This document shows, one piece after another, positions 1 to 64,000 of a DNA stretch of 64,000 nt. How positions within the stretch are numbered: the stretch's first letter is position 1; the number at the start of each line of letters is the position of its first letter. A program made the position numbers and the translations under genes. Source of the stretch: Methylophilus sp. TWE2 (GTDB lineage Bacteria; Pseudomonadota; Gammaproteobacteria; Burkholderiales; Methylophilaceae); assembly GCF_001183865.1 (NCBI RefSeq), contig NZ_CP012020.1, forward strand, positions 1-64,000, in the 5' to 3' direction. The notes beneath the pieces were generated by a model that saw only the letters and a program-made list of their open reading frames with translations, did no database searches and was not told the DNA's origin.

Positions 1-85
1 GGCAATTATAACTAAATAAATGCAAAACACCTGAGACACAGAAGCAGGATGTTTATTGCTGACTTTTTAAAAAAGCACTGGAGCA

Positions 86-1510
86 ATGGAAAATTTTTGG
101 GCTTATTGTTTGCTCAAGTTCGAACAGGAACTGTCTGCACAACAATACAATACCTGGATTAAACCGCTTAAGGCACGCGTTAATGGCGAAGCTGTACAAA
201 TTGTTGCGCCCAACAAATTTGTCATGCAATGGGTCAAGAGCAAATTTTTCAATCGTATTGCAACCATTGCCAATGAATTATCCCCAACTGCCATCGTTGA
301 GCTGATTGTGGATAGCAGCGAGCAGGCTGCGATTGTCAGCGGCCAAACTCTTGCAAAATCGCCACAGACTACTGAATCAACTGTTGAGAGCACTATCACT
401 GCAGCTGCCACGCAAAAAACAAACAACCGCGTGATAGACAAAAAGCCTGTCAGCAGCCGGGCGCCCGCCAGACATCTTAAAAACGAAAAAAACAGTGGCC
501 TCAACGACAGTTTCCTGTTTGATAATTACGTCACAGGCCGTGCCAACCAGCTTGCGCGAGCAGCAGCCATTCAGGTGGCCGGCAATCCCGGCCAGGCGTA
601 TAACCCATTGTTTATTTACGGCGGCGTCGGCTTGGGTAAAACACATCTGTTGCAAGCAATTGGTAACGAGCTGAAAAAAATCAAACCAGAAGCCAATATT
701 CGTTACCTGCACGCAGAACGATATGTTTCTGATGTGGTGAAGGCTTACGAAAACAAAGCATTTGACGAGTTTAAACAGCAATATCACTCATTGGATTTAT
801 TGCTAATTGATGATATCCAGTTCTTTGCCAAAAAAACCCGTACGCAGGAAGAGTTCTTTTATGCGTTTAATACTCTGATCGAAGAGAAAAAACAGATCGT
901 CATTACCTGTGATACCTATCCAAAAGAGATTGTGGATATGGACGAGCGGTTGCGTACGCGCTTTAGTTGGGGATTGACGGTGGCAGTAGAGCCGCCCGAA
1001 CTGGAAATGCGCGTCGCGATTCTGCGCAAAAAAGCAGAAAACCTGAATATTGATCTGCACGAAGATGTGGCTTTCTTTGTTGCCAAACAAATCCGCTCCA
1101 GCGTGCGTGAACTGGAAGGTGCACTGAACCGGATTATTGCCATGGCCAACTTTACCGGCCATGCCATTGACGTGCACCTAGCCAAGGATGCCCTGCGTGA
1201 CCTGATTGCCGTGCGTGGCCGACAAATCACCATCGAAAATATACAGAAGACAGTCGCTGATTATTACAAGATTAAAGTCAGCGATATGTTTAGTAAAAAG
1301 CGTTCACGTAATGTGGCCAGGCCACGCCAGGTGGCGATGTCTTTGGCCCGTGAACTGACCAATCACAGCTTCCCGGAAATCGGGGAAGCCTTTGGTGGAC
1401 GGCATCACACCACGGTGATGCACGCCTGTGAAGAAATCGAACAATTACGCTTGAATGACCAAACACTGGCACGCGATATTGGTTTGCTGACGCAAGTCAT
1501 CCGTGATTAA
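86..1510 (+). CDS. dnaA: Chromosomal replication initiator DnaA
   Basis: DnaA binds 9-bp boxes at the origin, oligomerises with ATP and opens the duplex. The 474-residue protein has the usual layout. An N-terminal domain (about 1-80) is followed by a low-complexity linker rich in T, S and A (about 85-140), then an AAA+ module with Walker A GGVGLGKT near residue 180 and Walker B LLLIDDIQF near 250. The C-terminal helix-turn-helix domain carries the DnaA signature near GGRHHTTVMHA. The ATG start is preceded by GGAG at a short spacing. It is the first gene of a dnaA-dnaN-gyrB order typical of origins, with candidate DnaA boxes just downstream. Full length, no defects seen. Confidence 0.98.
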   Translation: MENFWAYCLLKFEQELSAQQYNTWIKPLKARVNGEAVQIVAPNKFVMQWVKSKFFNRIATIANELSPTAIVELIVDSSEQAAIVSGQTLAKSPQTTESTVESTITAAATQKTNNRVIDKKPVSSRAPARHLKNEKNSGLNDSFLFDNYVTGRANQLARAAAIQVAGNPGQAYNPLFIYGGVGLGKTHLLQAIGNELKKIKPEANIRYLHAERYVSDVVKAYENKAFDEFKQQYHSLDLLLIDDIQFFAKKTRTQEEFFYAFNTLIEEKKQIVITCDTYPKEIVDMDERLRTRFSWGLTVAVEPPELEMRVAILRKKAENLNIDLHEDVAFFVAKQIRSSVRELEGALNRIIAMANFTGHAIDVHLAKDALRDLIAVRGRQITIENIQKTVADYYKIKVSDMFSKKRSRNVARPRQVAMSLARELTNHSFPEIGEAFGGRHHTTVMHACEEIEQLRLNDQTLARDIGLLTQVIRD

Positions 1511-1778
1511 AAAACTTGTTTGGTTTAAATTTAGGCTGAGGAAAGCTGTGGATAACATGAGAATGAGGTGTGTTTAAATATTGCGTATAGACAAGATAAA
1601 TTCGGTTTACAATATTAGGCACAAAAGATGCATGTTTAAACCGCAATTTATACACAAGCTAATCTGTCTGTAAGTGTTTGAATAACATTGATTTTTAGAG
1701 TTACCCACAAAAAAGTGAAACATTACTATTAGTCTTATCTTTTATATATTGAAATAAAGTTATTAATCAGGTCAGGCC
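1511..1778. other. oriC: Probable replication origin (oriC) between dnaA and dnaN
   Basis: This 268-bp gap holds two exact DnaA-box matches to TTATNCACA: TTATCCACA on the minus strand (1547-1555) and TTATACACA on the plus strand (1648-1656). A one-mismatch copy, TTACCCACA, lies at 1701-1709. A strongly AT-rich tract follows (about 1715-1770) and could serve as the unwinding region. Position beside dnaA and before dnaN is a common origin site. The box matches are seen directly; origin function is inferred. The dnaN promoter must also lie here, with AGG upstream of the dnaN ATG. Confidence 0.72.
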
Positions 1779-2882
1779 ATGCAAATCAAAATCAACCGTG
1801 AGGTTTTGCTCAAACCCCTCAACAATGTGACTGGTATCGTAGAACGCAGACACACACTGCCTATCCTTTCTAATCTGTTGGTGAACATCAAACAACAGGA
1901 AATGCATCTGACAGCGACCGATCTGGAAATGCAGATTTCACTGAAAGTGCATGGTGGGATAGAAGGTGAATTGAGTACGACCATTTCAGCCAAGAAATTG
2001 CTGGATATCTGCCGCTCATTGCCTGATAGCACGACCATAGAAATGAATAATCAGGATAATCGCATCACACTGAAAGCGGGCAAAAGCCGGTTTAACCTGC
2101 AAACTTTGCCAGCAGCAGATTATCCATTGATGAGCAAAGCCAGCGGACAAAACATCAGTTTCAGTCTGGCCCAATCGGAACTCAAGCGCTTGCTCAAACA
2201 AGTCGAGTTCGCCATGGCACAACAGGATATCCGTTACTATTTGAATGGCCTGTTACTTGAAGTGAATGGCAACCAGTTACACGTTGTAGGCACTGACGGA
2301 CATCGCTTGAGTTACACCAATACCACACTAGACCAGGACTTTGAAAAAACCGAAGTGATCCTGCCACGTAAAACGGTATTGGAATTGACCAAATTGCTGG
2401 ATGAGCAATCAGATAGCCCCGTGGTGATTGATCTGCTGAATGGCCAGGTCAGTTTTGAGTTTGGTGATATCCAGCTGATCAGCAAAGTGATTGACGGTAA
2501 GTTCCCGGATTACAACCGCGTGATTCCTACCGGACACCAGAATACATTTATCGTAAATCGTGTGGCGATTTTGAGTGCGTTGCAACGTGCTTCTATTTTG
2601 TCCAACGAAAAATACCGCAGCATTCGCATGGTGATCACCAATGGTCTACTCAAGCTAATCAGTACTAACACTGAGCAGGAAGAAGCGGAAGAAGAACTGG
2701 AAATTGATTACAGCAAAGTGGCACTGGATATCGGTTTCAATGTCACTTACCTGATTGATGTACTCAACAATCTGAGTGATGAACAGATTGAATTTGCGTT
2801 TGCTGATGCCAACAGTAGCTGCCTGATCACTGCCGCCAGTGATGCCAATTATAAATACGTAGTGATGCCAATGCGCATATAA
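1779..2882 (+). CDS. dnaN: DNA polymerase III sliding clamp, beta subunit
   Basis: The beta clamp encircles DNA and tethers polymerase III and other repair polymerases. The 367-residue product starts MQIKINREVLLKPL and ends VMPMRI; a hydrophobic-P-M-R-hydrophobic C-terminus is characteristic of bacterial beta clamps. Three repeated clamp subdomains of about 120 residues are consistent with the length. It follows the putative origin and is co-oriented with dnaA and gyrB. The start codon is preceded by an AGG at a suitable distance. Family length is normal and no interruption is visible. Confidence 0.97.
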   Translation: MQIKINREVLLKPLNNVTGIVERRHTLPILSNLLVNIKQQEMHLTATDLEMQISLKVHGGIEGELSTTISAKKLLDICRSLPDSTTIEMNNQDNRITLKAGKSRFNLQTLPAADYPLMSKASGQNISFSLAQSELKRLLKQVEFAMAQQDIRYYLNGLLLEVNGNQLHVVGTDGHRLSYTNTTLDQDFEKTEVILPRKTVLELTKLLDEQSDSPVVIDLLNGQVSFEFGDIQLISKVIDGKFPDYNRVIPTGHQNTFIVNRVAILSALQRASILSNEKYRSIRMVITNGLLKLISTNTEQEEAEEELEIDYSKVALDIGFNVTYLIDVLNNLSDEQIEFAFADANSSCLITAASDANYKYVVMPMRI

Positions 2883-2888
2883 TGCATG

Positions 2889-2916
2889 CTTGCATGTTTC
2901 ACGTGAAACATGCAAG
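2889..2916. promoter_or_regulatory. parS: parS centromere site in a perfect 28-bp palindrome
   Basis: Positions 2895-2910 read TGTTTCACGTGAAACA, an exact match to the ParB-binding parS consensus. The dyad continues outward without mismatch to 28 bp (2889-2916). It sits in the dnaN-gyrB gap, the expected origin-proximal place for parS. No T tract follows, so it is not an obvious terminator. ParB binding is established knowledge for this sequence; parA and parB are not in the window. Confidence 0.93.
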
Positions 2917-2940
2917 GCATTGATTATTCATGTCTTTTAA

Positions 2941-5366
<2,426 letters not shown>

Positions 5367-5367
<1 letters not shown>

Positions 5368-5374
5368 TGATTTA
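5367..5374 (+). repeat. Flanking direct repeat ATGATTTA, gyrB side
   Basis: ATGATTTA lies immediately outside the TGTAGG terminus and recurs immediately outside the other end at 22893-22900. It overlaps the last base of the gyrB stop codon. Tn7 normally duplicates 5 bp. Here the symmetric termini leave an 8-bp direct repeat, so part of it may be a chance match or the family may differ. Confidence 0.6.
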
Positions 5375-5434
5375 TGTAGGTTCGCAGAAATAGTGAAAAC
5401 TTTCGCACAATTGTGAAAACTTACGTTGTGCGAA
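5375..5434 (+). repeat. Transposon end, tns-proximal, with TnsB-type repeats
   Basis: The terminus TGTAGGTTCGCAG is followed by two direct repeats: TTCGCAGAAATAGTGAAAAC at 5381-5400 and TTCGCACAATTGTGAAAAC at 5402-5420. An inverted half-copy (GTTGTGCGAA) lies at 5425-5434. Spacing of about 21 bp, one copy touching the terminus, matches the organisation of Tn7-family TnsB binding sites. Binding itself is inferred. Confidence 0.85.
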
Positions 5435-5460
5435 TTTAATAAAAAAGAAGGTTAATAAGT

Positions 5461-5494
5461 GAAGCTTTAAAAAATTTGGTTTTTTTAAAGCTTC
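5461..5494. terminator. Perfect 14-bp stem-loop inside the transposon end
   Basis: GAAGCTTTAAAAAA (5461-5474) pairs exactly with TTTTTTAAAGCTTC (5481-5494) around a 6-nt loop. It could stop read-through from gyrB into the element, because the insertion removed the gyrB terminator. A T-rich descending arm supports this, but no separate U tract follows. Confidence 0.5.
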
Positions 5495-5537
5495 CTATAT
5501 AGGAAATTAAGTACAATAATTATATATTTCCTATATA
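5492..5537. promoter_or_regulatory. Probable operator region for the transposon Xre regulator
   Basis: TTCCTATATAGGAA at 5492-5505 is a perfect 14-bp palindrome. Its half, TTCCTATATA, recurs at 5528-5537, 36 bp downstream. The pair lies about 100 bp before the Xre-type gene, so autoregulation of the transposition genes is a reasonable inference. Confidence 0.5.
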
Positions 5538-5626
5538 AAACAATAACTTAACAAAAAATTTTGTTGAGAAAATAGTCCCGGTGATGTAATCTTCCTGTTC
5601 GAAGATTATTTAATCCGGGATTTTTT

Positions 5627-6031
5627 TTGAGCCCTTTCGCTGCACATCTTTATCAACTTCGCCAAAGACTTAAATTAAGTCAGCGAGAGCTTGCTGAGCA
5701 AGTTGGTTACGAGCAAGGTCTGATCTCCGCGTTGGAGCTAGATAAGAAATCCCCAACGGATGAGTTTGTAGAAAAACTTGTCTGCAGATTTAACTTGAGC
5801 TTGGTTGAAATAGAAGAATTGAGGAAGCTCGCCAGAATTTCTCAACGTAAATACGTTATTCCAGCAGAAACACCACCCGAAGCATTTCATATGCTGCATC
5901 GTTTAATGAATGCTTTACCAGAACTCCAATTATCCGAGATACGAATTTTTGAAGAAGTACTGAGCTTGCGAGAGCAAAGACCGCTTGCTTTAAAAAGTGT
6001 GAACGGCGAAGAGGGGAGGCCAAAAATGTAA
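5627..6031 (+). CDS. Xre-family transcriptional regulator of the transposon
   Basis: A 134-residue protein with an N-terminal Cro/C1-type helix-turn-helix (about residues 7-62: LRQRLKLSQRELAEQVGYEQ, then GLISALELDKK). The C-terminal part is leucine- and glutamate-rich and probably helical. The start is TTG, because no ATG or GTG exists upstream in frame and the helix-turn-helix begins almost at once; no strong ribosome-binding site is visible. It sits alone between the transposon end and tnsA, like the Xre repressors seen upstream of transposition genes in some other Tn7-like elements. The palindromes at 5492-5537 are likely targets. Role as a repressor of tnsABC is inferred. Confidence 0.8.
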   Translation: MSPFAAHLYQLRQRLKLSQRELAEQVGYEQGLISALELDKKSPTDEFVEKLVCRFNLSLVEIEELRKLARISQRKYVIPAETPPEAFHMLHRLMNALPELQLSEIRIFEEVLSLREQRPLALKSVNGEEGRPKM

Positions 6032-6062
6032 AAGGGGACAAACTTTTCAGCTTGCCCCCTTG
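6031..6062. terminator. Possible stem-loop after the Xre gene
   Basis: The run AAGGGGACAA is nearly complementary to CTTGCCCCCTT about 12 nt further on, giving a GC-rich stem with an imperfection. No T tract follows. It may end the regulator transcript. The rest of 6063-6234 shows no clear structure beyond the leader of tnsA. Confidence 0.3.
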
Positions 6063-6234
6063 GCTTCAGAGTAGTGTCTAAAGACCACAGAACCTTAAGT
6101 ATCTTCTCTGAGCCTTGCGGGCGTCAAGTAGTAAATTCAATTATCACCTCATAAAAAAATTAGGTTTTCACCTGATCAAAGGCTTTTTGCGCCTTAAAAA
6201 TGAGGATGTTCTGACCTAACAGTAAGGACTGACT

Positions 6235-6858
6235 ATGACTGCACGTAAGGCTGTAACCCGTTCAGGACGGGGAGTAAGAGGCTATAGCGCTTCACTGAAA
6301 ATGAGAAAGATGATTCCATGGGAATCGACTTTAGAGCGTGATGCCATTCTGATTTTAGAGTTTTCTCATGAGGTAAAAAATTATTCAGCACAACCTCAAA
6401 AATTCTATTTCTACGAACATGATCAACAAAAATTCTGTTATCCGGATTTCAGGGCTTGCAGAGCAAATAAATGCATTACCCATATTGAAGTTAAACCATC
6501 AGCTAAATTGAAGTGCCCGATATTGAGAGCTCGACTGGCTGCAATTAAGAAAGCGCATGAGCAGCAGGATATAGATTACCAAATCTGGGATGAAACCTTC
6601 ATCAGACAAGAGCCAAGATTAACGAATCTAAAACTCTTGGCTTATCACTTACCAGGGATCAATGACGATCTTAGCGATGCAGATGATGCATTCGAAAAAC
6701 TCATCATTCTTCCTGCCAGGACTTTAGCCGGAGTGATTGCAATCTTAAAAGACGAACGCTTGGCCTATCAGTTATTAGCGCTTGGTTATTTGATCTGCGA
6801 TCTCGATCAACCAATCACGATGGAAAGTGTGGTTTATCTTCGGGAGAGAGATCAATGA
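6235..6858 (+). CDS. tnsA: TnsA-like transposon endonuclease
   Basis: TnsA is the restriction-enzyme-like subunit that cuts the 5' ends of a Tn7-type element, giving cut-and-paste rather than replicative movement. The 207-residue product has the nuclease signature: Glu in PWESTLERDAIL (about residue 30), Asp in CYPDFRA (about 69) and Glu-x-Lys in HIEVKPS (about 85). This corresponds to the E-D-K catalytic set of TnsA. The C-terminal part (about 120-207) would be the TnsC-contacting domain. AGTAAGGA precedes the ATG. The stop overlaps the tnsB start in an ATGA-type junction, so it heads a coupled tnsABC-tniQ operon. Confidence 0.9.
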   Translation: MTARKAVTRSGRGVRGYSASLKMRKMIPWESTLERDAILILEFSHEVKNYSAQPQKFYFYEHDQQKFCYPDFRACRANKCITHIEVKPSAKLKCPILRARLAAIKKAHEQQDIDYQIWDETFIRQEPRLTNLKLLAYHLPGINDDLSDADDAFEKLIILPARTLAGVIAILKDERLAYQLLALGYLICDLDQPITMESVVYLRERDQ

Positions 6859-8198
6859 AACACTTTGCATTTAGGAAGGGACTGGTCTTTATCCGTGATG
6901 AAAAGAAATTCACTCTACTGCGACGTTTAATGGATGGCAGTTTTCAGCTGGAGAGTGAGGATGGTGAGCTAATCAAATGCAGCGAGGCTGAGATCATTCT
7001 TGGTTGTAGCCGTGGCGAGTGGGTCATTGACGACGCTGAACTTGAGGCCCCATTAGTCATCGACCCAAAAATTTCTCGAGATCTTTCGACTTTTTCAGAA
7101 GAGGAGCAGCGTAAGGCCAATAGGAAAGATGAGTACTTGAGGCGGGTCACTGGCGGGCAGAAGTTTGTGATGAATTACGAAAAGCTCGAAAAGCAAATTG
7201 CCCAGGTTGCAGTCGAGTTGAATGATCCTAATCCACCTAGTGCTCTTAGCCTGTATCGCTGGAATAGAAAGAAACAGAAAGGGCGTGGCAGTCCGGTGGA
7301 TCTCGTTGATCGGTTTGAGCAACGAGGCCGCCGATTGAGTTGGAGCAAAACGGTCAAGGACATCGTGGATAAAGCGATTGAGGAGGTATATTTCAATCAT
7401 CAGTTATATCCGAAGGTTGCTGTTTCAGAACTGGTTGAAACAAGGGTCGGACAGTGGGCAAAGAAGTTGCCGCCTGACAACGAAATCAAGCTGCCTTCGA
7501 AGTCATCAATTTACCGGTATATTGAGAAATTGGAGGCATACAATGTTGTCTCGAAAAGACTAGGAAAGTCGGAGGCTGATCTTAGATTTAGGAGCGTGAA
7601 GGGCAAGCAGATAGCAACACGTCTCTCGGAGCGTTGGGAGATAGATCATTCTCCACTAGATATCCTAGTCATTTGTGAGAAAAGTTTTAAGCCACTAGGG
7701 CGTCCGTGGCTGACGATTACCATCGATAAATACAGCCGGATGATTGTGGGCTTTTATCTGAGTTTTCGGGAGCCGTCCGCATATGCGGTATTGCAATGCC
7801 TGAAGCAAGCCATTTTGCCTAAGGATGAAATTCTAGCGGCGTACTCCGATATCAAAACACCTTGGCCAGCGAGAGGAATTCCAGAGACCATCGTGTGCGA
7901 TAACGGCATGGATCTCCATGCCAATGCCTTAATTAGTTTCTGCCAGGAGTTGGGCATTCAAGTCCAGTTCTGTCCAGCGAAAACACCTCAATACAAAGGT
8001 TCGGTAGAGCGTGTCTTCCGCACAATTGAAGAAGGACTGATACATCAATTACCAGGTACCGTGTTTGCCAACATTGATGCGCGTGGTGATTACCCATCGG
8101 AAGAAAAAGCCAGTCTGACATTCAGTGATCTTCAACATCTGCTGATCAAATGGATCGTCGATGTCTATCACCTCACGCATCACAGGGGGTTAGTATGA
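6855..8198 (+). CDS. tnsB: TnsB-like DDE transposase, N-terminal and catalytic part
   Basis: TnsB binds the transposon ends and performs 3'-end cleavage and strand transfer. This 447-residue piece has N-terminal DNA-binding regions (about 1-250) and the full retroviral-integrase catalytic core: Asp in WEIDHSP (about 264), Asp in IVCDNGMD (about 349) and Glu in KGSVERVF (about 385). It stops right after YHLTHHRGLV, where intact TnsB proteins continue through a short linker into the beta-barrel (Mu-transposase C-terminal) domain. That domain is encoded by the next ORF in the -1 frame. The stop TGA overlaps an ATG preceded by AGGGGG. Split gene, frameshift mutation or programmed frameshift are all possible. 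Confidence 0.88.
   Translation: MKHFAFRKGLVFIRDEKKFTLLRRLMDGSFQLESEDGELIKCSEAEIILGCSRGEWVIDDAELEAPLVIDPKISRDLSTFSEEEQRKANRKDEYLRRVTGGQKFVMNYEKLEKQIAQVAVELNDPNPPSALSLYRWNRKKQKGRGSPVDLVDRFEQRGRRLSWSKTVKDIVDKAIEEVYFNHQLYPKVAVSELVETRVGQWAKKLPPDNEIKLPSKSSIYRYIEKLEAYNVVSKRLGKSEADLRFRSVKGKQIATRLSERWEIDHSPLDILVICEKSFKPLGRPWLTITIDKYSRMIVGFYLSFREPSAYAVLQCLKQAILPKDEILAAYSDIKTPWPARGIPETIVCDNGMDLHANALISFCQELGIQVQFCPAKTPQYKGSVERVFRTIEEGLIHQLPGTVFANIDARGDYPSEEKASLTFSDLQHLLIKWIVDVYHLTHHRGLV
8184..8198 (+). promoter_or_regulatory. Internal ribosome-binding site and ATGA stop-start overlap in tnsB
   Basis: AGGGGG at 8184-8189 lies 5 nt before ATG at 8195-8197, which overlaps the TGA stop (8196-8198) of the catalytic ORF. 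This favours translational coupling of a separate C-terminal polypeptide. The same G5 run could also permit slippage into the -1 frame. Confidence 0.6.
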
Positions 8199-8812
8199 CT
8201 ACACCTTTGGAAAAATGGCAGGCGGGGGAGCGTGAGCGGATTATCAAGCATCCGGCCGAACCTGCATTGTTAGAAGTCATTGCTGGCCATCAGGAAACAC
8301 GACGTGTATTTCATTATGGCTTGGAGGTAAATGGGCTGCATTACAACAACGACCATTTACAAAAACTTCGTCGGCAGTATGGGGAGGAGCTCAAAGTCGA
8401 CTTCAAGTATTACGAAGATGATATGGGTTATATCCACGTCTTCGATCCTTACGAAAAGCTTTACTTCAAGGTACATGCCATACATTTTGAATATGCTAAT
8501 GGTTTGAGGCTGGTGCAACATCAATCCATTCCCAGTGCTTTGAGAGAGCAGCAAAAAGACCCTCATAACAGAGAACTCCTGCTTCAAAACAAACAGGAGC
8601 TACAGCAAATTGTGACGTCAGCGATTCACCATAACAAAATGGGGAAACGAAAACGGCAAGCTGTCTTGCGAGGTAAGGACAGCCGATTGCCAAAAGCGGA
8701 AGTATTCACTTTTCTGGAAGAGTCTTTTAACGAGGAGGTTACTGAGGAAATCGACTTACCAGATTTCGAGATAGGTGAGCGTAAAAGCAATCAGAGAGGG
8801 GAGGCCGAATGA
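8195..8812 (+). CDS. TnsB C-terminal (beta-barrel and TnsC-interacting) part
   Basis: A 205-residue ORF that continues TnsB in the -1 frame. It begins MTTPLEKWQAG, the (T/S)P-x-x-x-W motif found where Mu/TnsB transposases enter the C-terminal beta-barrel domain. It continues through HYGLEVNGLHYNN and the FKYYEDDMGYIHVFDP segment typical of that domain. The charged tail (about 130-205) would hold the TnsA/TnsC contact region. An open frame also exists from 8150, but the ATG at 8195 has a strong AGGGGG and excludes residues that duplicate the upstream frame. The stop overlaps the tnsC ATG (ATGA). No such stand-alone gene is known to me in Tn7; the split is either functional or a lesion. Confidence 0.75.
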   Translation: MTTPLEKWQAGERERIIKHPAEPALLEVIAGHQETRRVFHYGLEVNGLHYNNDHLQKLRRQYGEELKVDFKYYEDDMGYIHVFDPYEKLYFKVHAIHFEYANGLRLVQHQSIPSALREQQKDPHNRELLLQNKQELQQIVTSAIHHNKMGKRKRQAVLRGKDSRLPKAEVFTFLEESFNEEVTEEIDLPDFEIGERKSNQRGEAE

Positions 8813-9807
8813 TTTCATCCTCTAAAAACCATCTGCGCAACGCTGTAACGCGTTTTTCTATTCGAAATAGGATCATCTCCTACCCGAGATTCAAAGAAGC
8901 GCTGGAGCTCATTACACGACTACATATGCGGTCATTAAATACAGACCACCATGGAGGTTTACTGATTACCGGTTTATCGGGTGCAGGAAAGAGCACGATC
9001 AGGAATGAATATGAAGGGCGATATCCGAGAAGGGATCTTGGTGAAATCACAGTCATTCCAGTTTTGACGGTAGATACGCCAGCCGGGCCGACCGTAAAAA
9101 ACCTTGCGGAGTCCATTCTTGTTGCGCTCGGTGATCCCATGAGTCACCAGGGATCTGCAGAACATAAAACGCACCGTATTTATTATTTCCTCAAGCTCTG
9201 CAAAGTGGAATTATTACTGATTGATGAGTTTCAACACTTTGTGGAGCATGCGAAGCGCAATGAAACTTTGCGGGTAACGGATTGGCTTAAGAATCTGATT
9301 AACCAGGCACGCATTCCAGTGGTGTTATTTGGTTTACCCAATAGCGAGGAAATTCTCAGGTTAAACGTGCAATTGGCCAGACGGTTTTCTGCGAGGTATT
9401 ACCTGCGGCCTTTCAGCATTTATGACGAGCAAGAGGTGAGGGAATACCGCGGGGTGCTTAAGGTTATTGAGAATGCGCTCCCTTTAACCACAGTGTCTTT
9501 GAGTAGTCCGGTAATGGCAAAGCGGTTCTATTTCGCCACCTATGGTCTGATTGACTACATCGGCAAAATTGTGGACGGTGCAGTGCTATTGGCATTGCTA
9601 GAGAACAGCCCAACCATAAAGGAAAAGCATTATGCGGATGCTTTTAAGGAAGAGGTGTGGCGAGATGTAGCTGAGAAGCTAAATCCGTTTTCCAACAACT
9701 CTAAGCTGAGGCCACTCGTCAAAGTCGGTGAGCCTTTTGAGCGAATGACCGATAGTCTTGTGATGAAGACACATAACGATGTATTGAAAGAACAGGCGGG
9801 GTTGTAG
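8809..9807 (+). CDS. tnsC: TnsC-like AAA+ transposition regulator (TniB family)
   Basis: TnsC is the ATP-dependent matchmaker that polymerises on target DNA, recruits TnsA/TnsB and provides target immunity. The 332-residue protein has Walker A GLSGAGKST (about 55-63) and Walker B LLLIDEFQHF (about 134-143). An Asn-containing sensor region follows (VVLFGLPNSEEI) and an arginine-rich LARRFSARYYLRPF stretch resembles the TniB/TnsC sensor and arginine-finger area. At 332 residues it is shorter than TnsC of Tn7 itself and closer to TniB. ATGA overlap with the preceding ORF and a 2-nt gap to tniQ indicate one transcript. Confidence 0.9.
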   Translation: MISSSKNHLRNAVTRFSIRNRIISYPRFKEALELITRLHMRSLNTDHHGGLLITGLSGAGKSTIRNEYEGRYPRRDLGEITVIPVLTVDTPAGPTVKNLAESILVALGDPMSHQGSAEHKTHRIYYFLKLCKVELLLIDEFQHFVEHAKRNETLRVTDWLKNLINQARIPVVLFGLPNSEEILRLNVQLARRFSARYYLRPFSIYDEQEVREYRGVLKVIENALPLTTVSLSSPVMAKRFYFATYGLIDYIGKIVDGAVLLALLENSPTIKEKHYADAFKEEVWRDVAEKLNPFSNNSKLRPLVKVGEPFERMTDSLVMKTHNDVLKEQAGL

Positions 9808-9809
9808 CT

Positions 9810-11630
9810 ATGCCAGGTACTTTGATATTTCGCCCTCAACCATATGGGAATGAGGGGCTAAATGGGTATCTGCTTCGACTGGCAGACGGCAATCGCATCG
9901 CTCAAATTAAAAGTCTTTGGAAAGAAGTTGGTGGGGTTCAGGCTGGATTAGAAAAGCTTCTGGGAAATCCCAACATTGTTGGGAATACACGCCTCTTTAG
10001 ACAAAGTGATCAAAAGGGTAATCGACCCATCTGGAATAGCAGTACGAGTCGCTTTTGTCCTGACTGTCTCCGGACATTGAATTATTGGAAACAAGATTGG
10101 GAGCTATCCCTAATGTCAGCGTGCCCTGTACATCGTTGCTTACTAGTTGAAGTATGCTCAAATTGCCAGCGTACTCTTAATTGGAGAAGAAAAAGCCTGC
10201 TACATTGCCAATGCGGTAGTGATTTGAGGCACATGAGTACGGAGCCAGCTGATGATAAAGAGATCGAGCTAGCACAAACACTATCAAACAAATTGCATGG
10301 CCAGGATTCACAAATTTTGAATCTGCAGCCATTAAATTTAAAGCAACTCCACTCCCTATTGGTCACATTAGGAGTCTATGCAAATCCAGAACGACGTATT
10401 GATTTAAGAAACCAGAGTATTAACTCTCAAAGCAGTGCTCGGTCGCTTATTCTTACTGCTAGTAAAGTGCTTTTTAACTGGCCTGATAGTTTTCATCAGA
10501 TGTTAGATCAGATTCAGAAGGTGTCTGAGAAAAAAAACACCGCCCGCTTGGGAAAGCGTTTCGGAAAGTTTTACGAATATCTCTATACCAATTATAAGGG
10601 ACCTGAGTTTGGGTTCTTGATGCATGAGTTCGAGAATTATCTTGAAAATAACTGGAAACATGCAATAGCTGCCAGAAACAAACGTTTATCCAGGCGACTA
10701 AGGAGTGGACACATCTGGGTTCCAGTCCATACCATGGCGGTAGAGCTCAATGTCAGTAGAAAGGCCATTTCATCACTTATCGAAACGGGGGAGATTGATA
10801 GTAGCCGCGTGAGAACAACCATGGGGAGGGAGGTGATTTGTATCAACCGTCTTCAACGCGAATTGATACGTAGCCTCATTCTTGATCGAGTAGATCTTAA
10901 AATGGCTGCTGAAATGCTTGGACTGCAAGAGAATAGAGTCTGCCAGCTATATGAGCATCACCTTTTAGGTAAGGTAATCCGCGCTAAAGAGAACGCAAGC
11001 GGACGCTGGCAACTATCCAGAAGCTCGCTTGAGCAGATTCTGATACTCGGTGCCAATTTGCCCGAGGCTGCCTCAGATGGTGATTTGATCGGGTTAAGAC
11101 ATCTGCTGCACTATGTCCTAAATAAGCCTTTTTTGTTTCCAAGACTTCTTATGTCGGTCATGAAAAAGGAAATTCTGCCGATTTCAGTTTGTAAACAAGA
11201 GCGAGGTCTTAGCGCTTGGCAATTTGAGCGTTCACATTTTAAACATTGGCATATCGAGCAGTTGAAAGGATCACGCAAAGGTGCTTTCACAATTCCAGAG
11301 GCTGCTAAGTATCTCAAAATCAAGCAAGAGGTGGCTTATCACCTAGTAGGTTCGGGTTATATAAAATGCGTGATGGAGGAGGATTCGCAGCTAAGGCTAG
11401 TGACTTTATCCAATTTGGAAGACTTCAAGCGCAACTACGTTTTTGGAGTCGAGCTAAGCAAGCAGTTAAGTATCAGCCCAAAACATCTCTGTGAGCTACT
11501 TGAGCACAATAATATATGGCCCATTAGTGGCCACGGAGTAGATGGAGGCCGACAAATTATCTACCGGAGAGATCTTGTACTTCAAAGAGCAATGAAGGAT
11601 TTAGGGGAAATAATACCAGTGCGCAATTAA
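9810..11630 (+). CDS. tniQ: TniQ/TnsD-type target-site selector
   Basis: TniQ-family proteins choose the target and load TnsC; TnsD members bind a specific chromosomal site. The 606-residue protein starts with the TniQ domain (PQPYGNEGLNGYLLRLADGN). It has zinc-ligand clusters CPDC (about 83), CPVH (about 104), CSNC (about 116) and CQCG (about 133). The long C-terminal half contains several helix-turn-helix-like stretches (HTMAVELNVSRKAISSLIET; FTIPEAAKYLKIKQEVAYHL; LSKQLSISPKHLCELLEHN), as expected of a sequence-specific TnsD. Given the insertion site, the likely target is the 3' end of gyrB; this is inferred. Confidence 0.88.
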   Translation: MPGTLIFRPQPYGNEGLNGYLLRLADGNRIAQIKSLWKEVGGVQAGLEKLLGNPNIVGNTRLFRQSDQKGNRPIWNSSTSRFCPDCLRTLNYWKQDWELSLMSACPVHRCLLVEVCSNCQRTLNWRRKSLLHCQCGSDLRHMSTEPADDKEIELAQTLSNKLHGQDSQILNLQPLNLKQLHSLLVTLGVYANPERRIDLRNQSINSQSSARSLILTASKVLFNWPDSFHQMLDQIQKVSEKKNTARLGKRFGKFYEYLYTNYKGPEFGFLMHEFENYLENNWKHAIAARNKRLSRRLRSGHIWVPVHTMAVELNVSRKAISSLIETGEIDSSRVRTTMGREVICINRLQRELIRSLILDRVDLKMAAEMLGLQENRVCQLYEHHLLGKVIRAKENASGRWQLSRSSLEQILILGANLPEAASDGDLIGLRHLLHYVLNKPFLFPRLLMSVMKKEILPISVCKQERGLSAWQFERSHFKHWHIEQLKGSRKGAFTIPEAAKYLKIKQEVAYHLVGSGYIKCVMEEDSQLRLVTLSNLEDFKRNYVFGVELSKQLSISPKHLCELLEHNNIWPISGHGVDGGRQIIYRRDLVLQRAMKDLGEIIPVRN

Positions 11631-11692
11631 CTGAGACTCGGATTTATTTATCCCATGAGAAACACTCATTCTGAAGAACGAGAAGGATATAT

Positions 11693-12118
11693 ATGGACCA
11701 AGAACAACATCCACAAGAACTAGTGCATTTAAGAAGCTTGCTTATCAGGAGATATATTTCGCGTACGGTCTCCGTGAGTCGTATCCGGCAAAAAAGTTTG
11801 AGCAACATAGTACGCTGGCGCTCCCAAGGAAGTGATTTCAAGATTTGGGATGAGTGGGTGAAGTTATTGATGGGAGGTAGCGACCAGCTTGTAATTGATG
11901 TGTTGACTAACGATGTTATGGGGAGACAGCGGGAATTGCACCGAGCCCCTGTGTATGTCGGTCTTATCAATCCGCAAATTAGGCAGTATATATTTTCCCG
12001 TCCACTGACGGATCTACCAACGTTGGAAGATCTGAAGAGGTTCGATGAGATTCAGCAAAAATTTCTTCAATTAGGTCAAAGTAAGCTGGTTTGCCAAATG
12101 CACCTCCCCTTGCCTTAG
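11693..12118 (+). CDS. Uncharacterised 141-residue protein downstream of tniQ
   Basis: I do not recognise this family. The product is basic at the N-terminus (LIRRYISRTVSVSRIRQKSL) and then has WRSQGSDFKIWDEWVKLLMGG, with alternating tryptophan and charged residues, and a C-terminal helical segment (LEDLKRFDEIQQKFLQLG). No signal peptide or membrane span is visible. GAAGGA lies ahead of the ATG at a good distance. It is co-oriented with tniQ, 62 nt downstream, and could be an accessory transposition gene or the first cargo gene. Translation is fairly credible from the ribosome-binding site; function is unknown. Confidence 0.55.
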   Translation: MDQEQHPQELVHLRSLLIRRYISRTVSVSRIRQKSLSNIVRWRSQGSDFKIWDEWVKLLMGGSDQLVIDVLTNDVMGRQRELHRAPVYVGLINPQIRQYIFSRPLTDLPTLEDLKRFDEIQQKFLQLGQSKLVCQMHLPLP

Positions 12119-12234
12119 TGTGCAGTGGAGGCGGGCGTGATCGATAGTAGAGCATGAAACGAGCATTTTTGATTTTATATGATAGCCGGACAGATCCCCC
12201 TACCATGCATTAGACGCTGGTAGGGTTAATCGAG

Positions 12235-12546
12235 TTGGATGGAGTAGCTTGGGCGTTAGCTCATCAACAATTTCGTGAGTTACATGTAAAACAAGACTCC
12301 TACTCTGCCGGTTATTCTTCCATGGAGCTTAACAGAAGTAGTGATTTCCAGGAGAGAATAGAAAATTATCTCGAGCGGTCGTCATACCATGTATTCGATG
12401 GTGTTAGGGCTAAACGTGCTGGGTGGATGGCTTGGGAGACTGCTCATCAAAAATGGCTTCAGGAGAAAATCAGAATTAAAAATAATGTTATGAATTTACT
12501 GCTTAAGTTTTTGATATTTAAGGTGAATATTGGCCTACCTTCGTGA
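12235..12546 (+). CDS. Small hypothetical protein with a repeated W-x-x-AHQ motif
   Basis: A 103-residue ORF starting at TTG after TAGGG. Two related stretches are seen: VAWALAHQQFRELHV near the N-terminus and MAWETAHQKWLQEK about 70 residues later. Short proteins with repeated AW-x-A-x-Q motifs are common on integrative elements and phages but have no assigned role. An alternative ATG at 12322 has no visible ribosome-binding site. The C-terminal hydrophobic stretch (NLLLKFLIFKVNIGL) may be an unstructured read-out rather than a real membrane span. Low confidence that it is expressed. Confidence 0.4.
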   Translation: MDGVAWALAHQQFRELHVKQDSYSAGYSSMELNRSSDFQERIENYLERSSYHVFDGVRAKRAGWMAWETAHQKWLQEKIRIKNNVMNLLLKFLIFKVNIGLPS

Positions 12547-12577
12547 CATAACTATATGCCAAATAAAAATCGATTTC

Positions 12578-12606
12578 TGCTAACATTAAGACCGAATAAA
12601 TATAAT
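12578..12606 (+). promoter_or_regulatory. Candidate promoter of the methylase operon
   Basis: A consensus -10 TATAAT lies at 12601-12606 with a weak -35 (TGCTAA) 17 bp upstream. The predicted start would leave a leader of about 11 nt before the methylase ATG at 12624. The region is very AT-rich. Confidence 0.4.
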
Positions 12607-12623
12607 AAAGTAATCAATTTGCG

Positions 12624-13817
12624 ATGAGTAATAACCCCTTAAAATTTGCGAGTCTTTTTTCAGGATGCGGTGGTTTTGATCTTGGCTTTATTGAGCAAGG
12701 GTTTAAACCAGTTGGTGCTTATGACTCTGATTCGGATGCAGTTGAAAATTTTAAAGCTAATATTAGTAATGAGGTTTATAAAGTTGACCTCAATGATGGA
12801 GTTCCTAATAAGGAAGCCATCAAAGGTGTTGATGTACTGGTGGCAGGTCCTCCTTGCCAAGGTTTTTCGACGGCAGGAAAAAGAAGGTTAGATGATGAGC
12901 GTAATCATTTGTTGACTCTAACGGGTCATTTAGCAAAAGAAATTAAACCTAAAGTTTTAGTTGTTGAAAATGTCGCTGGTGCATTATCTGGCTTACATTC
13001 ACGTTATTGGAATGAGCTAGATGAGACCATGAGGTCAGCTGGTTATAAAACCAACACAATCAAATGCCAAACCACTGATATTGGTATGGCACAAATTCGC
13101 AAACGAATATTATTCTTTGCATGGTCTACCGATCGCACTGTTGATTTTGATTTTCCAATTAAATCAGCGACAGATTTACGGTCAATTTTGGTAGGTGTTA
13201 ACGAACAAAAAAACCATAATCCACGCATACTTGATTTAGAAAGTAAGGAGTGGAAAATTGCCAGAAAAATTAAACAAGGACAAAAACTCTCTAATGTACG
13301 AGGTGGTGATAACGCAATTGCCACTTGGGATATTCCAGATGTATTTGGAGTTGTCTCTGATGAAGAAAGAACTGTACTGGAGTTGTTAAGGCGTCTTAGA
13401 AGGCAAGAAAGAACGCGTGATCACGGAGATGCAGATCCTGTATCCATTGCACGTTTAGAAGCTGCTTTAGGTGAGCCCTTTCATCAGCTTATAGTTTCGT
13501 TGTTAGATAAAGGGTATCTCAGACGAGTTGATGACTGTATAGATTTAGTCGGTACATTTAATGGTAAATTTCGCCGACTTGCGTGGGACAAGCCAAGTTG
13601 TACAGTTGATACAAGATTTGGCTCACCACGATATTTTTTGCATCCTTCACAGGCGAGGGGATTTACCGTAAGAGAAGCTGCAAGGATCCAGGGCTTCAGT
13701 GATGAGTATATATTCCATGGTAATGAAAAGAGCCATTATCGCCTTATTGGAAATGCTGTCCCGCCTCCACTTGCTGCGATGGCAGCGAGGTTAGCTAAGC
13801 GTTTGCTAGGTACTTAA
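12624..13817 (+). CDS. C5-cytosine DNA methyltransferase of the cargo operon
   Basis: Transfers methyl groups from S-adenosylmethionine to cytosine C5. Motifs appear in canonical order in 397 residues: I FSGCGGFDLGF (about 12-22), IV with catalytic Cys in PPCQGFS (about 76-82), VI ENV (about 114), VIII QIRKR (about 156-160), IX near VREAARIQGF, X RLIGNAVPPPLA (about 373-384). Between VIII and IX lies an unusual segment (about 246-305) with two helices and a KGYLRRVDDCIDL turn that looks like a winged helix, in the usual target-recognition area. No matching restriction enzyme gene is adjacent. The next gene starts 2 nt after the stop, so the methylase belongs to a four-gene unit and may mark self DNA for it. 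Confidence 0.9.
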   Translation: MSNNPLKFASLFSGCGGFDLGFIEQGFKPVGAYDSDSDAVENFKANISNEVYKVDLNDGVPNKEAIKGVDVLVAGPPCQGFSTAGKRRLDDERNHLLTLTGHLAKEIKPKVLVVENVAGALSGLHSRYWNELDETMRSAGYKTNTIKCQTTDIGMAQIRKRILFFAWSTDRTVDFDFPIKSATDLRSILVGVNEQKNHNPRILDLESKEWKIARKIKQGQKLSNVRGGDNAIATWDIPDVFGVVSDEERTVLELLRRLRRQERTRDHGDADPVSIARLEAALGEPFHQLIVSLLDKGYLRRVDDCIDLVGTFNGKFRRLAWDKPSCTVDTRFGSPRYFLHPSQARGFTVREAARIQGFSDEYIFHGNEKSHYRLIGNAVPPPLAAMAARLAKRLLGT

Positions 13818-13819
13818 TA

Positions 13820-14875
13820 ATGACGCTGAATGAATTACAGCAGTTAGTACACAAATGGGATTCTCAAAACTTGACTGCATCTGCAATTGCAGATGCGGCT
13901 TACACGATTATTTACGATAAGCTTGACCATTTTGCAAATAACGAATGGCGCCAATATTTGCCAGCAGAGCATCCAAGTTTAAACGCTAGTTATATGGAGC
14001 GCTTGGCAGCTTGGATTGGCAATTTATCAGATGAGGAGGATCAAAAACTCTTTTTAAAATATGCATTGCATATTAGTTTTTTTTCACATGAAGATTTTAC
14101 TGCCCTTTATCGAACTGCATTTGATCGGGAAATAACACAATGGGTGGCTGACCAAATTGGAGCGAAGTTAATACCTCATGGTAGCCAAGGATTTCGAAGT
14201 GAGGTTCACTCAGCATTAAATGAACGCACTTGGTTTTGTCCTGTTACTGATAGCATGGACATAAATGAATTTTACAAAGTAAACCATTTACGAGGAATTG
14301 GGCATCGCCCAGGTTTCGCAACTCTAAAAATGTTAGCTTTAGATTTTCCTGTCCCTGATCCTTTACTGATGAATAATTTAATTCAGTATATGGATAACCC
14401 AAGTTTAGATCCTCGAGACCCTTTGCCATCGCTAGAGCGGTTGGTCCTGTTAGAGGATATAGTCGGATCCGGTTCTCAATGTTTAGAAGTCGTTGAATGG
14501 GTATTAAATAATCTTGGAAGGCCGGTCTTATTTGTTCCTCTAATATTATGCCCCAATGGTGCAACTGTTTTGAATAGTCTAGAACAGCGATCTCAAGGAC
14601 GGCTAACAGTACGCCCGGTAATTGAACTTCGTCGCGGAGATTTGCTTGGGGGAGAGCGACAAGGTGAGTCTGGATGGGCAATAACGGACCAACTTGAAAA
14701 CCTTATAAGCCGGTTTACAGGTAATTTTAAATACGAAGATTACGGATATAGGAATACCGGCTGCTCATTGGCAACCTTTTCTAATACCCCTGACAATACT
14801 ATTCCAATGATCCATGATAATGGGCGGTCCAACACTTGGGCACCTTTATTCCCAAGGGTTCTTCGAGATACATGA
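13820..14875 (+). CDS. Phosphoribosyltransferase-like protein of the conflict operon
   Basis: A 351-residue soluble protein. Residues about 210-220 read LLEDIVGSGSQ after a hydrophobic strand. This matches the PRPP-binding loop of type I phosphoribosyltransferases (two acidic residues, then a T/S-G-hydroxyl turn), with Glu-Asp instead of Asp-Asp. Upstream of it is a helical region (about 1-110) with many Trp/Phe residues and a NHLRGIGHRPGF segment; downstream is a long extension ending YRNTGCSLATFSNTPDNT. PRTase-like proteins beside ORC/Cdc6-like ATPases have been predicted in prokaryotic conflict systems; I know of no experimental function. Substrate is unknown. Spacing to the neighbours is 2 nt and an ATGA overlap. 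Confidence 0.7.
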   Translation: MTLNELQQLVHKWDSQNLTASAIADAAYTIIYDKLDHFANNEWRQYLPAEHPSLNASYMERLAAWIGNLSDEEDQKLFLKYALHISFFSHEDFTALYRTAFDREITQWVADQIGAKLIPHGSQGFRSEVHSALNERTWFCPVTDSMDINEFYKVNHLRGIGHRPGFATLKMLALDFPVPDPLLMNNLIQYMDNPSLDPRDPLPSLERLVLLEDIVGSGSQCLEVVEWVLNNLGRPVLFVPLILCPNGATVLNSLEQRSQGRLTVRPVIELRRGDLLGGERQGESGWAITDQLENLISRFTGNFKYEDYGYRNTGCSLATFSNTPDNTIPMIHDNGRSNTWAPLFPRVLRDT

Positions 14876-16974
14876 ATATAACAATCAATCCATTTCAGCA
14901 GCTTTATTTCTCCGATGACACTCAGTCAGAGGATCATTTTGTCAGATTATTTAGCACGGAAGTTTTACAGACAGCCATACACCCAATATTTCAGGGTGGG
15001 AATGTAGTTCTTAGTGGTACACAAGGTTGCGGCAAAACTATGATTTTGAACCTTCTGCGACCAGAAACTCGAATTGCATATTTTAAGTGTGGACAAGAGT
15101 TTCCTGTAAATCCGCAGATGCGAGATTTCATTTCCGCTGGGGTAAATCTTACTCGTAGTCGGATCACAGATTTAGTGCAAGTTACATTACATCGTGGGGA
15201 CGATGCTGATGAACGTGAGTTGCCATTATATTTTGCTGATTTTTTTAATTATTTGGTTGTAGAAGATCTAATAAAGTCAGTAGAAACTATCGGAAATAAT
15301 CCTGATGTCTTTGACGGAATTGTTAACTTATCTGAACCAGATAAGTTTGTAAAAATTTTGGTTCAACAGGACTGTTGGTTTGGTTATTTCGATGATGTTG
15401 TAAATCTAGACCAACTTAAAAACAGAGTTAATGAGCGTATAAAATTATATAGGCTTTGGGTGAATGGAAATCTTGAAGATGGTCTTCCTCCAGATATTCT
15501 CCGAAGAAGTAAAACCAATATAGGTGAGCCAATTGCTAGAACCGCGGAATGTCTTAGGCAAAGTGGAGTAATACCGAAGAATGTGCCGGTACTTATTCGA
15601 GTTGATCAAATTGAAGAAATGCATCGTGCCTTTACTGAAAGACAACGAATTCTCCTTCTTTCTTTCCGTAAAATATTAAATCGCGCTTTTGCGTCAAGAG
15701 ACGCTAGAGTTCATTACAGAGCTGGAACTCGACGTTATGGCTGGGATAATCAAGAGTTCTTGGGGGTATGGGGTAGCGAAGCCAAGCTTGAGAATAGACG
15801 TGATTACAATTTCATCGATATGGATGAGGAGTTATTCAAAAGGGGGGAGGTTGTAGGAAATTCCATTTTTGAAAGATTTTCAATTGATGCATTTCAAAGG
15901 CGAGTAGTTTTCTATTTTGAAGACGAGGTTAATTTAAACCCCCAATTAGCCAAATCTATATTTGGTAAACATCCGTTTGCTGAGCAAAGGATTTCTTCAT
16001 TAAATTCTAAGGCAGAAAATAGCCAGATTGATCGTGCTTTGGGGTTGGATCTACTGGCTGATGGAGGAGCATGGTCAGAAGAATGGCGCACTTTTTTACG
16101 AAATATGTATTTGAGTGGCACAGATGGAATGTTAGATGCCGTACTTGCTGCCGCATGGGGTAGGCAAACTGGTGGAGGAGGCTTAAGGCGTCAACACAGA
16201 GAGTCTCCGCCACCGCAAGATACACCTTGGCGAGAGCGCAAATGGTGGCGAAAAGAGCGACTGGATCAAGCTGTATTACAACTTATGACCAGATCTCAGC
16301 AACGATTCATGTGGTGGGGATTCAAAGATATTCTAACTTTGAGTGGGGGAAATATTACGGTATTCCTACATATTTGTCACAGAGTTTGGGATGGCTTTCT
16401 GAAAAATGAATATAGTCTTCCCGAAAATAAGCGGACCGATCTTTTGAATGGTGGAGTAATTAATCAAAACATTCAATCATCAGGAATTCTTTTTGCAAGT
16501 AATGAATGGTTCAATAAACTTCAAGAGGAGCCAGGTGGAAATGCTAGAAAAAGTTTCGTGCAAGTATTAGGTGAGAGGTTAAACGATAGCATGATGCGCG
16601 ATTTAAGCATGTCATATCCGGGGGGCAATGGCATTTCAATCGCTCTTTCAGAATACACAGCTGAATCTAAAGATATTGTCAGTTTAAGAAACTTTATGTG
16701 TGAGGCGGTTGCTTATGGAGCATTATTTGAGACCGAGCATGCTTCAAAGTCAAAAGCCGGTGGAAGAAGGGTTAAATTTTATTTAAATCCGATTTTATGC
16801 CCGAGGTTTCAACTTCCAGAAGCTAGAACGAAAGAGCCTTACTATCTAAAAATTAGTGAGTTATTTGAGTTGTTAAAGAAGGCGGAAGTAACATTAGAAA
16901 ATCCAAATGTCAGACCTACTAAATCGATGAATAATTTATCGCTTTTTCCAGAATTTGATGGCGACAAGCTATGA
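14872..16974 (+). CDS. ORC/Cdc6-like AAA+ ATPase of the conflict operon
   Basis: A 700-residue P-loop ATPase. Walker A is GTQGCGKT (about 49-56), and a Walker B-like strand VPVLIRVDQIEEM lies at about 238-248 with Asp and Glu residues. A sensor-type strand (RVHYRAGTRRYG) follows about 40 residues later. The C-terminal half has a helical region with WWGFKDILTLSGGNITVFLHICHRVWDGF, reminiscent of the lid and winged-helix region of ORC/STAND-type ATPases. The frame is open from TTG at 14836, but ATG at 14872 forms an ATGA overlap with the preceding stop and gives the family-like start MNITINPF. Likely the sensor or motor of the four-gene system; this is inferred. Confidence 0.72.
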   Translation: MNITINPFQQLYFSDDTQSEDHFVRLFSTEVLQTAIHPIFQGGNVVLSGTQGCGKTMILNLLRPETRIAYFKCGQEFPVNPQMRDFISAGVNLTRSRITDLVQVTLHRGDDADERELPLYFADFFNYLVVEDLIKSVETIGNNPDVFDGIVNLSEPDKFVKILVQQDCWFGYFDDVVNLDQLKNRVNERIKLYRLWVNGNLEDGLPPDILRRSKTNIGEPIARTAECLRQSGVIPKNVPVLIRVDQIEEMHRAFTERQRILLLSFRKILNRAFASRDARVHYRAGTRRYGWDNQEFLGVWGSEAKLENRRDYNFIDMDEELFKRGEVVGNSIFERFSIDAFQRRVVFYFEDEVNLNPQLAKSIFGKHPFAEQRISSLNSKAENSQIDRALGLDLLADGGAWSEEWRTFLRNMYLSGTDGMLDAVLAAAWGRQTGGGGLRRQHRESPPPQDTPWRERKWWRKERLDQAVLQLMTRSQQRFMWWGFKDILTLSGGNITVFLHICHRVWDGFLKNEYSLPENKRTDLLNGGVINQNIQSSGILFASNEWFNKLQEEPGGNARKSFVQVLGERLNDSMMRDLSMSYPGGNGISIALSEYTAESKDIVSLRNFMCEAVAYGALFETEHASKSKAGGRRVKFYLNPILCPRFQLPEARTKEPYYLKISELFELLKKAEVTLENPNVRPTKSMNNLSLFPEFDGDKL

Positions 16975-17951
16975 CCTATCGTCCTTGGGGTTCCGTAGAG
17001 TGGTCTCTTTCATTAAGCAATCCTAAACAATGGTCATTGATTGGGGCTCTCGGGACCGAAGAGCGTTCTTTAAGTGCTTGGGGATTGTTTAATCAATTTG
17101 GAATTTTAAAAGGACAAAGTTTTGCTGAGATTCTTGATGTAGACTCTGTGAAATACAGACAACTAAATAAGGACTTACTCGCACTCCGACGCGCGGAGTT
17201 TCTTGGTAGTGGTGGTAAGGTTGCAGACATTACTACTTTTGATCTAATGAGTGAGTTATTTAGAATCCGTCAATTCTCTCAAGAAGTTATACAAAAAAAC
17301 TCATCTATCGTATTAGATATAACATCTCTGCCAAAACGTTTTTTTTTCCCTATTTTGGAGGCATTGGTCAAAAGCGCCAATATTCGAGATTTATTAATTA
17401 CTTATACTTGCCCTGATTCTTATGCAAGTGGCGCCCTTTACGAAGATATAGAGCCCTGGAAAACATTGCCAGGTTTTGGTGGTAGGGATAATCCAGATAT
17501 TTGGATTGCTGGTGTAGGTTTCTTAGCTGAAAGCTTAAAACGATATATAGTAGATAATCCAAAAGAAAAAATAAAAGTGTTAGTTCCATTTCCAGCACCC
17601 TTATCTTCTCTAAGACGTACCTGGCAATCGGTGGCTGAACTTGAGCAAGGTAATCCAGAAAATAGAATTGATAAGATTCGAGTGGATACTCTAGATATGT
17701 CAGCGGCCTTTGACCGAATCAGCTCTCTTGCAGGTAAACCTGCAAAAAATATAGCGTTCGCTCCTTTTGGACCTAAACCCACTTCTGCAGCAATGTGCCT
17801 ATATGCATTACAGCAAAAATCTTCAGTCCATTATCCCCAGCCTACCGTATATCATCCCGAATATTCCAAAGGTATCAAGAAAGGGGATCCTAAGATAGCG
17901 GTTTCATCTTATTGGATTAAACACGATGGTGAGTTTCTTTACCATGTATGA
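16971..17951 (+). CDS. Uncharacterised last component of the conflict operon
   Basis: A 326-residue protein that I cannot assign to a named family. It has alternating strands and helices consistent with a Rossmann-like fold: SIVLDITSLPKRFFFPILEAL (about 112-132), DLLITYTCPDSY, and KIKVLVPFPAPLSSL. The hydrophobic-D-[IV]-T-x-x-[PT]-K-[RA] loop after the first strand resembles ligand loops of CARF-type sensor domains, but the match is only topological. No membrane segment. ATGA overlap with the ATPase gene shows it is the fourth gene of the operon. It may be a nucleotide sensor or an effector. Confidence 0.6.
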   Translation: MTYRPWGSVEWSLSLSNPKQWSLIGALGTEERSLSAWGLFNQFGILKGQSFAEILDVDSVKYRQLNKDLLALRRAEFLGSGGKVADITTFDLMSELFRIRQFSQEVIQKNSSIVLDITSLPKRFFFPILEALVKSANIRDLLITYTCPDSYASGALYEDIEPWKTLPGFGGRDNPDIWIAGVGFLAESLKRYIVDNPKEKIKVLVPFPAPLSSLRRTWQSVAELEQGNPENRIDKIRVDTLDMSAAFDRISSLAGKPAKNIAFAPFGPKPTSAAMCLYALQQKSSVHYPQPTVYHPEYSKGIKKGDPKIAVSSYWIKHDGEFLYHV

Positions 17952-18017
17952 TTCGTGAGATATTAAGATTTAATTTCTTCTTCTCAGAGCAAATCAAACC
18001 ATTGAGGTAGCTTTATC

Positions 18018-18584
18018 TCAGTAAGTATATTGCCGAGCAACTCCAGTCATAGACATACGGTATTTCAGCATACTCATGCTTACTCTGAAATCGCTGGCAG
18101 CTATTGTCAAATCTAGTCTTTGTTTCATGATAGAGACTAGAGCCTCTCTTGGCAATAAGAGGCATCCGCTAAGCCAATCCGCCTCATCTTCTTGATCTTT
18201 CTCATATGCTGAAAGCATCAATACCCCTTCAGATGATGCATTCATTTCCTGACTTTGATGATCCAGAATTAAATGAGATAACTCATGCATTAAATCGCTA
18301 GATTGTCTTCCGAGAGAGTGGGATGAGTTGAGAATAACGAGCTTAATGTCTTCAACAATAAGAGTCACAGCGGACCAATCGCTGGCAGTTTTCCCATCGT
18401 TATGCAGCAAGATATTAAGGTGTTCCTGAGTTAATCCAGGAACATCATGAGGGGTCCAAACTTTAATCCCTAAATTTTCGGCAAGAAGTCTCGCATCCAA
18501 TGGGTCGGATGAGCTTAAACCAAGCTCCTGACGTTTATCAGTTGCAAAGCGTTCGCACCAAGATTTGAAGCCCCTCTTAAACAA
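18018..18584 (-). CDS. ImmA/IrrE-family zinc metallopeptidase
   Basis: A 188-residue protein with the zinc-protease motif HELSH in LMHELSHLILDHQS (about 98-111). A downstream acidic segment, DEEADWLSGCLLLPRE, supplies the third ligand region typical of ImmA/IrrE. Members cleave a partner Xre repressor (ImmA/ImmR) or regulate a DNA-damage response (IrrE/DdrO). The start is TTG at 18584, supported by GAAGGA about 6 nt upstream; that ribosome-binding site overlaps the end of the Xre gene, so the pair is translationally coupled. It probably inactivates the adjacent Xre protein and so derepresses the divergent ubiquitin-like operon; the target is inferred. Confidence 0.88.
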   Translation of the reverse strand: MFKRGFKSWCERFATDKRQELGLSSSDPLDARLLAENLGIKVWTPHDVPGLTQEHLNILLHNDGKTASDWSAVTLIVEDIKLVILNSSHSLGRQSSDLMHELSHLILDHQSQEMNASSEGVLMLSAYEKDQEDEADWLSGCLLLPREALVSIMKQRLDLTIAASDFRVSMSMLKYRMSMTGVARQYTY

Positions 18585-18587
18585 GTT

Positions 18588-18920
18588 TTATCCTTCAATA
18601 TTATTATCAGTCAGTATTGCTTTTTGAGCCAAAAGAATCATTTCGCTTAAAGCTTTTGCGCTTGCTGGAGTAATCGCGCTTTCTTTCTTGAAGTGAACTC
18701 TGACTCGAGGGGTGGGTTTGATTTCCGTAAGACCTAAATAGATAGAAGGGTCTTCACCTAACCAAGCGCAAATTTTACTGAAAGTATCGAGGTCTGGAAC
18801 CTTCTTATTTTCAACTCTTGAAAGTGTTGCTGAGCTTACACCTATTTCTTTTGCAGCTTCTCTGACTCCCTTGATACTTCGCTTTCGCAGGATGTTCTCT
18901 GCTAGCAGCTCAATATTCAT
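18588..18920 (-). CDS. Xre-family regulator paired with ImmA
   Basis: A 110-residue DNA-binding protein with a Cro/C1 helix-turn-helix (GVREAAKEIGVSSATLSRVENKKVPD, about 20-45) and a polar C-terminal extension. ATG at 18920 is preferred over the in-frame GTG at 18929, because GGAG lies 9 nt upstream of the ATG but abuts the GTG. It is immediately followed by the metallopeptidase gene and faces the ubiquitin-like operon across a 149-bp gap with overlapping inverted repeats. Such repressor-protease pairs often control integrative-element or defence genes. Repression of both directions is inferred. Confidence 0.88.
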   Translation of the reverse strand: MNIELLAENILRKRSIKGVREAAKEIGVSSATLSRVENKKVPDLDTFSKICAWLGEDPSIYLGLTEIKPTPRVRVHFKKESAITPASAKALSEMILLAQKAILTDNNIEG

Positions 18921-18930
18921 TTTTGGCACT

Positions 18931-19010
18931 CCGTCTCATAAGTAATACAAAAAGTGTTTGACATGTAATACGATGCTGTGCAAAATGCAATCGTCTTACA
19001 TGTGAGACGG
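18931..19010. promoter_or_regulatory. Divergent promoter/operator between xre-immA and the ubiquitin-like operon
   Basis: Two nested inverted repeats span the gap. CCGTCTCATAAGTAA (18931-18945) against TTACATGTGAGACGG (18996-19010) agrees at 13 of 15 positions. ACATGTAATACGAT (18961-18974) against ATCGTCTTACATGT (18990-19003) agrees at 13 of 14. A rightward -35 TTGACA at 18958-18963 overlaps the second repeat, with a weak -10 CAAAAT 17 bp on. Placement fits repression by the adjacent Xre protein. Confidence 0.68.
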
Positions 19011-19069
19011 AAGTATGTTGCAGAAACCATCAATCGTCAAGCTCAATGATGAGCAGAAAGGTAATAGAA

Positions 19070-19246
19070 ATGGCAAAAAACAGGCCAAAAGGTTATGGGC
19101 GTCGTATCGGCGCAGTTAGGGGCCGCTCTCAAATGCAAACTCCATCAGGGCATTGGGTGAAGCGTGATACTGAGACGGGACGTTTTATGGAAATTAAAAC
19201 GTCAGACACAAAACCATTTAAAGGTATACGAAAGGAAAAGAAATGA
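19070..19246 (+). CDS. Small basic protein leading the ubiquitin-like operon
   Basis: A 58-residue, strongly basic protein (start MAKNRPKGYGRRIGAVRG, end GIRKEKK) rich in Gly, Arg and Lys. I recall similar short proteins upstream of bacterial multi-ubiquitin genes, but no function. ATG at 19070 is preferred over those at 19046 and 19049, because AAAGG precedes it and the sequence then starts like the relatives. Its stop overlaps the next gene's ATG (ATGA), so it is tightly coupled to the Ubl-E2 fusion. A substrate, adaptor or nucleic-acid-binding role is possible; nothing in the sequence decides. Confidence 0.65.
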   Translation: MAKNRPKGYGRRIGAVRGRSQMQTPSGHWVKRDTETGRFMEIKTSDTKPFKGIRKEKK

Positions 19247-19944
19247 GCAACGAAAAAGAAGTGATTGATCTGGCTGAATACGCCAAAGCCGACAAACCAG
19301 TCCCAAAAGAGAAACACTACAAGTTCCGTGTGGACAAAACTGAAATCACAGTCTCGCAAGAAACAATTACGGGCCGTGAAATCCTCACCTTGGCAGGTAA
19401 AAATCCTCAGAATTTTATTCTGCAGCAGAAAATTAAAGGTCAGGTAATTCGAATTGGGCTTGATGACATTGTCGATTTGACTGTGCCTGGCGTTGAACGA
19501 TTCATGACGATTCCTAATGAGGTCACAGAGGGTGAGGCACCGACAATGCGAACACAGTTTGAATTGTTACAAGAGGATCTGGAGTATCTTGAATCTTTGG
19601 GGCTGCCATGGGAAACGGTTCAAGATGACGTTCAGACGCGCCGCTTGGTAATCCATGGATTTCCGGTACCTGTTGGCTACAACGTTGATAAGGTCGATGT
19701 TTTTGTTTATCTGCCGCCGAATTATCCAGATGTACAAATCGATATGGCTTACTTTTTGCCAAATTTGGCTCGAAAAGATCAAAAACCAATAGGTGCCTTG
19801 AGTGAAGCAGTCGCAGATGGGCAGACATGGCAACGTTGGTCTCGACATAGAAATGAGTCTAGTAAATGGCGTATCGGTGAAGACAATCTACGCACACATA
19901 TGACATTAGTCAGTGACTGGCTCGAGCAGGAGCTGACGAAATGA
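19243..19944 (+). CDS. Ubiquitin-like (Multi_ubiq) domain fused to an E2-like domain
   Basis: A 233-residue fusion. Residues about 24-92 (KHYKFRVDKTEITVSQETITG, continuing to RFMTIPNE) form a beta-grasp domain of the bacterial multi-ubiquitin type, present as one copy. Residues about 98-233 match the prokaryotic E2 family E: LPPNYPDVQIDMAYFLPNL and the conserved TWQRWSRHRNES-KWR block. No cysteine occurs anywhere in the protein, so a classical thioester-forming E2 active site is absent. The protein ends EQELTK, not in a free Gly-Gly. AAGGA precedes the start. ATGA overlaps on both sides couple it to the neighbours. Family gene neighbourhoods with JAB and E1 domains are established; mechanism here is open. 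Confidence 0.85.
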   Translation: MSNEKEVIDLAEYAKADKPVPKEKHYKFRVDKTEITVSQETITGREILTLAGKNPQNFILQQKIKGQVIRIGLDDIVDLTVPGVERFMTIPNEVTEGEAPTMRTQFELLQEDLEYLESLGLPWETVQDDVQTRRLVIHGFPVPVGYNVDKVDVFVYLPPNYPDVQIDMAYFLPNLARKDQKPIGALSEAVADGQTWQRWSRHRNESSKWRIGEDNLRTHMTLVSDWLEQELTK

Positions 19945-21338
19945 TGACTCACGACCAGGTATCGTTGGCCTTAACGGCTCAACATCACGAGCAATTAAAA
20001 AACCATCTTTACCCGGGCGATGGCAAAGAGGCGGTTGCAATTGGACTTTGTGGCCGCTCCTACCATAAAGGTTTCTCAACATTGCTTGTGCAAGAGATTT
20101 TTCCTATTCCCTATGCATCTTGCACGGTTCGAGAACAAGACAGAGTGACTTGGCGACCAGAGGTTTTAGAAGAGCTGCTTGCCAAAGCCATGAAGCTAAA
20201 TCTCTCTATTGTTAAATTTCACAGTCATCCAGGTGGATTCCGTCAGTTCTCTGATACTGATGACGAATCCGATGTCATGCTGTTTGAATCAGTTTATGGA
20301 TGGCTGGATACTGATTCGCCTCAGGCGAGCGTCATTATATTGCCTAATGGTGAGCTGTTTGGGCGGGCTATTACAAGCAGTGGAATTGGAAACTCGTTAC
20401 GATTAATAAGAGTCGTTGGCGATGATGTTCAGTACTACTTTGATCAGGATGGTGCTGAAGATACCCCTGAGCATGCAACGCGTGTAGTGCAAACTTTTGG
20501 TGAAGGAACCTACCGAATGTTCCGAGAGTTAAGAGCTGGAGTGGTTGGCTGCTCTGGAACGGGTAGCATCATAGTGGAGCAGTTGCTCCGGAACGACATA
20601 GGCACCTTGGTCGCAATTGATCCAAAAGTGGTTGGATCTAAGAATTTAAACAGAATATTGAATAGCACCGATGCTGATGTTCAAAGTAAAAAAAGCAAAG
20701 TTTGCTTGGTTAAGGAAACAGCCGAGAAAATAGGTCTGGGAACAGAGGTTATTCCCTATAAAGCAGATTTGCAGAGTGCGGAAGTAATTCATGCGCTGTC
20801 GCAATGTGATGTCATATTTGGATGTATGGATTCCGTGGATGGCCGTCATCTACTGAATAAATTAGCCAGTTATTACTTAATCCCATTTATAGATATGGGA
20901 GTGCGAATTGACGCAGATGGTAAAGGGGGCATTGATGCAATCAATGGTGCTGTGCACTACATCAAGCCAGGTGGTTCAAGCTTACTTAGCAGGGGTGTTT
21001 ATTCCATGCAGGATTTGGAGGCCGCCTCAATGAAACGACATGCACCAGAGCAATATGCTGAAAGATTAGATGAAGGTTATATCAAAGGGGTGCGTGTTGA
21101 TCAGCCTGCCGTGATATCAGTCAACATGCAGATCGCTTCGACAGCATTCAATGAGTTTTTGGCAAGAGTTCATCCTTATCGCATTGAGCCAAACCGTTAC
21201 TATGCTCAACGCAGAATAGTCATTAGTGATCCGGCAGCAAGCTTGGATATCGAAGAAAATAATCCCTGCCCAGTGTTTGCAAGATATCTCGCTAAGGGTG
21301 ATCAAAAACCATTATTAGGAATATTAGGCCTAGCATGA
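19941..21338 (+). CDS. JAB protease fused to an E1-like (ThiF) enzyme
   Basis: A 465-residue two-domain protein. The N-terminal JAB/JAMM domain has Glu in VQEIFPIP (about 40) and the metal motif HSHPGGFRQFSDTDD (about 94-108), the E...HxHP...SxxD signature of deubiquitinase-like metalloproteases. The C-terminal ThiF/E1 domain has the nucleotide loop GCSGTGS (about 203), then DPKVVGSKNLNRI with the conserved acidic and Arg residues. A cysteine in FGCMDSVDGRHLLNK lies near the position of E1-type motifs. The protein should process and adenylate the Ubl. It overlaps the upstream and downstream genes (ATGA). Confidence 0.9.
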   Translation: MMTHDQVSLALTAQHHEQLKNHLYPGDGKEAVAIGLCGRSYHKGFSTLLVQEIFPIPYASCTVREQDRVTWRPEVLEELLAKAMKLNLSIVKFHSHPGGFRQFSDTDDESDVMLFESVYGWLDTDSPQASVIILPNGELFGRAITSSGIGNSLRLIRVVGDDVQYYFDQDGAEDTPEHATRVVQTFGEGTYRMFRELRAGVVGCSGTGSIIVEQLLRNDIGTLVAIDPKVVGSKNLNRILNSTDADVQSKKSKVCLVKETAEKIGLGTEVIPYKADLQSAEVIHALSQCDVIFGCMDSVDGRHLLNKLASYYLIPFIDMGVRIDADGKGGIDAINGAVHYIKPGGSSLLSRGVYSMQDLEAASMKRHAPEQYAERLDEGYIKGVRVDQPAVISVNMQIASTAFNEFLARVHPYRIEPNRYYAQRRIVISDPAASLDIEENNPCPVFARYLAKGDQKPLLGILGLA

Positions 21339-21679
21339 TGAAAAGCTATCTACGTGCAATTTGGGGGTGGCTGCTTACACTTTTTGGCCAATCCCCTTTA
21401 TATCGACTTGTACTGTTGGATGAATTACCGGAAACGCCTAAGCCACAGAAAGTATATGTGATTGGCGATGCTGATACACATTGGATGGCAGCAATGATTT
21501 GTCCATGTGGCTGTGGTGATCTGATCCAATTAGCCACAGATCCAACAGGGCGACCAAGATGGGATGTAACCCAAGAAAAAGATGGTATGGCGAGTCTACA
21601 CCCTTCAGTACACCGTAAAGTTAGATGCAAAAGTCATTTTTTTGTAAAACGTGGCCGAATAATTTGGTGTAACGATTAA
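21335..21679 (+). CDS. DUF6527-family cysteine-rich protein
   Basis: A 114-residue protein with a short hydrophobic N-terminus (AIWGWLLTLFG, probably part of the fold or an anchor). Metal-ligand-like residues follow: CPCGCG near residue 65, then HRKVRCKSHFF and a C-terminal WC. The arrangement fits the DUF6527 family, whose genes sit in bacterial ubiquitin-like operons; I recall recent reports linking this family to Ubl processing, but cannot confirm here. It could instead act as a zinc-binding E3-like factor. ATGA overlap with the JAB-E1 gene makes it the last tightly coupled gene of the operon. Confidence 0.78.
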   Translation: MMKSYLRAIWGWLLTLFGQSPLYRLVLLDELPETPKPQKVYVIGDADTHWMAAMICPCGCGDLIQLATDPTGRPRWDVTQEKDGMASLHPSVHRKVRCKSHFFVKRGRIIWCND

Positions 21680-21718
21680 ATAACAATCAAAAAGCAATTT
21701 AAAGAAAGGTTTCAGTAA

Positions 21719-22525
21719 ATGGCGTCATTAGCTAGAACATTAAATAATCCATATCCGTTTTTAATTGTGGCACTTACAGCTGCCTTTTTCTTTTTAATGG
21801 CTTGGTATCGAGCAGGAACGATATTAAGCATATTAGAAAGAGTCTGGAGGCTTATTGTTGGAAAAGGGGAAATAACCGATCCCAAGTTATTAAAGTTCAA
21901 TAAGCAAATGAAAGATATTGAGCTATTTAATTTTGTATATGGCCTTAAAGTGCAATCCATTGAAAAAATGCATCAAGTAATTGAATGGATAGAGCAGCAT
22001 AAATTAGATTATGTCGATGTTAGGCGTGCAAAAAAATGGATTGATATCAAAACGCTGGATGTTCAAAGTCCAGAAAAAAGTGATACCAGATGGACTTTTG
22101 TAGCCCTGATATTTTGTATATCTCTTATGGAATTAAGTAGTTTTGCTATGGGATCAAAGTCTGCGTTATTGCAGTTTAAAGAGTCAGGAGTTTGGTTTTT
22201 CCTAGATCAAAATGAAGCCCGTGGACTTCGAGGCAATTGGACGTTAAAAGCCACGCAATGTGATGTTTCAAAGAAGGGTGTGCGCTTAGTAGCAGAACTG
22301 ACGGAGGATGAAAGCAACGTAATATGTGAGTCCTTCAAAGATAAAGGCTTAGCAGATTACCTGCAAAAAACAGTTCGGACGCAAAGGATTTTTTCTGGAT
22401 ACATCTTTTTAATTGCGTTGGGCTTTATTTATTGGATAGTAAAACATAGACTAGGCATTCTTGCTGCAAAAAGAATAAAAGAGACTTTGGGTAGCAATAA
22501 ATTGAACTGTGTAAATGAAGCTTGA
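21719..22525 (+). CDS. Predicted membrane protein at the end of the cargo
   Basis: A 268-residue protein with an N-terminal membrane span (FLIVALTAAFFFLMAWY, about 14-30), a second near 125-142 (FVALIFCISLMELSSFAM), a soluble domain between about 145 and 225, and a third span near the C-terminus (YIFLIALGFIYWIV). The cytoplasmic loop (about 35-115) is charged. AAAGG lies upstream of the ATG. It starts 39 nt after the DUF6527 gene and may be the membrane effector or partner of that operon, or independent cargo. I do not recognise the family with certainty. Confidence 0.65.
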   Translation: MASLARTLNNPYPFLIVALTAAFFFLMAWYRAGTILSILERVWRLIVGKGEITDPKLLKFNKQMKDIELFNFVYGLKVQSIEKMHQVIEWIEQHKLDYVDVRRAKKWIDIKTLDVQSPEKSDTRWTFVALIFCISLMELSSFAMGSKSALLQFKESGVWFFLDQNEARGLRGNWTLKATQCDVSKKGVRLVAELTEDESNVICESFKDKGLADYLQKTVRTQRIFSGYIFLIALGFIYWIVKHRLGILAAKRIKETLGSNKLNCVNEA

Positions 22526-22570
22526 GTATCAAGGTTATGAGACTTTCTATTACGCTGTATTATTACAACT

Positions 22571-22756
22571 ATGAAAACCGTTCAGACAGTAAAACTTAGT
22601 GAGGCAGAAATCCTTCGCATTAAACGCGAAGGGCAGGCTAAATCACGCCAATTAGTCAAAGATGGCATTCGAACCCAGGAAAGCATGTTCTTGATTCCTC
22701 CTGCAGTTGCAAAAGCATCTAAGGTTCGTTACAGAGGTTTCTCAACAATAGGGTAG
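22571..22756 (+). CDS. Small hypothetical protein next to the transposon end
   Basis: A 61-residue ORF (MKTVQTVKLSEAEILRIKREG at the start) with a helical, charged N-terminal half and no membrane span. It ends exactly where the TnsB-type repeats of the far end begin. No ribosome-binding site is visible ahead of the ATG. It might be a small DNA-binding or antitoxin-like protein. Reality of the gene is uncertain. Confidence 0.4.
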   Translation: MKTVQTVKLSEAEILRIKREGQAKSRQLVKDGIRTQESMFLIPPAVAKASKVRYRGFSTIG

Positions 22757-22892
22757 TGAAGTTTCATTAATACTGCATTTTAGTAGGATTTTTTCACTTA
22801 ATATTTTTGTTTCCAGAATAGGATCACGCACTTAATTTGAAATGTTGTTGATTTCATTAGGTGTGAGTTTTCACTTATTTTGAGAACCTACA
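22757..22892 (-). repeat. Transposon end, cargo side, with TnsB-type repeats
   Basis: Read from 22892 leftward on the minus strand, the end begins TGTAGGTTCTCAAAATAAG followed by TGAAAAC. It matches the other end at about 23 of 27 positions. Further minus-strand copies of an AATTAAGTG or ATTAAGTGAAAAA core follow near 22828-22842 and 22793-22805, and a weaker ATTAATGAAAC near 22763-22775. Three to four sites here against two at the other end gives the usual asymmetric Tn7-type ends. Confidence 0.82.
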
Positions 22893-22900
22893 ATGATTTA
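22893..22900 (+). repeat. Flanking direct repeat ATGATTTA, distal side
   Basis: Identical to 5367-5374 on the gyrB side and directly adjacent to the ACA terminus. Joining the flanks through one copy restores a plausible empty site between the gyrB stop and its terminator. Confidence 0.6.
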
Positions 22901-22924
22901 GGTATCGGTTCTTAAAATAAAAAA

Positions 22925-22948
22925 GCCCCGGAAACCCGGGGCTTTTTT
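22925..22948. terminator. Original gyrB terminator, now beyond the transposon
   Basis: GCCCCGG (22925-22931) pairs with CCGGGGC (22936-22942) around a 4-nt loop. An A run lies on one side and TTTTTT (22943-22948) on the other, so it can act in both directions. It would end gyrB on an empty chromosome and the convergent RDD gene. Confidence 0.88.
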
Positions 22949-22977
22949 GTTTCGCTCATTTTAATTATGACTGGTTT

Positions 22978-23430
22978 TCAAAAAACAACGGGCGTGCCAG
23001 AATGCTTTTTATTCCTGACCACTACGGTTCCTGCAAGTTTGTCATGCCAGCCTTGTTTGCGTCTATCAAATGCCACCCAGAGGATGCCAAGCATAAGGGG
23101 GAGCATTGCAACAAAATAGGCAAAATACCTGCCGATAGATTGACTGGTAGTCATGGGGTGGCCAGTGCTTGCATCCACTACTTTTGCGGATATCGCCATC
23201 TTTCCCGGTGTGGCCTGTCTGGTCACCCAAAACACAATAGTGGCCACTGCCGGAAAAAGATAGGAGAGCAACACATCCATTGGTCCTGTCAGCCCTTCGT
23301 TTGACCAATATTCCTCGCCATAGAACGCTGTCAGCAGTGGCCCTATGATCATCAGAATCAATATCGTATCGATGATCGCTGCGCCTACGCGAGGCCAAAA
23401 TCCCACATACTCCAGTTCTTCTGCTTGCAT
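22978..23430 (-). CDS. RDD-family membrane protein
   Basis: A protein of about 150 residues with three predicted membrane spans (AIIDTILILMIIGPLL; LSYLFPAVATIVFWVT; YFVAMLPLMLGILWVAF). The RDD signatures are present: an Arg-x-x-A-x-x-[ID]-D pair in PRVGAAIID, TPGKM, and the C-terminal W-H-D-x-x-x-GT-V-V. ATG at 23430 is preferred because GGGAGA lies 5-8 nt upstream; the frame also opens at 23442. Function of RDD proteins is mostly unknown, with transport roles proposed. It converges on the gyrB terminator. Confidence 0.85.
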   Translation of the reverse strand: MQAEELEYVGFWPRVGAAIIDTILILMIIGPLLTAFYGEEYWSNEGLTGPMDVLLSYLFPAVATIVFWVTRQATPGKMAISAKVVDASTGHPMTTSQSIGRYFAYFVAMLPLMLGILWVAFDRRKQGWHDKLAGTVVVRNKKHSGTPVVF

Positions 23431-23458
23431 GCTTTCTCCCATCGCTATGTTGTGCTTA

Positions 23459-24346
23459 TTAAAAACTCAGCCCAGTTATTTGATAGGGCGAAGAGCGTGA
23501 ACTTAATCTACTTTTTTCATGCTGATTCACCGCGGATTTCCGTTTCAAGAATGCATCCACTGTCATTGCCAGGCGTGCTGGCTCATCATAAGGCAGTCCA
23601 TGCCCAACATCAGGGATCATTTTGTATTCCAGATCAGGGTTAAGGGTATGCAACTGGCGTGCAGTCTCAGCAGACACCATCCCTTCGCTACCTAATACCA
23701 ACAAAGTCGGGATATAAATGTTTCGAATCAGCTCATCAAATTCGGGATTTGGAGGAATGAGCACGTCAAAGGCATTCACACTGGTTTGCAGCCTGGCTTC
23801 AATCAGGTGTTCAATAATCACTGAGGCACGATAGCGATGTTTGGCTTTAGCTTCTTTAAACAGTGCTTCCTTGGTGGATTTCAACATTTGTCGATGCTGC
23901 TCCACCGCTGCGTGCTTGTAAACCTCATTTTGCCATTCAGGACTGATAAAGGTAGGGTCCGCCACGATGAGGCCACTGACAGCGCTGCCCAAGCGGTTGG
24001 CGACCACCGTGGCCGTCATGCCACCCATTGAGTGACCAAGCAAGTAGGGCGATTTAATGCCCAGGGTTCTCATTAGTTCGATGACATCATTGGCATGCTC
24101 CTGGTAGGTATATCCTTGTAATGGTGCACTGGAAAGCCCATGCCCCCGCGCATCTGGCATGATGATGTCATAGTGTTGTTCAAGCGCTCTTGCCATGGGT
24201 GACCAGCAGGCACCATTTCCAGCCAAGCCATGCAAGGCAATGAGGGTGGGTTTATTACCACCCGTTCTAAGATAATGAATATTGATGCCATTCGCCCTGC
24301 AAATGCCATCCGTCCAGTGTGTAGAAGGTGTGTTTTGACGTGCCAT
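23459..24346 (-). CDS. Alpha/beta hydrolase downstream of the UmuD-like gene
   Basis: A 295-residue alpha/beta-fold hydrolase. The oxyanion motif HGLAGNG lies near residue 40, MPDARGHGLS follows at about 67, and the nucleophile Ser sits in GHSMGG (about 105). Catalytic Asp and His are expected near LVLGSEGMV and DVGHGLPYDE. The substrate is unknown; this type includes esterases and C-C hydrolases. Its start is 2 nt after the stop of the UmuD-like gene, so the two share a transcript. That association with a LexA/UmuD-type gene is unusual. The ribosome-binding site is weak. Confidence 0.85.
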   Translation of the reverse strand: MARQNTPSTHWTDGICRANGINIHYLRTGGNKPTLIALHGLAGNGACWSPMARALEQHYDIIMPDARGHGLSSAPLQGYTYQEHANDVIELMRTLGIKSPYLLGHSMGGMTATVVANRLGSAVSGLIVADPTFISPEWQNEVYKHAAVEQHRQMLKSTKEALFKEAKAKHRYRASVIIEHLIEARLQTSVNAFDVLIPPNPEFDELIRNIYIPTLLVLGSEGMVSAETARQLHTLNPDLEYKMIPDVGHGLPYDEPARLAMTVDAFLKRKSAVNQHEKSRLSSRSSPYQITGLSF

Positions 24347-24348
24347 GA

Positions 24349-24969
24349 TTAAAACTTTCTAAATGAACCGGTAACGACGCCCCAAATTTCAAACTGCATC
24401 TGCTTTGAGATTAGGATGGGCGAATATCTTCCTGAGGAGTTGGCGGGTAACAATTTGGGCATGCCATCTTTTTGCTTAGCCAGGGTTTTGACCGTGAACT
24501 CACCATCAATCATGGCCAGCACAATATCGCCAACGGCAGGGACTTTGTCTTTTTCCACCACCGCTTTGTCGCCCGGCATCAGCCCAACCTCAATCATGGA
24601 TTCCCCCTGAATGGTGACAAAAAAGGTTTTGTCGGCTTTATTGATCAGGTATTCATTGGGGTCCATACGTGATTCAACATGATCATCAGCGGGGGAGGGC
24701 AAGCCAGCGGGTACTTTTGATTCAAACAGCGGCAAGCTCAGGTTTTCCAGATCATCCGATAGCTGGGTAAACTCTTCCACGCTATCCAGGTTGTCTTTCA
24801 GCTCACTAAGGCGCTGCTTCTTGGCATAGGCCTCCAGAAAACTTGTAATGACAGGTTTTTGGCTATTAGGGACGCGGATCACGCTCGTGTCTTCTTTGTA
24901 CAAACCGGTTCCGGATTTGCGCCCGCCACCAGGTTGCCGGATACGTTCTTTTTTTATTTCTTCGCTCAT
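24349..24969 (-). CDS. UmuD/LexA-type self-cleaving S24 peptidase
   Basis: A 206-residue protein of the UmuD/MucA type. The cleavage site Ala88-Gly89 lies in KVPAGLPSPADDHVE, closely like UmuD. The catalytic dyad is Ser124 in QGESMIEVG and Lys161 in GEFTVKTL, with the family spacing of 37. The N-terminal part (RQPGGGRKSGTGLYKEDTSV and on) is longer than in UmuD and may bind DNA. It should cleave itself in the presence of RecA filaments. No umuC follows; the next gene is a hydrolase. It could be a repressor of the divergent repair genes, given the inverted repeats at its promoter. Confidence 0.85.
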   Translation of the reverse strand: MSEEIKKERIRQPGGGRKSGTGLYKEDTSVIRVPNSQKPVITSFLEAYAKKQRLSELKDNLDSVEEFTQLSDDLENLSLPLFESKVPAGLPSPADDHVESRMDPNEYLINKADKTFFVTIQGESMIEVGLMPGDKAVVEKDKVPAVGDIVLAMIDGEFTVKTLAKQKDGMPKLLPANSSGRYSPILISKQMQFEIWGVVTGSFRKF

Positions 24970-24970
24970 T

Positions 24971-25014
24971 TTATTTCTGTAACAAAAATAATGTTATTAT
25001 CGTAACAGAAATAA
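24971..25014. promoter_or_regulatory. Inverted-repeat operator between the UmuD-like and radical SAM genes
   Basis: TTATTTCTGT (24971-24980) and ACAGAAATAA (25005-25014) are perfect 10-bp inverted arms. Inside them is a second dyad, TGTTA-6-TAACA (24992-25007). The site abuts the UmuD-like start codon and lies about 60 bp upstream of the divergent radical SAM gene. It fits a LexA-like or UmuD-like autorepressor site; binding is inferred. Confidence 0.6.
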
Positions 25015-25073
25015 TATAAAGATTTCTATTATTTTTTGAATTTAATTTTTCTTGTTTCGTTCAAATCATTCAC

Positions 25074-26303
25074 ATGGAGCTCAAGCAAAAACTCGAAATC
25101 CTGGCAGATGCCGCAAAATACGATGCCTCATGCGCATCGAGCGGCACAGACAAACGCACTTCCACCAATGGTAAGGGGATAGGCTCTACCACGGGTATGG
25201 GCATATGCCATAGCTACGCCCCAGACGGACGCTGTATTTCCCTGCTGAAAATATTGCTGACTAATTTCTGCGTGTATGACTGTGTCTATTGCGTCAACCG
25301 GGTCAGTAGCAATGTGCCGCGTGCGCGGTTCAGTGTGGATGAGGTGGTTAACCTTACCTTGAGCTTCTATCGCCGCAATTATATTGAAGGGCTATTCCTG
25401 AGTTCAGGCATTATCCGCAACCCCGACTACACCATGGAGCAAGTGGTAGAAGTGGCACGCGTACTGCGAGAAGTGCATGATTTTCGTGGCTACATTCATC
25501 TCAAGACCATTCCCGATGCCAGCCCGGAACTCATGGTACGCGCAGGGTTGTATGCCGACCGCCTGAGTATCAATGTTGAACTGCCAACCATTGCCAGTCT
25601 GCAGTCGCTGGCGCCAGAAAAAGATGGCAAGGCTATCCGCCGTTCCATGGGGCAATTACGACTCAAGATAGAAGAAAGCAAGGAGAAGACACTGACTGGC
25701 AAACGGCCACCACGGTTTTCTCCAGGCGGGCAGAGTACGCAGATGATCGTCGGTGCAGATAGCACGGATGACCGGGCCATCCTGGATACCAGCGCTAACC
25801 TGTATGGTGCTTTCCGCTTGCGGCGTGTCTATTATTCTGCTTTCAGCCCGATACCGGATGCCAGCAACATGTTGCCGCTCAAGGCACCGCCGCTGGTGCG
25901 CGAGCACCGTTTATACCAGGCAGACTGGCTGTTGCGCTTTTACGGTTTTGATGCCGAAGAAATCATCACCGGCCAGGATGGCATGCTGGACCTGGATGTA
26001 GACCCTAAGACAGCCTGGGCGCTGCAACACCGCGAACAGTTTCCGGTTGATCTCAACCGCGCACCCAAAGCCATGCTGTTGCGTGTGCCCGGGCTGGGTG
26101 TCACCAGCGTCGCACGCATTTTAGCTGCGCGCAAAGTACGCGCTATACGTTATGACGACCTGACTCGCTTGCGGCTGTCTCTGAAAAAGGTGTTACCGTT
26201 CGTCGTGCTGCCGGATTACCATCCCGGGCGCAGCCTCGACGATAACCACCTCAAACAACGCCTGCAGCAGCCTGTGCCATCGCAACAGTTTGCCCTGTTT
26301 TAA
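25074..26303 (+). CDS. Putative DNA repair/modification radical SAM protein
   Basis: A 409-residue radical SAM enzyme. The 4Fe-4S ligands are the three cysteines in CVYDCVYC (C-x3-C-x2-C, about 66-73). A C-terminal helix-hairpin-helix (KAMLLRVPGLGVTSVARILAARK, about residues 330-355) is typical of this DNA-linked family. The protein belongs to a type regularly paired with a DUF4130/UdgX-like gene, which is exactly the next gene. A role in nucleic-acid lesion processing is proposed for the family, chemistry unknown. No clear ribosome-binding site is seen. It shares a divergent control region with the UmuD-like gene, so damage induction is plausible. Confidence 0.88.
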   Translation: MELKQKLEILADAAKYDASCASSGTDKRTSTNGKGIGSTTGMGICHSYAPDGRCISLLKILLTNFCVYDCVYCVNRVSSNVPRARFSVDEVVNLTLSFYRRNYIEGLFLSSGIIRNPDYTMEQVVEVARVLREVHDFRGYIHLKTIPDASPELMVRAGLYADRLSINVELPTIASLQSLAPEKDGKAIRRSMGQLRLKIEESKEKTLTGKRPPRFSPGGQSTQMIVGADSTDDRAILDTSANLYGAFRLRRVYYSAFSPIPDASNMLPLKAPPLVREHRLYQADWLLRFYGFDAEEIITGQDGMLDLDVDPKTAWALQHREQFPVDLNRAPKAMLLRVPGLGVTSVARILAARKVRAIRYDDLTRLRLSLKKVLPFVVLPDYHPGRSLDDNHLKQRLQQPVPSQQFALF

Positions 26304-26335
26304 CCACTCATACGTCTTTGTCGTGTCATTCTTGT

Positions 26336-27820
26336 ATGCAGACCGTCCGCCTGGCCAGTGACACTGATATTGAAGGCTGGCGCAATGCCGCCCGCACTTT
26401 GCTGTTGCAAGAGATCGCGCCTGAGCATATCCAGTGGCGAGTCGGACAGCAAACGTATGGATTATTTGATCTGCCGGAAGATGAGCTAATTCCAAGCCAG
26501 CGGGCGAATCAACGTCCAACCACTCAATTCAAAGTCCCACGCGAGTTTATCGAGCTTTGCCGCCAGGTCATCCTGCATAGCGACCCATCGCGGTTTACCT
26601 TACTCTACCGCCTGCTATGGCGTTTAAAAGCGCAACCCAAACTGCTACAGCTGTCAGTGGATCCCGATGTGGCAAAGGCGCAAGCCATGGTTAAAGCCGT
26701 CCGTCGCGATCTGCACAAAATGAAAGCATTCGTGCGCTTTAGAGAGATTGAGATGGAAAATGGCGAATCCGAGTTTGTTGCCTGGTTTGAGCCCAGCCAT
26801 CATATTGTGGAAGCCTCCGCACCCTTTTTCACCGGGCGTTTTACCAATATGCGCTGGTCCATCCTAACGCCGGAAATCTGCATGCACTGGGATGGCCACA
26901 CGCTGAATTACACCGCGGGTGCCAGCAAGTCTGAGGCACCGTCCGAGGATGCAGGTGAAGAATTATGGCGGTCTTATTACCGTAGCATTTTCAACCCGGC
27001 AAGGCTCAAGGTATCGGCCATGCTGGCGCAGATGCCTAAAAAATACTGGCGCAACCTACCCGAAGCACCGCTGATTGCCGAGTTGATTGCAGATTCCTCG
27101 CCACGCATGCATGGCATGATCGTTGCACCGCCCACTGAGCCTCAGCGCAAAATTGTGAAATATGTGACGAAAGAGGAGAGCAGGCGACTGCCTGCAGACG
27201 CTGGAGATGTGATGACGGCTTTGCGTGAACTCAACGACACGATGCTGTCCTCTGCAGACTTTCCGCTCTCAGGTCATGCCACGCAAGCGGTATTGGGTCA
27301 GGGTGTTGCACCCGCCACCATCCTGTTGCTAGGCGAACAACCGCAAGAGCAGGATGACCTGGCTGGCCAGCCGTTTACCGGCCAGGCTGGCACATTGCTT
27401 GATCAAGCCCTCAATGCGGCAGGAATAGGGCGGTCTGATGTTTACGCGACCAATGTCCTTAAACACTATAAATACAAGCTACAGGGGAGGCGACGCATTC
27501 CTTTAGCGCTTGAGGATAGGGATATCCAGACCTATTTACCCTGGTTGCGGGCCGAGATTGAGGTTGTACAACCATCAGTCATCGTTGCTTTCGGACCGAT
27601 TGCGGCGCGTGCGCTTACTGGCAAGGGGATGGAGAGTGAAGCGCATGGCGGCAAGCTGTTAACGCTGCCGGATGATAGGCAGCTGGTAGTGACCATCCAT
27701 CCTGCATTGATCTTGAGCATACGAGATCAGGCAACAAAACAGTTGCGGTCCGAACAGCTGGTGAAAGACCTGGCTCTGGCCGCAAAAGCGGCCATGCAAC
27801 GGGCGCTTGAAAAAGGTTAA
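26336..27820 (+). CDS. DUF4130 - UdgX-like uracil-DNA glycosylase fusion
   Basis: A fusion of about 494 residues. The N-terminal half (about 1-250) is the DUF4130 domain. The C-terminal half is a family-4/UdgX-type uracil-DNA glycosylase: GEQPQEQDDLAGQPFTGQAG (about 333-352), VVQPSVIVAFG, and the catalytic-loop TIHPALIL (about 453-460). In UdgX a KRRIH loop carries the histidine that bonds covalently to the abasic DNA. Here the aligned loop reads GRRRIPLAL, with Pro in place of His. The in-frame TTG at 26318 is ignored in favour of ATG at 26336, which matches the family start. Located 32 nt after the radical SAM gene. Confidence 0.86.
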   Translation: MQTVRLASDTDIEGWRNAARTLLLQEIAPEHIQWRVGQQTYGLFDLPEDELIPSQRANQRPTTQFKVPREFIELCRQVILHSDPSRFTLLYRLLWRLKAQPKLLQLSVDPDVAKAQAMVKAVRRDLHKMKAFVRFREIEMENGESEFVAWFEPSHHIVEASAPFFTGRFTNMRWSILTPEICMHWDGHTLNYTAGASKSEAPSEDAGEELWRSYYRSIFNPARLKVSAMLAQMPKKYWRNLPEAPLIAELIADSSPRMHGMIVAPPTEPQRKIVKYVTKEESRRLPADAGDVMTALRELNDTMLSSADFPLSGHATQAVLGQGVAPATILLLGEQPQEQDDLAGQPFTGQAGTLLDQALNAAGIGRSDVYATNVLKHYKYKLQGRRRIPLALEDRDIQTYLPWLRAEIEVVQPSVIVAFGPIAARALTGKGMESEAHGGKLLTLPDDRQLVVTIHPALILSIRDQATKQLRSEQLVKDLALAAKAAMQRALEKG

Positions 27821-28047
27821 GCAGCCATCGCGCAACGATGCGCATACAGCTGCGAGAGTTCATCACGCAACAGTTTGCATGCCTCATCGTAAGTCACACG
27901 GGAAAGCAGTATGCGGTCACCTTTGGCAGGCACAAACAAAAAGGATTGAGTACTCACGTCGGTAATAAACTCACCGACGATGGCTTCATTGATCGTGACA
28001 ACATCCAGATTGGCGTGCGGTTCTGATTTTTTGAATTCTATTTTCAT
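27817..28047 (-). CDS. Small conserved-looking hypothetical protein
   Basis: A 76-residue protein starting MKIEFKKSEPHANLD, with a mixed beta/alpha pattern (EFITDVSTQSFLFVPAKGDRILL then a helix). The frame opens earlier (28101), but ATG at 28047 has AAGG upstream and a cleaner start. It converges on the UDG gene, with the two stop codons overlapping by 4 bp. No family recognised. Confidence 0.55.
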   Translation of the reverse strand: MKIEFKKSEPHANLDVVTINEAIVGEFITDVSTQSFLFVPAKGDRILLSRVTYDEACKLLRDELSQLYAHRCAMAA

Positions 28048-28232
28048 GAATATTGCCTTAGTCAGTCTCTTAACATAAAGCGTGGCTTCCGCAGAAGCCA
28101 CCTCTTTCCAGCATCATTCACCCAGCACTTAAACGCGCATGGGTGTGGTGTTCGACGCTGTCTGTAAATAGATTAACGGCAAAAAATGGATAAATTTATA
28201 GGGCAAATGCGCGATAATTTGTAGGAATATCT

Positions 28233-29999
28233 TTATGTCTCAGAAGACGTACTTTCCATTTCCAGCAAGGTTTTCAAATCCTGCCGTCCTTGCTCCATTT
28301 GGCTGGATAACGCCTTGCGGTCATGCCTGATTTTCAGGGTGGCCTCCAGCTGCTCCATATCATGCTTTTCAAATTGCTTGATGATCCTGCCAGCCGCTGC
28401 GGCGGTTTCGCCTATGATGATCAAGGACTGTTTGGCGGCTTCCAGTGAAGAATAAAAGGTTTCACGTATCGGATGCAAATCCAGCTCACGTAAATCAAAG
28501 GCATCGGTTCGGCTCCTTGCCCTCACCACAATTTTCACCTGTGGCCAGCGCTCCTTCACCAGTTTAGCCATCTCCAACGTGGCCGTCGCATCATTGACAG
28601 CAATCACCAGTAATTTCGCTTCGGCAATCCCGGCTTCTTCCAGTACATCCAGCCGGGAGGCATCCCCGTAATAACAACGCCAGCCAAACTGGCGGGTCAA
28701 GTCGACCTGGTTAGGGTCATTATCAATCAGGGTGGGCGTAATGCCTTTGGCGGTCAACACCCGGCCCACAATTTGCCCAAAGCGTCCAAAGCCCGCAATG
28801 ATGACACTGTTGTTTTCCGGGATCGCGTCTTGGGGGCGCTCTCCACATTGTAAATTCAAGAACCGGTCATACAGTAATAGCAGGATGGGGGTGACCAGCA
28901 TGGAGACGGCAACAATGGCATTGAGGATATTATAGGTTTCACGCGATAGAGAGTCCTGCGTCAAGGCCACGCCAAAAATCACAAACGCAAATTCGCCAAT
29001 CTGAGAAATGGCGGCACCAAACAAAAGTTTGTCGCGCAGCGGGTATTTAAACAATTGCCCCAATCCCATGAGTATCCCAACCTTGGTGGCAACAATCAGC
29101 AGTGCAAAGCCAAAAATCAGCATGGGTTGGCTGGCCACCAGTGCCAGGTCGACCGTCATCCCCACCGAAATAAAGAACAAGCCCAACAACAAACCTTTCA
29201 CTGGCTCAATGTCCAGCCTAAGCTCATAGCGGTATTCAGAGTCGGCCAGCAGCACGCCAGCCAGAAAAGTACCCAATGCCATCGACAAGCCGACGGAGGC
29301 CATGGCCAGCGAAACGCCAATCACCAGCAAGAGCGAAAAAGCGACAAACACTTCACGCATCCCCGTTTGTGCCACCATGCGCATAATCGGCCGCAACACG
29401 GTTTTGCTCGCCAGCACAATGGCTGCAATCACCGCGATGGACTGCGTGAACGCCCACAGATCAAATCCGGAGGCGGTTTTATGCGGCGCAATAAACGCCA
29501 GCACCATAAATAGCGGAATCACGGACAAATCCTGGAACAGCAAGGTAGCAAATGCCGCCTGGCCGCCTTGTGTGTGTAATTGCTTTTTTTCAATCAGCGC
29601 CGTCAGGCCAATGGCTGTAGAAGACATGGCCACCCCCATGCCAACAATCAGCGCTTCAGGCCATGAAAAATGCAATAGATGAGCGATGACGGTGACCAGA
29701 GCAATCGTGACGGTGACCTGCATGCCACCCAGGCCAAACAAAAGCTTGCGTAGCTCCCATACCTTTTGCGATTCCAGTTCCAGGCCAATGAGGAACAGCA
29801 TCAGCACCACGCCAAACTCGGCAAAGTGCAACACATGTTCGGGGTCAGCAATCAGTTTTAACGCAAAAGGGCCAATCAGGATCCCTGCAATCAAATAACC
29901 CAGCACCGATCCCAGGCCCAGTCTTTTAAAGATGGGTACCAGAATAATGGCGGAAGCAAGGTAGATGGCTGCCTGTACAAGAAAGTCGGAGTGATTCAT
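28233..29999 (-). CDS. Kef-type monovalent cation:proton antiporter with TrkA-N domain
   Basis: A 588-residue CPA2-family transporter. Twelve or so hydrophobic segments occupy residues 1-385 (for example LVQAAIYLASAIILVPIF and GVVLMLFLIGLELE). The cytosolic NAD(H)-binding TrkA-N domain begins with IIAGFGRFGQIVGRV (about 395-410) and contains DNDPNQVDLTRQFGW. Kef proteins exchange K+ for protons, often under glutathione-adduct control. No ancillary kefF/kefG-like subunit is adjacent. The gene appears monocistronic; about 270 bp upstream shows no feature I can name. Confidence 0.9.
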   Translation of the reverse strand: MNHSDFLVQAAIYLASAIILVPIFKRLGLGSVLGYLIAGILIGPFALKLIADPEHVLHFAEFGVVLMLFLIGLELESQKVWELRKLLFGLGGMQVTVTIALVTVIAHLLHFSWPEALIVGMGVAMSSTAIGLTALIEKKQLHTQGGQAAFATLLFQDLSVIPLFMVLAFIAPHKTASGFDLWAFTQSIAVIAAIVLASKTVLRPIMRMVAQTGMREVFVAFSLLLVIGVSLAMASVGLSMALGTFLAGVLLADSEYRYELRLDIEPVKGLLLGLFFISVGMTVDLALVASQPMLIFGFALLIVATKVGILMGLGQLFKYPLRDKLLFGAAISQIGEFAFVIFGVALTQDSLSRETYNILNAIVAVSMLVTPILLLLYDRFLNLQCGERPQDAIPENNSVIIAGFGRFGQIVGRVLTAKGITPTLIDNDPNQVDLTRQFGWRCYYGDASRLDVLEEAGIAEAKLLVIAVNDATATLEMAKLVKERWPQVKIVVRARSRTDAFDLRELDLHPIRETFYSSLEAAKQSLIIIGETAAAAGRIIKQFEKHDMEQLEATLKIRHDRKALSSQMEQGRQDLKTLLEMESTSSET

Positions 30000-30269
30000 G
30001 GATGCCTTTTAATGAGAACGGAGGTGTTTTCTGCCGACTGGCTTGTTGAGGCTGAAGCCAGCGCCCTGTTTGAAGCAGAAAGTAACATATCGCTGCGGGC
30101 AGGTCGAGTATTGGCATAGCGCCATGTGCGCATGATTGATAGCCGTTTGCCGGATGAATCTGACAAGAAAATCAGAGTTTTACCCGTGTTGCCGGTGGCT
30201 TATTCCTCCTACACTGCCTTAACGCTTAATTAACCCTTCAACAATCACGTGAATCACAGGTTGCCTTCC

Positions 30270-30641
30270 ATGTTGCCTCCAAATGAATATGCAGATCAGA
30301 TTTTTGATGTATTAAGGTTTTCCATAGACTTGGCGTGTACCGAGCAACATTGGTCTACCGTCAGCCGTGACGCGTTGGCCTTTGGCTTCACCCAACGTGA
30401 TGTCTCTACGGCTTTTGCTTACGCACAACGGTTTGATCTGTTTATCGCCCCCGCCACGTTCATCAGCCTCAATTACCGCTCATTCGACCCTTCAGGCCCG
30501 TTCCGCACCTTGCCAGCGGTCAGTAAATTTGAATTAACCATGTCTGTAGAAGGTGAAATCGTTCGCACCCATCAAAATGATTTTGATGAGCCTGTGGTCG
30601 CCAAAGATACCTCTATCTGGGGTGAGCTCTCGTTCACATAA
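30270..30641 (+). CDS. Hypothetical protein of about 123 residues
   Basis: Family not recognised. The sequence is mildly acidic, soluble and cysteine-poor (MLPPNEYADQIFDVLRFSID at the start). The chosen ATG has CAGG about 9 nt upstream; an in-frame GTG at 30249 lacks a ribosome-binding site. It has no visible signal peptide. It precedes a cytochrome gene by about 50 nt in the same direction and may share its transcript. Confidence 0.5.
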   Translation: MLPPNEYADQIFDVLRFSIDLACTEQHWSTVSRDALAFGFTQRDVSTAFAYAQRFDLFIAPATFISLNYRSFDPSGPFRTLPAVSKFELTMSVEGEIVRTHQNDFDEPVVAKDTSIWGELSFT

Positions 30642-30689
30642 TGTGAGCTGTTCACTCAACCAGGTATCAAATCAGCAGGAGGTGACAGC

Positions 30690-31253
30690 ATGAAATATCT
30701 TAAGCAAATGAAATATTCGCTGATCGCCCTAATAAGTTGGCAGGCTGGCCTTGCGCTCGCTGCAGAACCGCAGCAGTTGTTTGAACCCATCCGCTCCGTG
30801 TTGCAACACCCACGTTGCCAAAACTGCCATATCCCTGGTGACCAGCCATTGCAGTTCGACGAAGGCAAACCACATGCCATGCTGGTAAAGCGTGGCCGTG
30901 CCGGCATAGGCATGCCCGCCATGGAGTGCACTTCTTGCCACCAGCAGAAAAATTCGCCACCCATCATGGGTGACCACGCCCCGCCAGGTGCACCGCATTG
31001 GCAGCTGCCGTCCCCGGAAAACAAAATGGTGTTTATAGACCTATCGCCCAGAGAGTTATGCATGGTCCTCAAAGACCCCAAGCGTAATGGCGGCAAGGAT
31101 GGACAAAAACTCATCTCTCATTTTGCTGACGATAAGCTGGTTGCCTGGGGATGGAATCCAGGCGGTAATCGTACGGTGCCACCCCTCACCAAAGAGCAGA
31201 CCGTCGCTGCGGTTAAACAATGGGTAGATGCTGGCATGCCTTGCCCAAATTAA
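30690..31253 (+). CDS. Periplasmic c-type cytochrome-like protein with two CxxCH motifs
   Basis: A 187-residue exported protein. A signal peptide is visible (MKYLKQMKYSLIALISWQAG then LALAAEP). Two heme-attachment motifs, CQNCH (about 46) and CTSCH (about 82), indicate two c-type hemes. The sequence resembles proteins annotated as isoquinoline 1-oxidoreductase subunit, but no partner oxidoreductase is adjacent. A strong GGAGG precedes the ATG. It likely carries electrons in the periplasm; the partner is unknown. Confidence 0.82.
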   Translation: MKYLKQMKYSLIALISWQAGLALAAEPQQLFEPIRSVLQHPRCQNCHIPGDQPLQFDEGKPHAMLVKRGRAGIGMPAMECTSCHQQKNSPPIMGDHAPPGAPHWQLPSPENKMVFIDLSPRELCMVLKDPKRNGGKDGQKLISHFADDKLVAWGWNPGGNRTVPPLTKEQTVAAVKQWVDAGMPCPN

Positions 31254-31306
31254 GGGGTTGTCTGCATAGAGCTGTAGCTTGTTTAAACAGCAGACAAATG
31301 CATCCA

Positions 31307-32074
31307 CTATTCATCCATTAAGACATGCCTCATTAACTGCACCAGTGTTTGAAAACACGGATGTTGCGCGCTGGTGAGAGCGTACTCACTATCACCCAAA
31401 CGCCGTACCTGTACCGGCACACCCGCCAGCAACAGTTTCGCAGCATACGCTTCAGCTTCGTCCTTGAGAGGGTTGGATTCGGTGGTGATGACTGTGGCCG
31501 GCGCTAGCCCGGCCAGCCGACATGAGTGTACGGGCGAAGCATAAGGGTGCACAGCATTGCTGGCGACCTGGATATATTCAGCCCAGGCCCGGCGGCACGG
31601 GCTATCCACCGTCATTTGCATAGAATGCGAGCTCTGCGAGGCATCCAGCATGGGGTTAATGAGGATTTGACCGCGTAACTCGGCACGTTGTTTACCGCTC
31701 AACCCGCGGTCCCTGAACAACATTGCCACCACTGCCGCCAGGTTTCCACCTGCCTGTTCACCAGCCACAAATACCCGACCCGCATCGCCACCGAGGGATG
31801 CCGCCTGCTGGCTGATCCAGGCCAGCGCCTGGTAAGCCACTTCTATCGTGTCCGGAAAATGCAGCCTGGGCGCGAGAGGATAGTCCACACAAACCACCAC
31901 CGCCTGTTCAGACAGCGCATTGGCCACCGCATGCGCAGTCTCTATGTTGCCGCAGTTAAACAACGCGCCATGAAAAAACAACATGATGGGCAGTTTGTGT
32001 TGAGCGGGTACGCCAAACACCTGCAGCGCCACTGGCTCTGCTGTCACCGTCGATTGAAATGAAGTGGTCCGCAT
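31307..32074 (-). CDS. Hormone-sensitive-lipase-like esterase fold with altered nucleophile
   Basis: A 255-residue alpha/beta-hydrolase-3 protein. The oxyanion motif FFHGALFNCG (near 32) stands in for HGGG. The nucleophile elbow reads VAGEQAGGNLAA (about 105-116), where the family has G-D-S-A-G-G. The serine is replaced by glutamine (codon CAG on the minus strand), so classical esterase catalysis is unlikely. The rest of the fold appears intact. It follows the GST and SDR genes in the same direction, opposite a LysR gene, and may be a non-catalytic or differently acting member of that cluster. Confidence 0.75.
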   Translation of the reverse strand: MRTTSFQSTVTAEPVALQVFGVPAQHKLPIMLFFHGALFNCGNIETAHAVANALSEQAVVVCVDYPLAPRLHFPDTIEVAYQALAWISQQAASLGGDAGRVFVAGEQAGGNLAAVVAMLFRDRGLSGKQRAELRGQILINPMLDASQSSHSMQMTVDSPCRRAWAEYIQVASNAVHPYASPVHSCRLAGLAPATVITTESNPLKDEAEAYAAKLLLAGVPVQVRRLGDSEYALTSAQHPCFQTLVQLMRHVLMDE

Positions 32075-32092
32075 GGTTTTTTGCTTATTCGC

Positions 32093-32731
32093 TTAATCCA
32101 GCCTGGGTATTTGCATGCCGCGCTGCACGGCTGGCCGCTCACCCACCATGTTTAACCAGCGTTGCATGGCAGGCTTGGTCGCCAGTGAGTCTTTCAACAC
32201 CTCTTTCAGGTAGGTGGTCGCCGCCAGCGTCCACGCATAGCAAGCAATATCCGCAATCGAATATTCGTCACCCGCCAGGTAAGTGTTGGCCTGCAACTGC
32301 TTGTCCATCACCGTGAGTAAGCGGTCTGCTTCTTCGGTAAAGCGGGCAATGGCTAATGGTGCTTTCTCCTGGCTGCGCACCGCAAAAAACCCCAGCTGGC
32401 CCAGCATAGGGCCCAGCCCGCTGGTTTGCCAATGCAACCATTCAAACGCAGTGTAACGGGCCTGGCCGTGTGGCGCTAAAAACTGGCCATATTTTTCGGC
32501 CAGGTAAGTCAAAATCGCACCGCTCTCAAAAATCACCACCGGCTCCTGGTCTGGCTCAGTGTCAATAATGGCCGGGATCTTATGGTTAGGTGAAATCGCG
32601 CTGAAATGGGCTGAAAACTGCTCCTGCTTGCCCAGATCAACCGGGCTCACCGCATAGTCCAGCCCCAACTCTTCGAGCATGATGGAGATTTTTCGGCCAT
32701 TGGGTGTTGCCCATGTGTAGAGGTTGATCAT
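32093..32731 (-). CDS. Glutathione S-transferase (YfcG/YghU-like)
   Basis: A 212-residue GST with an N-terminal thioredoxin-like domain (MINLYTWATPNGRKISIMLE at the start; active-site Thr/Asn region TPNGRK; glutathione-site NHKIPAIID and ESGAILTYLAEKYG). An all-helical C-terminal domain follows (about 85-212). The TPNG/GRK pattern is that of the Nu-class YfcG/YghU proteins with disulfide-bond reductase activity. It lies 15 nt after the SDR gene and is likely co-transcribed, divergent from the LysR gene at 33636. Confidence 0.9.
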   Translation of the reverse strand: MINLYTWATPNGRKISIMLEELGLDYAVSPVDLGKQEQFSAHFSAISPNHKIPAIIDTEPDQEPVVIFESGAILTYLAEKYGQFLAPHGQARYTAFEWLHWQTSGLGPMLGQLGFFAVRSQEKAPLAIARFTEEADRLLTVMDKQLQANTYLAGDEYSIADIACYAWTLAATTYLKEVLKDSLATKPAMQRWLNMVGERPAVQRGMQIPRLD

Positions 32732-32746
32732 TTTATTCTCACTTCA

Positions 32747-33496
32747 TTAACGCAAGCCACCGCCCACCAGCAATTGCTCGCCAGTCAGCCAGTATGAATC
32801 TTGTGAGGCCAGGAAAGCCGCGACTGAGGCAATATCGTTCGGTTGACCGGTACGGCCCAGTGGAGTCTGAGCCACATAGCCACTCTCCATTTCAGAGCCA
32901 ATCACCCCCGCCGTCTGTGTGCCTTCCGTGGCAACCAGGCCAGGGTTCAAGGCATTCACGCGAATCTTGCGTGGGCCCAGTTCTTTAGATAATGAACCAG
33001 TGATGGCATCCACTGCGCCTTTGGTTGCGGTATACACCGCCGCACCCGGAGGCGTTAAGCGGCTCACCACAGAGCCAATGTTGATAATGCTGCCGCCTTC
33101 AGGCAAATATTTCACCGCCGCCTGGGTGGTCAACAACAAACCCAGCACGTTGATATTGAATTGTTTGTGAAAGTGTTCAGGGGTGATTTCTTCAATGCTG
33201 CCGAATTCATAAATGCCGGAGTTATTCACCAAAATATCCAGCTTGCCATAGGTGCTAATCGCCGCTTCAATAATCGCCTGTGCGTCTGCCACTTCACTCA
33301 CATTGCCACCCACCGCCACGGCCTTGCCACCCGCCGCTGTGATCTCAGCCACCACTTTCTCTGCCCCGGCTTTGCTCGATAAATAATTCACCACCACCGC
33401 TGCGCCATCACGGGCAAAACGTCTGGCGATTTCAGCACCAATGCCTTTAGATGCACCAGTCACAACGGCGACTTTACCTTCAAGTTTCTTGCTCAT
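32747..33496 (-). CDS. Short-chain dehydrogenase/reductase
   Basis: A 249-residue classical SDR. The cofactor motif is TGASKGIGAEIARRFA (about 12-27), followed by NNSGIYEFG (NNAG-type), Ser-Tyr-Lys catalytic residues in IGSVVSRL...YTATKGA, and a C-terminal GGG. The frame opens 17 residues earlier, but ATG at 33496 has AGGAGA at ideal spacing. First gene of an SDR-GST-esterase cluster, divergent from a LysR regulator across about 140 bp, a common arrangement for LysR control. The substrate is unknown. Confidence 0.92.
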   Translation of the reverse strand: MSKKLEGKVAVVTGASKGIGAEIARRFARDGAAVVVNYLSSKAGAEKVVAEITAAGGKAVAVGGNVSEVADAQAIIEAAISTYGKLDILVNNSGIYEFGSIEEITPEHFHKQFNINVLGLLLTTQAAVKYLPEGGSIINIGSVVSRLTPPGAAVYTATKGAVDAITGSLSKELGPRKIRVNALNPGLVATEGTQTAGVIGSEMESGYVAQTPLGRTGQPNDIASVAAFLASQDSYWLTGEQLLVGGGLR

Positions 33497-33635
33497 AATA
33501 AATCTCCTAAATAAAAAGTCATGAAGTTGTTTGAAACTGGTGATCACTATAAATAAATAAAAAACACAGATAAATCACCTAAATATGTAATCACTGTGCT
33601 AATTTATTGGACAATCAATCTAAACAAACAAAGTT

Positions 33636-34574
33636 ATGGACCGCTTCGACACCATGCTGGCGTTCACAAGAGTGGTAGAGCTAGAGAGCTTTACCAAAGC
33701 CGCCATGTCGCTCAATTTGCCCAAAACTACCGTCTCGGCCCAAGTGTTGGCCTTGGAAAAACGCTTGCGCGTCAAACTGCTGCACCGCACCACCCGGCGC
33801 ATCAGCGTCACCACCGATGGCGCCGCCTATTACGAGCGGGCGATTCGATTACTCAACGAGCTAGAAGAAACCGAAGCCGCCCTCAACCAGGCCACGGCCA
33901 GCGCAAAAGGACGTTTGCGGGTCGATGTGCCCACGCCCGTGGGGCGGCTGGTGATTATTCCGGCACTGCCAGACTTTTTTAAACGCTACCCCGAGATACA
34001 ACTCGAAATCGGCTGCGACGACAGGCCGATTGACCTGCTTGAAGAAGGTGTCGATTGCGTCATCCGCATCGGCAACTTGTTAGATTCCAGCCTGGTCGCC
34101 CGCCGGGTAGGCACTATGCAATTTATGCTGGTCGCCTCGCCAGACTACTTAAAAACTTACGGCACACCACAAATCCCAGACGACCTGCAACGCCACCAGG
34201 CTGTGCACTTTTTTTCATCCAAAACCGGCAAAGTACGCAACTTCATCCTTGAGCACGAAGGCGCAGAGCAAGAAATCCCCACCATACGCAAACTAGCCAT
34301 TAATAATGGCGATGCCATTGTCTCCGCTGCCCTGGCAGGCATAGGCATCTGCCAACTGCCCAGCTTTATGGTGCAAGGCTATTTAACTGAAGGTAAGTTA
34401 GAAAAAGTACTGGGTGATTATGGGGCAGGGAGTTTGCCGATTAATGCGCTCTATCCGCAAAACAGGCATTTATCATCGAAGGTGCGGGCGTTTATTGAGT
34501 GGGTGGCGGAGTTGTTTGCGGAGTGCCGACTGCTTCAAACCTCAGCCAAAAATGAGCAAGCTGGGCAAAAATAA
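33636..34574 (+). CDS. LysR-type regulator divergent from the SDR cluster
   Basis: A 312-residue LysR-type transcription factor: N-terminal winged helix-turn-helix (residues 1-60, with TKAAMSLNLPKTTVSAQVLA) and a C-terminal substrate-binding-like effector domain from about residue 90. Its position head-to-head with the SDR gene suggests it controls that cluster; the inducer cannot be told. Close in style to the regulator at 55842. The 34575-34733 gap after it marks the boundary to the restriction island; nothing structured is seen there. Confidence 0.92.
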   Translation: MDRFDTMLAFTRVVELESFTKAAMSLNLPKTTVSAQVLALEKRLRVKLLHRTTRRISVTTDGAAYYERAIRLLNELEETEAALNQATASAKGRLRVDVPTPVGRLVIIPALPDFFKRYPEIQLEIGCDDRPIDLLEEGVDCVIRIGNLLDSSLVARRVGTMQFMLVASPDYLKTYGTPQIPDDLQRHQAVHFFSSKTGKVRNFILEHEGAEQEIPTIRKLAINNGDAIVSAALAGIGICQLPSFMVQGYLTEGKLEKVLGDYGAGSLPINALYPQNRHLSSKVRAFIEWVAELFAECRLLQTSAKNEQAGQK

Positions 34575-34733
34575 CAATCATTATTCAAGAGGCTGGCGAA
34601 TCGAAGACAACATCCAAATTTCAGAGGGTGTTTGTTTGATGCCAATAAGTTAATATCTTGGCTCAAACGAGTTTTAAGATTTTATTAAGTAGCATGGGTG
34701 CAGAATCCTTAGCGATGGGTCAAGAAATAGAAA

Positions 34734-36299
34734 ATGGCAAAAGAAGATAACAAAAATATTAAGGGTGATCACTTAGGTTTTGAGGCTGATCTTTTCAAGA
34801 CTGCCGACAAGCTGCGCGGCAATATGGAGCCTTCCGATTACAAGCACGTTGCGCTTGGGCTGATCTTCCTTAAGTACATCTCCGATGCCTTTGAGGCTAA
34901 GTACAAAGCTTTGTTAGCTGAGGATGCGCGTGCCGCGGAAGATAAAGACGAATACTTGGCAGACAATGTGTTTTGGGTGCCCAAAGAAGCGCGCTGGTCT
35001 CACCTGCAGGCCAACGCCAAGCAGCCCAGCATCGGCACTTTGATAGATGATGCAATGCGTGCCATCGAGAAAGATAACGAGTCGCTAAAGGGAGTTCTCT
35101 CTAAAGACTACGCCCGCCCAGCATTGAATAAGGTAATGCTAGGCGAGTTGATCGACCTGATCTCTGGTATTGCACTCAATGAAGAAGGCGACCGCTCCAA
35201 AGATGTCCTTGGAAGGGTGTATGAGTATTTCCTTGGGCAATTCGCTGGCGCTGAGGGTAAACGGGGCGGCGAGTTTTACACCCCGCGTTCAGTCGTGCGA
35301 GTACTGGTTGAGATGCTTGAACCATATTCCGGCCGTGTTTACGACCCCTGTTGTGGCTCGGGCGGCATGTTCGTGCAGTCAGAGAAATTCGTGCAGGAGC
35401 ACGGCGGCCGCATTGGCGATATTGCAATTTACGGCCAGGAGTCAAACTACACCACCTGGCGACTGGCCAAGATGAACTTGGCCGTGCGTGGCATTGATTC
35501 TGACATCCGCTGGAACAACGAGGGCAGTTTTCATAAAGACGAACTACGCGACCTCAAAGCTGACTACATCCTCGCCAATCCGCCATTCAACATCTCTGAC
35601 TGGGGCGGCGACCGCCTGCGTGAAGACGTGCGCTGGAAATTCGGCGCACCGCCAGTGGGTAATGCTAACTACGCGTGGCTTCAGCACATCTACCATCACC
35701 TCGCTCCGTTTGGCACGGCAGGCGTTGTCCTGGCTAATGGCTCAATGAGTTCCAACACCTCTGGTGAGGGAGATATCCGCCGCGAAATGATAGAAAAAGA
35801 CGTGGTGGATTGTATGGTTGCACTCCCAGGTCAGCTTTTCTATTCAACGCAAATCCCTGCTTGTTTGTGGTTTCTGGCACGCGACAAATCCAATGGCCGT
35901 TCTGGTAAAGCACATCTGCGTGATCGACGTGGGCAGGTACTATTTATTGACGCCCGAAAACTGGGGGGGCTGGTGGATCGTACTCGGCGCGAACTCACTG
36001 ACGAAGAAGTGCAGAGGATCGCTAACACTTACCACGCCTGGCGGGGTGAGAAAGATGCAGGGGAATACGCTGACGTGGCGGGTTTCTGCAAATCGGCCAC
36101 GTTGGATGATATTCGTAAGCACGGCCACGTGCTGACACCAGGCCGCTACGTGGGTGCCGCTGAGCAAGCCGAGGACGGTGAACCCTTCAATGAGAGGATG
36201 CAGCGACTTACCAAGCTGTGGCTCGAGCAGCGGGCAGAAGCTACCAGGTTGGATATGGAGATCGATGCCAATCTGAAGGGACTTGGATATGGGAAATGA
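34734..36299 (+). CDS. hsdM: Type I restriction-modification methyltransferase subunit
   Basis: The modification subunit methylates adenine in the bipartite target chosen by HsdS. The 521-residue protein has the HsdM N-terminal helical domain (about 1-140), the signature [11 protein letters not shown] (about 179), the SAM-binding motif [10 protein letters not shown] (about 203-212), and the catalytic NPPF (about 282). The start ATG follows AGAAAATGGC without a strong ribosome-binding site. Its end overlaps the hsdS start region, and the order hsdM-hsdS-abi-fic-hsdR follows. First gene of a mobile-type defence island. Confidence 0.96.
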
Positions 36300-37563
36300 G
36301 TGGTCAATAGTCCGTATTGAAGACATTGCAGAAAAGATAGCGATGGGTCCATTCGGCTCCAATATTAAAGTCGAAACCTTCGTAGACACGGGGGTTCCAG
36401 TTATCAGTGGATCCCATCTACGCGGCGTTCGCTTGGAAGACGGTGATTTCAACTTCGTTACTAATGAGCACGCCGAAAAAATGAAAAATTCGAACGTGCA
36501 ACGTGGAGATGTCATCTTCACCCATGCTGGCAACATTGGTCAGGTTGCCTACATTCCACCAAATTCGCAATATGATCGATATGTAATTTCCCAACGGCAG
36601 TTCTATCTGCGTTGCGATTTGAATAAGGCTGATCCAGCCTTCATTTCCTATTTTTTTCATAGCAACGAAGGTCAGCACAAGCTACTCGCCAATGCGTCTC
36701 AGACTGGAGTTCCATCAATTGCGCGGCCATCTTCCTATTTGAAGACGATCGAGCTATCGCTACCGCCAATGGCACAACAGCGTGCCATCGCTCACATTCT
36801 TGGTAGGCTGGACGACAAGATCGAACTTAACCGCAAGCAGAATGAAACGCTGGAGGCGATAGCAAGTGCCTTGTTCAAGGCGTGGTTTGTGGACTTTGAA
36901 CCGGTGCGTGCAAAGATGGAAGGTCGCTGGCAACGTGGCCAATCGTTACCTGGCTTGCCTGCGCATCTTTACGACCTCTTTCCTGATCGTCTTGCCGAAT
37001 CGGAGTTGGGGGAAATTCCGGAGGGATGGGAAATCGGACGAGTGTCTGATTTCTTGAGTCTTGCTTATGGCAAATCATTGCCTGCCGGGAGTCGGAATCC
37101 CGGAGTTGTTCCAGTTTATGGATCTGGTGGAGTCACGGGTTATCACGACACTTCGCTTCTTGATGTTGAAACCGTTATCGTCGGTCGAAAGGGAACAGTG
37201 GGAAGTCTTTATTGGGAGCCATTGCCTTGCTTCCCAATTGATACTGTTTTCTATGTGCAGCCCTTGGTGCCATTGCCATTCTGCTACCACTTGCTTGAGT
37301 CACTCCCGCTAAGTGACATGAACACTGATGCAGCTGTTCCCGGCTTGAATCGTGAGAATGTATATCGTCTCGAAGTCGTTGCGCCGCCTCAACCGCTGAT
37401 CAAAGAATTTTCGGACTTGGCAAGAAAGTTTAGAGATCAGATTTTCAGGTTACATGCTGAAACGCGCATCCTTGCTCAGTTGCGCGACACACTGTTACCT
37501 AAACTACTTTCCGGCGAACTTCGCGTTCTAGACCCTGAGCGCATTATTGGAGCATTAATATGA
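36289..37563 (+). CDS. hsdS: Type I restriction-modification specificity subunit
   Basis: HsdS recognises the split DNA target. The protein of about 424 residues has two variable target-recognition domains (starting [16 protein letters not shown] and [15 protein letters not shown]). Conserved coiled-coil regions separate and follow them ([20 protein letters not shown] and [14 protein letters not shown]). ATG at 36289 is preferred to the TTG at 36283, because AAGGG lies 8 nt upstream. It overlaps the end of hsdM and its stop overlaps the next start (ATGA). The recognition sequence cannot be predicted. Confidence 0.94.
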
Positions 37564-38291
37564 TCCTGGATTGGTGCCCTGGCATTCGCGAGGCATGCGG
37601 TCATTGGCGCGATGCGCCTATGTTGCAGCAGACCTTCGAGGCGATGGAGCGCAATCTAGAGCAGAACAACGACGCGTGCATCGACTGTGCCAAGACTGTT
37701 GTTGAGGTTATCTGTCGTGTGGTGGTAGAAAGTTTTCATACGCAGCAAAACCCACTAAAACCCACGCAAGAGACACCTTCGCTCTCAGACTGGTTGACGG
37801 CCGCAATTCGTGCGCTCAAATTAGGCGATGTTCGTGATGACCGGTTCAAAAGGCTAGTATCCAGTCATCACAAGTTAGCCGATGCACTGAACGACCTTCG
37901 CAATAAAGCAGGCCCCGCTAGTCATGGCAAAGATCCGTATCTAGCTCGTTTGGCGGAACATCACCGACGCAGTGCGGTTTTGGCAGCCGATGCCATTGTA
38001 GCCTTTCTGCATCAGGCCTATCTGGATACGCAACTTGACCCGAGCAGCTCTCGCGAGCCATGGGAGCGGTTTGCTAAAGACAATGCGCTGATCGATGCAC
38101 ATGTACGATTGGAAGTAGATGCCGAGGAAGGTGACTCTCCAACTTTGCGTTTTCTACTTCCAAGCGGTGATGAGTTGCCTATCAATATTGAAGTGAGCCG
38201 TTTGCTCTATCAACTAGATCGGGACGCTTATGTCGAGGCATTGAACGCTACACGTGGATTACCAGCTCCGGCTGCAGATGCCGTTGAATAA
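37560..38291 (+). CDS. Abortive-infection C-terminal-domain protein inside the hsd operon
   Basis: A 243-residue protein whose central part (LNDLRNKAGPASHGKDPYLARL, about 117-138, and the following AVLAADAIVAFLHQ helix) matches the Abi_C domain found in AbiJ-like and HEPN-type proteins. The R-N...HG residues lie in the conserved core. No catalytic nuclease motif is certain. ATGA overlap with hsdS couples it to the restriction system. It may be a second defence layer or an RM regulator; function is inferred from the family name only. Confidence 0.75.
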   Translation: MILDWCPGIREACGHWRDAPMLQQTFEAMERNLEQNNDACIDCAKTVVEVICRVVVESFHTQQNPLKPTQETPSLSDWLTAAIRALKLGDVRDDRFKRLVSSHHKLADALNDLRNKAGPASHGKDPYLARLAEHHRRSAVLAADAIVAFLHQAYLDTQLDPSSSREPWERFAKDNALIDAHVRLEVDAEEGDSPTLRFLLPSGDELPINIEVSRLLYQLDRDAYVEALNATRGLPAPAADAVE

Positions 38292-38435
38292 TAAGATAGG
38301 TTGTAATAGTGTTTTGTCGCAATGGGGTGACTTAACCTGATGATGGCCTAAACATGCATAAAAATTTCTGTTTTTTGAACATATTGCAGTTATCATGTTA
38401 AAAATATCTAATTTTATTAACACGATGAGTGAGTC
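38292..38435 (+). promoter_or_regulatory. Gap with likely promoter of the fic-hsdR pair
   Basis: A 144-bp AT-rich gap interrupts an otherwise overlapping operon. It contains the imperfect dyad AACAT-12-ATGTT near 38379-38400 upstream of the fic ATG. A separate promoter for fic and hsdR is plausible, but no clear -35/-10 pair was identified. Confidence 0.3.
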
Positions 38436-39524
38436 ATGTTAACGCCGAGCTATATCATTCCCCCTCTGCCGCCAGTCGGTGTGGATTTTGATGCCCCTGT
38501 GTTGCTGAAAGCATTGGCATTGGCTCACCGCCATTTGGCGGAATTGAAAGGCTGCGCCAAGAGTATCCCCAATCAGGGCATCCTGGTCAGCACGCTGGCA
38601 TTGCAAGAAGCTAAGGCGAGCTCGGAAATTGAAAGCTATGTGACTACGCAGGATGAGCTGTTTCAGGCGGATTTGCAGTTGGCAGCAGGGATATCAATAG
38701 CAGCTAAAGAAGTTTCGCGTTACCGTGAAGCCTTGATGTTGGGCTACGAGCAGATGCGTGAACAACAGGGGTTGTTGACCAATGGTTTGCTAATTAGCTT
38801 GTTTCAGATGCTGAAAAATAGCGCAGAGGAATTTCGTCAAACACCGGGCACGGTACTTAAAAACGACAAAACGGGTAAGACGGTGTTTGTACCACCGCAA
38901 GACGCGGTGGAGATTTTGCAGCATATGCATGCGCTGGAACACTTTATCAATACGGCTGAGGATGGGCTGGATGATTTGTTGAAGATGGCAGTGATTCATC
39001 ATCAGTTTGAGAGCATTCACCCATTTAGTGATGGCAACGGGCGTATTGGGCGGATAGTGAGTGTACTTTATCTGAGTAAAACGGGGCTGCTAGAGGCGCC
39101 TGTGCTGTATCTTTCGCGCTTTATCAATCAGCATAAGACGGATTATTACCGTCTGCTGCAGGCTGTGCGTGATCAAGGTGATTGGCAAGCATGGCTATTG
39201 TTTATGTTGCAGGCCGTGGCTGAAACGGCACAGACTACCGTGGTGCTGGTTGAGGGAATGCGTGAGTTGATGGCGGAAACCAAGCAGCGTTTACGGCAGG
39301 AGTTGCCCAAACTCTATTCTCAGGATTTGCTTAACAACTTGTTTCGGCACCCTTATACGCGTATTGAGTTTGTACAGCGTGACCTCGGCATCACCCGCCA
39401 GACAGCCGCTAAATATTTGAAGCAGCTCGCGGCTAAAGGCATCGTGCAGGAGTTTGCGCAAGGCAAGCATATGTATTTTATTAATACACCACTGGTGCGA
39501 TTGCTCACTGAAGGGGAGCGCTAA
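38436..39524 (+). CDS. Fic-family AMPylator-like protein within the RM locus
   Basis: A 362-residue Fic protein. The Fic_N region contains a helix with the inhibitory-motif-like SSEIES (about 66-71; the class II consensus is S/T-x-x-x-E-G/N). The catalytic motif is canonical: [12 protein letters not shown] (about 194-205). A C-terminal winged-helix-like segment ([19 protein letters not shown], about 318-337) suggests DNA binding and autoregulation. Fic enzymes transfer AMP or related groups to target proteins. The stop TAA shares a base with the hsdR ATG (TAATG), so it is coupled to the restriction subunit and may control it. Confidence 0.92.
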
Positions 39525-42500
39525 TGGCATTTTTATCCGAAGCGCAAGTGGAGCAAGCACTACTGGATCAATTGCGGGCACTTGGTTACAACATTGCGTG
39601 CGAAGAAGACATTGGCCCAGACGGCAAGCAGCCGGAGCGAGAAAGTCACAATGAGGTGATACTCAAACAGCGGTTTGAGGACGCTGTAGCGAGGTTGAAC
39701 CCGAGTTTGCCAGCTGAGGCGCAAAACGATGCGTTGCGGCGAGTGATGCAATCTGAACTGCCATCGCTGCTTGAAGAAAACCGCCGCATCCATAAGCTGA
39801 TAACGGAGGGTGTAGACGTTGAGTACTACGCGAACGATGGTACGCTGACGGCGGGCAAAGTTACTCTGATTGATTTTGAGCACCCAGAGCATAACGATTG
39901 GCTAGTGGTGAGCCAGTTTGTGGTGATTAACGGCCAAAGCAATCGTCGACCCGATGTAGTGATCTTCGTCAATGGCTTGCCTTTAGGCGTAATAGAACTC
40001 AAGGCGCCGGGAAGTGCAGGGGCGCATCTCTTGGGTGCGTTTAACCAACTGCAGACCTACAAGCAGCAGATTCCGGCGTTGTTTAATACCAATGCACTTT
40101 TGGTGACCTCAGATGGCATTGCGGCACGGGTTGGGTCGCTCTCAGCAGACCTAGAACGCTTTATGCCTTGGCGTACCACCGACGGTACGGATGTTGCGCC
40201 TAAAGGTGCGCCAGAACTCTCGACATTGATTGAAGGCGTATTCGAGCGGCGCCGCTTACTGGCTTTGATACGCGATTTCACTGTGTTTGGTGAAACGGGT
40301 TCTGGGTTGGTCAAAATCATTGCAGGGTACCATCAATTTCATGCAGTACGGCATGCGGTTGCTTCGACGATTCGAGCTTCAGCTTGTGTACAGGGCGCAG
40401 CGCAAGATCCAGCGGATTATGGTTTGCCGAGTGTGAAGACACAGAGCCAAGGTGACAAGCGTGCGGGAGTTATCTGGCATACGCAAGGGTCGGGCAAAAG
40501 TTTCTTGATGGCGTTTTATGCAGGGCAACTGGTGCGGCATCCGGCCATGGCAAACCCAACACTGGTAGTGCTAACTGACCGCAATGATCTTGATGACCAG
40601 CTATTTGCCACTTTTTCGATGTGCCGTGACCTGATCCGGCAGACGCCGATACAGGCCGAAAGCCGTGACGATTTGCAGAAGGTGTTAAACCGGGCCTCTG
40701 GCGGTGTTATTTTTACGACGTTGCAGAAGTTTGGCGAGGTGACAGAGCCGCTCACCACAAGACGCAACGTGGTCGTCATCGCGGATGAAGCGCATCGAAG
40801 TCAGTATGGCTTTAAAGCCAAGGTGGACGCCAAGACCGGCGAAATTTCGTACGGCTTTGCCAAGTACATGCGCGACGCCTTGCCAAATGCATCATTTATC
40901 GGTTTTACTGGCACGCCGATTGAAGCGGACGATGTGAATACACCATTAGTATTCGGTAATTACATCGATGTTTACGACATTAGCCGTGCGGTGGAAGACG
41001 GTGCAACCGTGCCGATCTACTACGAATCGCGGCTGGCGCGGATTGAGCTTGATGAAGACGAGAAGCCAAAAATAGATGCTGAGGTGGAGTATCTCACCGA
41101 AGAAGATTCCGAGGCCGACCAAGAGCGCTTGAAGAAGAAGGGGTCTACGATTGAAGCCCTGGTTGGCAGCGATAAAAGACTGGCATTGGTCGCCAAAGAC
41201 ATGGTTGCTCACTTTGAAGATCGGGTAGCTGCGTTAGATGGTAAGGCCATGGTGGTGTGTATGAGCCGCCGCATTTGCGTGAGGTTGTACGAAGAAATTA
41301 TGAAACTACGCCCCGATTGGCATAGCGATGATGACAATGCAGGCGCAATCAAGATTGTAATGACAGGGGCGGCGAGCGATCCTAAAGAATTGCAACAGCA
41401 TATCGGCAATAAGGCTAGACGTGATTTATTGGCCAAGCGTGCACGCGATCCGCAAGACCCACTCAAGCTTGTGATCGTGCGGGATATGTGGCTCACCGGT
41501 TTTGACGCACCTTGCATGCATACGATGTACGTGGATAAGCCGATGCAAGGGCACGGCCTGATGCAGGCGATTGCACGCGTGAACCGCGTGTTTCGAGACA
41601 AGCCAGCGGGGCTGATTGTTGACTACATTGGCATTGCACAAAATTTGAAGTCTGCCCTACAGCAGTATTCTAAAAACGATCAGGAAAACACTGGCATTGA
41701 TGAAGCTGAAGCCATTGCAGTGATGCTGGAGAAATATGAAGTTGTGAGGGATATGTTCCACGGCTACAACTATGCCTCTGCGATGAATGGCACACCACAA
41801 GAGCGTCTGGTGATGATGGCTGGGGCGATTGAGTGGATTCTCGACCTGCAGCAGAAGCTGGCGGCGAAAGAGAAAACGAATGAAGGCAAAAAAAATGCGC
41901 ATCGTCGATACCAAGATGCCGTACTAGCATTGTCCAAAGCATTTGCTTTGGCATCAGCCTCTGATGAAGCACGTGATATCCGAGAGGAAGTTGGCTTCTT
42001 TCAGGCGATTCGTGCCGCGTTGGTGAAGAGCAATACAGGATCGGGTGTCACCCAGCAGGAGCGCGAACTGGCAATTCAGCAGATTGTCAGTCGTGCCGTA
42101 GTTTCGACCGAGATCGTGGATATTCTGGCCGCCGCTGGTATCAAGAGCCCGGATATCTCGATTCTTTCGGATGAGTTTCTGGTTGAAGTACAGCAGATGG
42201 AGCGCAAGAACCTTGCATTGGAAGCCTTGCGTAAGTTAATCAATGACGGCATTCGATCACGTAGCAAAGCTAACGTGGTGCAAACCAAGGCATTTTCGGA
42301 ACGGTTGGAAGATGCTGTAGCACGCTATCATGCGAATGCGATCACCACTGCCGAGGTATTGCAAGAGTTGATTCAACTGGCCAAAGATATACGTGCAGCC
42401 CGTCAGCGTGGTGAGGAATCGGGACTATCTGATGAAGAAATTGCTTTTTATGATGCCCTGGCAGAAAACAATAGCGCTTTAGAGGTGATGGGCGACGATA

Positions 42501-42709
42501 AACTAAAACTGATCGCACACGAGTTGTTAGTAAGTCTTCGCGAAAATGTCACCGTGGACTGGGCACATAGGGATTCCGCTCGGGCGCGTATGCGAGTATT
42601 GGTAAAGCGTATTCTGCGTAAGTATGGCTACCCACCTGATCTGCAGGATGCTGCTGTGCAAACGGTCCTACAGCAAGCTGAAGCTTTGTCGTCAGGATGG
42701 AAGTTTTAA
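39524..42709 (+). CDS. hsdR: Type I restriction enzyme, motor/nuclease subunit
   Basis: HsdR translocates DNA and cuts it remotely. The 1061-residue protein has an N-terminal PD-(D/E)xK nuclease region ([19 protein letters not shown], about 143-161). Its superfamily 2 helicase motifs are Walker A in HTQGSGKS (about 316-323), DEAH in [13 protein letters not shown] (about 418-430), and the TGTPI motif III (about 466). The C-terminal helical region binds HsdM. Full length, no frameshift. Together with hsdM and hsdS it forms a complete type I system. Confidence 0.96.
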
Positions 42710-42762
42710 TCACAGGAATTACTCACTTCCACGTACCAAAAGACAGTGCGGTTGTCTCAGTA

Positions 42763-42799
42763 CCTTTGAGTTGTCAAGGAATCCTTGATAACTCAAAGG
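42763..42799. repeat. Long hairpin upstream of the thioredoxin-like gene
   Basis: CCTTTGAGTTGTCAA pairs with TTGATAACTCAAAGG (one G-T pair) around a 7-nt loop GGAATCC. No T tract follows. It could be a regulatory RNA element, a boundary repeat of the restriction island or a weak terminator for hsdR. Confidence 0.5.
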
Positions 42800-42821
42800 G
42801 AGAAAGAGTTAAAGGTACGCT

Positions 42822-43139
42822 ATGGAAAATCAAGAACCCACCCGCGAAGAGATTAACAGTCTAACAGGCGCCACCGTTTTAGAGTTTGGCGCCAACTGGT
42901 GTGGTTACTGCCAAGCTGCACAATCAGCCATCCACGCTGAACTTACCCTTTTCCCAAATATCCGCCATATTAAAATTGAGGATGGCAAAGGCCGCCGGTT
43001 AGGGCGGTCGTTTCACGTGAAACTATGGCCGACGCTCATTTTTATGAAAGAGGGCGTTGAGCTTAAGCGCTTGGTGAGGGAGATTGATGCGGAGGAGTTG
43101 AGGTTAGGGCTTGCGTTAATTACCGCCGAGGCGTCTTAA
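42822..43139 (+). CDS. Thioredoxin-family protein
   Basis: A 105-residue thioredoxin-fold protein. The active site is W-C-G-Y-C in ANWCGYCQAAQ (about 24-34), with GY instead of GP between the cysteines. The cis-Pro region is in KLWPTLIF (about 68-75). A cytoplasmic thiol reductase role is likely. AAAGG lies about 8 nt upstream of the ATG. The gene contains an exact parS core at 43010-43023, encoding the SFHVKL part of the protein. It converges with the following diguanylate-cyclase gene. Confidence 0.88.
   Translation: MENQEPTREEINSLTGATVLEFGANWCGYCQAAQSAIHAELTLFPNIRHIKIEDGKGRRLGRSFHVKLWPTLIFMKEGVELKRLVREIDAEELRLGLALITAEAS
43010..43023. promoter_or_regulatory. parS: Second parS-like core inside the thioredoxin gene
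   Basis: GTTTCACGTGAAAC is a perfect 14-bp palindrome identical to the core of the parS at 2895-2910; only the outermost base on each side differs. It lies within coding sequence about 40 kb from the first site, consistent with clustered origin-proximal parS sites. ParB binding is inferred. Confidence 0.75.
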
Positions 43140-43147
43140 GTGCCTTT

Positions 43148-45205
43148 TTAAACGGCATCTTTCCACGAGGCTTGCATGTCAATGTCATCAAAGGGTTTGG
43201 GTTTACTAAAAAAATAACCTTGTACCACTTTGCAGTCGCAACCTTTTAAATACTTGGCTTGTTCAGCCGTTTCTACGCCTTCTGCCACCAGTTCTTTACC
43301 CAGGCTTTTTGCCATGGAGATAATGGCCTGCACAATGAGTTTGTGGTCGTTGTTGTCTGCAATGCCTTGCACAAACGATTGGTCAATTTTGATCTCACTC
43401 ACCGGGAATTTGTTTAAATAACTTAAGGCGGAATAGCCGGTGCCAAAGTCGTCTAGCGAGATTCTAAAGCCCAGGCTATCGAGGGCTTTTAGGGTTTTGC
43501 GGATGTGCGCGCTGTCACTTAAGAGTAGGCTTTCAGTGATCTCTAAAGTGATCCATGCTGGGTTGCAGTGGGTTTTTTTTAACAGGTGCCGGATGGAGTT
43601 GAGCAGGTTGTTATGGATAAACTGGCGGCTAGATAAGTTGATGGCGACGGTGATGGGGTCTGTGCGGCCGGTGTTCCACCTGACGGCATCTTTAAAGGCG
43701 GTTTGCATGATCCACTCACCGATCTCAATAATGAATCCTGAATCTTCTGCAATGCCGATAAACCGATTGGGCGGAATCATTTCGTTGTGATTGCGGTGCC
43801 ACCTTAACAGGGCTTCTACGCCGACGATTTTGTCAGTCTCTAAATTCACCTGCGGCTGATAGTGCAGCAAAAACTCGTCGTTTTGGAGTGCGGTGCGTAG
43901 TGAGCGCTCAATGTCTATGCGCTCAATGGTGGTTTGCGAGAGATCGGGGGAGTAAAACTGGTAGTTGCTTCTGCCTAGTTTTTTGGCCTTGTACATGGCG
44001 ATATCGGAGTACTTCACAATATCGCTGGCATCGCTGCTATGGTCTGGGCAGATCACGATGCCTATGCTGGCCGAAATAAACAGTTCAGTGCCACGGATCA
44101 GGATGGGTTGCTTGATGGACTCAAGCACTTTTTTCGCAACCAGCCCGGCATTTTTCGGGTCTTGCACGTCTGAGAGCACGATGGCGAACTCATCGCCGCC
44201 CAGGCGGGCAACGGTATCGGTCGGTCTCACTGAACGCTCAATCCGCCTGGCCATTTCATAAAGCAGCAGGTCACCTTCAGCATGGCCGAGCAAATCATTC
44301 ACGGCTTTAAAGCCATCCAGGTCCAGCATCAAAAATGCAAATGAGGACGCTGCGCGCTGCGTTTTTTTAATGCAGTGATCTAGTACTTCGAGCAATGAAA
44401 TACGGTTGGGTAGGCGGGTGATGGAGTCAAAATAAGCCAGGTGATGAATGCGGTCCAGGTTTTCATAGGACTGCGTCATATCTTGCCCGATGGCGATGAC
44501 AGCAATGACTTCGTTGATGGCATTAAATTCGGGCGTCAGCACCGTATCCATGATTTTGTGTTTGCCATGTTGGGTGGTCAGCCGGAAGGCAACATGCTGG
44601 TTTTGGCCGCTTTGAAATACCTCGCGTATACTTTTTTCCAGCGATTTGGCAGAGGCCCCACCAGGATATTGCGAAGGGGATTTGCCGATTAGGGTGGCCG
44701 AATCTACTTCATAAAACAGGGAGTTGGCTTTGTTGAGAAAGATACGCTCACAGTCGCGATTGTATTTGGCAATGCAATTGGAAGAGTTTTCTACGATGGA
44801 TTTGTATTCGTTTTCTTTTTGGATATTTTCCGTCACATCCCTGGCGTAACCCAGCGAGCCGACCACTTTGCCATCTACCACCACGGCTGATTTATAAGAC
44901 TCTATCCAGTAATACTCGCCATCTGCGTTTTTAATGGGCACAGTGACGGCACTAGGCGTGGTGCTAGCCATGGCTTTTTGATCGCCATCGACATATTCCT
45001 GGGCTAAATCGGGCGGGAAAAAATCAAAATCGGTTTTGCCTATCAGCTCGGCACTGGATTTGACGCCTACCATGTTGGCATAGGCAGTATTCGCCACCAG
45101 GATGCGGCTGTCCTCATCCTTGAGCCAGACCATGAATGGAAAGTTATCAATCAGGGTCTGGATATATTGATCGCTCTCAATAGGTTGATTTTTAATTTTT
45201 TTCAT
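43148..45205 (-). CDS. PAS-PAS-GGDEF-EAL cyclic-di-GMP signalling protein
   Basis: A 685-residue soluble protein. Two PAS domains (about 12-130, with FPFMVWLKDEDSRILVANTA, and about 132-250) are followed by a GGDEF domain with an intact ARLGGDEFAIVL (about 340) and an EAL domain with EALLRWHRN (about 455) plus LDDFGTGYS. Both catalytic motifs look complete, so it may synthesise and/or degrade cyclic di-GMP in response to a PAS ligand. No membrane segments. It reads toward the thioredoxin-like gene with a 8-nt gap. Confidence 0.92.
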   Translation of the reverse strand: MKKIKNQPIESDQYIQTLIDNFPFMVWLKDEDSRILVANTAYANMVGVKSSAELIGKTDFDFFPPDLAQEYVDGDQKAMASTTPSAVTVPIKNADGEYYWIESYKSAVVVDGKVVGSLGYARDVTENIQKENEYKSIVENSSNCIAKYNRDCERIFLNKANSLFYEVDSATLIGKSPSQYPGGASAKSLEKSIREVFQSGQNQHVAFRLTTQHGKHKIMDTVLTPEFNAINEVIAVIAIGQDMTQSYENLDRIHHLAYFDSITRLPNRISLLEVLDHCIKKTQRAASSFAFLMLDLDGFKAVNDLLGHAEGDLLLYEMARRIERSVRPTDTVARLGGDEFAIVLSDVQDPKNAGLVAKKVLESIKQPILIRGTELFISASIGIVICPDHSSDASDIVKYSDIAMYKAKKLGRSNYQFYSPDLSQTTIERIDIERSLRTALQNDEFLLHYQPQVNLETDKIVGVEALLRWHRNHNEMIPPNRFIGIAEDSGFIIEIGEWIMQTAFKDAVRWNTGRTDPITVAINLSSRQFIHNNLLNSIRHLLKKTHCNPAWITLEITESLLLSDSAHIRKTLKALDSLGFRISLDDFGTGYSALSYLNKFPVSEIKIDQSFVQGIADNNDHKLIVQAIISMAKSLGKELVAEGVETAEQAKYLKGCDCKVVQGYFFSKPKPFDDIDMQASWKDAV

Positions 45206-45316
45206 AAAAGGTATGAATAGCTGATGATTTTTATCGTCCCGGTATAAATATATTCCTTAAATTGTTTTCGGTCATATTTAACTTTTCTTAAATAGAATGG
45301 CAGTTTGCAACCATCT

Positions 45317-46780
45317 TTATCGCTGGGTAAAGCAGGCTTTTAACCCCAGAACGCCTTTCTCCAGTTCTGCCGTGGTCAGGCTGCCAAATCCTAGCCGGAT
45401 GGCATGCACACTTTGCTGTGATTCTGAAAAGAGTGTGCCGGGCAAAATGCGCACTTTGTGGGCCAGTGCCTGGGCCGCTATCGTTTCAACCTGGTAGCCC
45501 TCCTTTAAACGTAGCCAGATGGCGAGTCCGCCATCTGGGGCATCAAAGGTCACGTACTCTTTGAGTTCCTTTTTAATCAACGCAATCAGCAGGTTTCGGC
45601 GTTCGTTGTAAATCTTGAAGGTTTTGCGGATATGGCGTTTGATTTCGCCAGCGTTCATGAGCTCGGCGACGGCAAGTTCGGTGATGGAGTTACCTTGCCG
45701 GTCTATGAGCATGACCTCCTGTGCGCAGCGGTCTATCAGGCTGGGTGTGGCAACCAGGTAACCGACACGCAATCCAGGGGCGAGCACTTTAGAGAGCGAG
45801 CCGACATAGATGACGCGGCCACCGTGGTTGGTGCTCGCCAGGGGGAATACCGGGTGATACGAAAAATGAAATTCGTGGTCGTAGTCGTCTTCTACAATGG
45901 TGAAGTCGTATTGCTCAGCCAGCATCAGGAGCTTTAAGCGCCGCTCGGCGGTCATGATCACGGTGGTGGGGAACTGGTGGTGCGGGGTGACATAAATAGC
46001 GCGGATCGGGTGTTGCTGGCATAGTTTTTCCAGTGCAGTGACATCGATACCGTGTTTGTCCTGCCCCACGGTGAGGATGTTGGCACCGCAGGAGCGGAAG
46101 GCTTCTTTGGCAGCGGGATAGCTCAGTTGTTCTACCACCACATTGTCATTGGGCCGGGTGAGGATACGCGCGGCCAGGAAGATGCCCATCTGGCTACCGC
46201 GTGCGATGCAGATTTGGTCGATATCCACACTCAGGCCTCTCTCCATATTGAGCATGGTGGCAATCGATTGCCGTAATGCCAACGTGCCACGCGGATCACC
46301 ATAGCCAAGGTTGTTGCCTTTGCTGGAGCCAATCAGCGCATGCCGGAATGCACGCGACAAAATGTTGAACGGGATCAGCCGTGAATCAGGAATACCATCA
46401 TTGAAATCAATCACACCATTGCGGGGTGACTGATAGTTGAGGAGCGGATGCGTGGGGCCTTCCACCACATTGGCAGGCTGATGACCGGTTTTGCTTGCTT
46501 GCGGTTGTGCAGTGAAATTGGGCAGGTTGGCTGAAACAAATGAGCCACGTCTTTGCTCGGTGACCAGCCAGCCTTGGGCGATCAGTTCATCGTAGGCGAG
46601 GATGACGGTTTTGCGGTTGACCTTAAGTTGTTCCGCCAGCTCGCGTGTACCCGGCATGGCGGTAGACGGGGCCAATCTGCCTTTCTGAATTTCTTCCATG
46701 ATTTGCTGGGCGATTTGCAGGTAGACCGGCAAGCCAGAGGCTTCGGCAATGGTTAATTGCAGACTCCAAGAACGTAGCAT
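45317..46780 (-). CDS. MocR/PdxR-type GntR-aminotransferase regulator
   Basis: A fusion of about 487 residues. An N-terminal GntR winged helix (LAEQLKVNRKTVILAYDELI, about 50-70) is joined to a class I aminotransferase-like domain. That domain has the PLP lysine in VIYVGSLSKVLAPGLRVGYL (about 290-310) and EDDYDHEFHF. ATG at 46780 is preferred to the upstream frame opening because GGAGAGG lies just before it. Related proteins control pyridoxal phosphate or amino-acid genes; the target here is not evident. Divergent from mxaR with a 190-bp gap. Confidence 0.9.
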   Translation of the reverse strand: MLRSWSLQLTIAEASGLPVYLQIAQQIMEEIQKGRLAPSTAMPGTRELAEQLKVNRKTVILAYDELIAQGWLVTEQRRGSFVSANLPNFTAQPQASKTGHQPANVVEGPTHPLLNYQSPRNGVIDFNDGIPDSRLIPFNILSRAFRHALIGSSKGNNLGYGDPRGTLALRQSIATMLNMERGLSVDIDQICIARGSQMGIFLAARILTRPNDNVVVEQLSYPAAKEAFRSCGANILTVGQDKHGIDVTALEKLCQQHPIRAIYVTPHHQFPTTVIMTAERRLKLLMLAEQYDFTIVEDDYDHEFHFSYHPVFPLASTNHGGRVIYVGSLSKVLAPGLRVGYLVATPSLIDRCAQEVMLIDRQGNSITELAVAELMNAGEIKRHIRKTFKIYNERRNLLIALIKKELKEYVTFDAPDGGLAIWLRLKEGYQVETIAAQALAHKVRILPGTLFSESQQSVHAIRLGFGSLTTAELEKGVLGLKACFTQR

Positions 46781-46971
46781 TTTCCTCTCCTTTTTTTGTG
46801 CCAGCAAACGCAACAACGGGAAAAATTCCCTTTATTTTGTTGGCAATCTGGATTAGCAAACAATCACTATATCGCATAAATGACTGGACCAGTAAGGTTC
46901 TCTAAACTGGAGGATTGTGGACCTGTAACACTCTGTTACATTTTTGAAACATTTTATTAAAGGAAAGATTC

Positions 46972-48039
46972 ATGTCCACTACCTCTGATATTCGATTGGC
47001 ATTAGATAACCAACTGACAGACTGGCGTCAGCATGCGTTGAACCTTGAAAAACAAGTGAACCAAGTGATTGTGGGACAAAGCAAAGCCGTCAGATTAATG
47101 AATATTGCGATTTTTGCCCGTGGTCATGTATTGCTGGATGGGGGCGTGGGGGTGGGTAAAACTACTTTGCTGCAATCAATTGCCCGTGGCATAGGCGGGG
47201 CGTATGAGCGGATTGAGGGCACGGTGGATTTGATGCCGAATGACCTGATTTACCACACGTTTCTAGGGCCGGATGGCAGGCCGCAAATTGATGAAGGACC
47301 GTTGTTGCGTGCGGGTGAAAATTTATCCGTCTTCTTTTTTAATGAAATCAACCGCGCCAGGCCGCAGGTACACGCCCTGATGTTGCGCGTGATGGCGGAG
47401 CGGCATATCAGTGCGTTTAAAAAAGAATACCGCATGCCGCACATGATTGTGTTTGCTGACCGCAACCAGGTGGAGAAAAACGAAACCTTTGAGATTCCTT
47501 CTGCAGCGCGTGACCGGTTCATGATGGAGATCCCGATTGAGATTCCTTCAGATCGCGAGCTGAAAAAGTCACTGGTGTTCAATACCAAATTCCAGCATGC
47601 GGAAAAACTGACGCAGCAGGTGGAAAGCAATATTCTGCAATTTGACCAGTTGAATGCGTTTTCCGACCGTTTGCAAAACTATATCCAGTCCAGCGACGTG
47701 CTTGAAGAGTACACCATGGATTTGTGGGATGCGACCCAGCATCCGGAGAAGTTTGGCGTGACCATGGACAGTGTAGATGTCAGCCGTGTGATCCAGACCG
47801 GCGCCAGTCCGCGCGGCATGGGCATGCTGATGAAAGCGGCACGCGTGAATGCCTGGTTGAATGGCCGCGACAGTTTGTATCCTGAGGATATCCATGCTGT
47901 GTTTCATGAGGTGATTTCACATCGCCTGGTATTTAACGCCGCTTACGAAAATCGCCGGACCGCGCTGGCCAGAGAGTTGACCAACAACATTATCCGTACG
48001 GTGGCCGTGCCTAGCTTGTCATTTAGCAAAGCAGCTTAA
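46972..48039 (+). CDS. mxaR: MoxR-family ATPase of the methanol dehydrogenase cluster
   Basis: A 355-residue MoxR-type AAA+ ATPase with Walker A GGVGVGKTT (about 56-64), Walker B-like VFFFNEINRA (about 117-126) and the arginine motif AARDRFMMEIPI (about 178). In methylotrophs the first gene of mxaRSACKL encodes this chaperone-like ATPase, needed for calcium-dependent methanol dehydrogenase maturation. GGAAAG precedes the ATG. It lies 12 nt before mxaS and leads a gap-free six-gene operon. Confidence 0.92.
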   Translation: MSTTSDIRLALDNQLTDWRQHALNLEKQVNQVIVGQSKAVRLMNIAIFARGHVLLDGGVGVGKTTLLQSIARGIGGAYERIEGTVDLMPNDLIYHTFLGPDGRPQIDEGPLLRAGENLSVFFFNEINRARPQVHALMLRVMAERHISAFKKEYRMPHMIVFADRNQVEKNETFEIPSAARDRFMMEIPIEIPSDRELKKSLVFNTKFQHAEKLTQQVESNILQFDQLNAFSDRLQNYIQSSDVLEEYTMDLWDATQHPEKFGVTMDSVDVSRVIQTGASPRGMGMLMKAARVNAWLNGRDSLYPEDIHAVFHEVISHRLVFNAAYENRRTALARELTNNIIRTVAVPSLSFSKAA

Positions 48040-48051
48040 AAGCAGGTCATC

Positions 48052-48969
48052 ATGCGATCAACACTCAAACATGCCTGGAATAAAGCCGGGCAGACAGTGC
48101 CGGGGCATCACGATGAGGGCGAATATGCGCGACCCTTCGAATATGTCATTGGCTGGAAATCTGACAGCATCCAGCTCGGTGATCATCCCGGCACACAGCG
48201 CGGTATCGGCTCCGATTACCGTGGCACCATCAACCTGGTGGATTACCCGGATGCCAGGCGCATGGATTTACGGCAGACGATACGTGACCCGTTTGAACAG
48301 GTGCAGGTGCGGCAGTTTAACCAGGACAGCACGACGCCGATTTATGCCGTGTGTGATTTATCAGGCTCTATGCAGTTCACGGGGCAGCAGCGCAAGCTGG
48401 ATACGGCAATAGAAATCGCCACGGCGGTGGCGAACTCGGCTTACCAGGCCGGAGATCTGTTCGGCTTTATTGGCTATCACCAGCAGGTGATTGAAGATTT
48501 TACCTTGCCTCTCAGCCGCAGTTTTCACCAGAGCAAACAGACTATCGCCTTGCTGCATACCTATCAATCGCAGCGCATGGGCATGGACGGCGTCACCGAC
48601 ATGCCTAATTTCTTGGGACAGACGCGCGCGCTAGTGTTCTGGATTTCAGATTTTCATATGCCATTGCCTGTGATTGAGAAAACACTGCTGGCCATGTCTG
48701 CGCACAAAGTGGTGCCTATCGTGCTGTGGGACGATGAGGAATATAAAAAGCTGCCCAAGTTTGGCTTTGGCACCATGATAGACCTGGAAACCGGGCGTAA
48801 CCGGACGCTGTTTTTCCGTGGTGAAGTAAAGGCCAAATTCCTGGCGGCATTTAATGCGCGCAGAGAGGCATTGGAGGCGTTGTTTTTGCGTTTTGATAGT
48901 CCGGCGTTGTTTATGCATGGCGATTACCGGCCCGAGCTGATGACGCAGTATTTTGAACAAACGATGTGA
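48052..48969 (+). CDS. mxaS: MxaS, DUF58 protein of methanol dehydrogenase maturation
   Basis: A 305-residue DUF58-family protein. A von Willebrand A-like metal site lies in YAVCDLSGSMQF (D-L-S-G-S, about 100-110), with conserved WISDFHMP further on. MoxR ATPases act with VWA/DUF58 partners, and MxaS sits directly after mxaR. Its precise role in dehydrogenase assembly is unknown. The C-terminus holds no membrane span. Confidence 0.9.
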   Translation: MRSTLKHAWNKAGQTVPGHHDEGEYARPFEYVIGWKSDSIQLGDHPGTQRGIGSDYRGTINLVDYPDARRMDLRQTIRDPFEQVQVRQFNQDSTTPIYAVCDLSGSMQFTGQQRKLDTAIEIATAVANSAYQAGDLFGFIGYHQQVIEDFTLPLSRSFHQSKQTIALLHTYQSQRMGMDGVTDMPNFLGQTRALVFWISDFHMPLPVIEKTLLAMSAHKVVPIVLWDDEEYKKLPKFGFGTMIDLETGRNRTLFFRGEVKAKFLAAFNARREALEALFLRFDSPALFMHGDYRPELMTQYFEQTM

Positions 48970-48999
48970 GTGAAGTTTACCTAAGCGAGAGTGACAAGC

Positions 49000-49974
49000 A
49001 TGCGTAATCAAATTTCAAACAAGCTATTGGCCAAGGCAATGCAGCGCCTGCTATGGGTGGCAGTCATGGTGCTGACGGTGAATGCTGCGATGGCGGCAAC
49101 GGCTGAGAAGCAAGCAACGGCAACACCAACCATCCGGGTATTCAATCCTGCCACAAATAATCATGTGCATATCGGCGATGTATTGCAGCGGACCGTGGTG
49201 TTACAGGTGCCAGTGGCGTATCAGTTTTCAGACCAAACGTTGCCCAAAAAAGGGAGCAAGCATGACGGGATAGAGTTGGTGAATGTTGCGGTGCAATCCG
49301 AAGCGGAATCTGACCATACACAATACACCCTGCAACTCAGTTACCAGGTGTTTGCGGCAAGCATGACACCGGCCGTGATGCAGTTACCCACTGAAAAACT
49401 CGTATTCACCAGTAAAACTCCGCCGGTTTCAACCCGTGTAGAAGTGCCTGCCTGGGGTTTCTGGTTTTCACCACTGGTGACTGGCGGTAGCGTGACAGCC
49501 AAGAAACATATGTTGCCGGAAGTGCGTACGCCGTTGATTGAGCATAAGGCACACCAACAAAGGCTGGTCGTGTTTCTCGCTTTGCTGGGTGGCAGTTTAT
49601 TGGCCCTGTTATACATCAATGCAGATGGTCACTGGATGCCGTTTATGGGCGGCGCCTTTGCCCGTGCGCACCGACAGCTCAAGCGGCTGGCAAGATCATC
49701 CACACCAAAAACGGCAGTGGAGGAGAAAAAGGCCTTGGTGTATTTGCATCAAGCATTTAACCAGCATTACGGCGCCAATATTTTTGCGAGGGATGTGCAA
49801 GCATTTGTCACATTGCGCCCTGGCTTTAAAAGCCTGCAACAGGAAATCACCCAGTTTTTTGAAGCCTCTAATCAATCGTTGTATGACGTGAAAACACGCG
49901 ATAGCCGCCAGGTGATTGCGCAACTGGTGCAGCTCAGCAAGCGTTTGCGTGATTGTGAGCGGGGTGTGGCATGA
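49000..49974 (+). CDS. mxaA: MxaA, exported protein for calcium insertion into methanol dehydrogenase
   Basis: A protein of about 324 residues with a signal peptide (LLWVAVMVLTVNAAMAATA) and a periplasmic domain (about 40-180). A membrane span (LVVFLALLGGSLLALLYI, near residue 187-204) follows, with a cytoplasmic tail containing a helical FARDVQAFVTLRPGF segment. ATG at 49000 is preferred over GTG at 48991 for spacing from GAGAG. Mutants of mxaA, mxaK and mxaL in methylotrophs lack calcium in methanol dehydrogenase (established). The stop overlaps mxaC (ATGA). Confidence 0.88.
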   Translation: MRNQISNKLLAKAMQRLLWVAVMVLTVNAAMAATAEKQATATPTIRVFNPATNNHVHIGDVLQRTVVLQVPVAYQFSDQTLPKKGSKHDGIELVNVAVQSEAESDHTQYTLQLSYQVFAASMTPAVMQLPTEKLVFTSKTPPVSTRVEVPAWGFWFSPLVTGGSVTAKKHMLPEVRTPLIEHKAHQQRLVVFLALLGGSLLALLYINADGHWMPFMGGAFARAHRQLKRLARSSTPKTAVEEKKALVYLHQAFNQHYGANIFARDVQAFVTLRPGFKSLQQEITQFFEASNQSLYDVKTRDSRQVIAQLVQLSKRLRDCERGVA

Positions 49975-50936
49975 TTATTTTACATCCATGGGCATTTGCC
50001 CTGTTGCCCATCGCGTTGCTGCCTTTCTGGTTAAAAGGACATCAGGGTCAGCATTACAGCTGGCTGGAGCTGATGCCGGAGGACCTGTTTTCGGATCGGC
50101 TCAACCTGGCAGTTAAAGTGGTGATGTCGTTGTTACTGCTGAGTATCGTGATTGCATTAGCCGCACCTAGGGGAGCGGATGAGCAAGTACCGCGTGTGGG
50201 CAAGGGCGCACAAACCGTGATGGTGATAGACCGCAGCGTGAGTATGGATCACCCGTTCGCGGGAGATGCTTCCGGCCATGTGGCGGAAATCAAGTCTGCC
50301 GCGGCACGCCGGATTATTACGCAGTTTATTGATTCGCGTCCGAACGACATGATGGGGGTGGTGGGATTTACCAACTCGGCGTTGTATGGCATCAAAATCA
50401 CGACCAACCGTGATGCCATCCATGCCGCGATTTTGGCCGCCACCAGCCCCTCGCTCAACCAGACCAATATCGGCGCAGGCCTCACCGAGGCGGTCGGTCT
50501 GTTCGATAACATTGAGAACTCCGGCTCACGCGCGCTAATCCTGCTGTCTGACGGTGCAGGCAAATTAAGCCCGCGCGTGAAGTATTTGCTGAGCGAGCGC
50601 CTGAAAAGCCGCAAGCTGAGTATTTACTGGATCATGTTACGCGAACCGGGCGAGCCGAGTATTTTTTCCAAAGACGAATATGACGAGGACCGCACGCCTA
50701 ACTCCATTGTGCTGCATAAGTATTTCCAGTCATTGGGCCTGAAGTATAAAGCGTATGAAGCGGATGATCCGGAAACCTTGCAGTCGGCGATTAATGACAT
50801 CGATTCGCGGGAAAAAAAGGCCATTAAATATCGCGAGACCATTGCCGGCTATGACTATTCCAAGGTGTTTATGGTGTCTGCGCTGGTGTTGGTGTTGTTG
50901 ATGCTGGTGATTAAAAATCTGAGGGTGTATGAATGA
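49971..50936 (+). CDS. mxaC: MxaC, membrane VWA-domain protein
   Basis: A 321-residue membrane-anchored protein. An N-terminal hydrophobic pair (WAFALLPIALLPFWL and VVMSLLLLSIVIALAAP) precedes a von Willebrand A domain with MIDAS motif VIDRSVSMD (D-x-S-x-S, about 84-92). A C-terminal span (VFMVSALVLVLLMLVI) ends the protein. The VWA domain would face the periplasm and bind divalent metal. ATGA overlaps join it to mxaA and mxaK. Confidence 0.9.
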   Translation: MIILHPWAFALLPIALLPFWLKGHQGQHYSWLELMPEDLFSDRLNLAVKVVMSLLLLSIVIALAAPRGADEQVPRVGKGAQTVMVIDRSVSMDHPFAGDASGHVAEIKSAAARRIITQFIDSRPNDMMGVVGFTNSALYGIKITTNRDAIHAAILAATSPSLNQTNIGAGLTEAVGLFDNIENSGSRALILLSDGAGKLSPRVKYLLSERLKSRKLSIYWIMLREPGEPSIFSKDEYDEDRTPNSIVLHKYFQSLGLKYKAYEADDPETLQSAINDIDSREKKAIKYRETIAGYDYSKVFMVSALVLVLLMLVIKNLRVYE

Positions 50937-51496
50937 AAAACCATTTAACGCGCAAAAACCAGGTGTTGGGGTTGATGCTGATTGTCGGCGTGCTCGGCAG
51001 TGTCTATGAGGGTTATCAGGTCAGTCATGTTGCGACTGCCAACCGTGTCTTGCAGGCTGGCGAAGTATTAGAAGGCGACCCGTTTCCTTTCCACCAGAAA
51101 TTTGCTGATGCTTACCAGCAAGGTAAAACAGGCAACTACAAACATGCCATCCAGAATTTTGGCCAATTGCTGGAAGCCCCCAAACAACAGGATTCCGCGG
51201 TATTTGAACCAGGCCAGGCATTGAAATCGCAGATTCATTTTAATATCGGCAATCAGTTGTTCCGTTCCGGTTTGCAGCGCCTGGTTGAAGCCGATGGCGC
51301 CATTCAGGAGCAAGCCAAATTTGATTACTTGCAGGCGCGGGCGGCCTATGAGCAGGCTCTCAAACTGGATCCTCACAACCAGACGGCCAAGTTCAATTTG
51401 AGTTTACTGCATGGGGTGATTCCCAAACATATCAAAACGGTGCCACAGGATCCTTCCGGCATGGAAATCAGCAATTTGCCACAGGGGTTGCCATGA
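50933..51496 (+). CDS. mxaK: MxaK, methanol dehydrogenase maturation protein
   Basis: A 187-residue protein with an N-terminal membrane anchor (QVLGLMLIVGVLGSVYEGYQ, about 10-29) and a TPR-like periplasmic part (SQIHFNIGNQLFRSGLQR, then ARAAYEQALKLDPHNQTAKF). Position between mxaC and mxaL and the TPR pattern identify it. Required for calcium insertion in studied methylotrophs. Confidence 0.85.
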   Translation: MKNHLTRKNQVLGLMLIVGVLGSVYEGYQVSHVATANRVLQAGEVLEGDPFPFHQKFADAYQQGKTGNYKHAIQNFGQLLEAPKQQDSAVFEPGQALKSQIHFNIGNQLFRSGLQRLVEADGAIQEQAKFDYLQARAAYEQALKLDPHNQTAKFNLSLLHGVIPKHIKTVPQDPSGMEISNLPQGLP

Positions 51497-52458
51497 AGCG
51501 TTTATTTTCACTGCTGAAAGAGCACTACGAGACTACCCTGTTGCTGGGTGCGGCCGTCTTTTTGTTGTTGGCCTTAGTCAAGCCGGAGATTCAGCTCAAA
51601 CAGGAAGTGCATAACTATTTATTGCTGGCAGATATTTCGCAGAGCATGAATGCGGAGGATATGCACATTGCCGATAAACCCGTGACCCGCCTGGCCTACA
51701 CACAGCATTTGATGCGGCAAGTTGTCAAAACATCGCCCTGCGGTACTTATGTGAGTGTGGGCGTATTTGCGGCGGAAAATGTGGCTCTGCTATTTATGCC
51801 ACTGGAAGTATGCGCTAACTTTGACATTATTAACGACAGTATTAACCACCTCGAATGGCGCATGGCCTGGAGTGGTAACAGCCGCATGACGTTTGGCGTT
51901 AAAGCTGCCGAGGCGACGTTTGATTACCTGAATATTCCGGCACAAATGCTGTTTTTTACCGATGGTGACGAAGCGCCCAAAGCCAATGGCATTAATAAAC
52001 TGGATATCAGCGATGTGCGCATAGGCAAACATGTCATTTTTGTCGGCGTGGGCGGCAAGGAGCCTGCACCGATCAAACGCTTTAATGCCAACAATCATTT
52101 TGTCGGCTATTGGGGGACGGATGCGGCGGCAGAAAGTGCGGGCGGAGGTGTTAACTACAGTGATGCCAGCAAAGATGATCCTGATCCGCCGGTGGCTTAT
52201 GCAGAGTTTGACCGTTATTTATCCAGCCAGGATGTGGAGCATCTAAAAGAGATGGCCACGGAAATCAAAGGCCAGTATATCGAAGGCATAGATCAACCGT
52301 CATTTTATGCGTTTGTGCAATCGCAAACGCCCGCCGCCAAGTTTGTGACCAGCTATTCGGTCAAATGGATATTCCTGAGCCTGGCAGCATTGATGGTCAT
52401 TGCGACTTACCTTCCTGATCTATGGGGATATCGCCTGCATCTGCGCCGTGCCACATAG
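51493..52458 (+). CDS. mxaL: MxaL, membrane VWA-domain protein
   Basis: A 321-residue protein: N-terminal anchor (TTLLLGAAVFLLLALVKPE), von Willebrand A domain with MIDAS DISQSMN (about 49-55), and a C-terminal span (WIFLSLAALMVIATYLP). Pairs with MxaC and MxaK in calcium loading of the dehydrogenase. Overlaps mxaK by ATGA and closes the operon. The structural genes mxaF, mxaJ, mxaG and mxaI are not in this window. Confidence 0.9.
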   Translation: MKRLFSLLKEHYETTLLLGAAVFLLLALVKPEIQLKQEVHNYLLLADISQSMNAEDMHIADKPVTRLAYTQHLMRQVVKTSPCGTYVSVGVFAAENVALLFMPLEVCANFDIINDSINHLEWRMAWSGNSRMTFGVKAAEATFDYLNIPAQMLFFTDGDEAPKANGINKLDISDVRIGKHVIFVGVGGKEPAPIKRFNANNHFVGYWGTDAAAESAGGGVNYSDASKDDPDPPVAYAEFDRYLSSQDVEHLKEMATEIKGQYIEGIDQPSFYAFVQSQTPAAKFVTSYSVKWIFLSLAALMVIATYLPDLWGYRLHLRRAT

Positions 52459-52471
52459 TCATATGGTGGGA

Positions 52472-52497
52472 ATGATTTGTGGTTTAACACAAATCAT
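52472..52497. terminator. Hairpin between convergent mxaL and the catalase-like gene
   Basis: ATGATTTGTG (52472-52481) pairs exactly with CACAAATCAT (52488-52497) around GTTTAA. It overlaps the end of the convergent gene. Without a T tract it is only a possible bidirectional terminator. Confidence 0.45.
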
Positions 52498-53593
52498 CCA
52501 GGCTAGTCGGTTCGCAGATGCGGGTCTCTTCTTTTTCTGCCCGCATTTTTTTAGCCATTTCATAGCTCATTTTCCGGAGCCGCATCACGGATCCCAGTGG
52601 GCGGTGGGAGGTAATCCCATGCCAGGGTGAAAACAGCATGCCTTCATCCACCACATGCGAGCGATAGGGGCTCCAGGCAATTTGTGGCTTGGCAGTAATG
52701 CGTGCAACCGGCACATAGGGCGAGCTCTCTTCTGACCAGATCACGGTGGAGTCTTCAATCGGCATTTTGTGAATGTCTGTGCAGAGTTGTACGCGCATTT
52801 CCCAAACGGCAGTCCGCGACACAAAGAAATCGACAATCGATTTTCTGAGCCCGTCTGAGGCAAACAGGTCTATGGGTTTATTGGTGAGGGCAATCAGCTC
52901 TGGCGCAATGGGCACAAAGGCAATTTTGGCCATGTAATTGCCATACATAATCGGGTCCTGGCTAAAGTAGGTTTCACCGAGGATATTGGTCTCCTGGGCT
53001 TGGTGCAGGTTTTTGATCAGTATTTGCTGACCACTGCGCAGGGAATCTATCAATTTGGCAGTGGAGCGGAATATTTGCGATAAAAAGTGGCGGAACTCTG
53101 TGCTGGTCTCTGGTGTGCAAGCGATATGCTTGAGGTTGGAAAGGAACACTTGTACGCTGGAGGACATAAAGCTGGCGCCATTCACAAATAAAAAGTCCTG
53201 GGTGATGGCTTCTTCGCTACCGGGGAGTCTTTCGCCCTCTACACCGAGCACCTTAATGGCCAGGCTGCGAGGGGTACAGGTCTTGTCGTGCAGGATATCA
53301 CCCGGCACGGTGGAAAAACGCATGACCAACGGCAGAGTTTTTGGCTTGGCAAAAATGCCTTGGGCAAACGGGGCGGGCAGGTTATCGTAAATTTCCATTT
53401 CGGCAGAAATCAGGCCATGACTCTTCACATGCACGCTGCGTGCACTATAGGTTGACTGCCCATAACTGATTTCTGAGATTTTACGTAAGGTGTATTGCAG
53501 GTTATCGCGACTCTGCGTTTCGCTCTCTTCCAGCACCTCAAACCCGGGTTGGTATTTGAGGGGGGAAATTCCGATATGACTAGTCTGTTCCAT
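52484..53593 (-). CDS. Catalase-family heme protein
   Basis: A protein of about 369 residues with catalase-fold features. The distal-His motif region reads ARSVHVKSHGLISAEMEI (R-x-x-H, near 55). RFSTVPGDILHDKTCTPRSLA corresponds to the R-F-S-T-V...R-x-x-A segment of catalases. The length is that of the short SrpA-like group rather than classical catalases (about 480 or more), so it may be a heme peroxidase-like enzyme. ATG at 53593 with GGGGG upstream is preferred to the GTG at 53605. Stands alone, converging with the mxa operon. Confidence 0.85.
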   Translation of the reverse strand: MEQTSHIGISPLKYQPGFEVLEESETQSRDNLQYTLRKISEISYGQSTYSARSVHVKSHGLISAEMEIYDNLPAPFAQGIFAKPKTLPLVMRFSTVPGDILHDKTCTPRSLAIKVLGVEGERLPGSEEAITQDFLFVNGASFMSSSVQVFLSNLKHIACTPETSTEFRHFLSQIFRSTAKLIDSLRSGQQILIKNLHQAQETNILGETYFSQDPIMYGNYMAKIAFVPIAPELIALTNKPIDLFASDGLRKSIVDFFVSRTAVWEMRVQLCTDIHKMPIEDSTVIWSEESSPYVPVARITAKPQIAWSPYRSHVVDEGMLFSPWHGITSHRPLGSVMRLRKMSYEMAKKMRAEKEETRICEPTSLDDLC

Positions 53594-53708
53594 GACAACC
53601 CCCACTTGTTTGAACCAGTTTGCCGGTCACTTATTGCAATGATTAAGTTCGCAAACCTGGGTAATTCTTTATTGAAAATTTGGTCACGTGTTTGTTGGGC
53701 CTATGCGT

Positions 53709-53864
53709 TCAAGTGTCTTTGGTTTCGCCGGCCTTTTTGCGTTGCTTGTTGACGATGCGGGCCGCCACTTCTTCTTCGCGGCCGGGGTAGCGGTGCTCTT
53801 TTTTAAACTCGGTTTTGAGTTTGTCGTATTCGTGTTCGCGCTTGGGGCTGGATCCTCTAGGCAT
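53709..53864 (-). CDS. Small charged conserved protein
   Basis: A 51-residue, very charged protein (MPRGSSPKREHEYDKLKTEF at the start, then GREEEVAARIVNKQRKK). The pattern is widespread among proteobacteria and sometimes labelled plasmid stabilisation protein, without evidence of function. AAGGAG lies about 7 nt upstream of this ATG, which supports it over the earlier in-frame starts. Likely nucleic-acid-associated. Confidence 0.7.
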   Translation of the reverse strand: MPRGSSPKREHEYDKLKTEFKKEHRYPGREEEVAARIVNKQRKKAGETKDT

Positions 53865-53888
53865 TTGCATACTCCTTCTGAGTTGAGT

Positions 53889-53921
53889 ACAAACGGCAGC
53901 CGTTAAGGCTGCCGTGTTTGT
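53889..53921. other. GC-rich hairpin upstream of the small charged gene
   Basis: ACAAACGGCAGCC (53889-53901) pairs with GGCTGCCGTGTTTGT (53907-53921) with one bulge around a 5-nt loop. It lies in the 5' region of the 51-residue gene, about 25 nt before its start. The remaining stretch to 54119 shows nothing I can name. Function unknown; attenuation is possible. Confidence 0.4.
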
Positions 53922-54119
53922 CTTGTTGTGAAGTTCAATTCGAAAATATTTCGACATGAACTTACAAACGCGACAATTGCAGATTACGCTGATAGACCTG
54001 AATACTTAATAAGCAGAAATCCTATTGTGATGTAGGAAACGCTTTATGAACAAATGCTTGCAATCGATACATTTAGACAAAAGTATTGTTAAAAGATTCA
54101 CGCCATTGCAAGTTTTTTG

Positions 54120-54746
54120 CTATTTAGCTTGCAGGGCATTAAAAGCAGTCATCAGGTTGCGGTAATCTGGAATATGGTTGGCGCATAAAGTGCCTAAACC
54201 TTCGATATCACGGCGCCAGTCCCGATGCAGCTCACAGGCCACGCCAAACCAGCTCATGAGTTGCGCACCCGCAGACGACATACGGTCCCAGGCAGCATCG
54301 CGGGTGATTTCGTTAAAAGTGCCTGAGGCGTCGGTCACCACAAAGACTTCAAAGCCTTCTTCAATCGCTGCGAGTGCAGGGAAGGCGACGCAGACTTCTG
54401 TCACTACGCCAGCGATAATCAGTTGCTTTTTACCGGTGGCCTTGATGGCTTTGACAAAGTCTTCATTATCCCAGGCGTTGATCTGTCCGGGGCGGGCGAT
54501 GTAAGGTGCATCAGGGAACAAGGCTTTGAGTTCCGGCATCAGCGGGCCGTTAGGGCCGGTTTCAAAACTGGTGGTCAAAATGGTAGGCAGGTTAAAAAAC
54601 TTGGCAGCATCGGCCAGGGCGAGTACGTTGTTTTTGAAACGGTCTGGCTCGATATCCCGTACCAGCGAGAGCAGTCCAGCCTGATGGTCTACCAGCAATA
54701 CTACTGCATTGTCACGGTCCAGGCGTACGTAGGGTTTGTTGTTCAT
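54120..54746 (-). CDS. Isochorismatase-family hydrolase (YcaC-like)
   Basis: A 208-residue cysteine hydrolase. Asp in VLLVDHQAG (about 19), Lys in the ELKALFPDA region, and Cys in GVVTEVCVAFPAL (about 114-126) form the expected D-K-C triad. The sequence resembles YcaC-type hydrolases of unknown substrate. ATG at 54746 is chosen with GAGG upstream. It lies about 105 bp after the pirin gene in the same direction, probably one transcript controlled by the divergent LysR gene. Confidence 0.88.
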   Translation of the reverse strand: MNNKPYVRLDRDNAVVLLVDHQAGLLSLVRDIEPDRFKNNVLALADAAKFFNLPTILTTSFETGPNGPLMPELKALFPDAPYIARPGQINAWDNEDFVKAIKATGKKQLIIAGVVTEVCVAFPALAAIEEGFEVFVVTDASGTFNEITRDAAWDRMSSAGAQLMSWFGVACELHRDWRRDIEGLGTLCANHIPDYRNLMTAFNALQAK

Positions 54747-54851
54747 GATCAATATCCTCTCAAAGATAAATGTAGTTGTTTGGAGATCACGGCAGCCAGC
54801 GGACTGCAAAGTGCTGACGCCGTGTTTCCTGTTTTAATAAAGTTGCTCAAT

Positions 54852-55712
54852 TTAAGCGGTGGCAAAACGGCCCTGGTTGTAGTCATTAATGGCCTGGTCA
54901 ATTTCTTGCCAGCTATTCATGACAAACGGTCCATGACCCACCACCGGTTCATTCAACGGTTCACCGTTCAGTAACAACAGCACGGTGTCTTGCTGCGCCT
55001 GCAATACCAGTTCGTTGCCTTCGCGTTGCATCACGGCCAGCTCGGCAGGGCGGATGGTATGTACTTCACCGGTTTTTACCGCGCCATGCAGGACAAAAAT
55101 GGCAGTGGTGTGACCTTCCGGCAAGGTGAAGGTGGTGCGTGTGCCGGCATTGAGGCGCACATCCCACACATTCATGGGGCTGAAGGTGCTGGCCGGGCCT
55201 TGTTGGCCTGCATATTCCCCGGCAATCACGCGTACCTTGCCTGCTTCATCGGGCAAAGCGACTTCAGGAATCTGGTCACGGCTGATGCCTTGGTAACCAG
55301 GCTTGGTCATTTTGTCCTTAGCCGGCAGGTTGACCCATAACTGGATCATTTCAAACGGGCCACCGGTGCGTGCATAGTCATCGCCATGGTATTCCTCATG
55401 GATAATGCCGGAACCGGCTGTCATCCACTGCACCTCGCCCGGGCCGATAGTGCCACCGGCATTGGTCGAATCGTGGTGTGATACCTGGCCGTCATAGACA
55501 ATGGTCACGGTTTCAAAACCACGGTGCGGGTGCTGGCCGACACCACGGCGTTGAGTCGTGGGTTCAAAGCTGGCTGGGCCGGCGTAGTCCATGAGCAGGA
55601 ATGGTGAAATCTGTTCGGCGATATCACGGTATGAAAAAATGCTCTGTACCGGAAATCCGTCACCCACCCAGTGATTACCATTACTACGTTTGATAAAAGA
55701 CAGTTTTTTCAT
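54852..55712 (-). CDS. Pirin-family cupin protein
   Basis: A protein of about 286 residues with the bicupin pirin pattern: metal ligands in GQHPHRGFETVTIVYDGQVSH (about 59-79) and GSGIIHEEYHGD (about 96-107), and a second cupin near 180-260. Pirins can have quercetinase activity or modulate transcription. ATG at 55712 has AAAGGAA upstream; the frame opens earlier at 55766. Divergent from the LysR gene at 55842. Confidence 0.9.
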   Translation of the reverse strand: MKKLSFIKRSNGNHWVGDGFPVQSIFSYRDIAEQISPFLLMDYAGPASFEPTTQRRGVGQHPHRGFETVTIVYDGQVSHHDSTNAGGTIGPGEVQWMTAGSGIIHEEYHGDDYARTGGPFEMIQLWVNLPAKDKMTKPGYQGISRDQIPEVALPDEAGKVRVIAGEYAGQQGPASTFSPMNVWDVRLNAGTRTTFTLPEGHTTAIFVLHGAVKTGEVHTIRPAELAVMQREGNELVLQAQQDTVLLLLNGEPLNEPVVGHGPFVMNSWQEIDQAINDYNQGRFATA

Positions 55713-55841
55713 GGTGTTTCCTTTCAAAAATTTTGTTGAATCGTTGTTTGTGATTGCATGGTTCACACTATAAACAGATGACTTTTAATACACTAGATGG
55801 TTAAATGTGAAATAACTTTTCAATTAAATGAACAATAGGCC

Positions 55842-56732
55842 ATGGACTTTAACGAAGCCGCGGTATTTGTGAGAGTGGTACAGGCGGGCAGCTTTAGCGC
55901 TGCAGCCCGGCAACTAGGGTTGCCCACTTCGACTATCAGCACACGGGTGGCCCGATTAGAAAAGCGGCTGGGAGTGACCTTGCTGCAACGGACGACGCGC
56001 AAGCTCAACCTGACCGAGGCGGGCACGCTGTATTTTGAGCATGCCTCTACCGGTCTGGGGTATTTGCTGGAGGCTGAGGCCGCACTGGATGAAGCGCGCC
56101 AGCAGCCGCAAGGCGTGTTGAAGGTGACGGCACCGGCCGACCTGGGCGATGCCCTGCTTGGCGGCCTGATCGCACAGACGCAGCAGGCATATCCGGCATT
56201 GTCATTTGAGCTGATGTTGACTGAACGGTATGTAGACTTGGTGGCGGAAGGCGTGGATGTGGCGATACGTACGGGCGAACTGCGAGATTCTAGTCTGATT
56301 GCCAAATCACTGGGCACCATACAATGGGCATTGTTTGCCAGCCCGCAATACCTGCATGAGGCTGGCGCAATTGCGTCGCCAACAGACCTGGGTCAACATC
56401 AATGTGTGCAGTTCACACCCATGGGCCGTCATCATTGGGATTTGCAACGAGGCACCACGGCGATCCGCGTGCCTTTGGCGGCACGTACGCTGGTCAATAG
56501 TATAGGCGTCGTGCGGGCCATGGCCGAAAGTGGGCAGGGGGTGGCTTTGTTACCGACTTTTATCTGCCAGCCGAGTGTGCTGGCGGGCGGCTTACAGAGA
56601 GTATTGCCTGAGTGGCGTGGGCAGGCAGATGCGCTGCACCTGGTTTACCCGAAACAGCGCTTTATGCCGCCCAAATTACGTGGTTTTATTGACTTGGCAG
56701 TGACTAGTTTAAAGCCACTATTCATTTCCTAA
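55842..56732 (+). CDS. LysR-type regulator divergent from the pirin gene
   Basis: A 296-residue LysR protein. The N-terminal helix-turn-helix is FSAAARQLGLPTSTISTRVARLE (about 18-40); the effector domain starts near residue 90. Head-to-head with pirin across about 130 bp, which makes that pair its likely target. Similar in sequence style to the regulator at 33636. Confidence 0.92.
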   Translation: MDFNEAAVFVRVVQAGSFSAAARQLGLPTSTISTRVARLEKRLGVTLLQRTTRKLNLTEAGTLYFEHASTGLGYLLEAEAALDEARQQPQGVLKVTAPADLGDALLGGLIAQTQQAYPALSFELMLTERYVDLVAEGVDVAIRTGELRDSSLIAKSLGTIQWALFASPQYLHEAGAIASPTDLGQHQCVQFTPMGRHHWDLQRGTTAIRVPLAARTLVNSIGVVRAMAESGQGVALLPTFICQPSVLAGGLQRVLPEWRGQADALHLVYPKQRFMPPKLRGFIDLAVTSLKPLFIS

Positions 56733-56764
56733 ACAACACATATATTCAGGTATGGAGCCTTAGC

Positions 56765-57343
56765 ATGACAAACAATGCCTCTTTAGTCCCGGAAACCAAA
56801 GGTGCCAGCGTGGTGATTACGCATCATGTGAATCCGGCATTGCAGGCCGAATATGAAACCTGGTTACAGGAGATCGGGCCGGTATGCCGGTCATCGGCAG
56901 GCCTGCTGGACTGGCATATTATCCGGCCGATTGCCGGGTATACCGATACCTACTCGGTCATGATTCGCTATGAAACCGAACGCCACCTCACGCAATGGCT
57001 GGATTCCCCTGAACGGCAAGCGCTGATTGCCAAGGCTACCCATTTGCTCGTCGGACAGGAGGAATATCAGGTCAGCACTGGCCTCGACTTCCTGTTTATG
57101 CAGCCCGATGCGGCGCCTGCCAAACCGCCCGTGCGCTGGAAGCAGTTTCTGCTGACCTGGTCGGCAATTTTCCCACTGGTGAGCGTGGTGCCATTGCTGG
57201 TGGTGCCTGTACTTGATGCGGCTGGCCTCCCGCAAAGCCACGTCGTACATACCTTCTTTATCACGGCTGTGGTAGTCGCACTCATGGTGTATGTGGTGAT
57301 GCCCCGTTATGTCAAGCTCGTACGGCACTGGCTGCACCGCTGA
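56765..57343 (+). CDS. ABM-domain protein with C-terminal membrane spans
   Basis: A 192-residue protein. Residues about 12-105 form a ferredoxin-like antibiotic-biosynthesis-monooxygenase (ABM) domain (VITHHVNPALQAEYETWLQE, continuing to ETERHLTQWLDSPER). Two membrane spans follow (FLLTWSAIFPLVSVVPLLVV and TFFITAVVVALMVYVV). The ABM-plus-membrane architecture recurs in bacteria without a known function. It lies 32 nt after the LysR gene and could be part of the same response. Confidence 0.75.
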   Translation: MTNNASLVPETKGASVVITHHVNPALQAEYETWLQEIGPVCRSSAGLLDWHIIRPIAGYTDTYSVMIRYETERHLTQWLDSPERQALIAKATHLLVGQEEYQVSTGLDFLFMQPDAAPAKPPVRWKQFLLTWSAIFPLVSVVPLLVVPVLDAAGLPQSHVVHTFFITAVVVALMVYVVMPRYVKLVRHWLHR

Positions 57344-57498
57344 CATTTCTTAGAGTTTTTTTGCGATGTTTGGATGAAAAACGCTGCCCGGAATAGTGTT
57401 TTTTTCTACGTTTGAGCGCATGATAGCTGCATAGATTAAAGTCTATGCCTGAATGACCCGTTGTTGACCTATGACAATAACTACAGGGGGAAGATGCG

Positions 57499-59478
57499 TT
57501 GAACACGGTCGCGGACTCATCCGCTTTGCGCGCAGAAATTGTGGACATGCTGTACGCAAACAATCGCAGGTCGTTGATGGCCGCCCTTGTGGTCATGGTT
57601 GCACTCTTGCTGGTGCAACGACCATTGATTAGCCCTGTGATTCTTGGCGCCTGGACAGGCGTTTTTCTCACTGCCTATGGTGCGCGCGCCTTTCTGACCC
57701 GCCAATACGAAAAAGACCAGCAGCATGCATTGCATAGTGAGCGTTGGTTGCAATGGTTTCGCGCCAGCACCGGCTTTTGCGGCATTGCCTGGGGCTTGGC
57801 AGGCATTTTATTGTTTCCCCAGACCGATACCGCACACCAGGCCTTCCTGATTTTTGCGCTGGTGGGCGTGTCTGGCGCCGCGATTATCATTTATTCGATA
57901 GACACCCTCACCAGTAACCTGTTTAGTGGCGGCATTGTGTTGTTCATGATTCCGCGCTTCATTATGCATGGCAGCTCGGTGTCACTGGCGCTAGCGGTGT
58001 TGTTTATCGTCTATGTCATTTATGTCAGCATGGCTGGCCGCAGCCTTGCGCTGAGCCTGCGCGAAAATATTTCCTTGCGCATTGCATCCAACCTGGATAA
58101 TCAGAAAGTCCACCAGCTGGCTTATTATGATTTCCTGACCGGTTTACCCAATCGGCGGCTACTGGCAGACCGCCTGAACCAGGCTTTCGCGCGCTGTGCG
58201 CGAAACCAAAGCTACGGCGCGGTGTTGTCACTGGACCTGAATAACTTTAAAGGCCTCAATGACAGCAAAGGCCACCAGGCCGGGGATGAGTTACTGCAGC
58301 AGGTAGCCATGCGGCTACAAGAGTGCTTACGAAAAAAAGACACCATTGCGCGTATGGGCGGCGATGAATTTATCGCCGTACTGGATGAGTTATCGACTGA
58401 CAAGGCTGAGGCGGCTGCGGCGGCACAGGTCGCGGCTGCAAAAATGATGTCGGTGTTCTCGCAGCCGTTTCAGTTGCAAAACACCAGGTACCGCACTGCC
58501 CCCAGTATAGGGATCTGCCTGTTCCTGGGCGATCACTGCAGCCAGGCTGACGTGTTAATGCGCGCTGACATTGCCATGTACCAGGCCAAAAAATCCGATA
58601 ACCTGAATAGCATACAGATGTATGACGAAGCCACACATCCGGCCATAGAAATGCGGGCCACGTTGGAAAATGAGTTGGCATTTGCCTTACAGGCCAACCA
58701 GTTCCTGCTGTATTACCAGGTGCAGGTAGATGCCCAGCAACAGCCCATTGGCGCGGAAGTGTTATTGCGCTGGCAACATCCGACGCTAGGCATGATCCCG
58801 CCTGACCAGTTTATCCCGATTGCCGAGGCGACCGGTGAAATTGTGGCGATTGGGCAATGGGTGCTGGCCCAGGCCTGCCAGCAACTCAAATACTGGTCAC
58901 ACGCTGCAGCGACAGCGTCATTGCAATTATCGGTCAATGTCAGTGCGATCCAGTTCAGCCAGCCAGATTTTGTGCAGATCGTGACAGAGACCGTGCAGGC
59001 CAGTGGCTGTGACCCCAGGCGCTTGTGCCTGGAATTGACCGAGAGCCTGATTGTCAAAAACCTGGATGAGGTGATAGAGAAAATTGATGCCTTAAAAGCA
59101 CTGGGAATCAGTTTTTCTCTGGATGATTTTGGCATCGGCCAATCTTCGCTGTTGGTATTGAAGCGCCTGCCGCTAGACGAGTTAAAGATAGACCGCAGCT
59201 TTATCAAGGATATTGTGTATAACAGCTACGATGCATTTATTGTGCAGACCATTATCAATATGGGTAAGAATCTTGGACACAGCGTGATTGCCGAAGGCGT
59301 GGAAATGCAGCAGCAAGTGACACTGTTGCAAGACATGGGCTGCCATTGTTTCCAGGGTTATCTGTTCAGCCGGCCACTCCCTTTGCCAGCGTTTGAAGGC
59401 AGCCTGCTCTCCGCCACCCAAGCCCTGTCCAAACCTTCTGCCCTGCAGCAGACCCAGGCATTAACAGGACCTAGTTAA
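57499..59478 (+). CDS. Membrane-bound GGDEF-EAL protein
   Basis: A 659-residue protein with five or six N-terminal membrane spans (about 25-190), a GGDEF domain with ARMGGDEFIAVL (about 285-296) and an EAL domain with GAEVLLRWQHP (EVL variant of EAL, about 420). It also has LDDFGIGQSS and AEGVEM motifs. Start is TTG at 57499 after AGGGGGAA. The GGDEF motif is intact. It may sense a membrane-borne signal through the N-terminal module. Convergent with recG. Confidence 0.9.
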   Translation: MNTVADSSALRAEIVDMLYANNRRSLMAALVVMVALLLVQRPLISPVILGAWTGVFLTAYGARAFLTRQYEKDQQHALHSERWLQWFRASTGFCGIAWGLAGILLFPQTDTAHQAFLIFALVGVSGAAIIIYSIDTLTSNLFSGGIVLFMIPRFIMHGSSVSLALAVLFIVYVIYVSMAGRSLALSLRENISLRIASNLDNQKVHQLAYYDFLTGLPNRRLLADRLNQAFARCARNQSYGAVLSLDLNNFKGLNDSKGHQAGDELLQQVAMRLQECLRKKDTIARMGGDEFIAVLDELSTDKAEAAAAAQVAAAKMMSVFSQPFQLQNTRYRTAPSIGICLFLGDHCSQADVLMRADIAMYQAKKSDNLNSIQMYDEATHPAIEMRATLENELAFALQANQFLLYYQVQVDAQQQPIGAEVLLRWQHPTLGMIPPDQFIPIAEATGEIVAIGQWVLAQACQQLKYWSHAAATASLQLSVNVSAIQFSQPDFVQIVTETVQASGCDPRRLCLELTESLIVKNLDEVIEKIDALKALGISFSLDDFGIGQSSLLVLKRLPLDELKIDRSFIKDIVYNSYDAFIVQTIINMGKNLGHSVIAEGVEMQQQVTLLQDMGCHCFQGYLFSRPLPLPAFEGSLLSATQALSKPSALQQTQALTGPS

Positions 59479-59498
59479 TATCTTGGTATTGGGAATGT

Positions 59499-61565
59499 TC
59501 AAACCTTGACCCACTCTTCTGCCTGGCTCAGCCAGCGCTGTAAATGGGCAGCTACCGCCGCAGGGTCGCGTTGCAGTAATTGATCAGCCTTGGTTTTGGC
59601 GACTTGCAGCAAGTCGGCATCGCGTTCCAGGTCCGCGATTTTGAGCATGGGCACGCCGCTCTGACGTGTGCCTAGCAGTTCACCCGGGCCGCGGATATGC
59701 AAGTCTGCCTGGGCAATCTCGAAGCCATCGTTGCTTTCAAAAATCACCTTCAGGCGCTGGCGGCCAATCTGCGAACATTGCTGTTTGCTGTACAGCAAAA
59801 TACAAGTGCTTTTGGCCGCGCCGCGGCCGACCCGCCCGCGTAACTGGTGCAACTGGCTGAGGCCCATGCGTTCGGCATGTTCAATGACCATTAAACTCGC
59901 ATTCGGCACATCGACGCCGACTTCAATCACGGTGGTGGCCACCAGCAAATGCATTTCGTTGGCGGCAAACGCCTGCATCACGGCCTGCTTCTCGGCGGGC
60001 TTCATACGGCCATGTACCAACCCCACGCGCAATTCCGGGAACGCCTGTTGCATATAGGCATAGGTGTCATTGGCGGTTTGCAGTTGCAGGGCTTCCGACT
60101 CCTCGATCAGCGGGCATACCCAGTAGGCTTGGTGGCCTTGGGCACAGGCATCATGTACACGCTGCAAAATCTCATCCCGTCTGTCATCCGCCACCAGTTT
60201 GGTGATGACAGGGGTGCGGCCGGGAGGTAATTGGTCAATGACAGAGACATCAAGGTCGGCGTAATAACTCATGGATAAGGTGCGCGGAATCGGCGTCGCA
60301 GACATCATTAACTGGTGCGGTTCCCAACTCGATATGGTGTCTTTTTTTCCAGTCCCTTTTTTGCGCAGTGCCAGGCGTTGCCCCACGCCAAAGCGGTGTT
60401 GTTCATCGACAATCGCTAACCCCAGTTGCTTGAACTGCACATCGTCCTGGAACAGGGCGTGGGTGCCTACGGCCAGCATGGCGCTACCATTGGCGATGAG
60501 TGTGAGTGATTGCTCACGTTCTTTTTTAGGCTGGCTACCGGTGAGCCAAGCAACCGTGATCCCCAATGGCTGTAACCAGCTGCATAGCTTTTTGTAATGC
60601 TGCTCGGCCAGAATTTCTGTGGGAGCCATCATGGCCACTTGCCAGCCATGCTCAATCAGCTGTAAAGCCGCCACGCAGGCGACAATAGTTTTTCCGCTAC
60701 CGACGTCACCCTGCAGCAAACGCTGCATGGGATGGGGCTGGGCCAGGTCTTGCTGGATTTCATGGACCACTTTTTGTTGTGCTGCTGTCAGGGCAAACGG
60801 CAGGCTGGCAAGCAGGCGGGAGACCAGCTGTTGTGAGCCGGGAATGGCGGGCGCCTGAGATTGTTTACGCCGCGCATAATGCTGACGCATGGACAGCTGT
60901 TGCGCGAGTAGTTCATCGTAGGCCAGGCGCTGCCAGGCCGGGTGCGTGCGGTCTTCCAGCGTGTTAAGGGCTGTCTCTGGACTCGGTTGGTGCAATAGCT
61001 GCAGGCTGCTGGCAAAATCTGGCAGGTGCATGGCTTGGTATACCCAGTCTGGCAGGGTTTCATACAAGTGCTCATTATGTAACACCAGCTTCACCGCTTT
61101 GCGGATGGCAGACTGGCTTAAGCCAGCTGTGGTTGGGTAGACCGGAGTCAGCGCACTGTTGACGGGCGTGTCCTCGTTCACTTTGCGCTGGGTGGGGTGC
61201 ACCATTTCATAACCAAAAAAACCTGGACGGATTTCGCCAAAGGCGCGTAAGCGCTGGCCGGGCTGCATGGCTGAAACCTGGCTGGGGTAAAAATGTAAAA
61301 AGCGCAGGTTGATGACGCCGGTGTCGTCCTGTACCCGCACATTGAGCATTTTGCGGGGTTTGTAGCTGACCTCGTGATGGACCACCACGCCTTCAATCTG
61401 CGTCTGTTCGCCTAGCCGTAAATCGCGGATGGCAGTAATGCGTGTTTCGTCGAGGTAGCGCAGGGGTAAATGCAGCAGCAGGCTTTCCACACTGCGGATG
61501 CCCAGTTTATCCAGCTGGCTGCACAGGGCAGGCGTAAAACCTTTGATGTCGCTCAAGGGACGCAT
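59499..61565 (-). CDS. recG: ATP-dependent DNA helicase RecG
   Basis: RecG reverses stalled forks and processes Holliday junctions. The 688-residue protein has the N-terminal wedge/OB domain (about 50-150) and helicase motifs: Walker A QGDVGSGKT (near 285), DEQHRFGV (near 385), SATPIPRTL, and QLRGRVGRG. Normal length. It follows spoT by 13 bp in the rpoZ-spoT-recG order known from other proteobacteria. Confidence 0.97.
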   Translation of the reverse strand: MRPLSDIKGFTPALCSQLDKLGIRSVESLLLHLPLRYLDETRITAIRDLRLGEQTQIEGVVVHHEVSYKPRKMLNVRVQDDTGVINLRFLHFYPSQVSAMQPGQRLRAFGEIRPGFFGYEMVHPTQRKVNEDTPVNSALTPVYPTTAGLSQSAIRKAVKLVLHNEHLYETLPDWVYQAMHLPDFASSLQLLHQPSPETALNTLEDRTHPAWQRLAYDELLAQQLSMRQHYARRKQSQAPAIPGSQQLVSRLLASLPFALTAAQQKVVHEIQQDLAQPHPMQRLLQGDVGSGKTIVACVAALQLIEHGWQVAMMAPTEILAEQHYKKLCSWLQPLGITVAWLTGSQPKKEREQSLTLIANGSAMLAVGTHALFQDDVQFKQLGLAIVDEQHRFGVGQRLALRKKGTGKKDTISSWEPHQLMMSATPIPRTLSMSYYADLDVSVIDQLPPGRTPVITKLVADDRRDEILQRVHDACAQGHQAYWVCPLIEESEALQLQTANDTYAYMQQAFPELRVGLVHGRMKPAEKQAVMQAFAANEMHLLVATTVIEVGVDVPNASLMVIEHAERMGLSQLHQLRGRVGRGAAKSTCILLYSKQQCSQIGRQRLKVIFESNDGFEIAQADLHIRGPGELLGTRQSGVPMLKIADLERDADLLQVAKTKADQLLQRDPAAVAAHLQRWLSQAEEWVKV

Positions 61566-61578
61566 GCGGGCAGGACGG

Positions 61579-63795
61579 TTACTGGATGCGCTGTTCCAGC
61601 TGATTGCCTTTGACCCGGTTGATCCGTACGATTTGCTGGATCTTGCGCAGGTTGCGGATCAGGGTTGCCAGGTGCACACGGTTATGCACCTGCACGGTAA
61701 AGTTGACGTTGGAGTACTGGCTGCCATCGCTGGTTTCAACGCTAACGTTATCAATGTTGGCATCCGCATTGGAGATGGTGGCTGCAATCTTGGCCAGCAT
61801 GCCGCGCTCGTCCACCACTGTGACGCGCAAGTTGACGCTGAACAGTTTCTTCGGATCGGCATCCCATTCCACATCTAGCCATTTTTCCGGATCCAGCTTG
61901 AATTTGCGGATGGCCGGGCAATCATGCGTATGAATGACCAGGCCTTTATCTTTATTGATAAAGCCCAGGATAGGATCGCCAGGAATCGGTCGGCAGCATT
62001 GGGCAAACTGGACGGCCATGCCTTCCGAACCGCGGATGGTGATGGTATCCAGCACTTTGGCAGATTTATCTTCCGCCTCCGCCGGATGGGCTACCAGCTG
62101 GTGCGCCACCATCAGGCTGTTGCGTTTACCCAGGCCAATATCGGTCAAAATAGCTTGCCGCGTTTTGACGCCGTAGTCATTCATGACTTTTTGCCATTGT
62201 TTGTCCGTCAGGGCCGCCGGTTCGATATGCATGGCGCGTAATGCCACATTCAGCATGCGCTCGCCCAATTGCGCCGATTCTTCCACCTTCACTGTTTTCA
62301 GGTAATGCCGGATATGCGAACGTGCCTTGCCTGTGACCACATAATTGAGCCAGGCCGGATTGGGTTTGGCCAATGGTGCGGTAATGATTTCCACATGGTC
62401 ACCATTGCGCATTTCGGTACGCAAAGGCGCCAGTTCATTATTGATTTTGACAGCGACGCAGCTATTGCCGACATCTGAGTGCACGGCATAGGCAAAGTCA
62501 ACCGCCGTTGAGCCCCGCGGTAAAGCCATGATATTGCCTTTGGGCGTGAACACGTAGACCTCATCGGGGAACAGGTCCACCTTGAAGTTTTCAAGGAATT
62601 CGTGGCTGTCATCACTTTCGGTCTGGATTTCCACCAGCCGTTGCAACCATTGGTGCGTTTGCTGCTGCAGCTTGGTCAGGTGCGCATCGGTGGTTTTGTA
62701 TAACCAGTGCGCAGCCACGCCTGCATCGGCAATATTGTGCATTTCCTGGCTACGGATCTGCACTTCAATCGGCGTTCCAAACGGGCCGAACAGGGTCGTG
62801 TGCAAGGACTGGTAGCCGTTGGCCTTGGGAATGGCAATATAGTCTTTAAAACGACCAGGAATCGGTTTGTATAACGCGTGCAAGGCACCAAGTGCGAGGT
62901 AACATGCAGCAGTATCCTTTACAATCACTCTAAAGCCGTAAATGTCGCCAATTTGCGATAACTTCATCGCTTTTTCAGACATTTTCTTGTAAATGCTATA
63001 CAAGTGCTTTTCGCGGCCTTCTACGTCATATTCAATCTGGTACTGGGTGAGCTGATTCTGGATGGCTTCCTGAATCTTGCTGACCACTTCCTTGCGGTGG
63101 CCGCGTGCCGTGCGGATGGCCTTGTCAATCACGCGGTAGCGGTTAGGGTACAGGTATTTGAAGCTAAGGTCTTCCAGCTCATGGTAAATCGGGTTCAGGC
63201 CAAGGCGGTTGGCAATCGGCGCGTAGATGTCCAGTGTTTCACGGGCGATGCGCTTTTGTTTTTCGCTCCGCATCGCATCCAGGGTCTGCATATTATGCAA
63301 ACGGTCTGCCAGCTTGACCAGGATCACGCGCACGTCCTGGCTCATGGCCAGCAGCATTTTGCGGAAGTTTTCCGCCTGGGCCTGGGTGGCGGTTTGCAGT
63401 TCTACCTTGTCCAGTTTGGTCAGGCCGTCGACCAGGTCCGCGACCTGTTTGCCAAAGCGCTCAGTAATCGCTGCACTGTCCACTTCGGTATCTTCCACCA
63501 CATCGTGCAGCAAGGCTGCCAAGAGGGTGGGTAAATCCAGGTGCAACCTGGCCAGGATGCAGGCTACGGAAATGGGGTGGGTGATATAGGGTTCGCCGGT
63601 TTTTCGGGTTTGGCCGGCATGCGCCTGGTCAGCGTAGCGGTACGCTTGCCAAACCAGTTGCACTTCTTCTTCATTAAGATACTTACGGATCAGCTGGGTA
63701 AGGGGGGAATCCTCACGGTCGGCTGGCAGCAAATCGACCTCCTCCATGGGAGGCCTGGACTTGCGGTGGGCAGAATCGCCTTGGGTGTGGGGCAT
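61579..63795 (-). CDS. spoT: Bifunctional (p)ppGpp synthetase/hydrolase
   Basis: Makes and degrades the alarmone (p)ppGpp. The 738-residue protein has the HD hydrolase domain (LHDVVEDTEVDSAAI, near 92), the synthetase domain (GYQSLHTTLFGP, near 325), a TGS domain (YVFTPKGNIMALPRGSTAVD, near 420) and a C-terminal ACT domain (about 660-738). Both catalytic regions look intact, as for RSH proteins of betaproteobacteria. Starts 6 bp after rpoZ. Confidence 0.96.
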   Translation of the reverse strand: MPHTQGDSAHRKSRPPMEEVDLLPADREDSPLTQLIRKYLNEEEVQLVWQAYRYADQAHAGQTRKTGEPYITHPISVACILARLHLDLPTLLAALLHDVVEDTEVDSAAITERFGKQVADLVDGLTKLDKVELQTATQAQAENFRKMLLAMSQDVRVILVKLADRLHNMQTLDAMRSEKQKRIARETLDIYAPIANRLGLNPIYHELEDLSFKYLYPNRYRVIDKAIRTARGHRKEVVSKIQEAIQNQLTQYQIEYDVEGREKHLYSIYKKMSEKAMKLSQIGDIYGFRVIVKDTAACYLALGALHALYKPIPGRFKDYIAIPKANGYQSLHTTLFGPFGTPIEVQIRSQEMHNIADAGVAAHWLYKTTDAHLTKLQQQTHQWLQRLVEIQTESDDSHEFLENFKVDLFPDEVYVFTPKGNIMALPRGSTAVDFAYAVHSDVGNSCVAVKINNELAPLRTEMRNGDHVEIITAPLAKPNPAWLNYVVTGKARSHIRHYLKTVKVEESAQLGERMLNVALRAMHIEPAALTDKQWQKVMNDYGVKTRQAILTDIGLGKRNSLMVAHQLVAHPAEAEDKSAKVLDTITIRGSEGMAVQFAQCCRPIPGDPILGFINKDKGLVIHTHDCPAIRKFKLDPEKWLDVEWDADPKKLFSVNLRVTVVDERGMLAKIAATISNADANIDNVSVETSDGSQYSNVNFTVQVHNRVHLATLIRNLRKIQQIVRINRVKGNQLEQRIQ

Positions 63796-63801
63796 AGCTG
63801 C

Positions 63802-64000
63802 TTATGCTTGGCCCTTTTTCTCTAGCAGCTCAACACCGATTTTGCCAGCGGCGATTTCGCGCAAGGCAAGCACGGTGGCTTTATCTTTTTGTGAGTAACC
63901 GCTTACCAACGGGTCAGAGCCATTAGCCAGCTGTCGTGCACGGTAAGCCGCGACCAGGGTCAATTGAAAACGGTTAGGGATGTTGTCCAAGCAATCATCG
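63802..64000 (-). CDS. rpoZ: RNA polymerase omega subunit (cut by the window end)
   Basis: Omega helps assemble RNA polymerase. The visible minus-strand frame runs from the window edge: [20 protein letters not shown] and on to LLEKKGQA, lacking only the first few residues (usually MAR-x-T-V-E). The internal TTG at 63990 is therefore not the true start. Gene order rpoZ-spoT-recG is as expected. The start codon and promoter lie outside the window. Confidence 0.92.

Follow-up and report, generated by a model that had tools for sequence, protein, structure and literature searches.

The window analyzed in this study, the whole stretch of 64,000 nucleotides at positions 1 to 64,000 of NZ_CP012020.1 (Methylophilus sp. 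TWE2, forward strand), contains a four-gene operon of ~5.3 kb that is carried by a Tn7-like element. The features are as follows.

Gene A, 12624..13817, + strand: C5-cytosine DNA methyltransferase, 397 aa (PF00145)
Gene B, 13820..14875, + strand: PRTase-CE protein, 351 aa, proposed nucleotide-targeting effector (PF24390, PADLOC PRTase_III-A)
Gene C, 14872..16974, + strand: ORC/Cdc6-like AAA+ ATPase, 700 aa (PF24389)
Gene D, 16971..17951, + strand: stand-alone tandem-CARF protein (CARF6), 326 aa, proposed nucleotide sensor (PADLOC, predicted fold)
Tn7-like element, 5375..22892, no strand: carries the operon, with inverted ends and transposition genes
TnsA-like, TnsB, TniB/TnsC and TniQ genes, 6235-11630 (Pfam)

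A sequence-only reading of this DNA had described four open reading frames joined by a 2-nt gap and two ATGA overlaps, and the coordinates and junctions are as it claimed: A/B, B/C and C/D measure +2, -4 and -4 nt, both of the latter being ATGA overlaps. The operon is also AT-rich, as had been proposed, with a GC content of 0.40; the values for the remaining element and for the window's backbone portion are 0.427 and 0.509.

The Tn7-like setting, another proposal of that reading, was borne out by the presence of TnsABC-type and TniQ genes between inverted ends, the TnsA-like gene scoring 24.4 bits, just under the Pfam cut-off of 26.5 by 2 bits. The terminal inverted repeats at 5375 and 22892 are identical at 24/30 positions, and no other inverted copy of this 30-mer within the window comes closer than 12 mismatches. 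An 8-bp direct repeat, ATGATTTA, lies outside both ends; Tn7-like target duplications are usually 5 bp. The left end is situated 7 nt past the gyrB stop codon, close to dnaA, and the 3' end of gyrB is to our knowledge an unusual target. The TnsB region (6855-8812) consists of two overlapping ORFs in different frames, an rve half and a Mu-C half, which could reflect a frameshift or else a split, whether natural or programmed. Two small ORFs (11693-12546) that lie between TniQ and the methylase gene lack matches, the first in Pfam and the second in PADLOC.

Downstream of gene D, the element carries genes for multi-ubiquitin plus Prok-E2_E, JAB plus ThiF (E1-JAB) and DUF6527 proteins at 19243-21679, as assigned by Pfam; this is a bacterial ubiquitin-like conjugation operon and a second likely defence cargo. 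An HTH and ImmA/IrrE-type M78 protease pair (18018-18929, minus strand) is located between the two operons, and a DUF6216 protein (21719-22525) gave a weak, sub-cut-off match to SieB. Within the element, a search for direct repeats of >=22 nt (seed 14) detected no CRISPR array, and Rfam gave no match to a structured RNA at the gathering score. The host genome is a single contig of 3,079,044 bases.

Gene A matched PF00145 at 7e-58 in Pfam and contains the C5 methylase motifs PPCQG, ENV, QxRKR and GNAVPP; its nearest solved structures include M.HaeIII and M.HhaI. The methylase had been said to lack a restriction partner. Consistently, when the locus was considered as a Type II restriction-modification system, no restriction nuclease was present among the Pfam matches of the element's scanned ORFs; two small ORFs, 11693-12118 (searched in Pfam only) and 12235-12546 (in PADLOC only), gave no match.

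The assignments of genes B and C as PRTase-like and ORC-like were upheld by Pfam scores above cut-off. Gene B matched PF24390 (PRTase-CE) with 89.5 bits against a cut-off of 27, and PADLOC PRTase_III-A with 54.7 bits. It carries the loop LLEDIVGSGSQ and a C-terminal NTPDN..P motif; in an alignment of 23 rows W65, D213, G309 and P324 are invariant, while S217, Q220, N322, T323, D325 and N326 are conserved in >=90%. Gene B is thus a PRTase-CE protein that retains its signature motifs. Proteins of the PRTase-CE family are predicted to hydrolyse nucleotides or to use PRPP. A PDB sequence search with the profiles of B, C and D returned nothing below E 0.09; rows 2 and 3 for the B profile were uracil phosphoribosyltransferases (E 0.15 and 0.65).

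Gene C matched PF24389 (ORC-CDC6-like) with 112.5 bits (cut-off 27) over residues 36-654, and had no match in PADLOC. It has Walker A (GTQGCGKT) and Walker B (LIRVDQIEE) motifs, and G52, G54, K55 and D245 are invariant in 26 close relatives and in 12/12 divergent rows. There is a candidate C-terminal winged helix at ~558-640, and the top PDB matches of a low-confidence AF2 model are BrxC, followed by ORC subunits. By profile, gene C is an ORC/Cdc6-like P-loop ATPase.

The product of gene D had been called a protein of unknown fold, a description that can be replaced. Nothing in Pfam exceeded the cut-off, and a candidate assignment to the dTDP-sugar epimerases was rejected, as all such matches were sub-threshold. 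The PADLOC CARF6 model PDLC01923 gave 468.8 bits. Foldseek's own ranking placed unrelated Rossmann-type and other folds first, with Csm6 19th and Can1 48th; in a second look with VIA-align, the predicted fold was found to contain the CARF Rossmann fold. On account of the VIA-align and PADLOC results together, gene D is, by profile and predicted fold, a tandem CARF protein, with two CARF domains in succession and no effector fusion. K269 is conserved in 14/14 rows. We propose that gene D serves as a nucleotide sensor.

The four genes constitute a conserved unit. Scanning 84,980 species genomes with the gene C alignment yielded four confirmed loci (L012-L015), in a Nitrospirae, a Betaproteobacteria, a Hydrogenophilales and a Rhodocyclales MAG. 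The order A-B-C-D is kept in 4/4, adjacent genes being spaced by -4 to +2 nt, and in L014 both A and D are partial because the locus is cut at both contig ends. A methylase homologue is accordingly present in 4/4 of the other loci (the partial one being in L014) and in 5/5 of the window's own subfamily. In the protein database we obtained 470 relatives of D, 338 of B and 268 of C, the last from a scoring limited to the 7,995 candidates with the most words in common. Among the best 120 of each, apparent same-contig pairs numbered 50 for B/C, 54 for C/D and 40 for B/D, with all three on 27, as compared to ~1 expected by chance after offsets of 1-100; a shared contig was assumed from identical contig size, which is a proxy and not proof. 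The divergences of B, C and D also correlate on 26 contigs with unique sizes, the host included (Mantel r 0.40 for B/C, 0.56 for B/D and 0.62 for C/D); of 2000 permutations, 1, 0 and 0, respectively, were as high. The co-occurrence of the four genes elsewhere, on which the sequence-only reading depended, is therefore seen both as the same order in four other loci and as apparent same-contig pairs in excess of chance.

The subfamily is rare: of 369 genomes in the class, the host alone had it. Gene C searched in plasmids and phages, and gene D in plasmids, gave no match, and a search of viral contigs with query A1 gave 89 pattern matches with 0 confirmed. At E 1e-8, the ORFs that flank the operon in L012, L013 and L015 show no similarity to those on either side of it in the window. 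The sole likeness among the flanks of these three loci is that all include two-component-type proteins (at 8554-16471, 2-2103 and 16638-19462, respectively), response-regulator and kinase-like, at 27-42% identity; these are possibly just a common family.

To place the operon among its wider relatives, we counted 18 ORC loci: the window, L012-L015, L017-L019 from plasmids, L029-L036, L070 and L074. The plasmid loci are 3 of 10 plasmid records matched, the other 7 being left out. L070 and L074 were found via the PRTase, and their ORC protein was recognised solely by a profile made here. Also left out of the count were G574, whose coordinates equal those of G720, and the weak PF24389 matches L004-L011. 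Among these, L004 scored over the cut-off with 44.1 bits across 45 residues and adjoins a tRNA synthetase, and L005 scored 27.2 bits (cut-off 27) and adjoins an N6 methylase; in both, PRTase and CARF6 were absent from the 3.1-3.3 kb examined, which ends just past the ATPase gene.

CARF6 is present in 18/18 of the counted loci. The position of gene B is held by PRTase-CE in 14, by HD-CE in two (L030, L032), by a metallophosphoesterase in one (L031) and by an unassigned gene in one (L035). The modification gene varies too. A C5 methylase occurs in 8/18 (the window, L012-L015, L030, L032, L035) and an N6/N4 methylase lies upstream in 4/18 (L017, L018, L019, L036); in L029 an N6-type methylase ORF (9912-11030) lies directly downstream of CARF6, a gene order unlike that of the window. 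A recognised methylase was absent, by similarity to nine methylases and by motif scan, in the other 5/18 (L031, L033, L034, L070, L074). In L035 a single 1239-aa protein (5494-9213) joins a kinase-like domain, an ORC-type ATPase and CARF6, and is flanked by two C5 methylase genes on the other strand.

Several neighbours of these loci deserve record. On rhizobial plasmids, a gene for ThyX (flavin thymidylate synthase) adjoins the N6/N4 methylase in L018 (4715-5626) and is nearby in L019 (10581-11534), which may tie the module to the chemistry of pyrimidines or DNA bases. HAD-type genes lie upstream of PRTase-ORC-CARF6 in L033 (9032-10975), L034 (8887-11993) and L070 (3014-4945), with PfkB also in L034 and a weak SIS match also in L070; they occupy the position of the methylase in other loci and may point to sugar- or nucleotide-phosphate chemistry. 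A Bradyrhizobium plasmid island (L019, 1194-17266) brings TIR, PRTase-ORC-CARF6, WYL and a multi-ubiquitin/ThiF operon into close proximity, and in the nearness of the last to PRTase-ORC-CARF6 it resembles the cargo pairing of the window.

In a sample of 398 genomes of the phylum, ORC-CDC6-like proteins occurred in at least 9 genomes (E 1e-10), and one CARF6 model matched at least 5, four of them beside ORC and the fifth (G751) at 19 bits. Both frequencies are lower bounds, since the ORC search missed L070 and L074 and the CARF6 model missed L031 and L033-L035. PRTase-CE was found in 18 genomes of the sample. Six of these loci adjoin ORC plus CARF6 and nine (L066-L069, L071-L073, L075, L076) adjoin a reverse transcriptase (RVT_1); the remaining three (L063-L065) have neighbours outside the Pfam scan. 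Two of the PRTases next to a reverse transcriptase were compared with PADLOC PRTase_III-A and scored 284 and 398 bits.

We also considered, and rejected, the idea that the operon works together with a type III CRISPR or CBASS system encoded at another site in the host. The host genome gave no match to TIGR02578 (Csm1) or PF18182 (mCpol), and 0 matches to PF18144 (SMODS), the model for a CBASS CD-NTase. TIGR02577 (Cmr2) had one match below cut-off (24.4 as compared to 79.4 bits). Three ORFs matched PF22335 (Cas10 palm), two of them over cut-off; as an E. coli control also exceeded the cut-off and GGDEL/GGEEF motifs are present, these ORFs appear to be GGDEF-type cyclases. Thus the Csm1, Cmr2 and palm models, which made up the test for Cas10, identified no Cas10 for which the operon could be an accessory.

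The sequence-only reading had suggested an undescribed system, which at the level of families does not hold: PRTase-CE, ORC-CDC6-like, HD-CE and CARF6 are already in Pfam or PADLOC, and the component families are not new because these databases and earlier work name them. It had also pointed only to computational predictions for PRTase-like and ORC-like domains, in agreement with what Nicastro et al. 2023 and Makarova et al. 2020 are reported to contain. The former, from which we take the Pfam names of PF24390, PF24391 and PF24389 to stem, reportedly described the nucleotide-targeting effectors Calcineurin-CE, HD-CE and PRTase-CE, and the latter is said to provide the classification of CARF domains. 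Genes B and C belong to these PRTase-CE/HD-CE/ORC-CDC6-like systems by Pfam cut-off, and the loci opened here show the same exchange of PRTase-CE and HD-CE in one slot. Gene D belongs to the CARF6 family (PADLOC PDLC01910-PDLC01925) through its score with PDLC01923. One PADLOC model of that family is already named CARF_STK_AAA; the model name gives neither system nor ligand, and the ORC, PRTase and methylase partners come from the present survey.

Other known systems share parts of the operon. Unlike Can1 and other ancillary CARF proteins of type III CRISPR, gene D lacks a fused nuclease and resides in a host without a Csm1 match. BREX likewise combines a DNA methylase with an ATPase of the ORC/Cdc6 clade and no recognised nuclease, but the operon differs in having a C5 rather than an adenine methylase, in having CARF and PRTase proteins, and in the absence of PglZ and BrxX/PglX from the Pfam matches of the element's scanned ORFs. 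With type III-A retrons it has the PRTase family in common, yet no RVT_1 was found among those ORFs. In the literature, neither the CARF6-ORC-effector architecture nor an experimental test of the B, C and D families in such a module was found among the matches listed. An excerpt of PMC12839542 describes BrxC and BrxD as ORC/Cdc6 ATPases and BrxB as an inactive homologue, and according to one of PMC10853773, conflict systems draw heavily on the ORC/Cdc6 family. A PRTase is named among validated systems in a figure legend of PMC13092281, and an excerpt of PMC12548924 describes the PRTase as the effector of type III-A retrons. Nicastro 2023 is cited for a dNTPase system in an excerpt of PMC12265719 and appears in the reference entries of PMC12704722; PMC8195603, also in excerpt, is among prior work.

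Taken with the gene content described above, we consider that the operon is a CRISPR-independent, BREX-like nucleotide-sensing conflict module, probably antiphage, on a Tn7-like element, with a probability of roughly 0.55. Both the role in defence and each step of the mechanism are inferred. Gene A would methylate host DNA and so mark self; gene C, assembling on DNA in the manner of BrxC and ORC, would tell incoming DNA apart from resident DNA; gene D would bind a small nucleotide between its two CARF domains, and this ligand would set or release the ORC switch; and the activated complex would unleash gene B, which may break the glycosidic bond of free nucleotides (or use up PRPP), such that phage replication or the cell is stopped. 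Self-marking by methylation, as first suggested, fits the subfamily, with its methylase in every locus, but does not extend to the class as a whole since 5/18 ORC loci are without a recognised methylase. Of the two outputs first suggested, the PRTase fits better than the last protein, which has a sensor-type fold. The strongest support for gene B as output is its replacement by HD-CE or a phosphoesterase here together with its pairing with reverse transcriptase elsewhere, and the replacements suggest, from gene content, that slot B is an exchangeable nucleotide-attacking output. The defence-like neighbours (multi-ubiquitin/E2/E1-JAB) are part of the reason that the antiphage reading is favoured.

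The slot-B enzyme could instead act as an off-switch, degrading or modifying in the manner of a ring nuclease a messenger that gene D senses, with the ORC protein as executor. CARF systems are often paired with signal-degrading enzymes, and every slot-B enzyme that was recognised is expected to have nucleotides or phosphoesters as its substrates. We regard this as unlikely: gene C has no recognised toxic domain besides its ATPase, PRTase-CE adjoins a reverse transcriptase in 9/18 genomes, and the retron excerpt cited above (PMC12548924) makes the PRTase an effector.

The likeness to BREX raises the further alternative that the methylase and ORC ATPase block replication of unmethylated DNA without any attack on nucleotides, the PRTase and CARF proteins being regulators. 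The lack of PglZ and of an adenine methylase among the element's scanned ORFs, and of a recognised methylase in 5/18 ORC loci, makes such exclusion decidedly unlikely. It is more doubtful still that the PRTase makes a ribosyl-phosphate-type nucleotide that gene D senses and in response to which gene C acts on DNA. As Csm1, SMODS and mCpol are unmatched in the host, a signal would have to come from elsewhere, and HAD-type genes stand beside the PRTase in 3/18 loci, with a PfkB-type gene in one; however, in another 3/18 the PRTase is replaced by HD-CE or metallophosphoesterase, hydrolases rather than likely synthases. Least probable is a role outside defence, with the module maintaining or regulating the transposon or the host's nucleotide metabolism; the operon's status as transposon cargo lends itself to this, but against it stand its rare, cross-phylum distribution, flanks in L012, L013 and L015 unlike those of the window at E 1e-8, and partner families that are those of PADLOC conflict systems. 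A housekeeping role was rejected on account of the rare and patchy distribution.

Beyond the conflict module proposed for this locus, a broader view of the class can be offered tentatively, and we hold it to be possible rather than probable: an immune switch of general use that needs neither CRISPR nor CBASS, in which a tandem CARF sensor clamped to a DNA-bound ORC/Cdc6 ATPase would drive plug-in nucleotide-destroying outputs (PRTase, HD, phosphoesterase, kinase) alongside plug-in self-marking. Its nucleotide signal would come from no known messenger synthase, and might perhaps be a PRTase product or arise from phage DNA turnover.

In type III CRISPR, CARF domains are known to receive the cyclic oligoadenylate signal. 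The CARF protein of this operon is coupled to a methylase and an ORC-type ATPase, and Csm1, SMODS and mCpol are all unmatched in the host genome. The operon would join three themes, namely BREX-like modification with an ORC ATPase, CARF signalling and nucleotide-attacking effectors; at ~5.3 kb it is small enough to be cloned whole, and it makes testable the question of which ligand CARF6 proteins bind.
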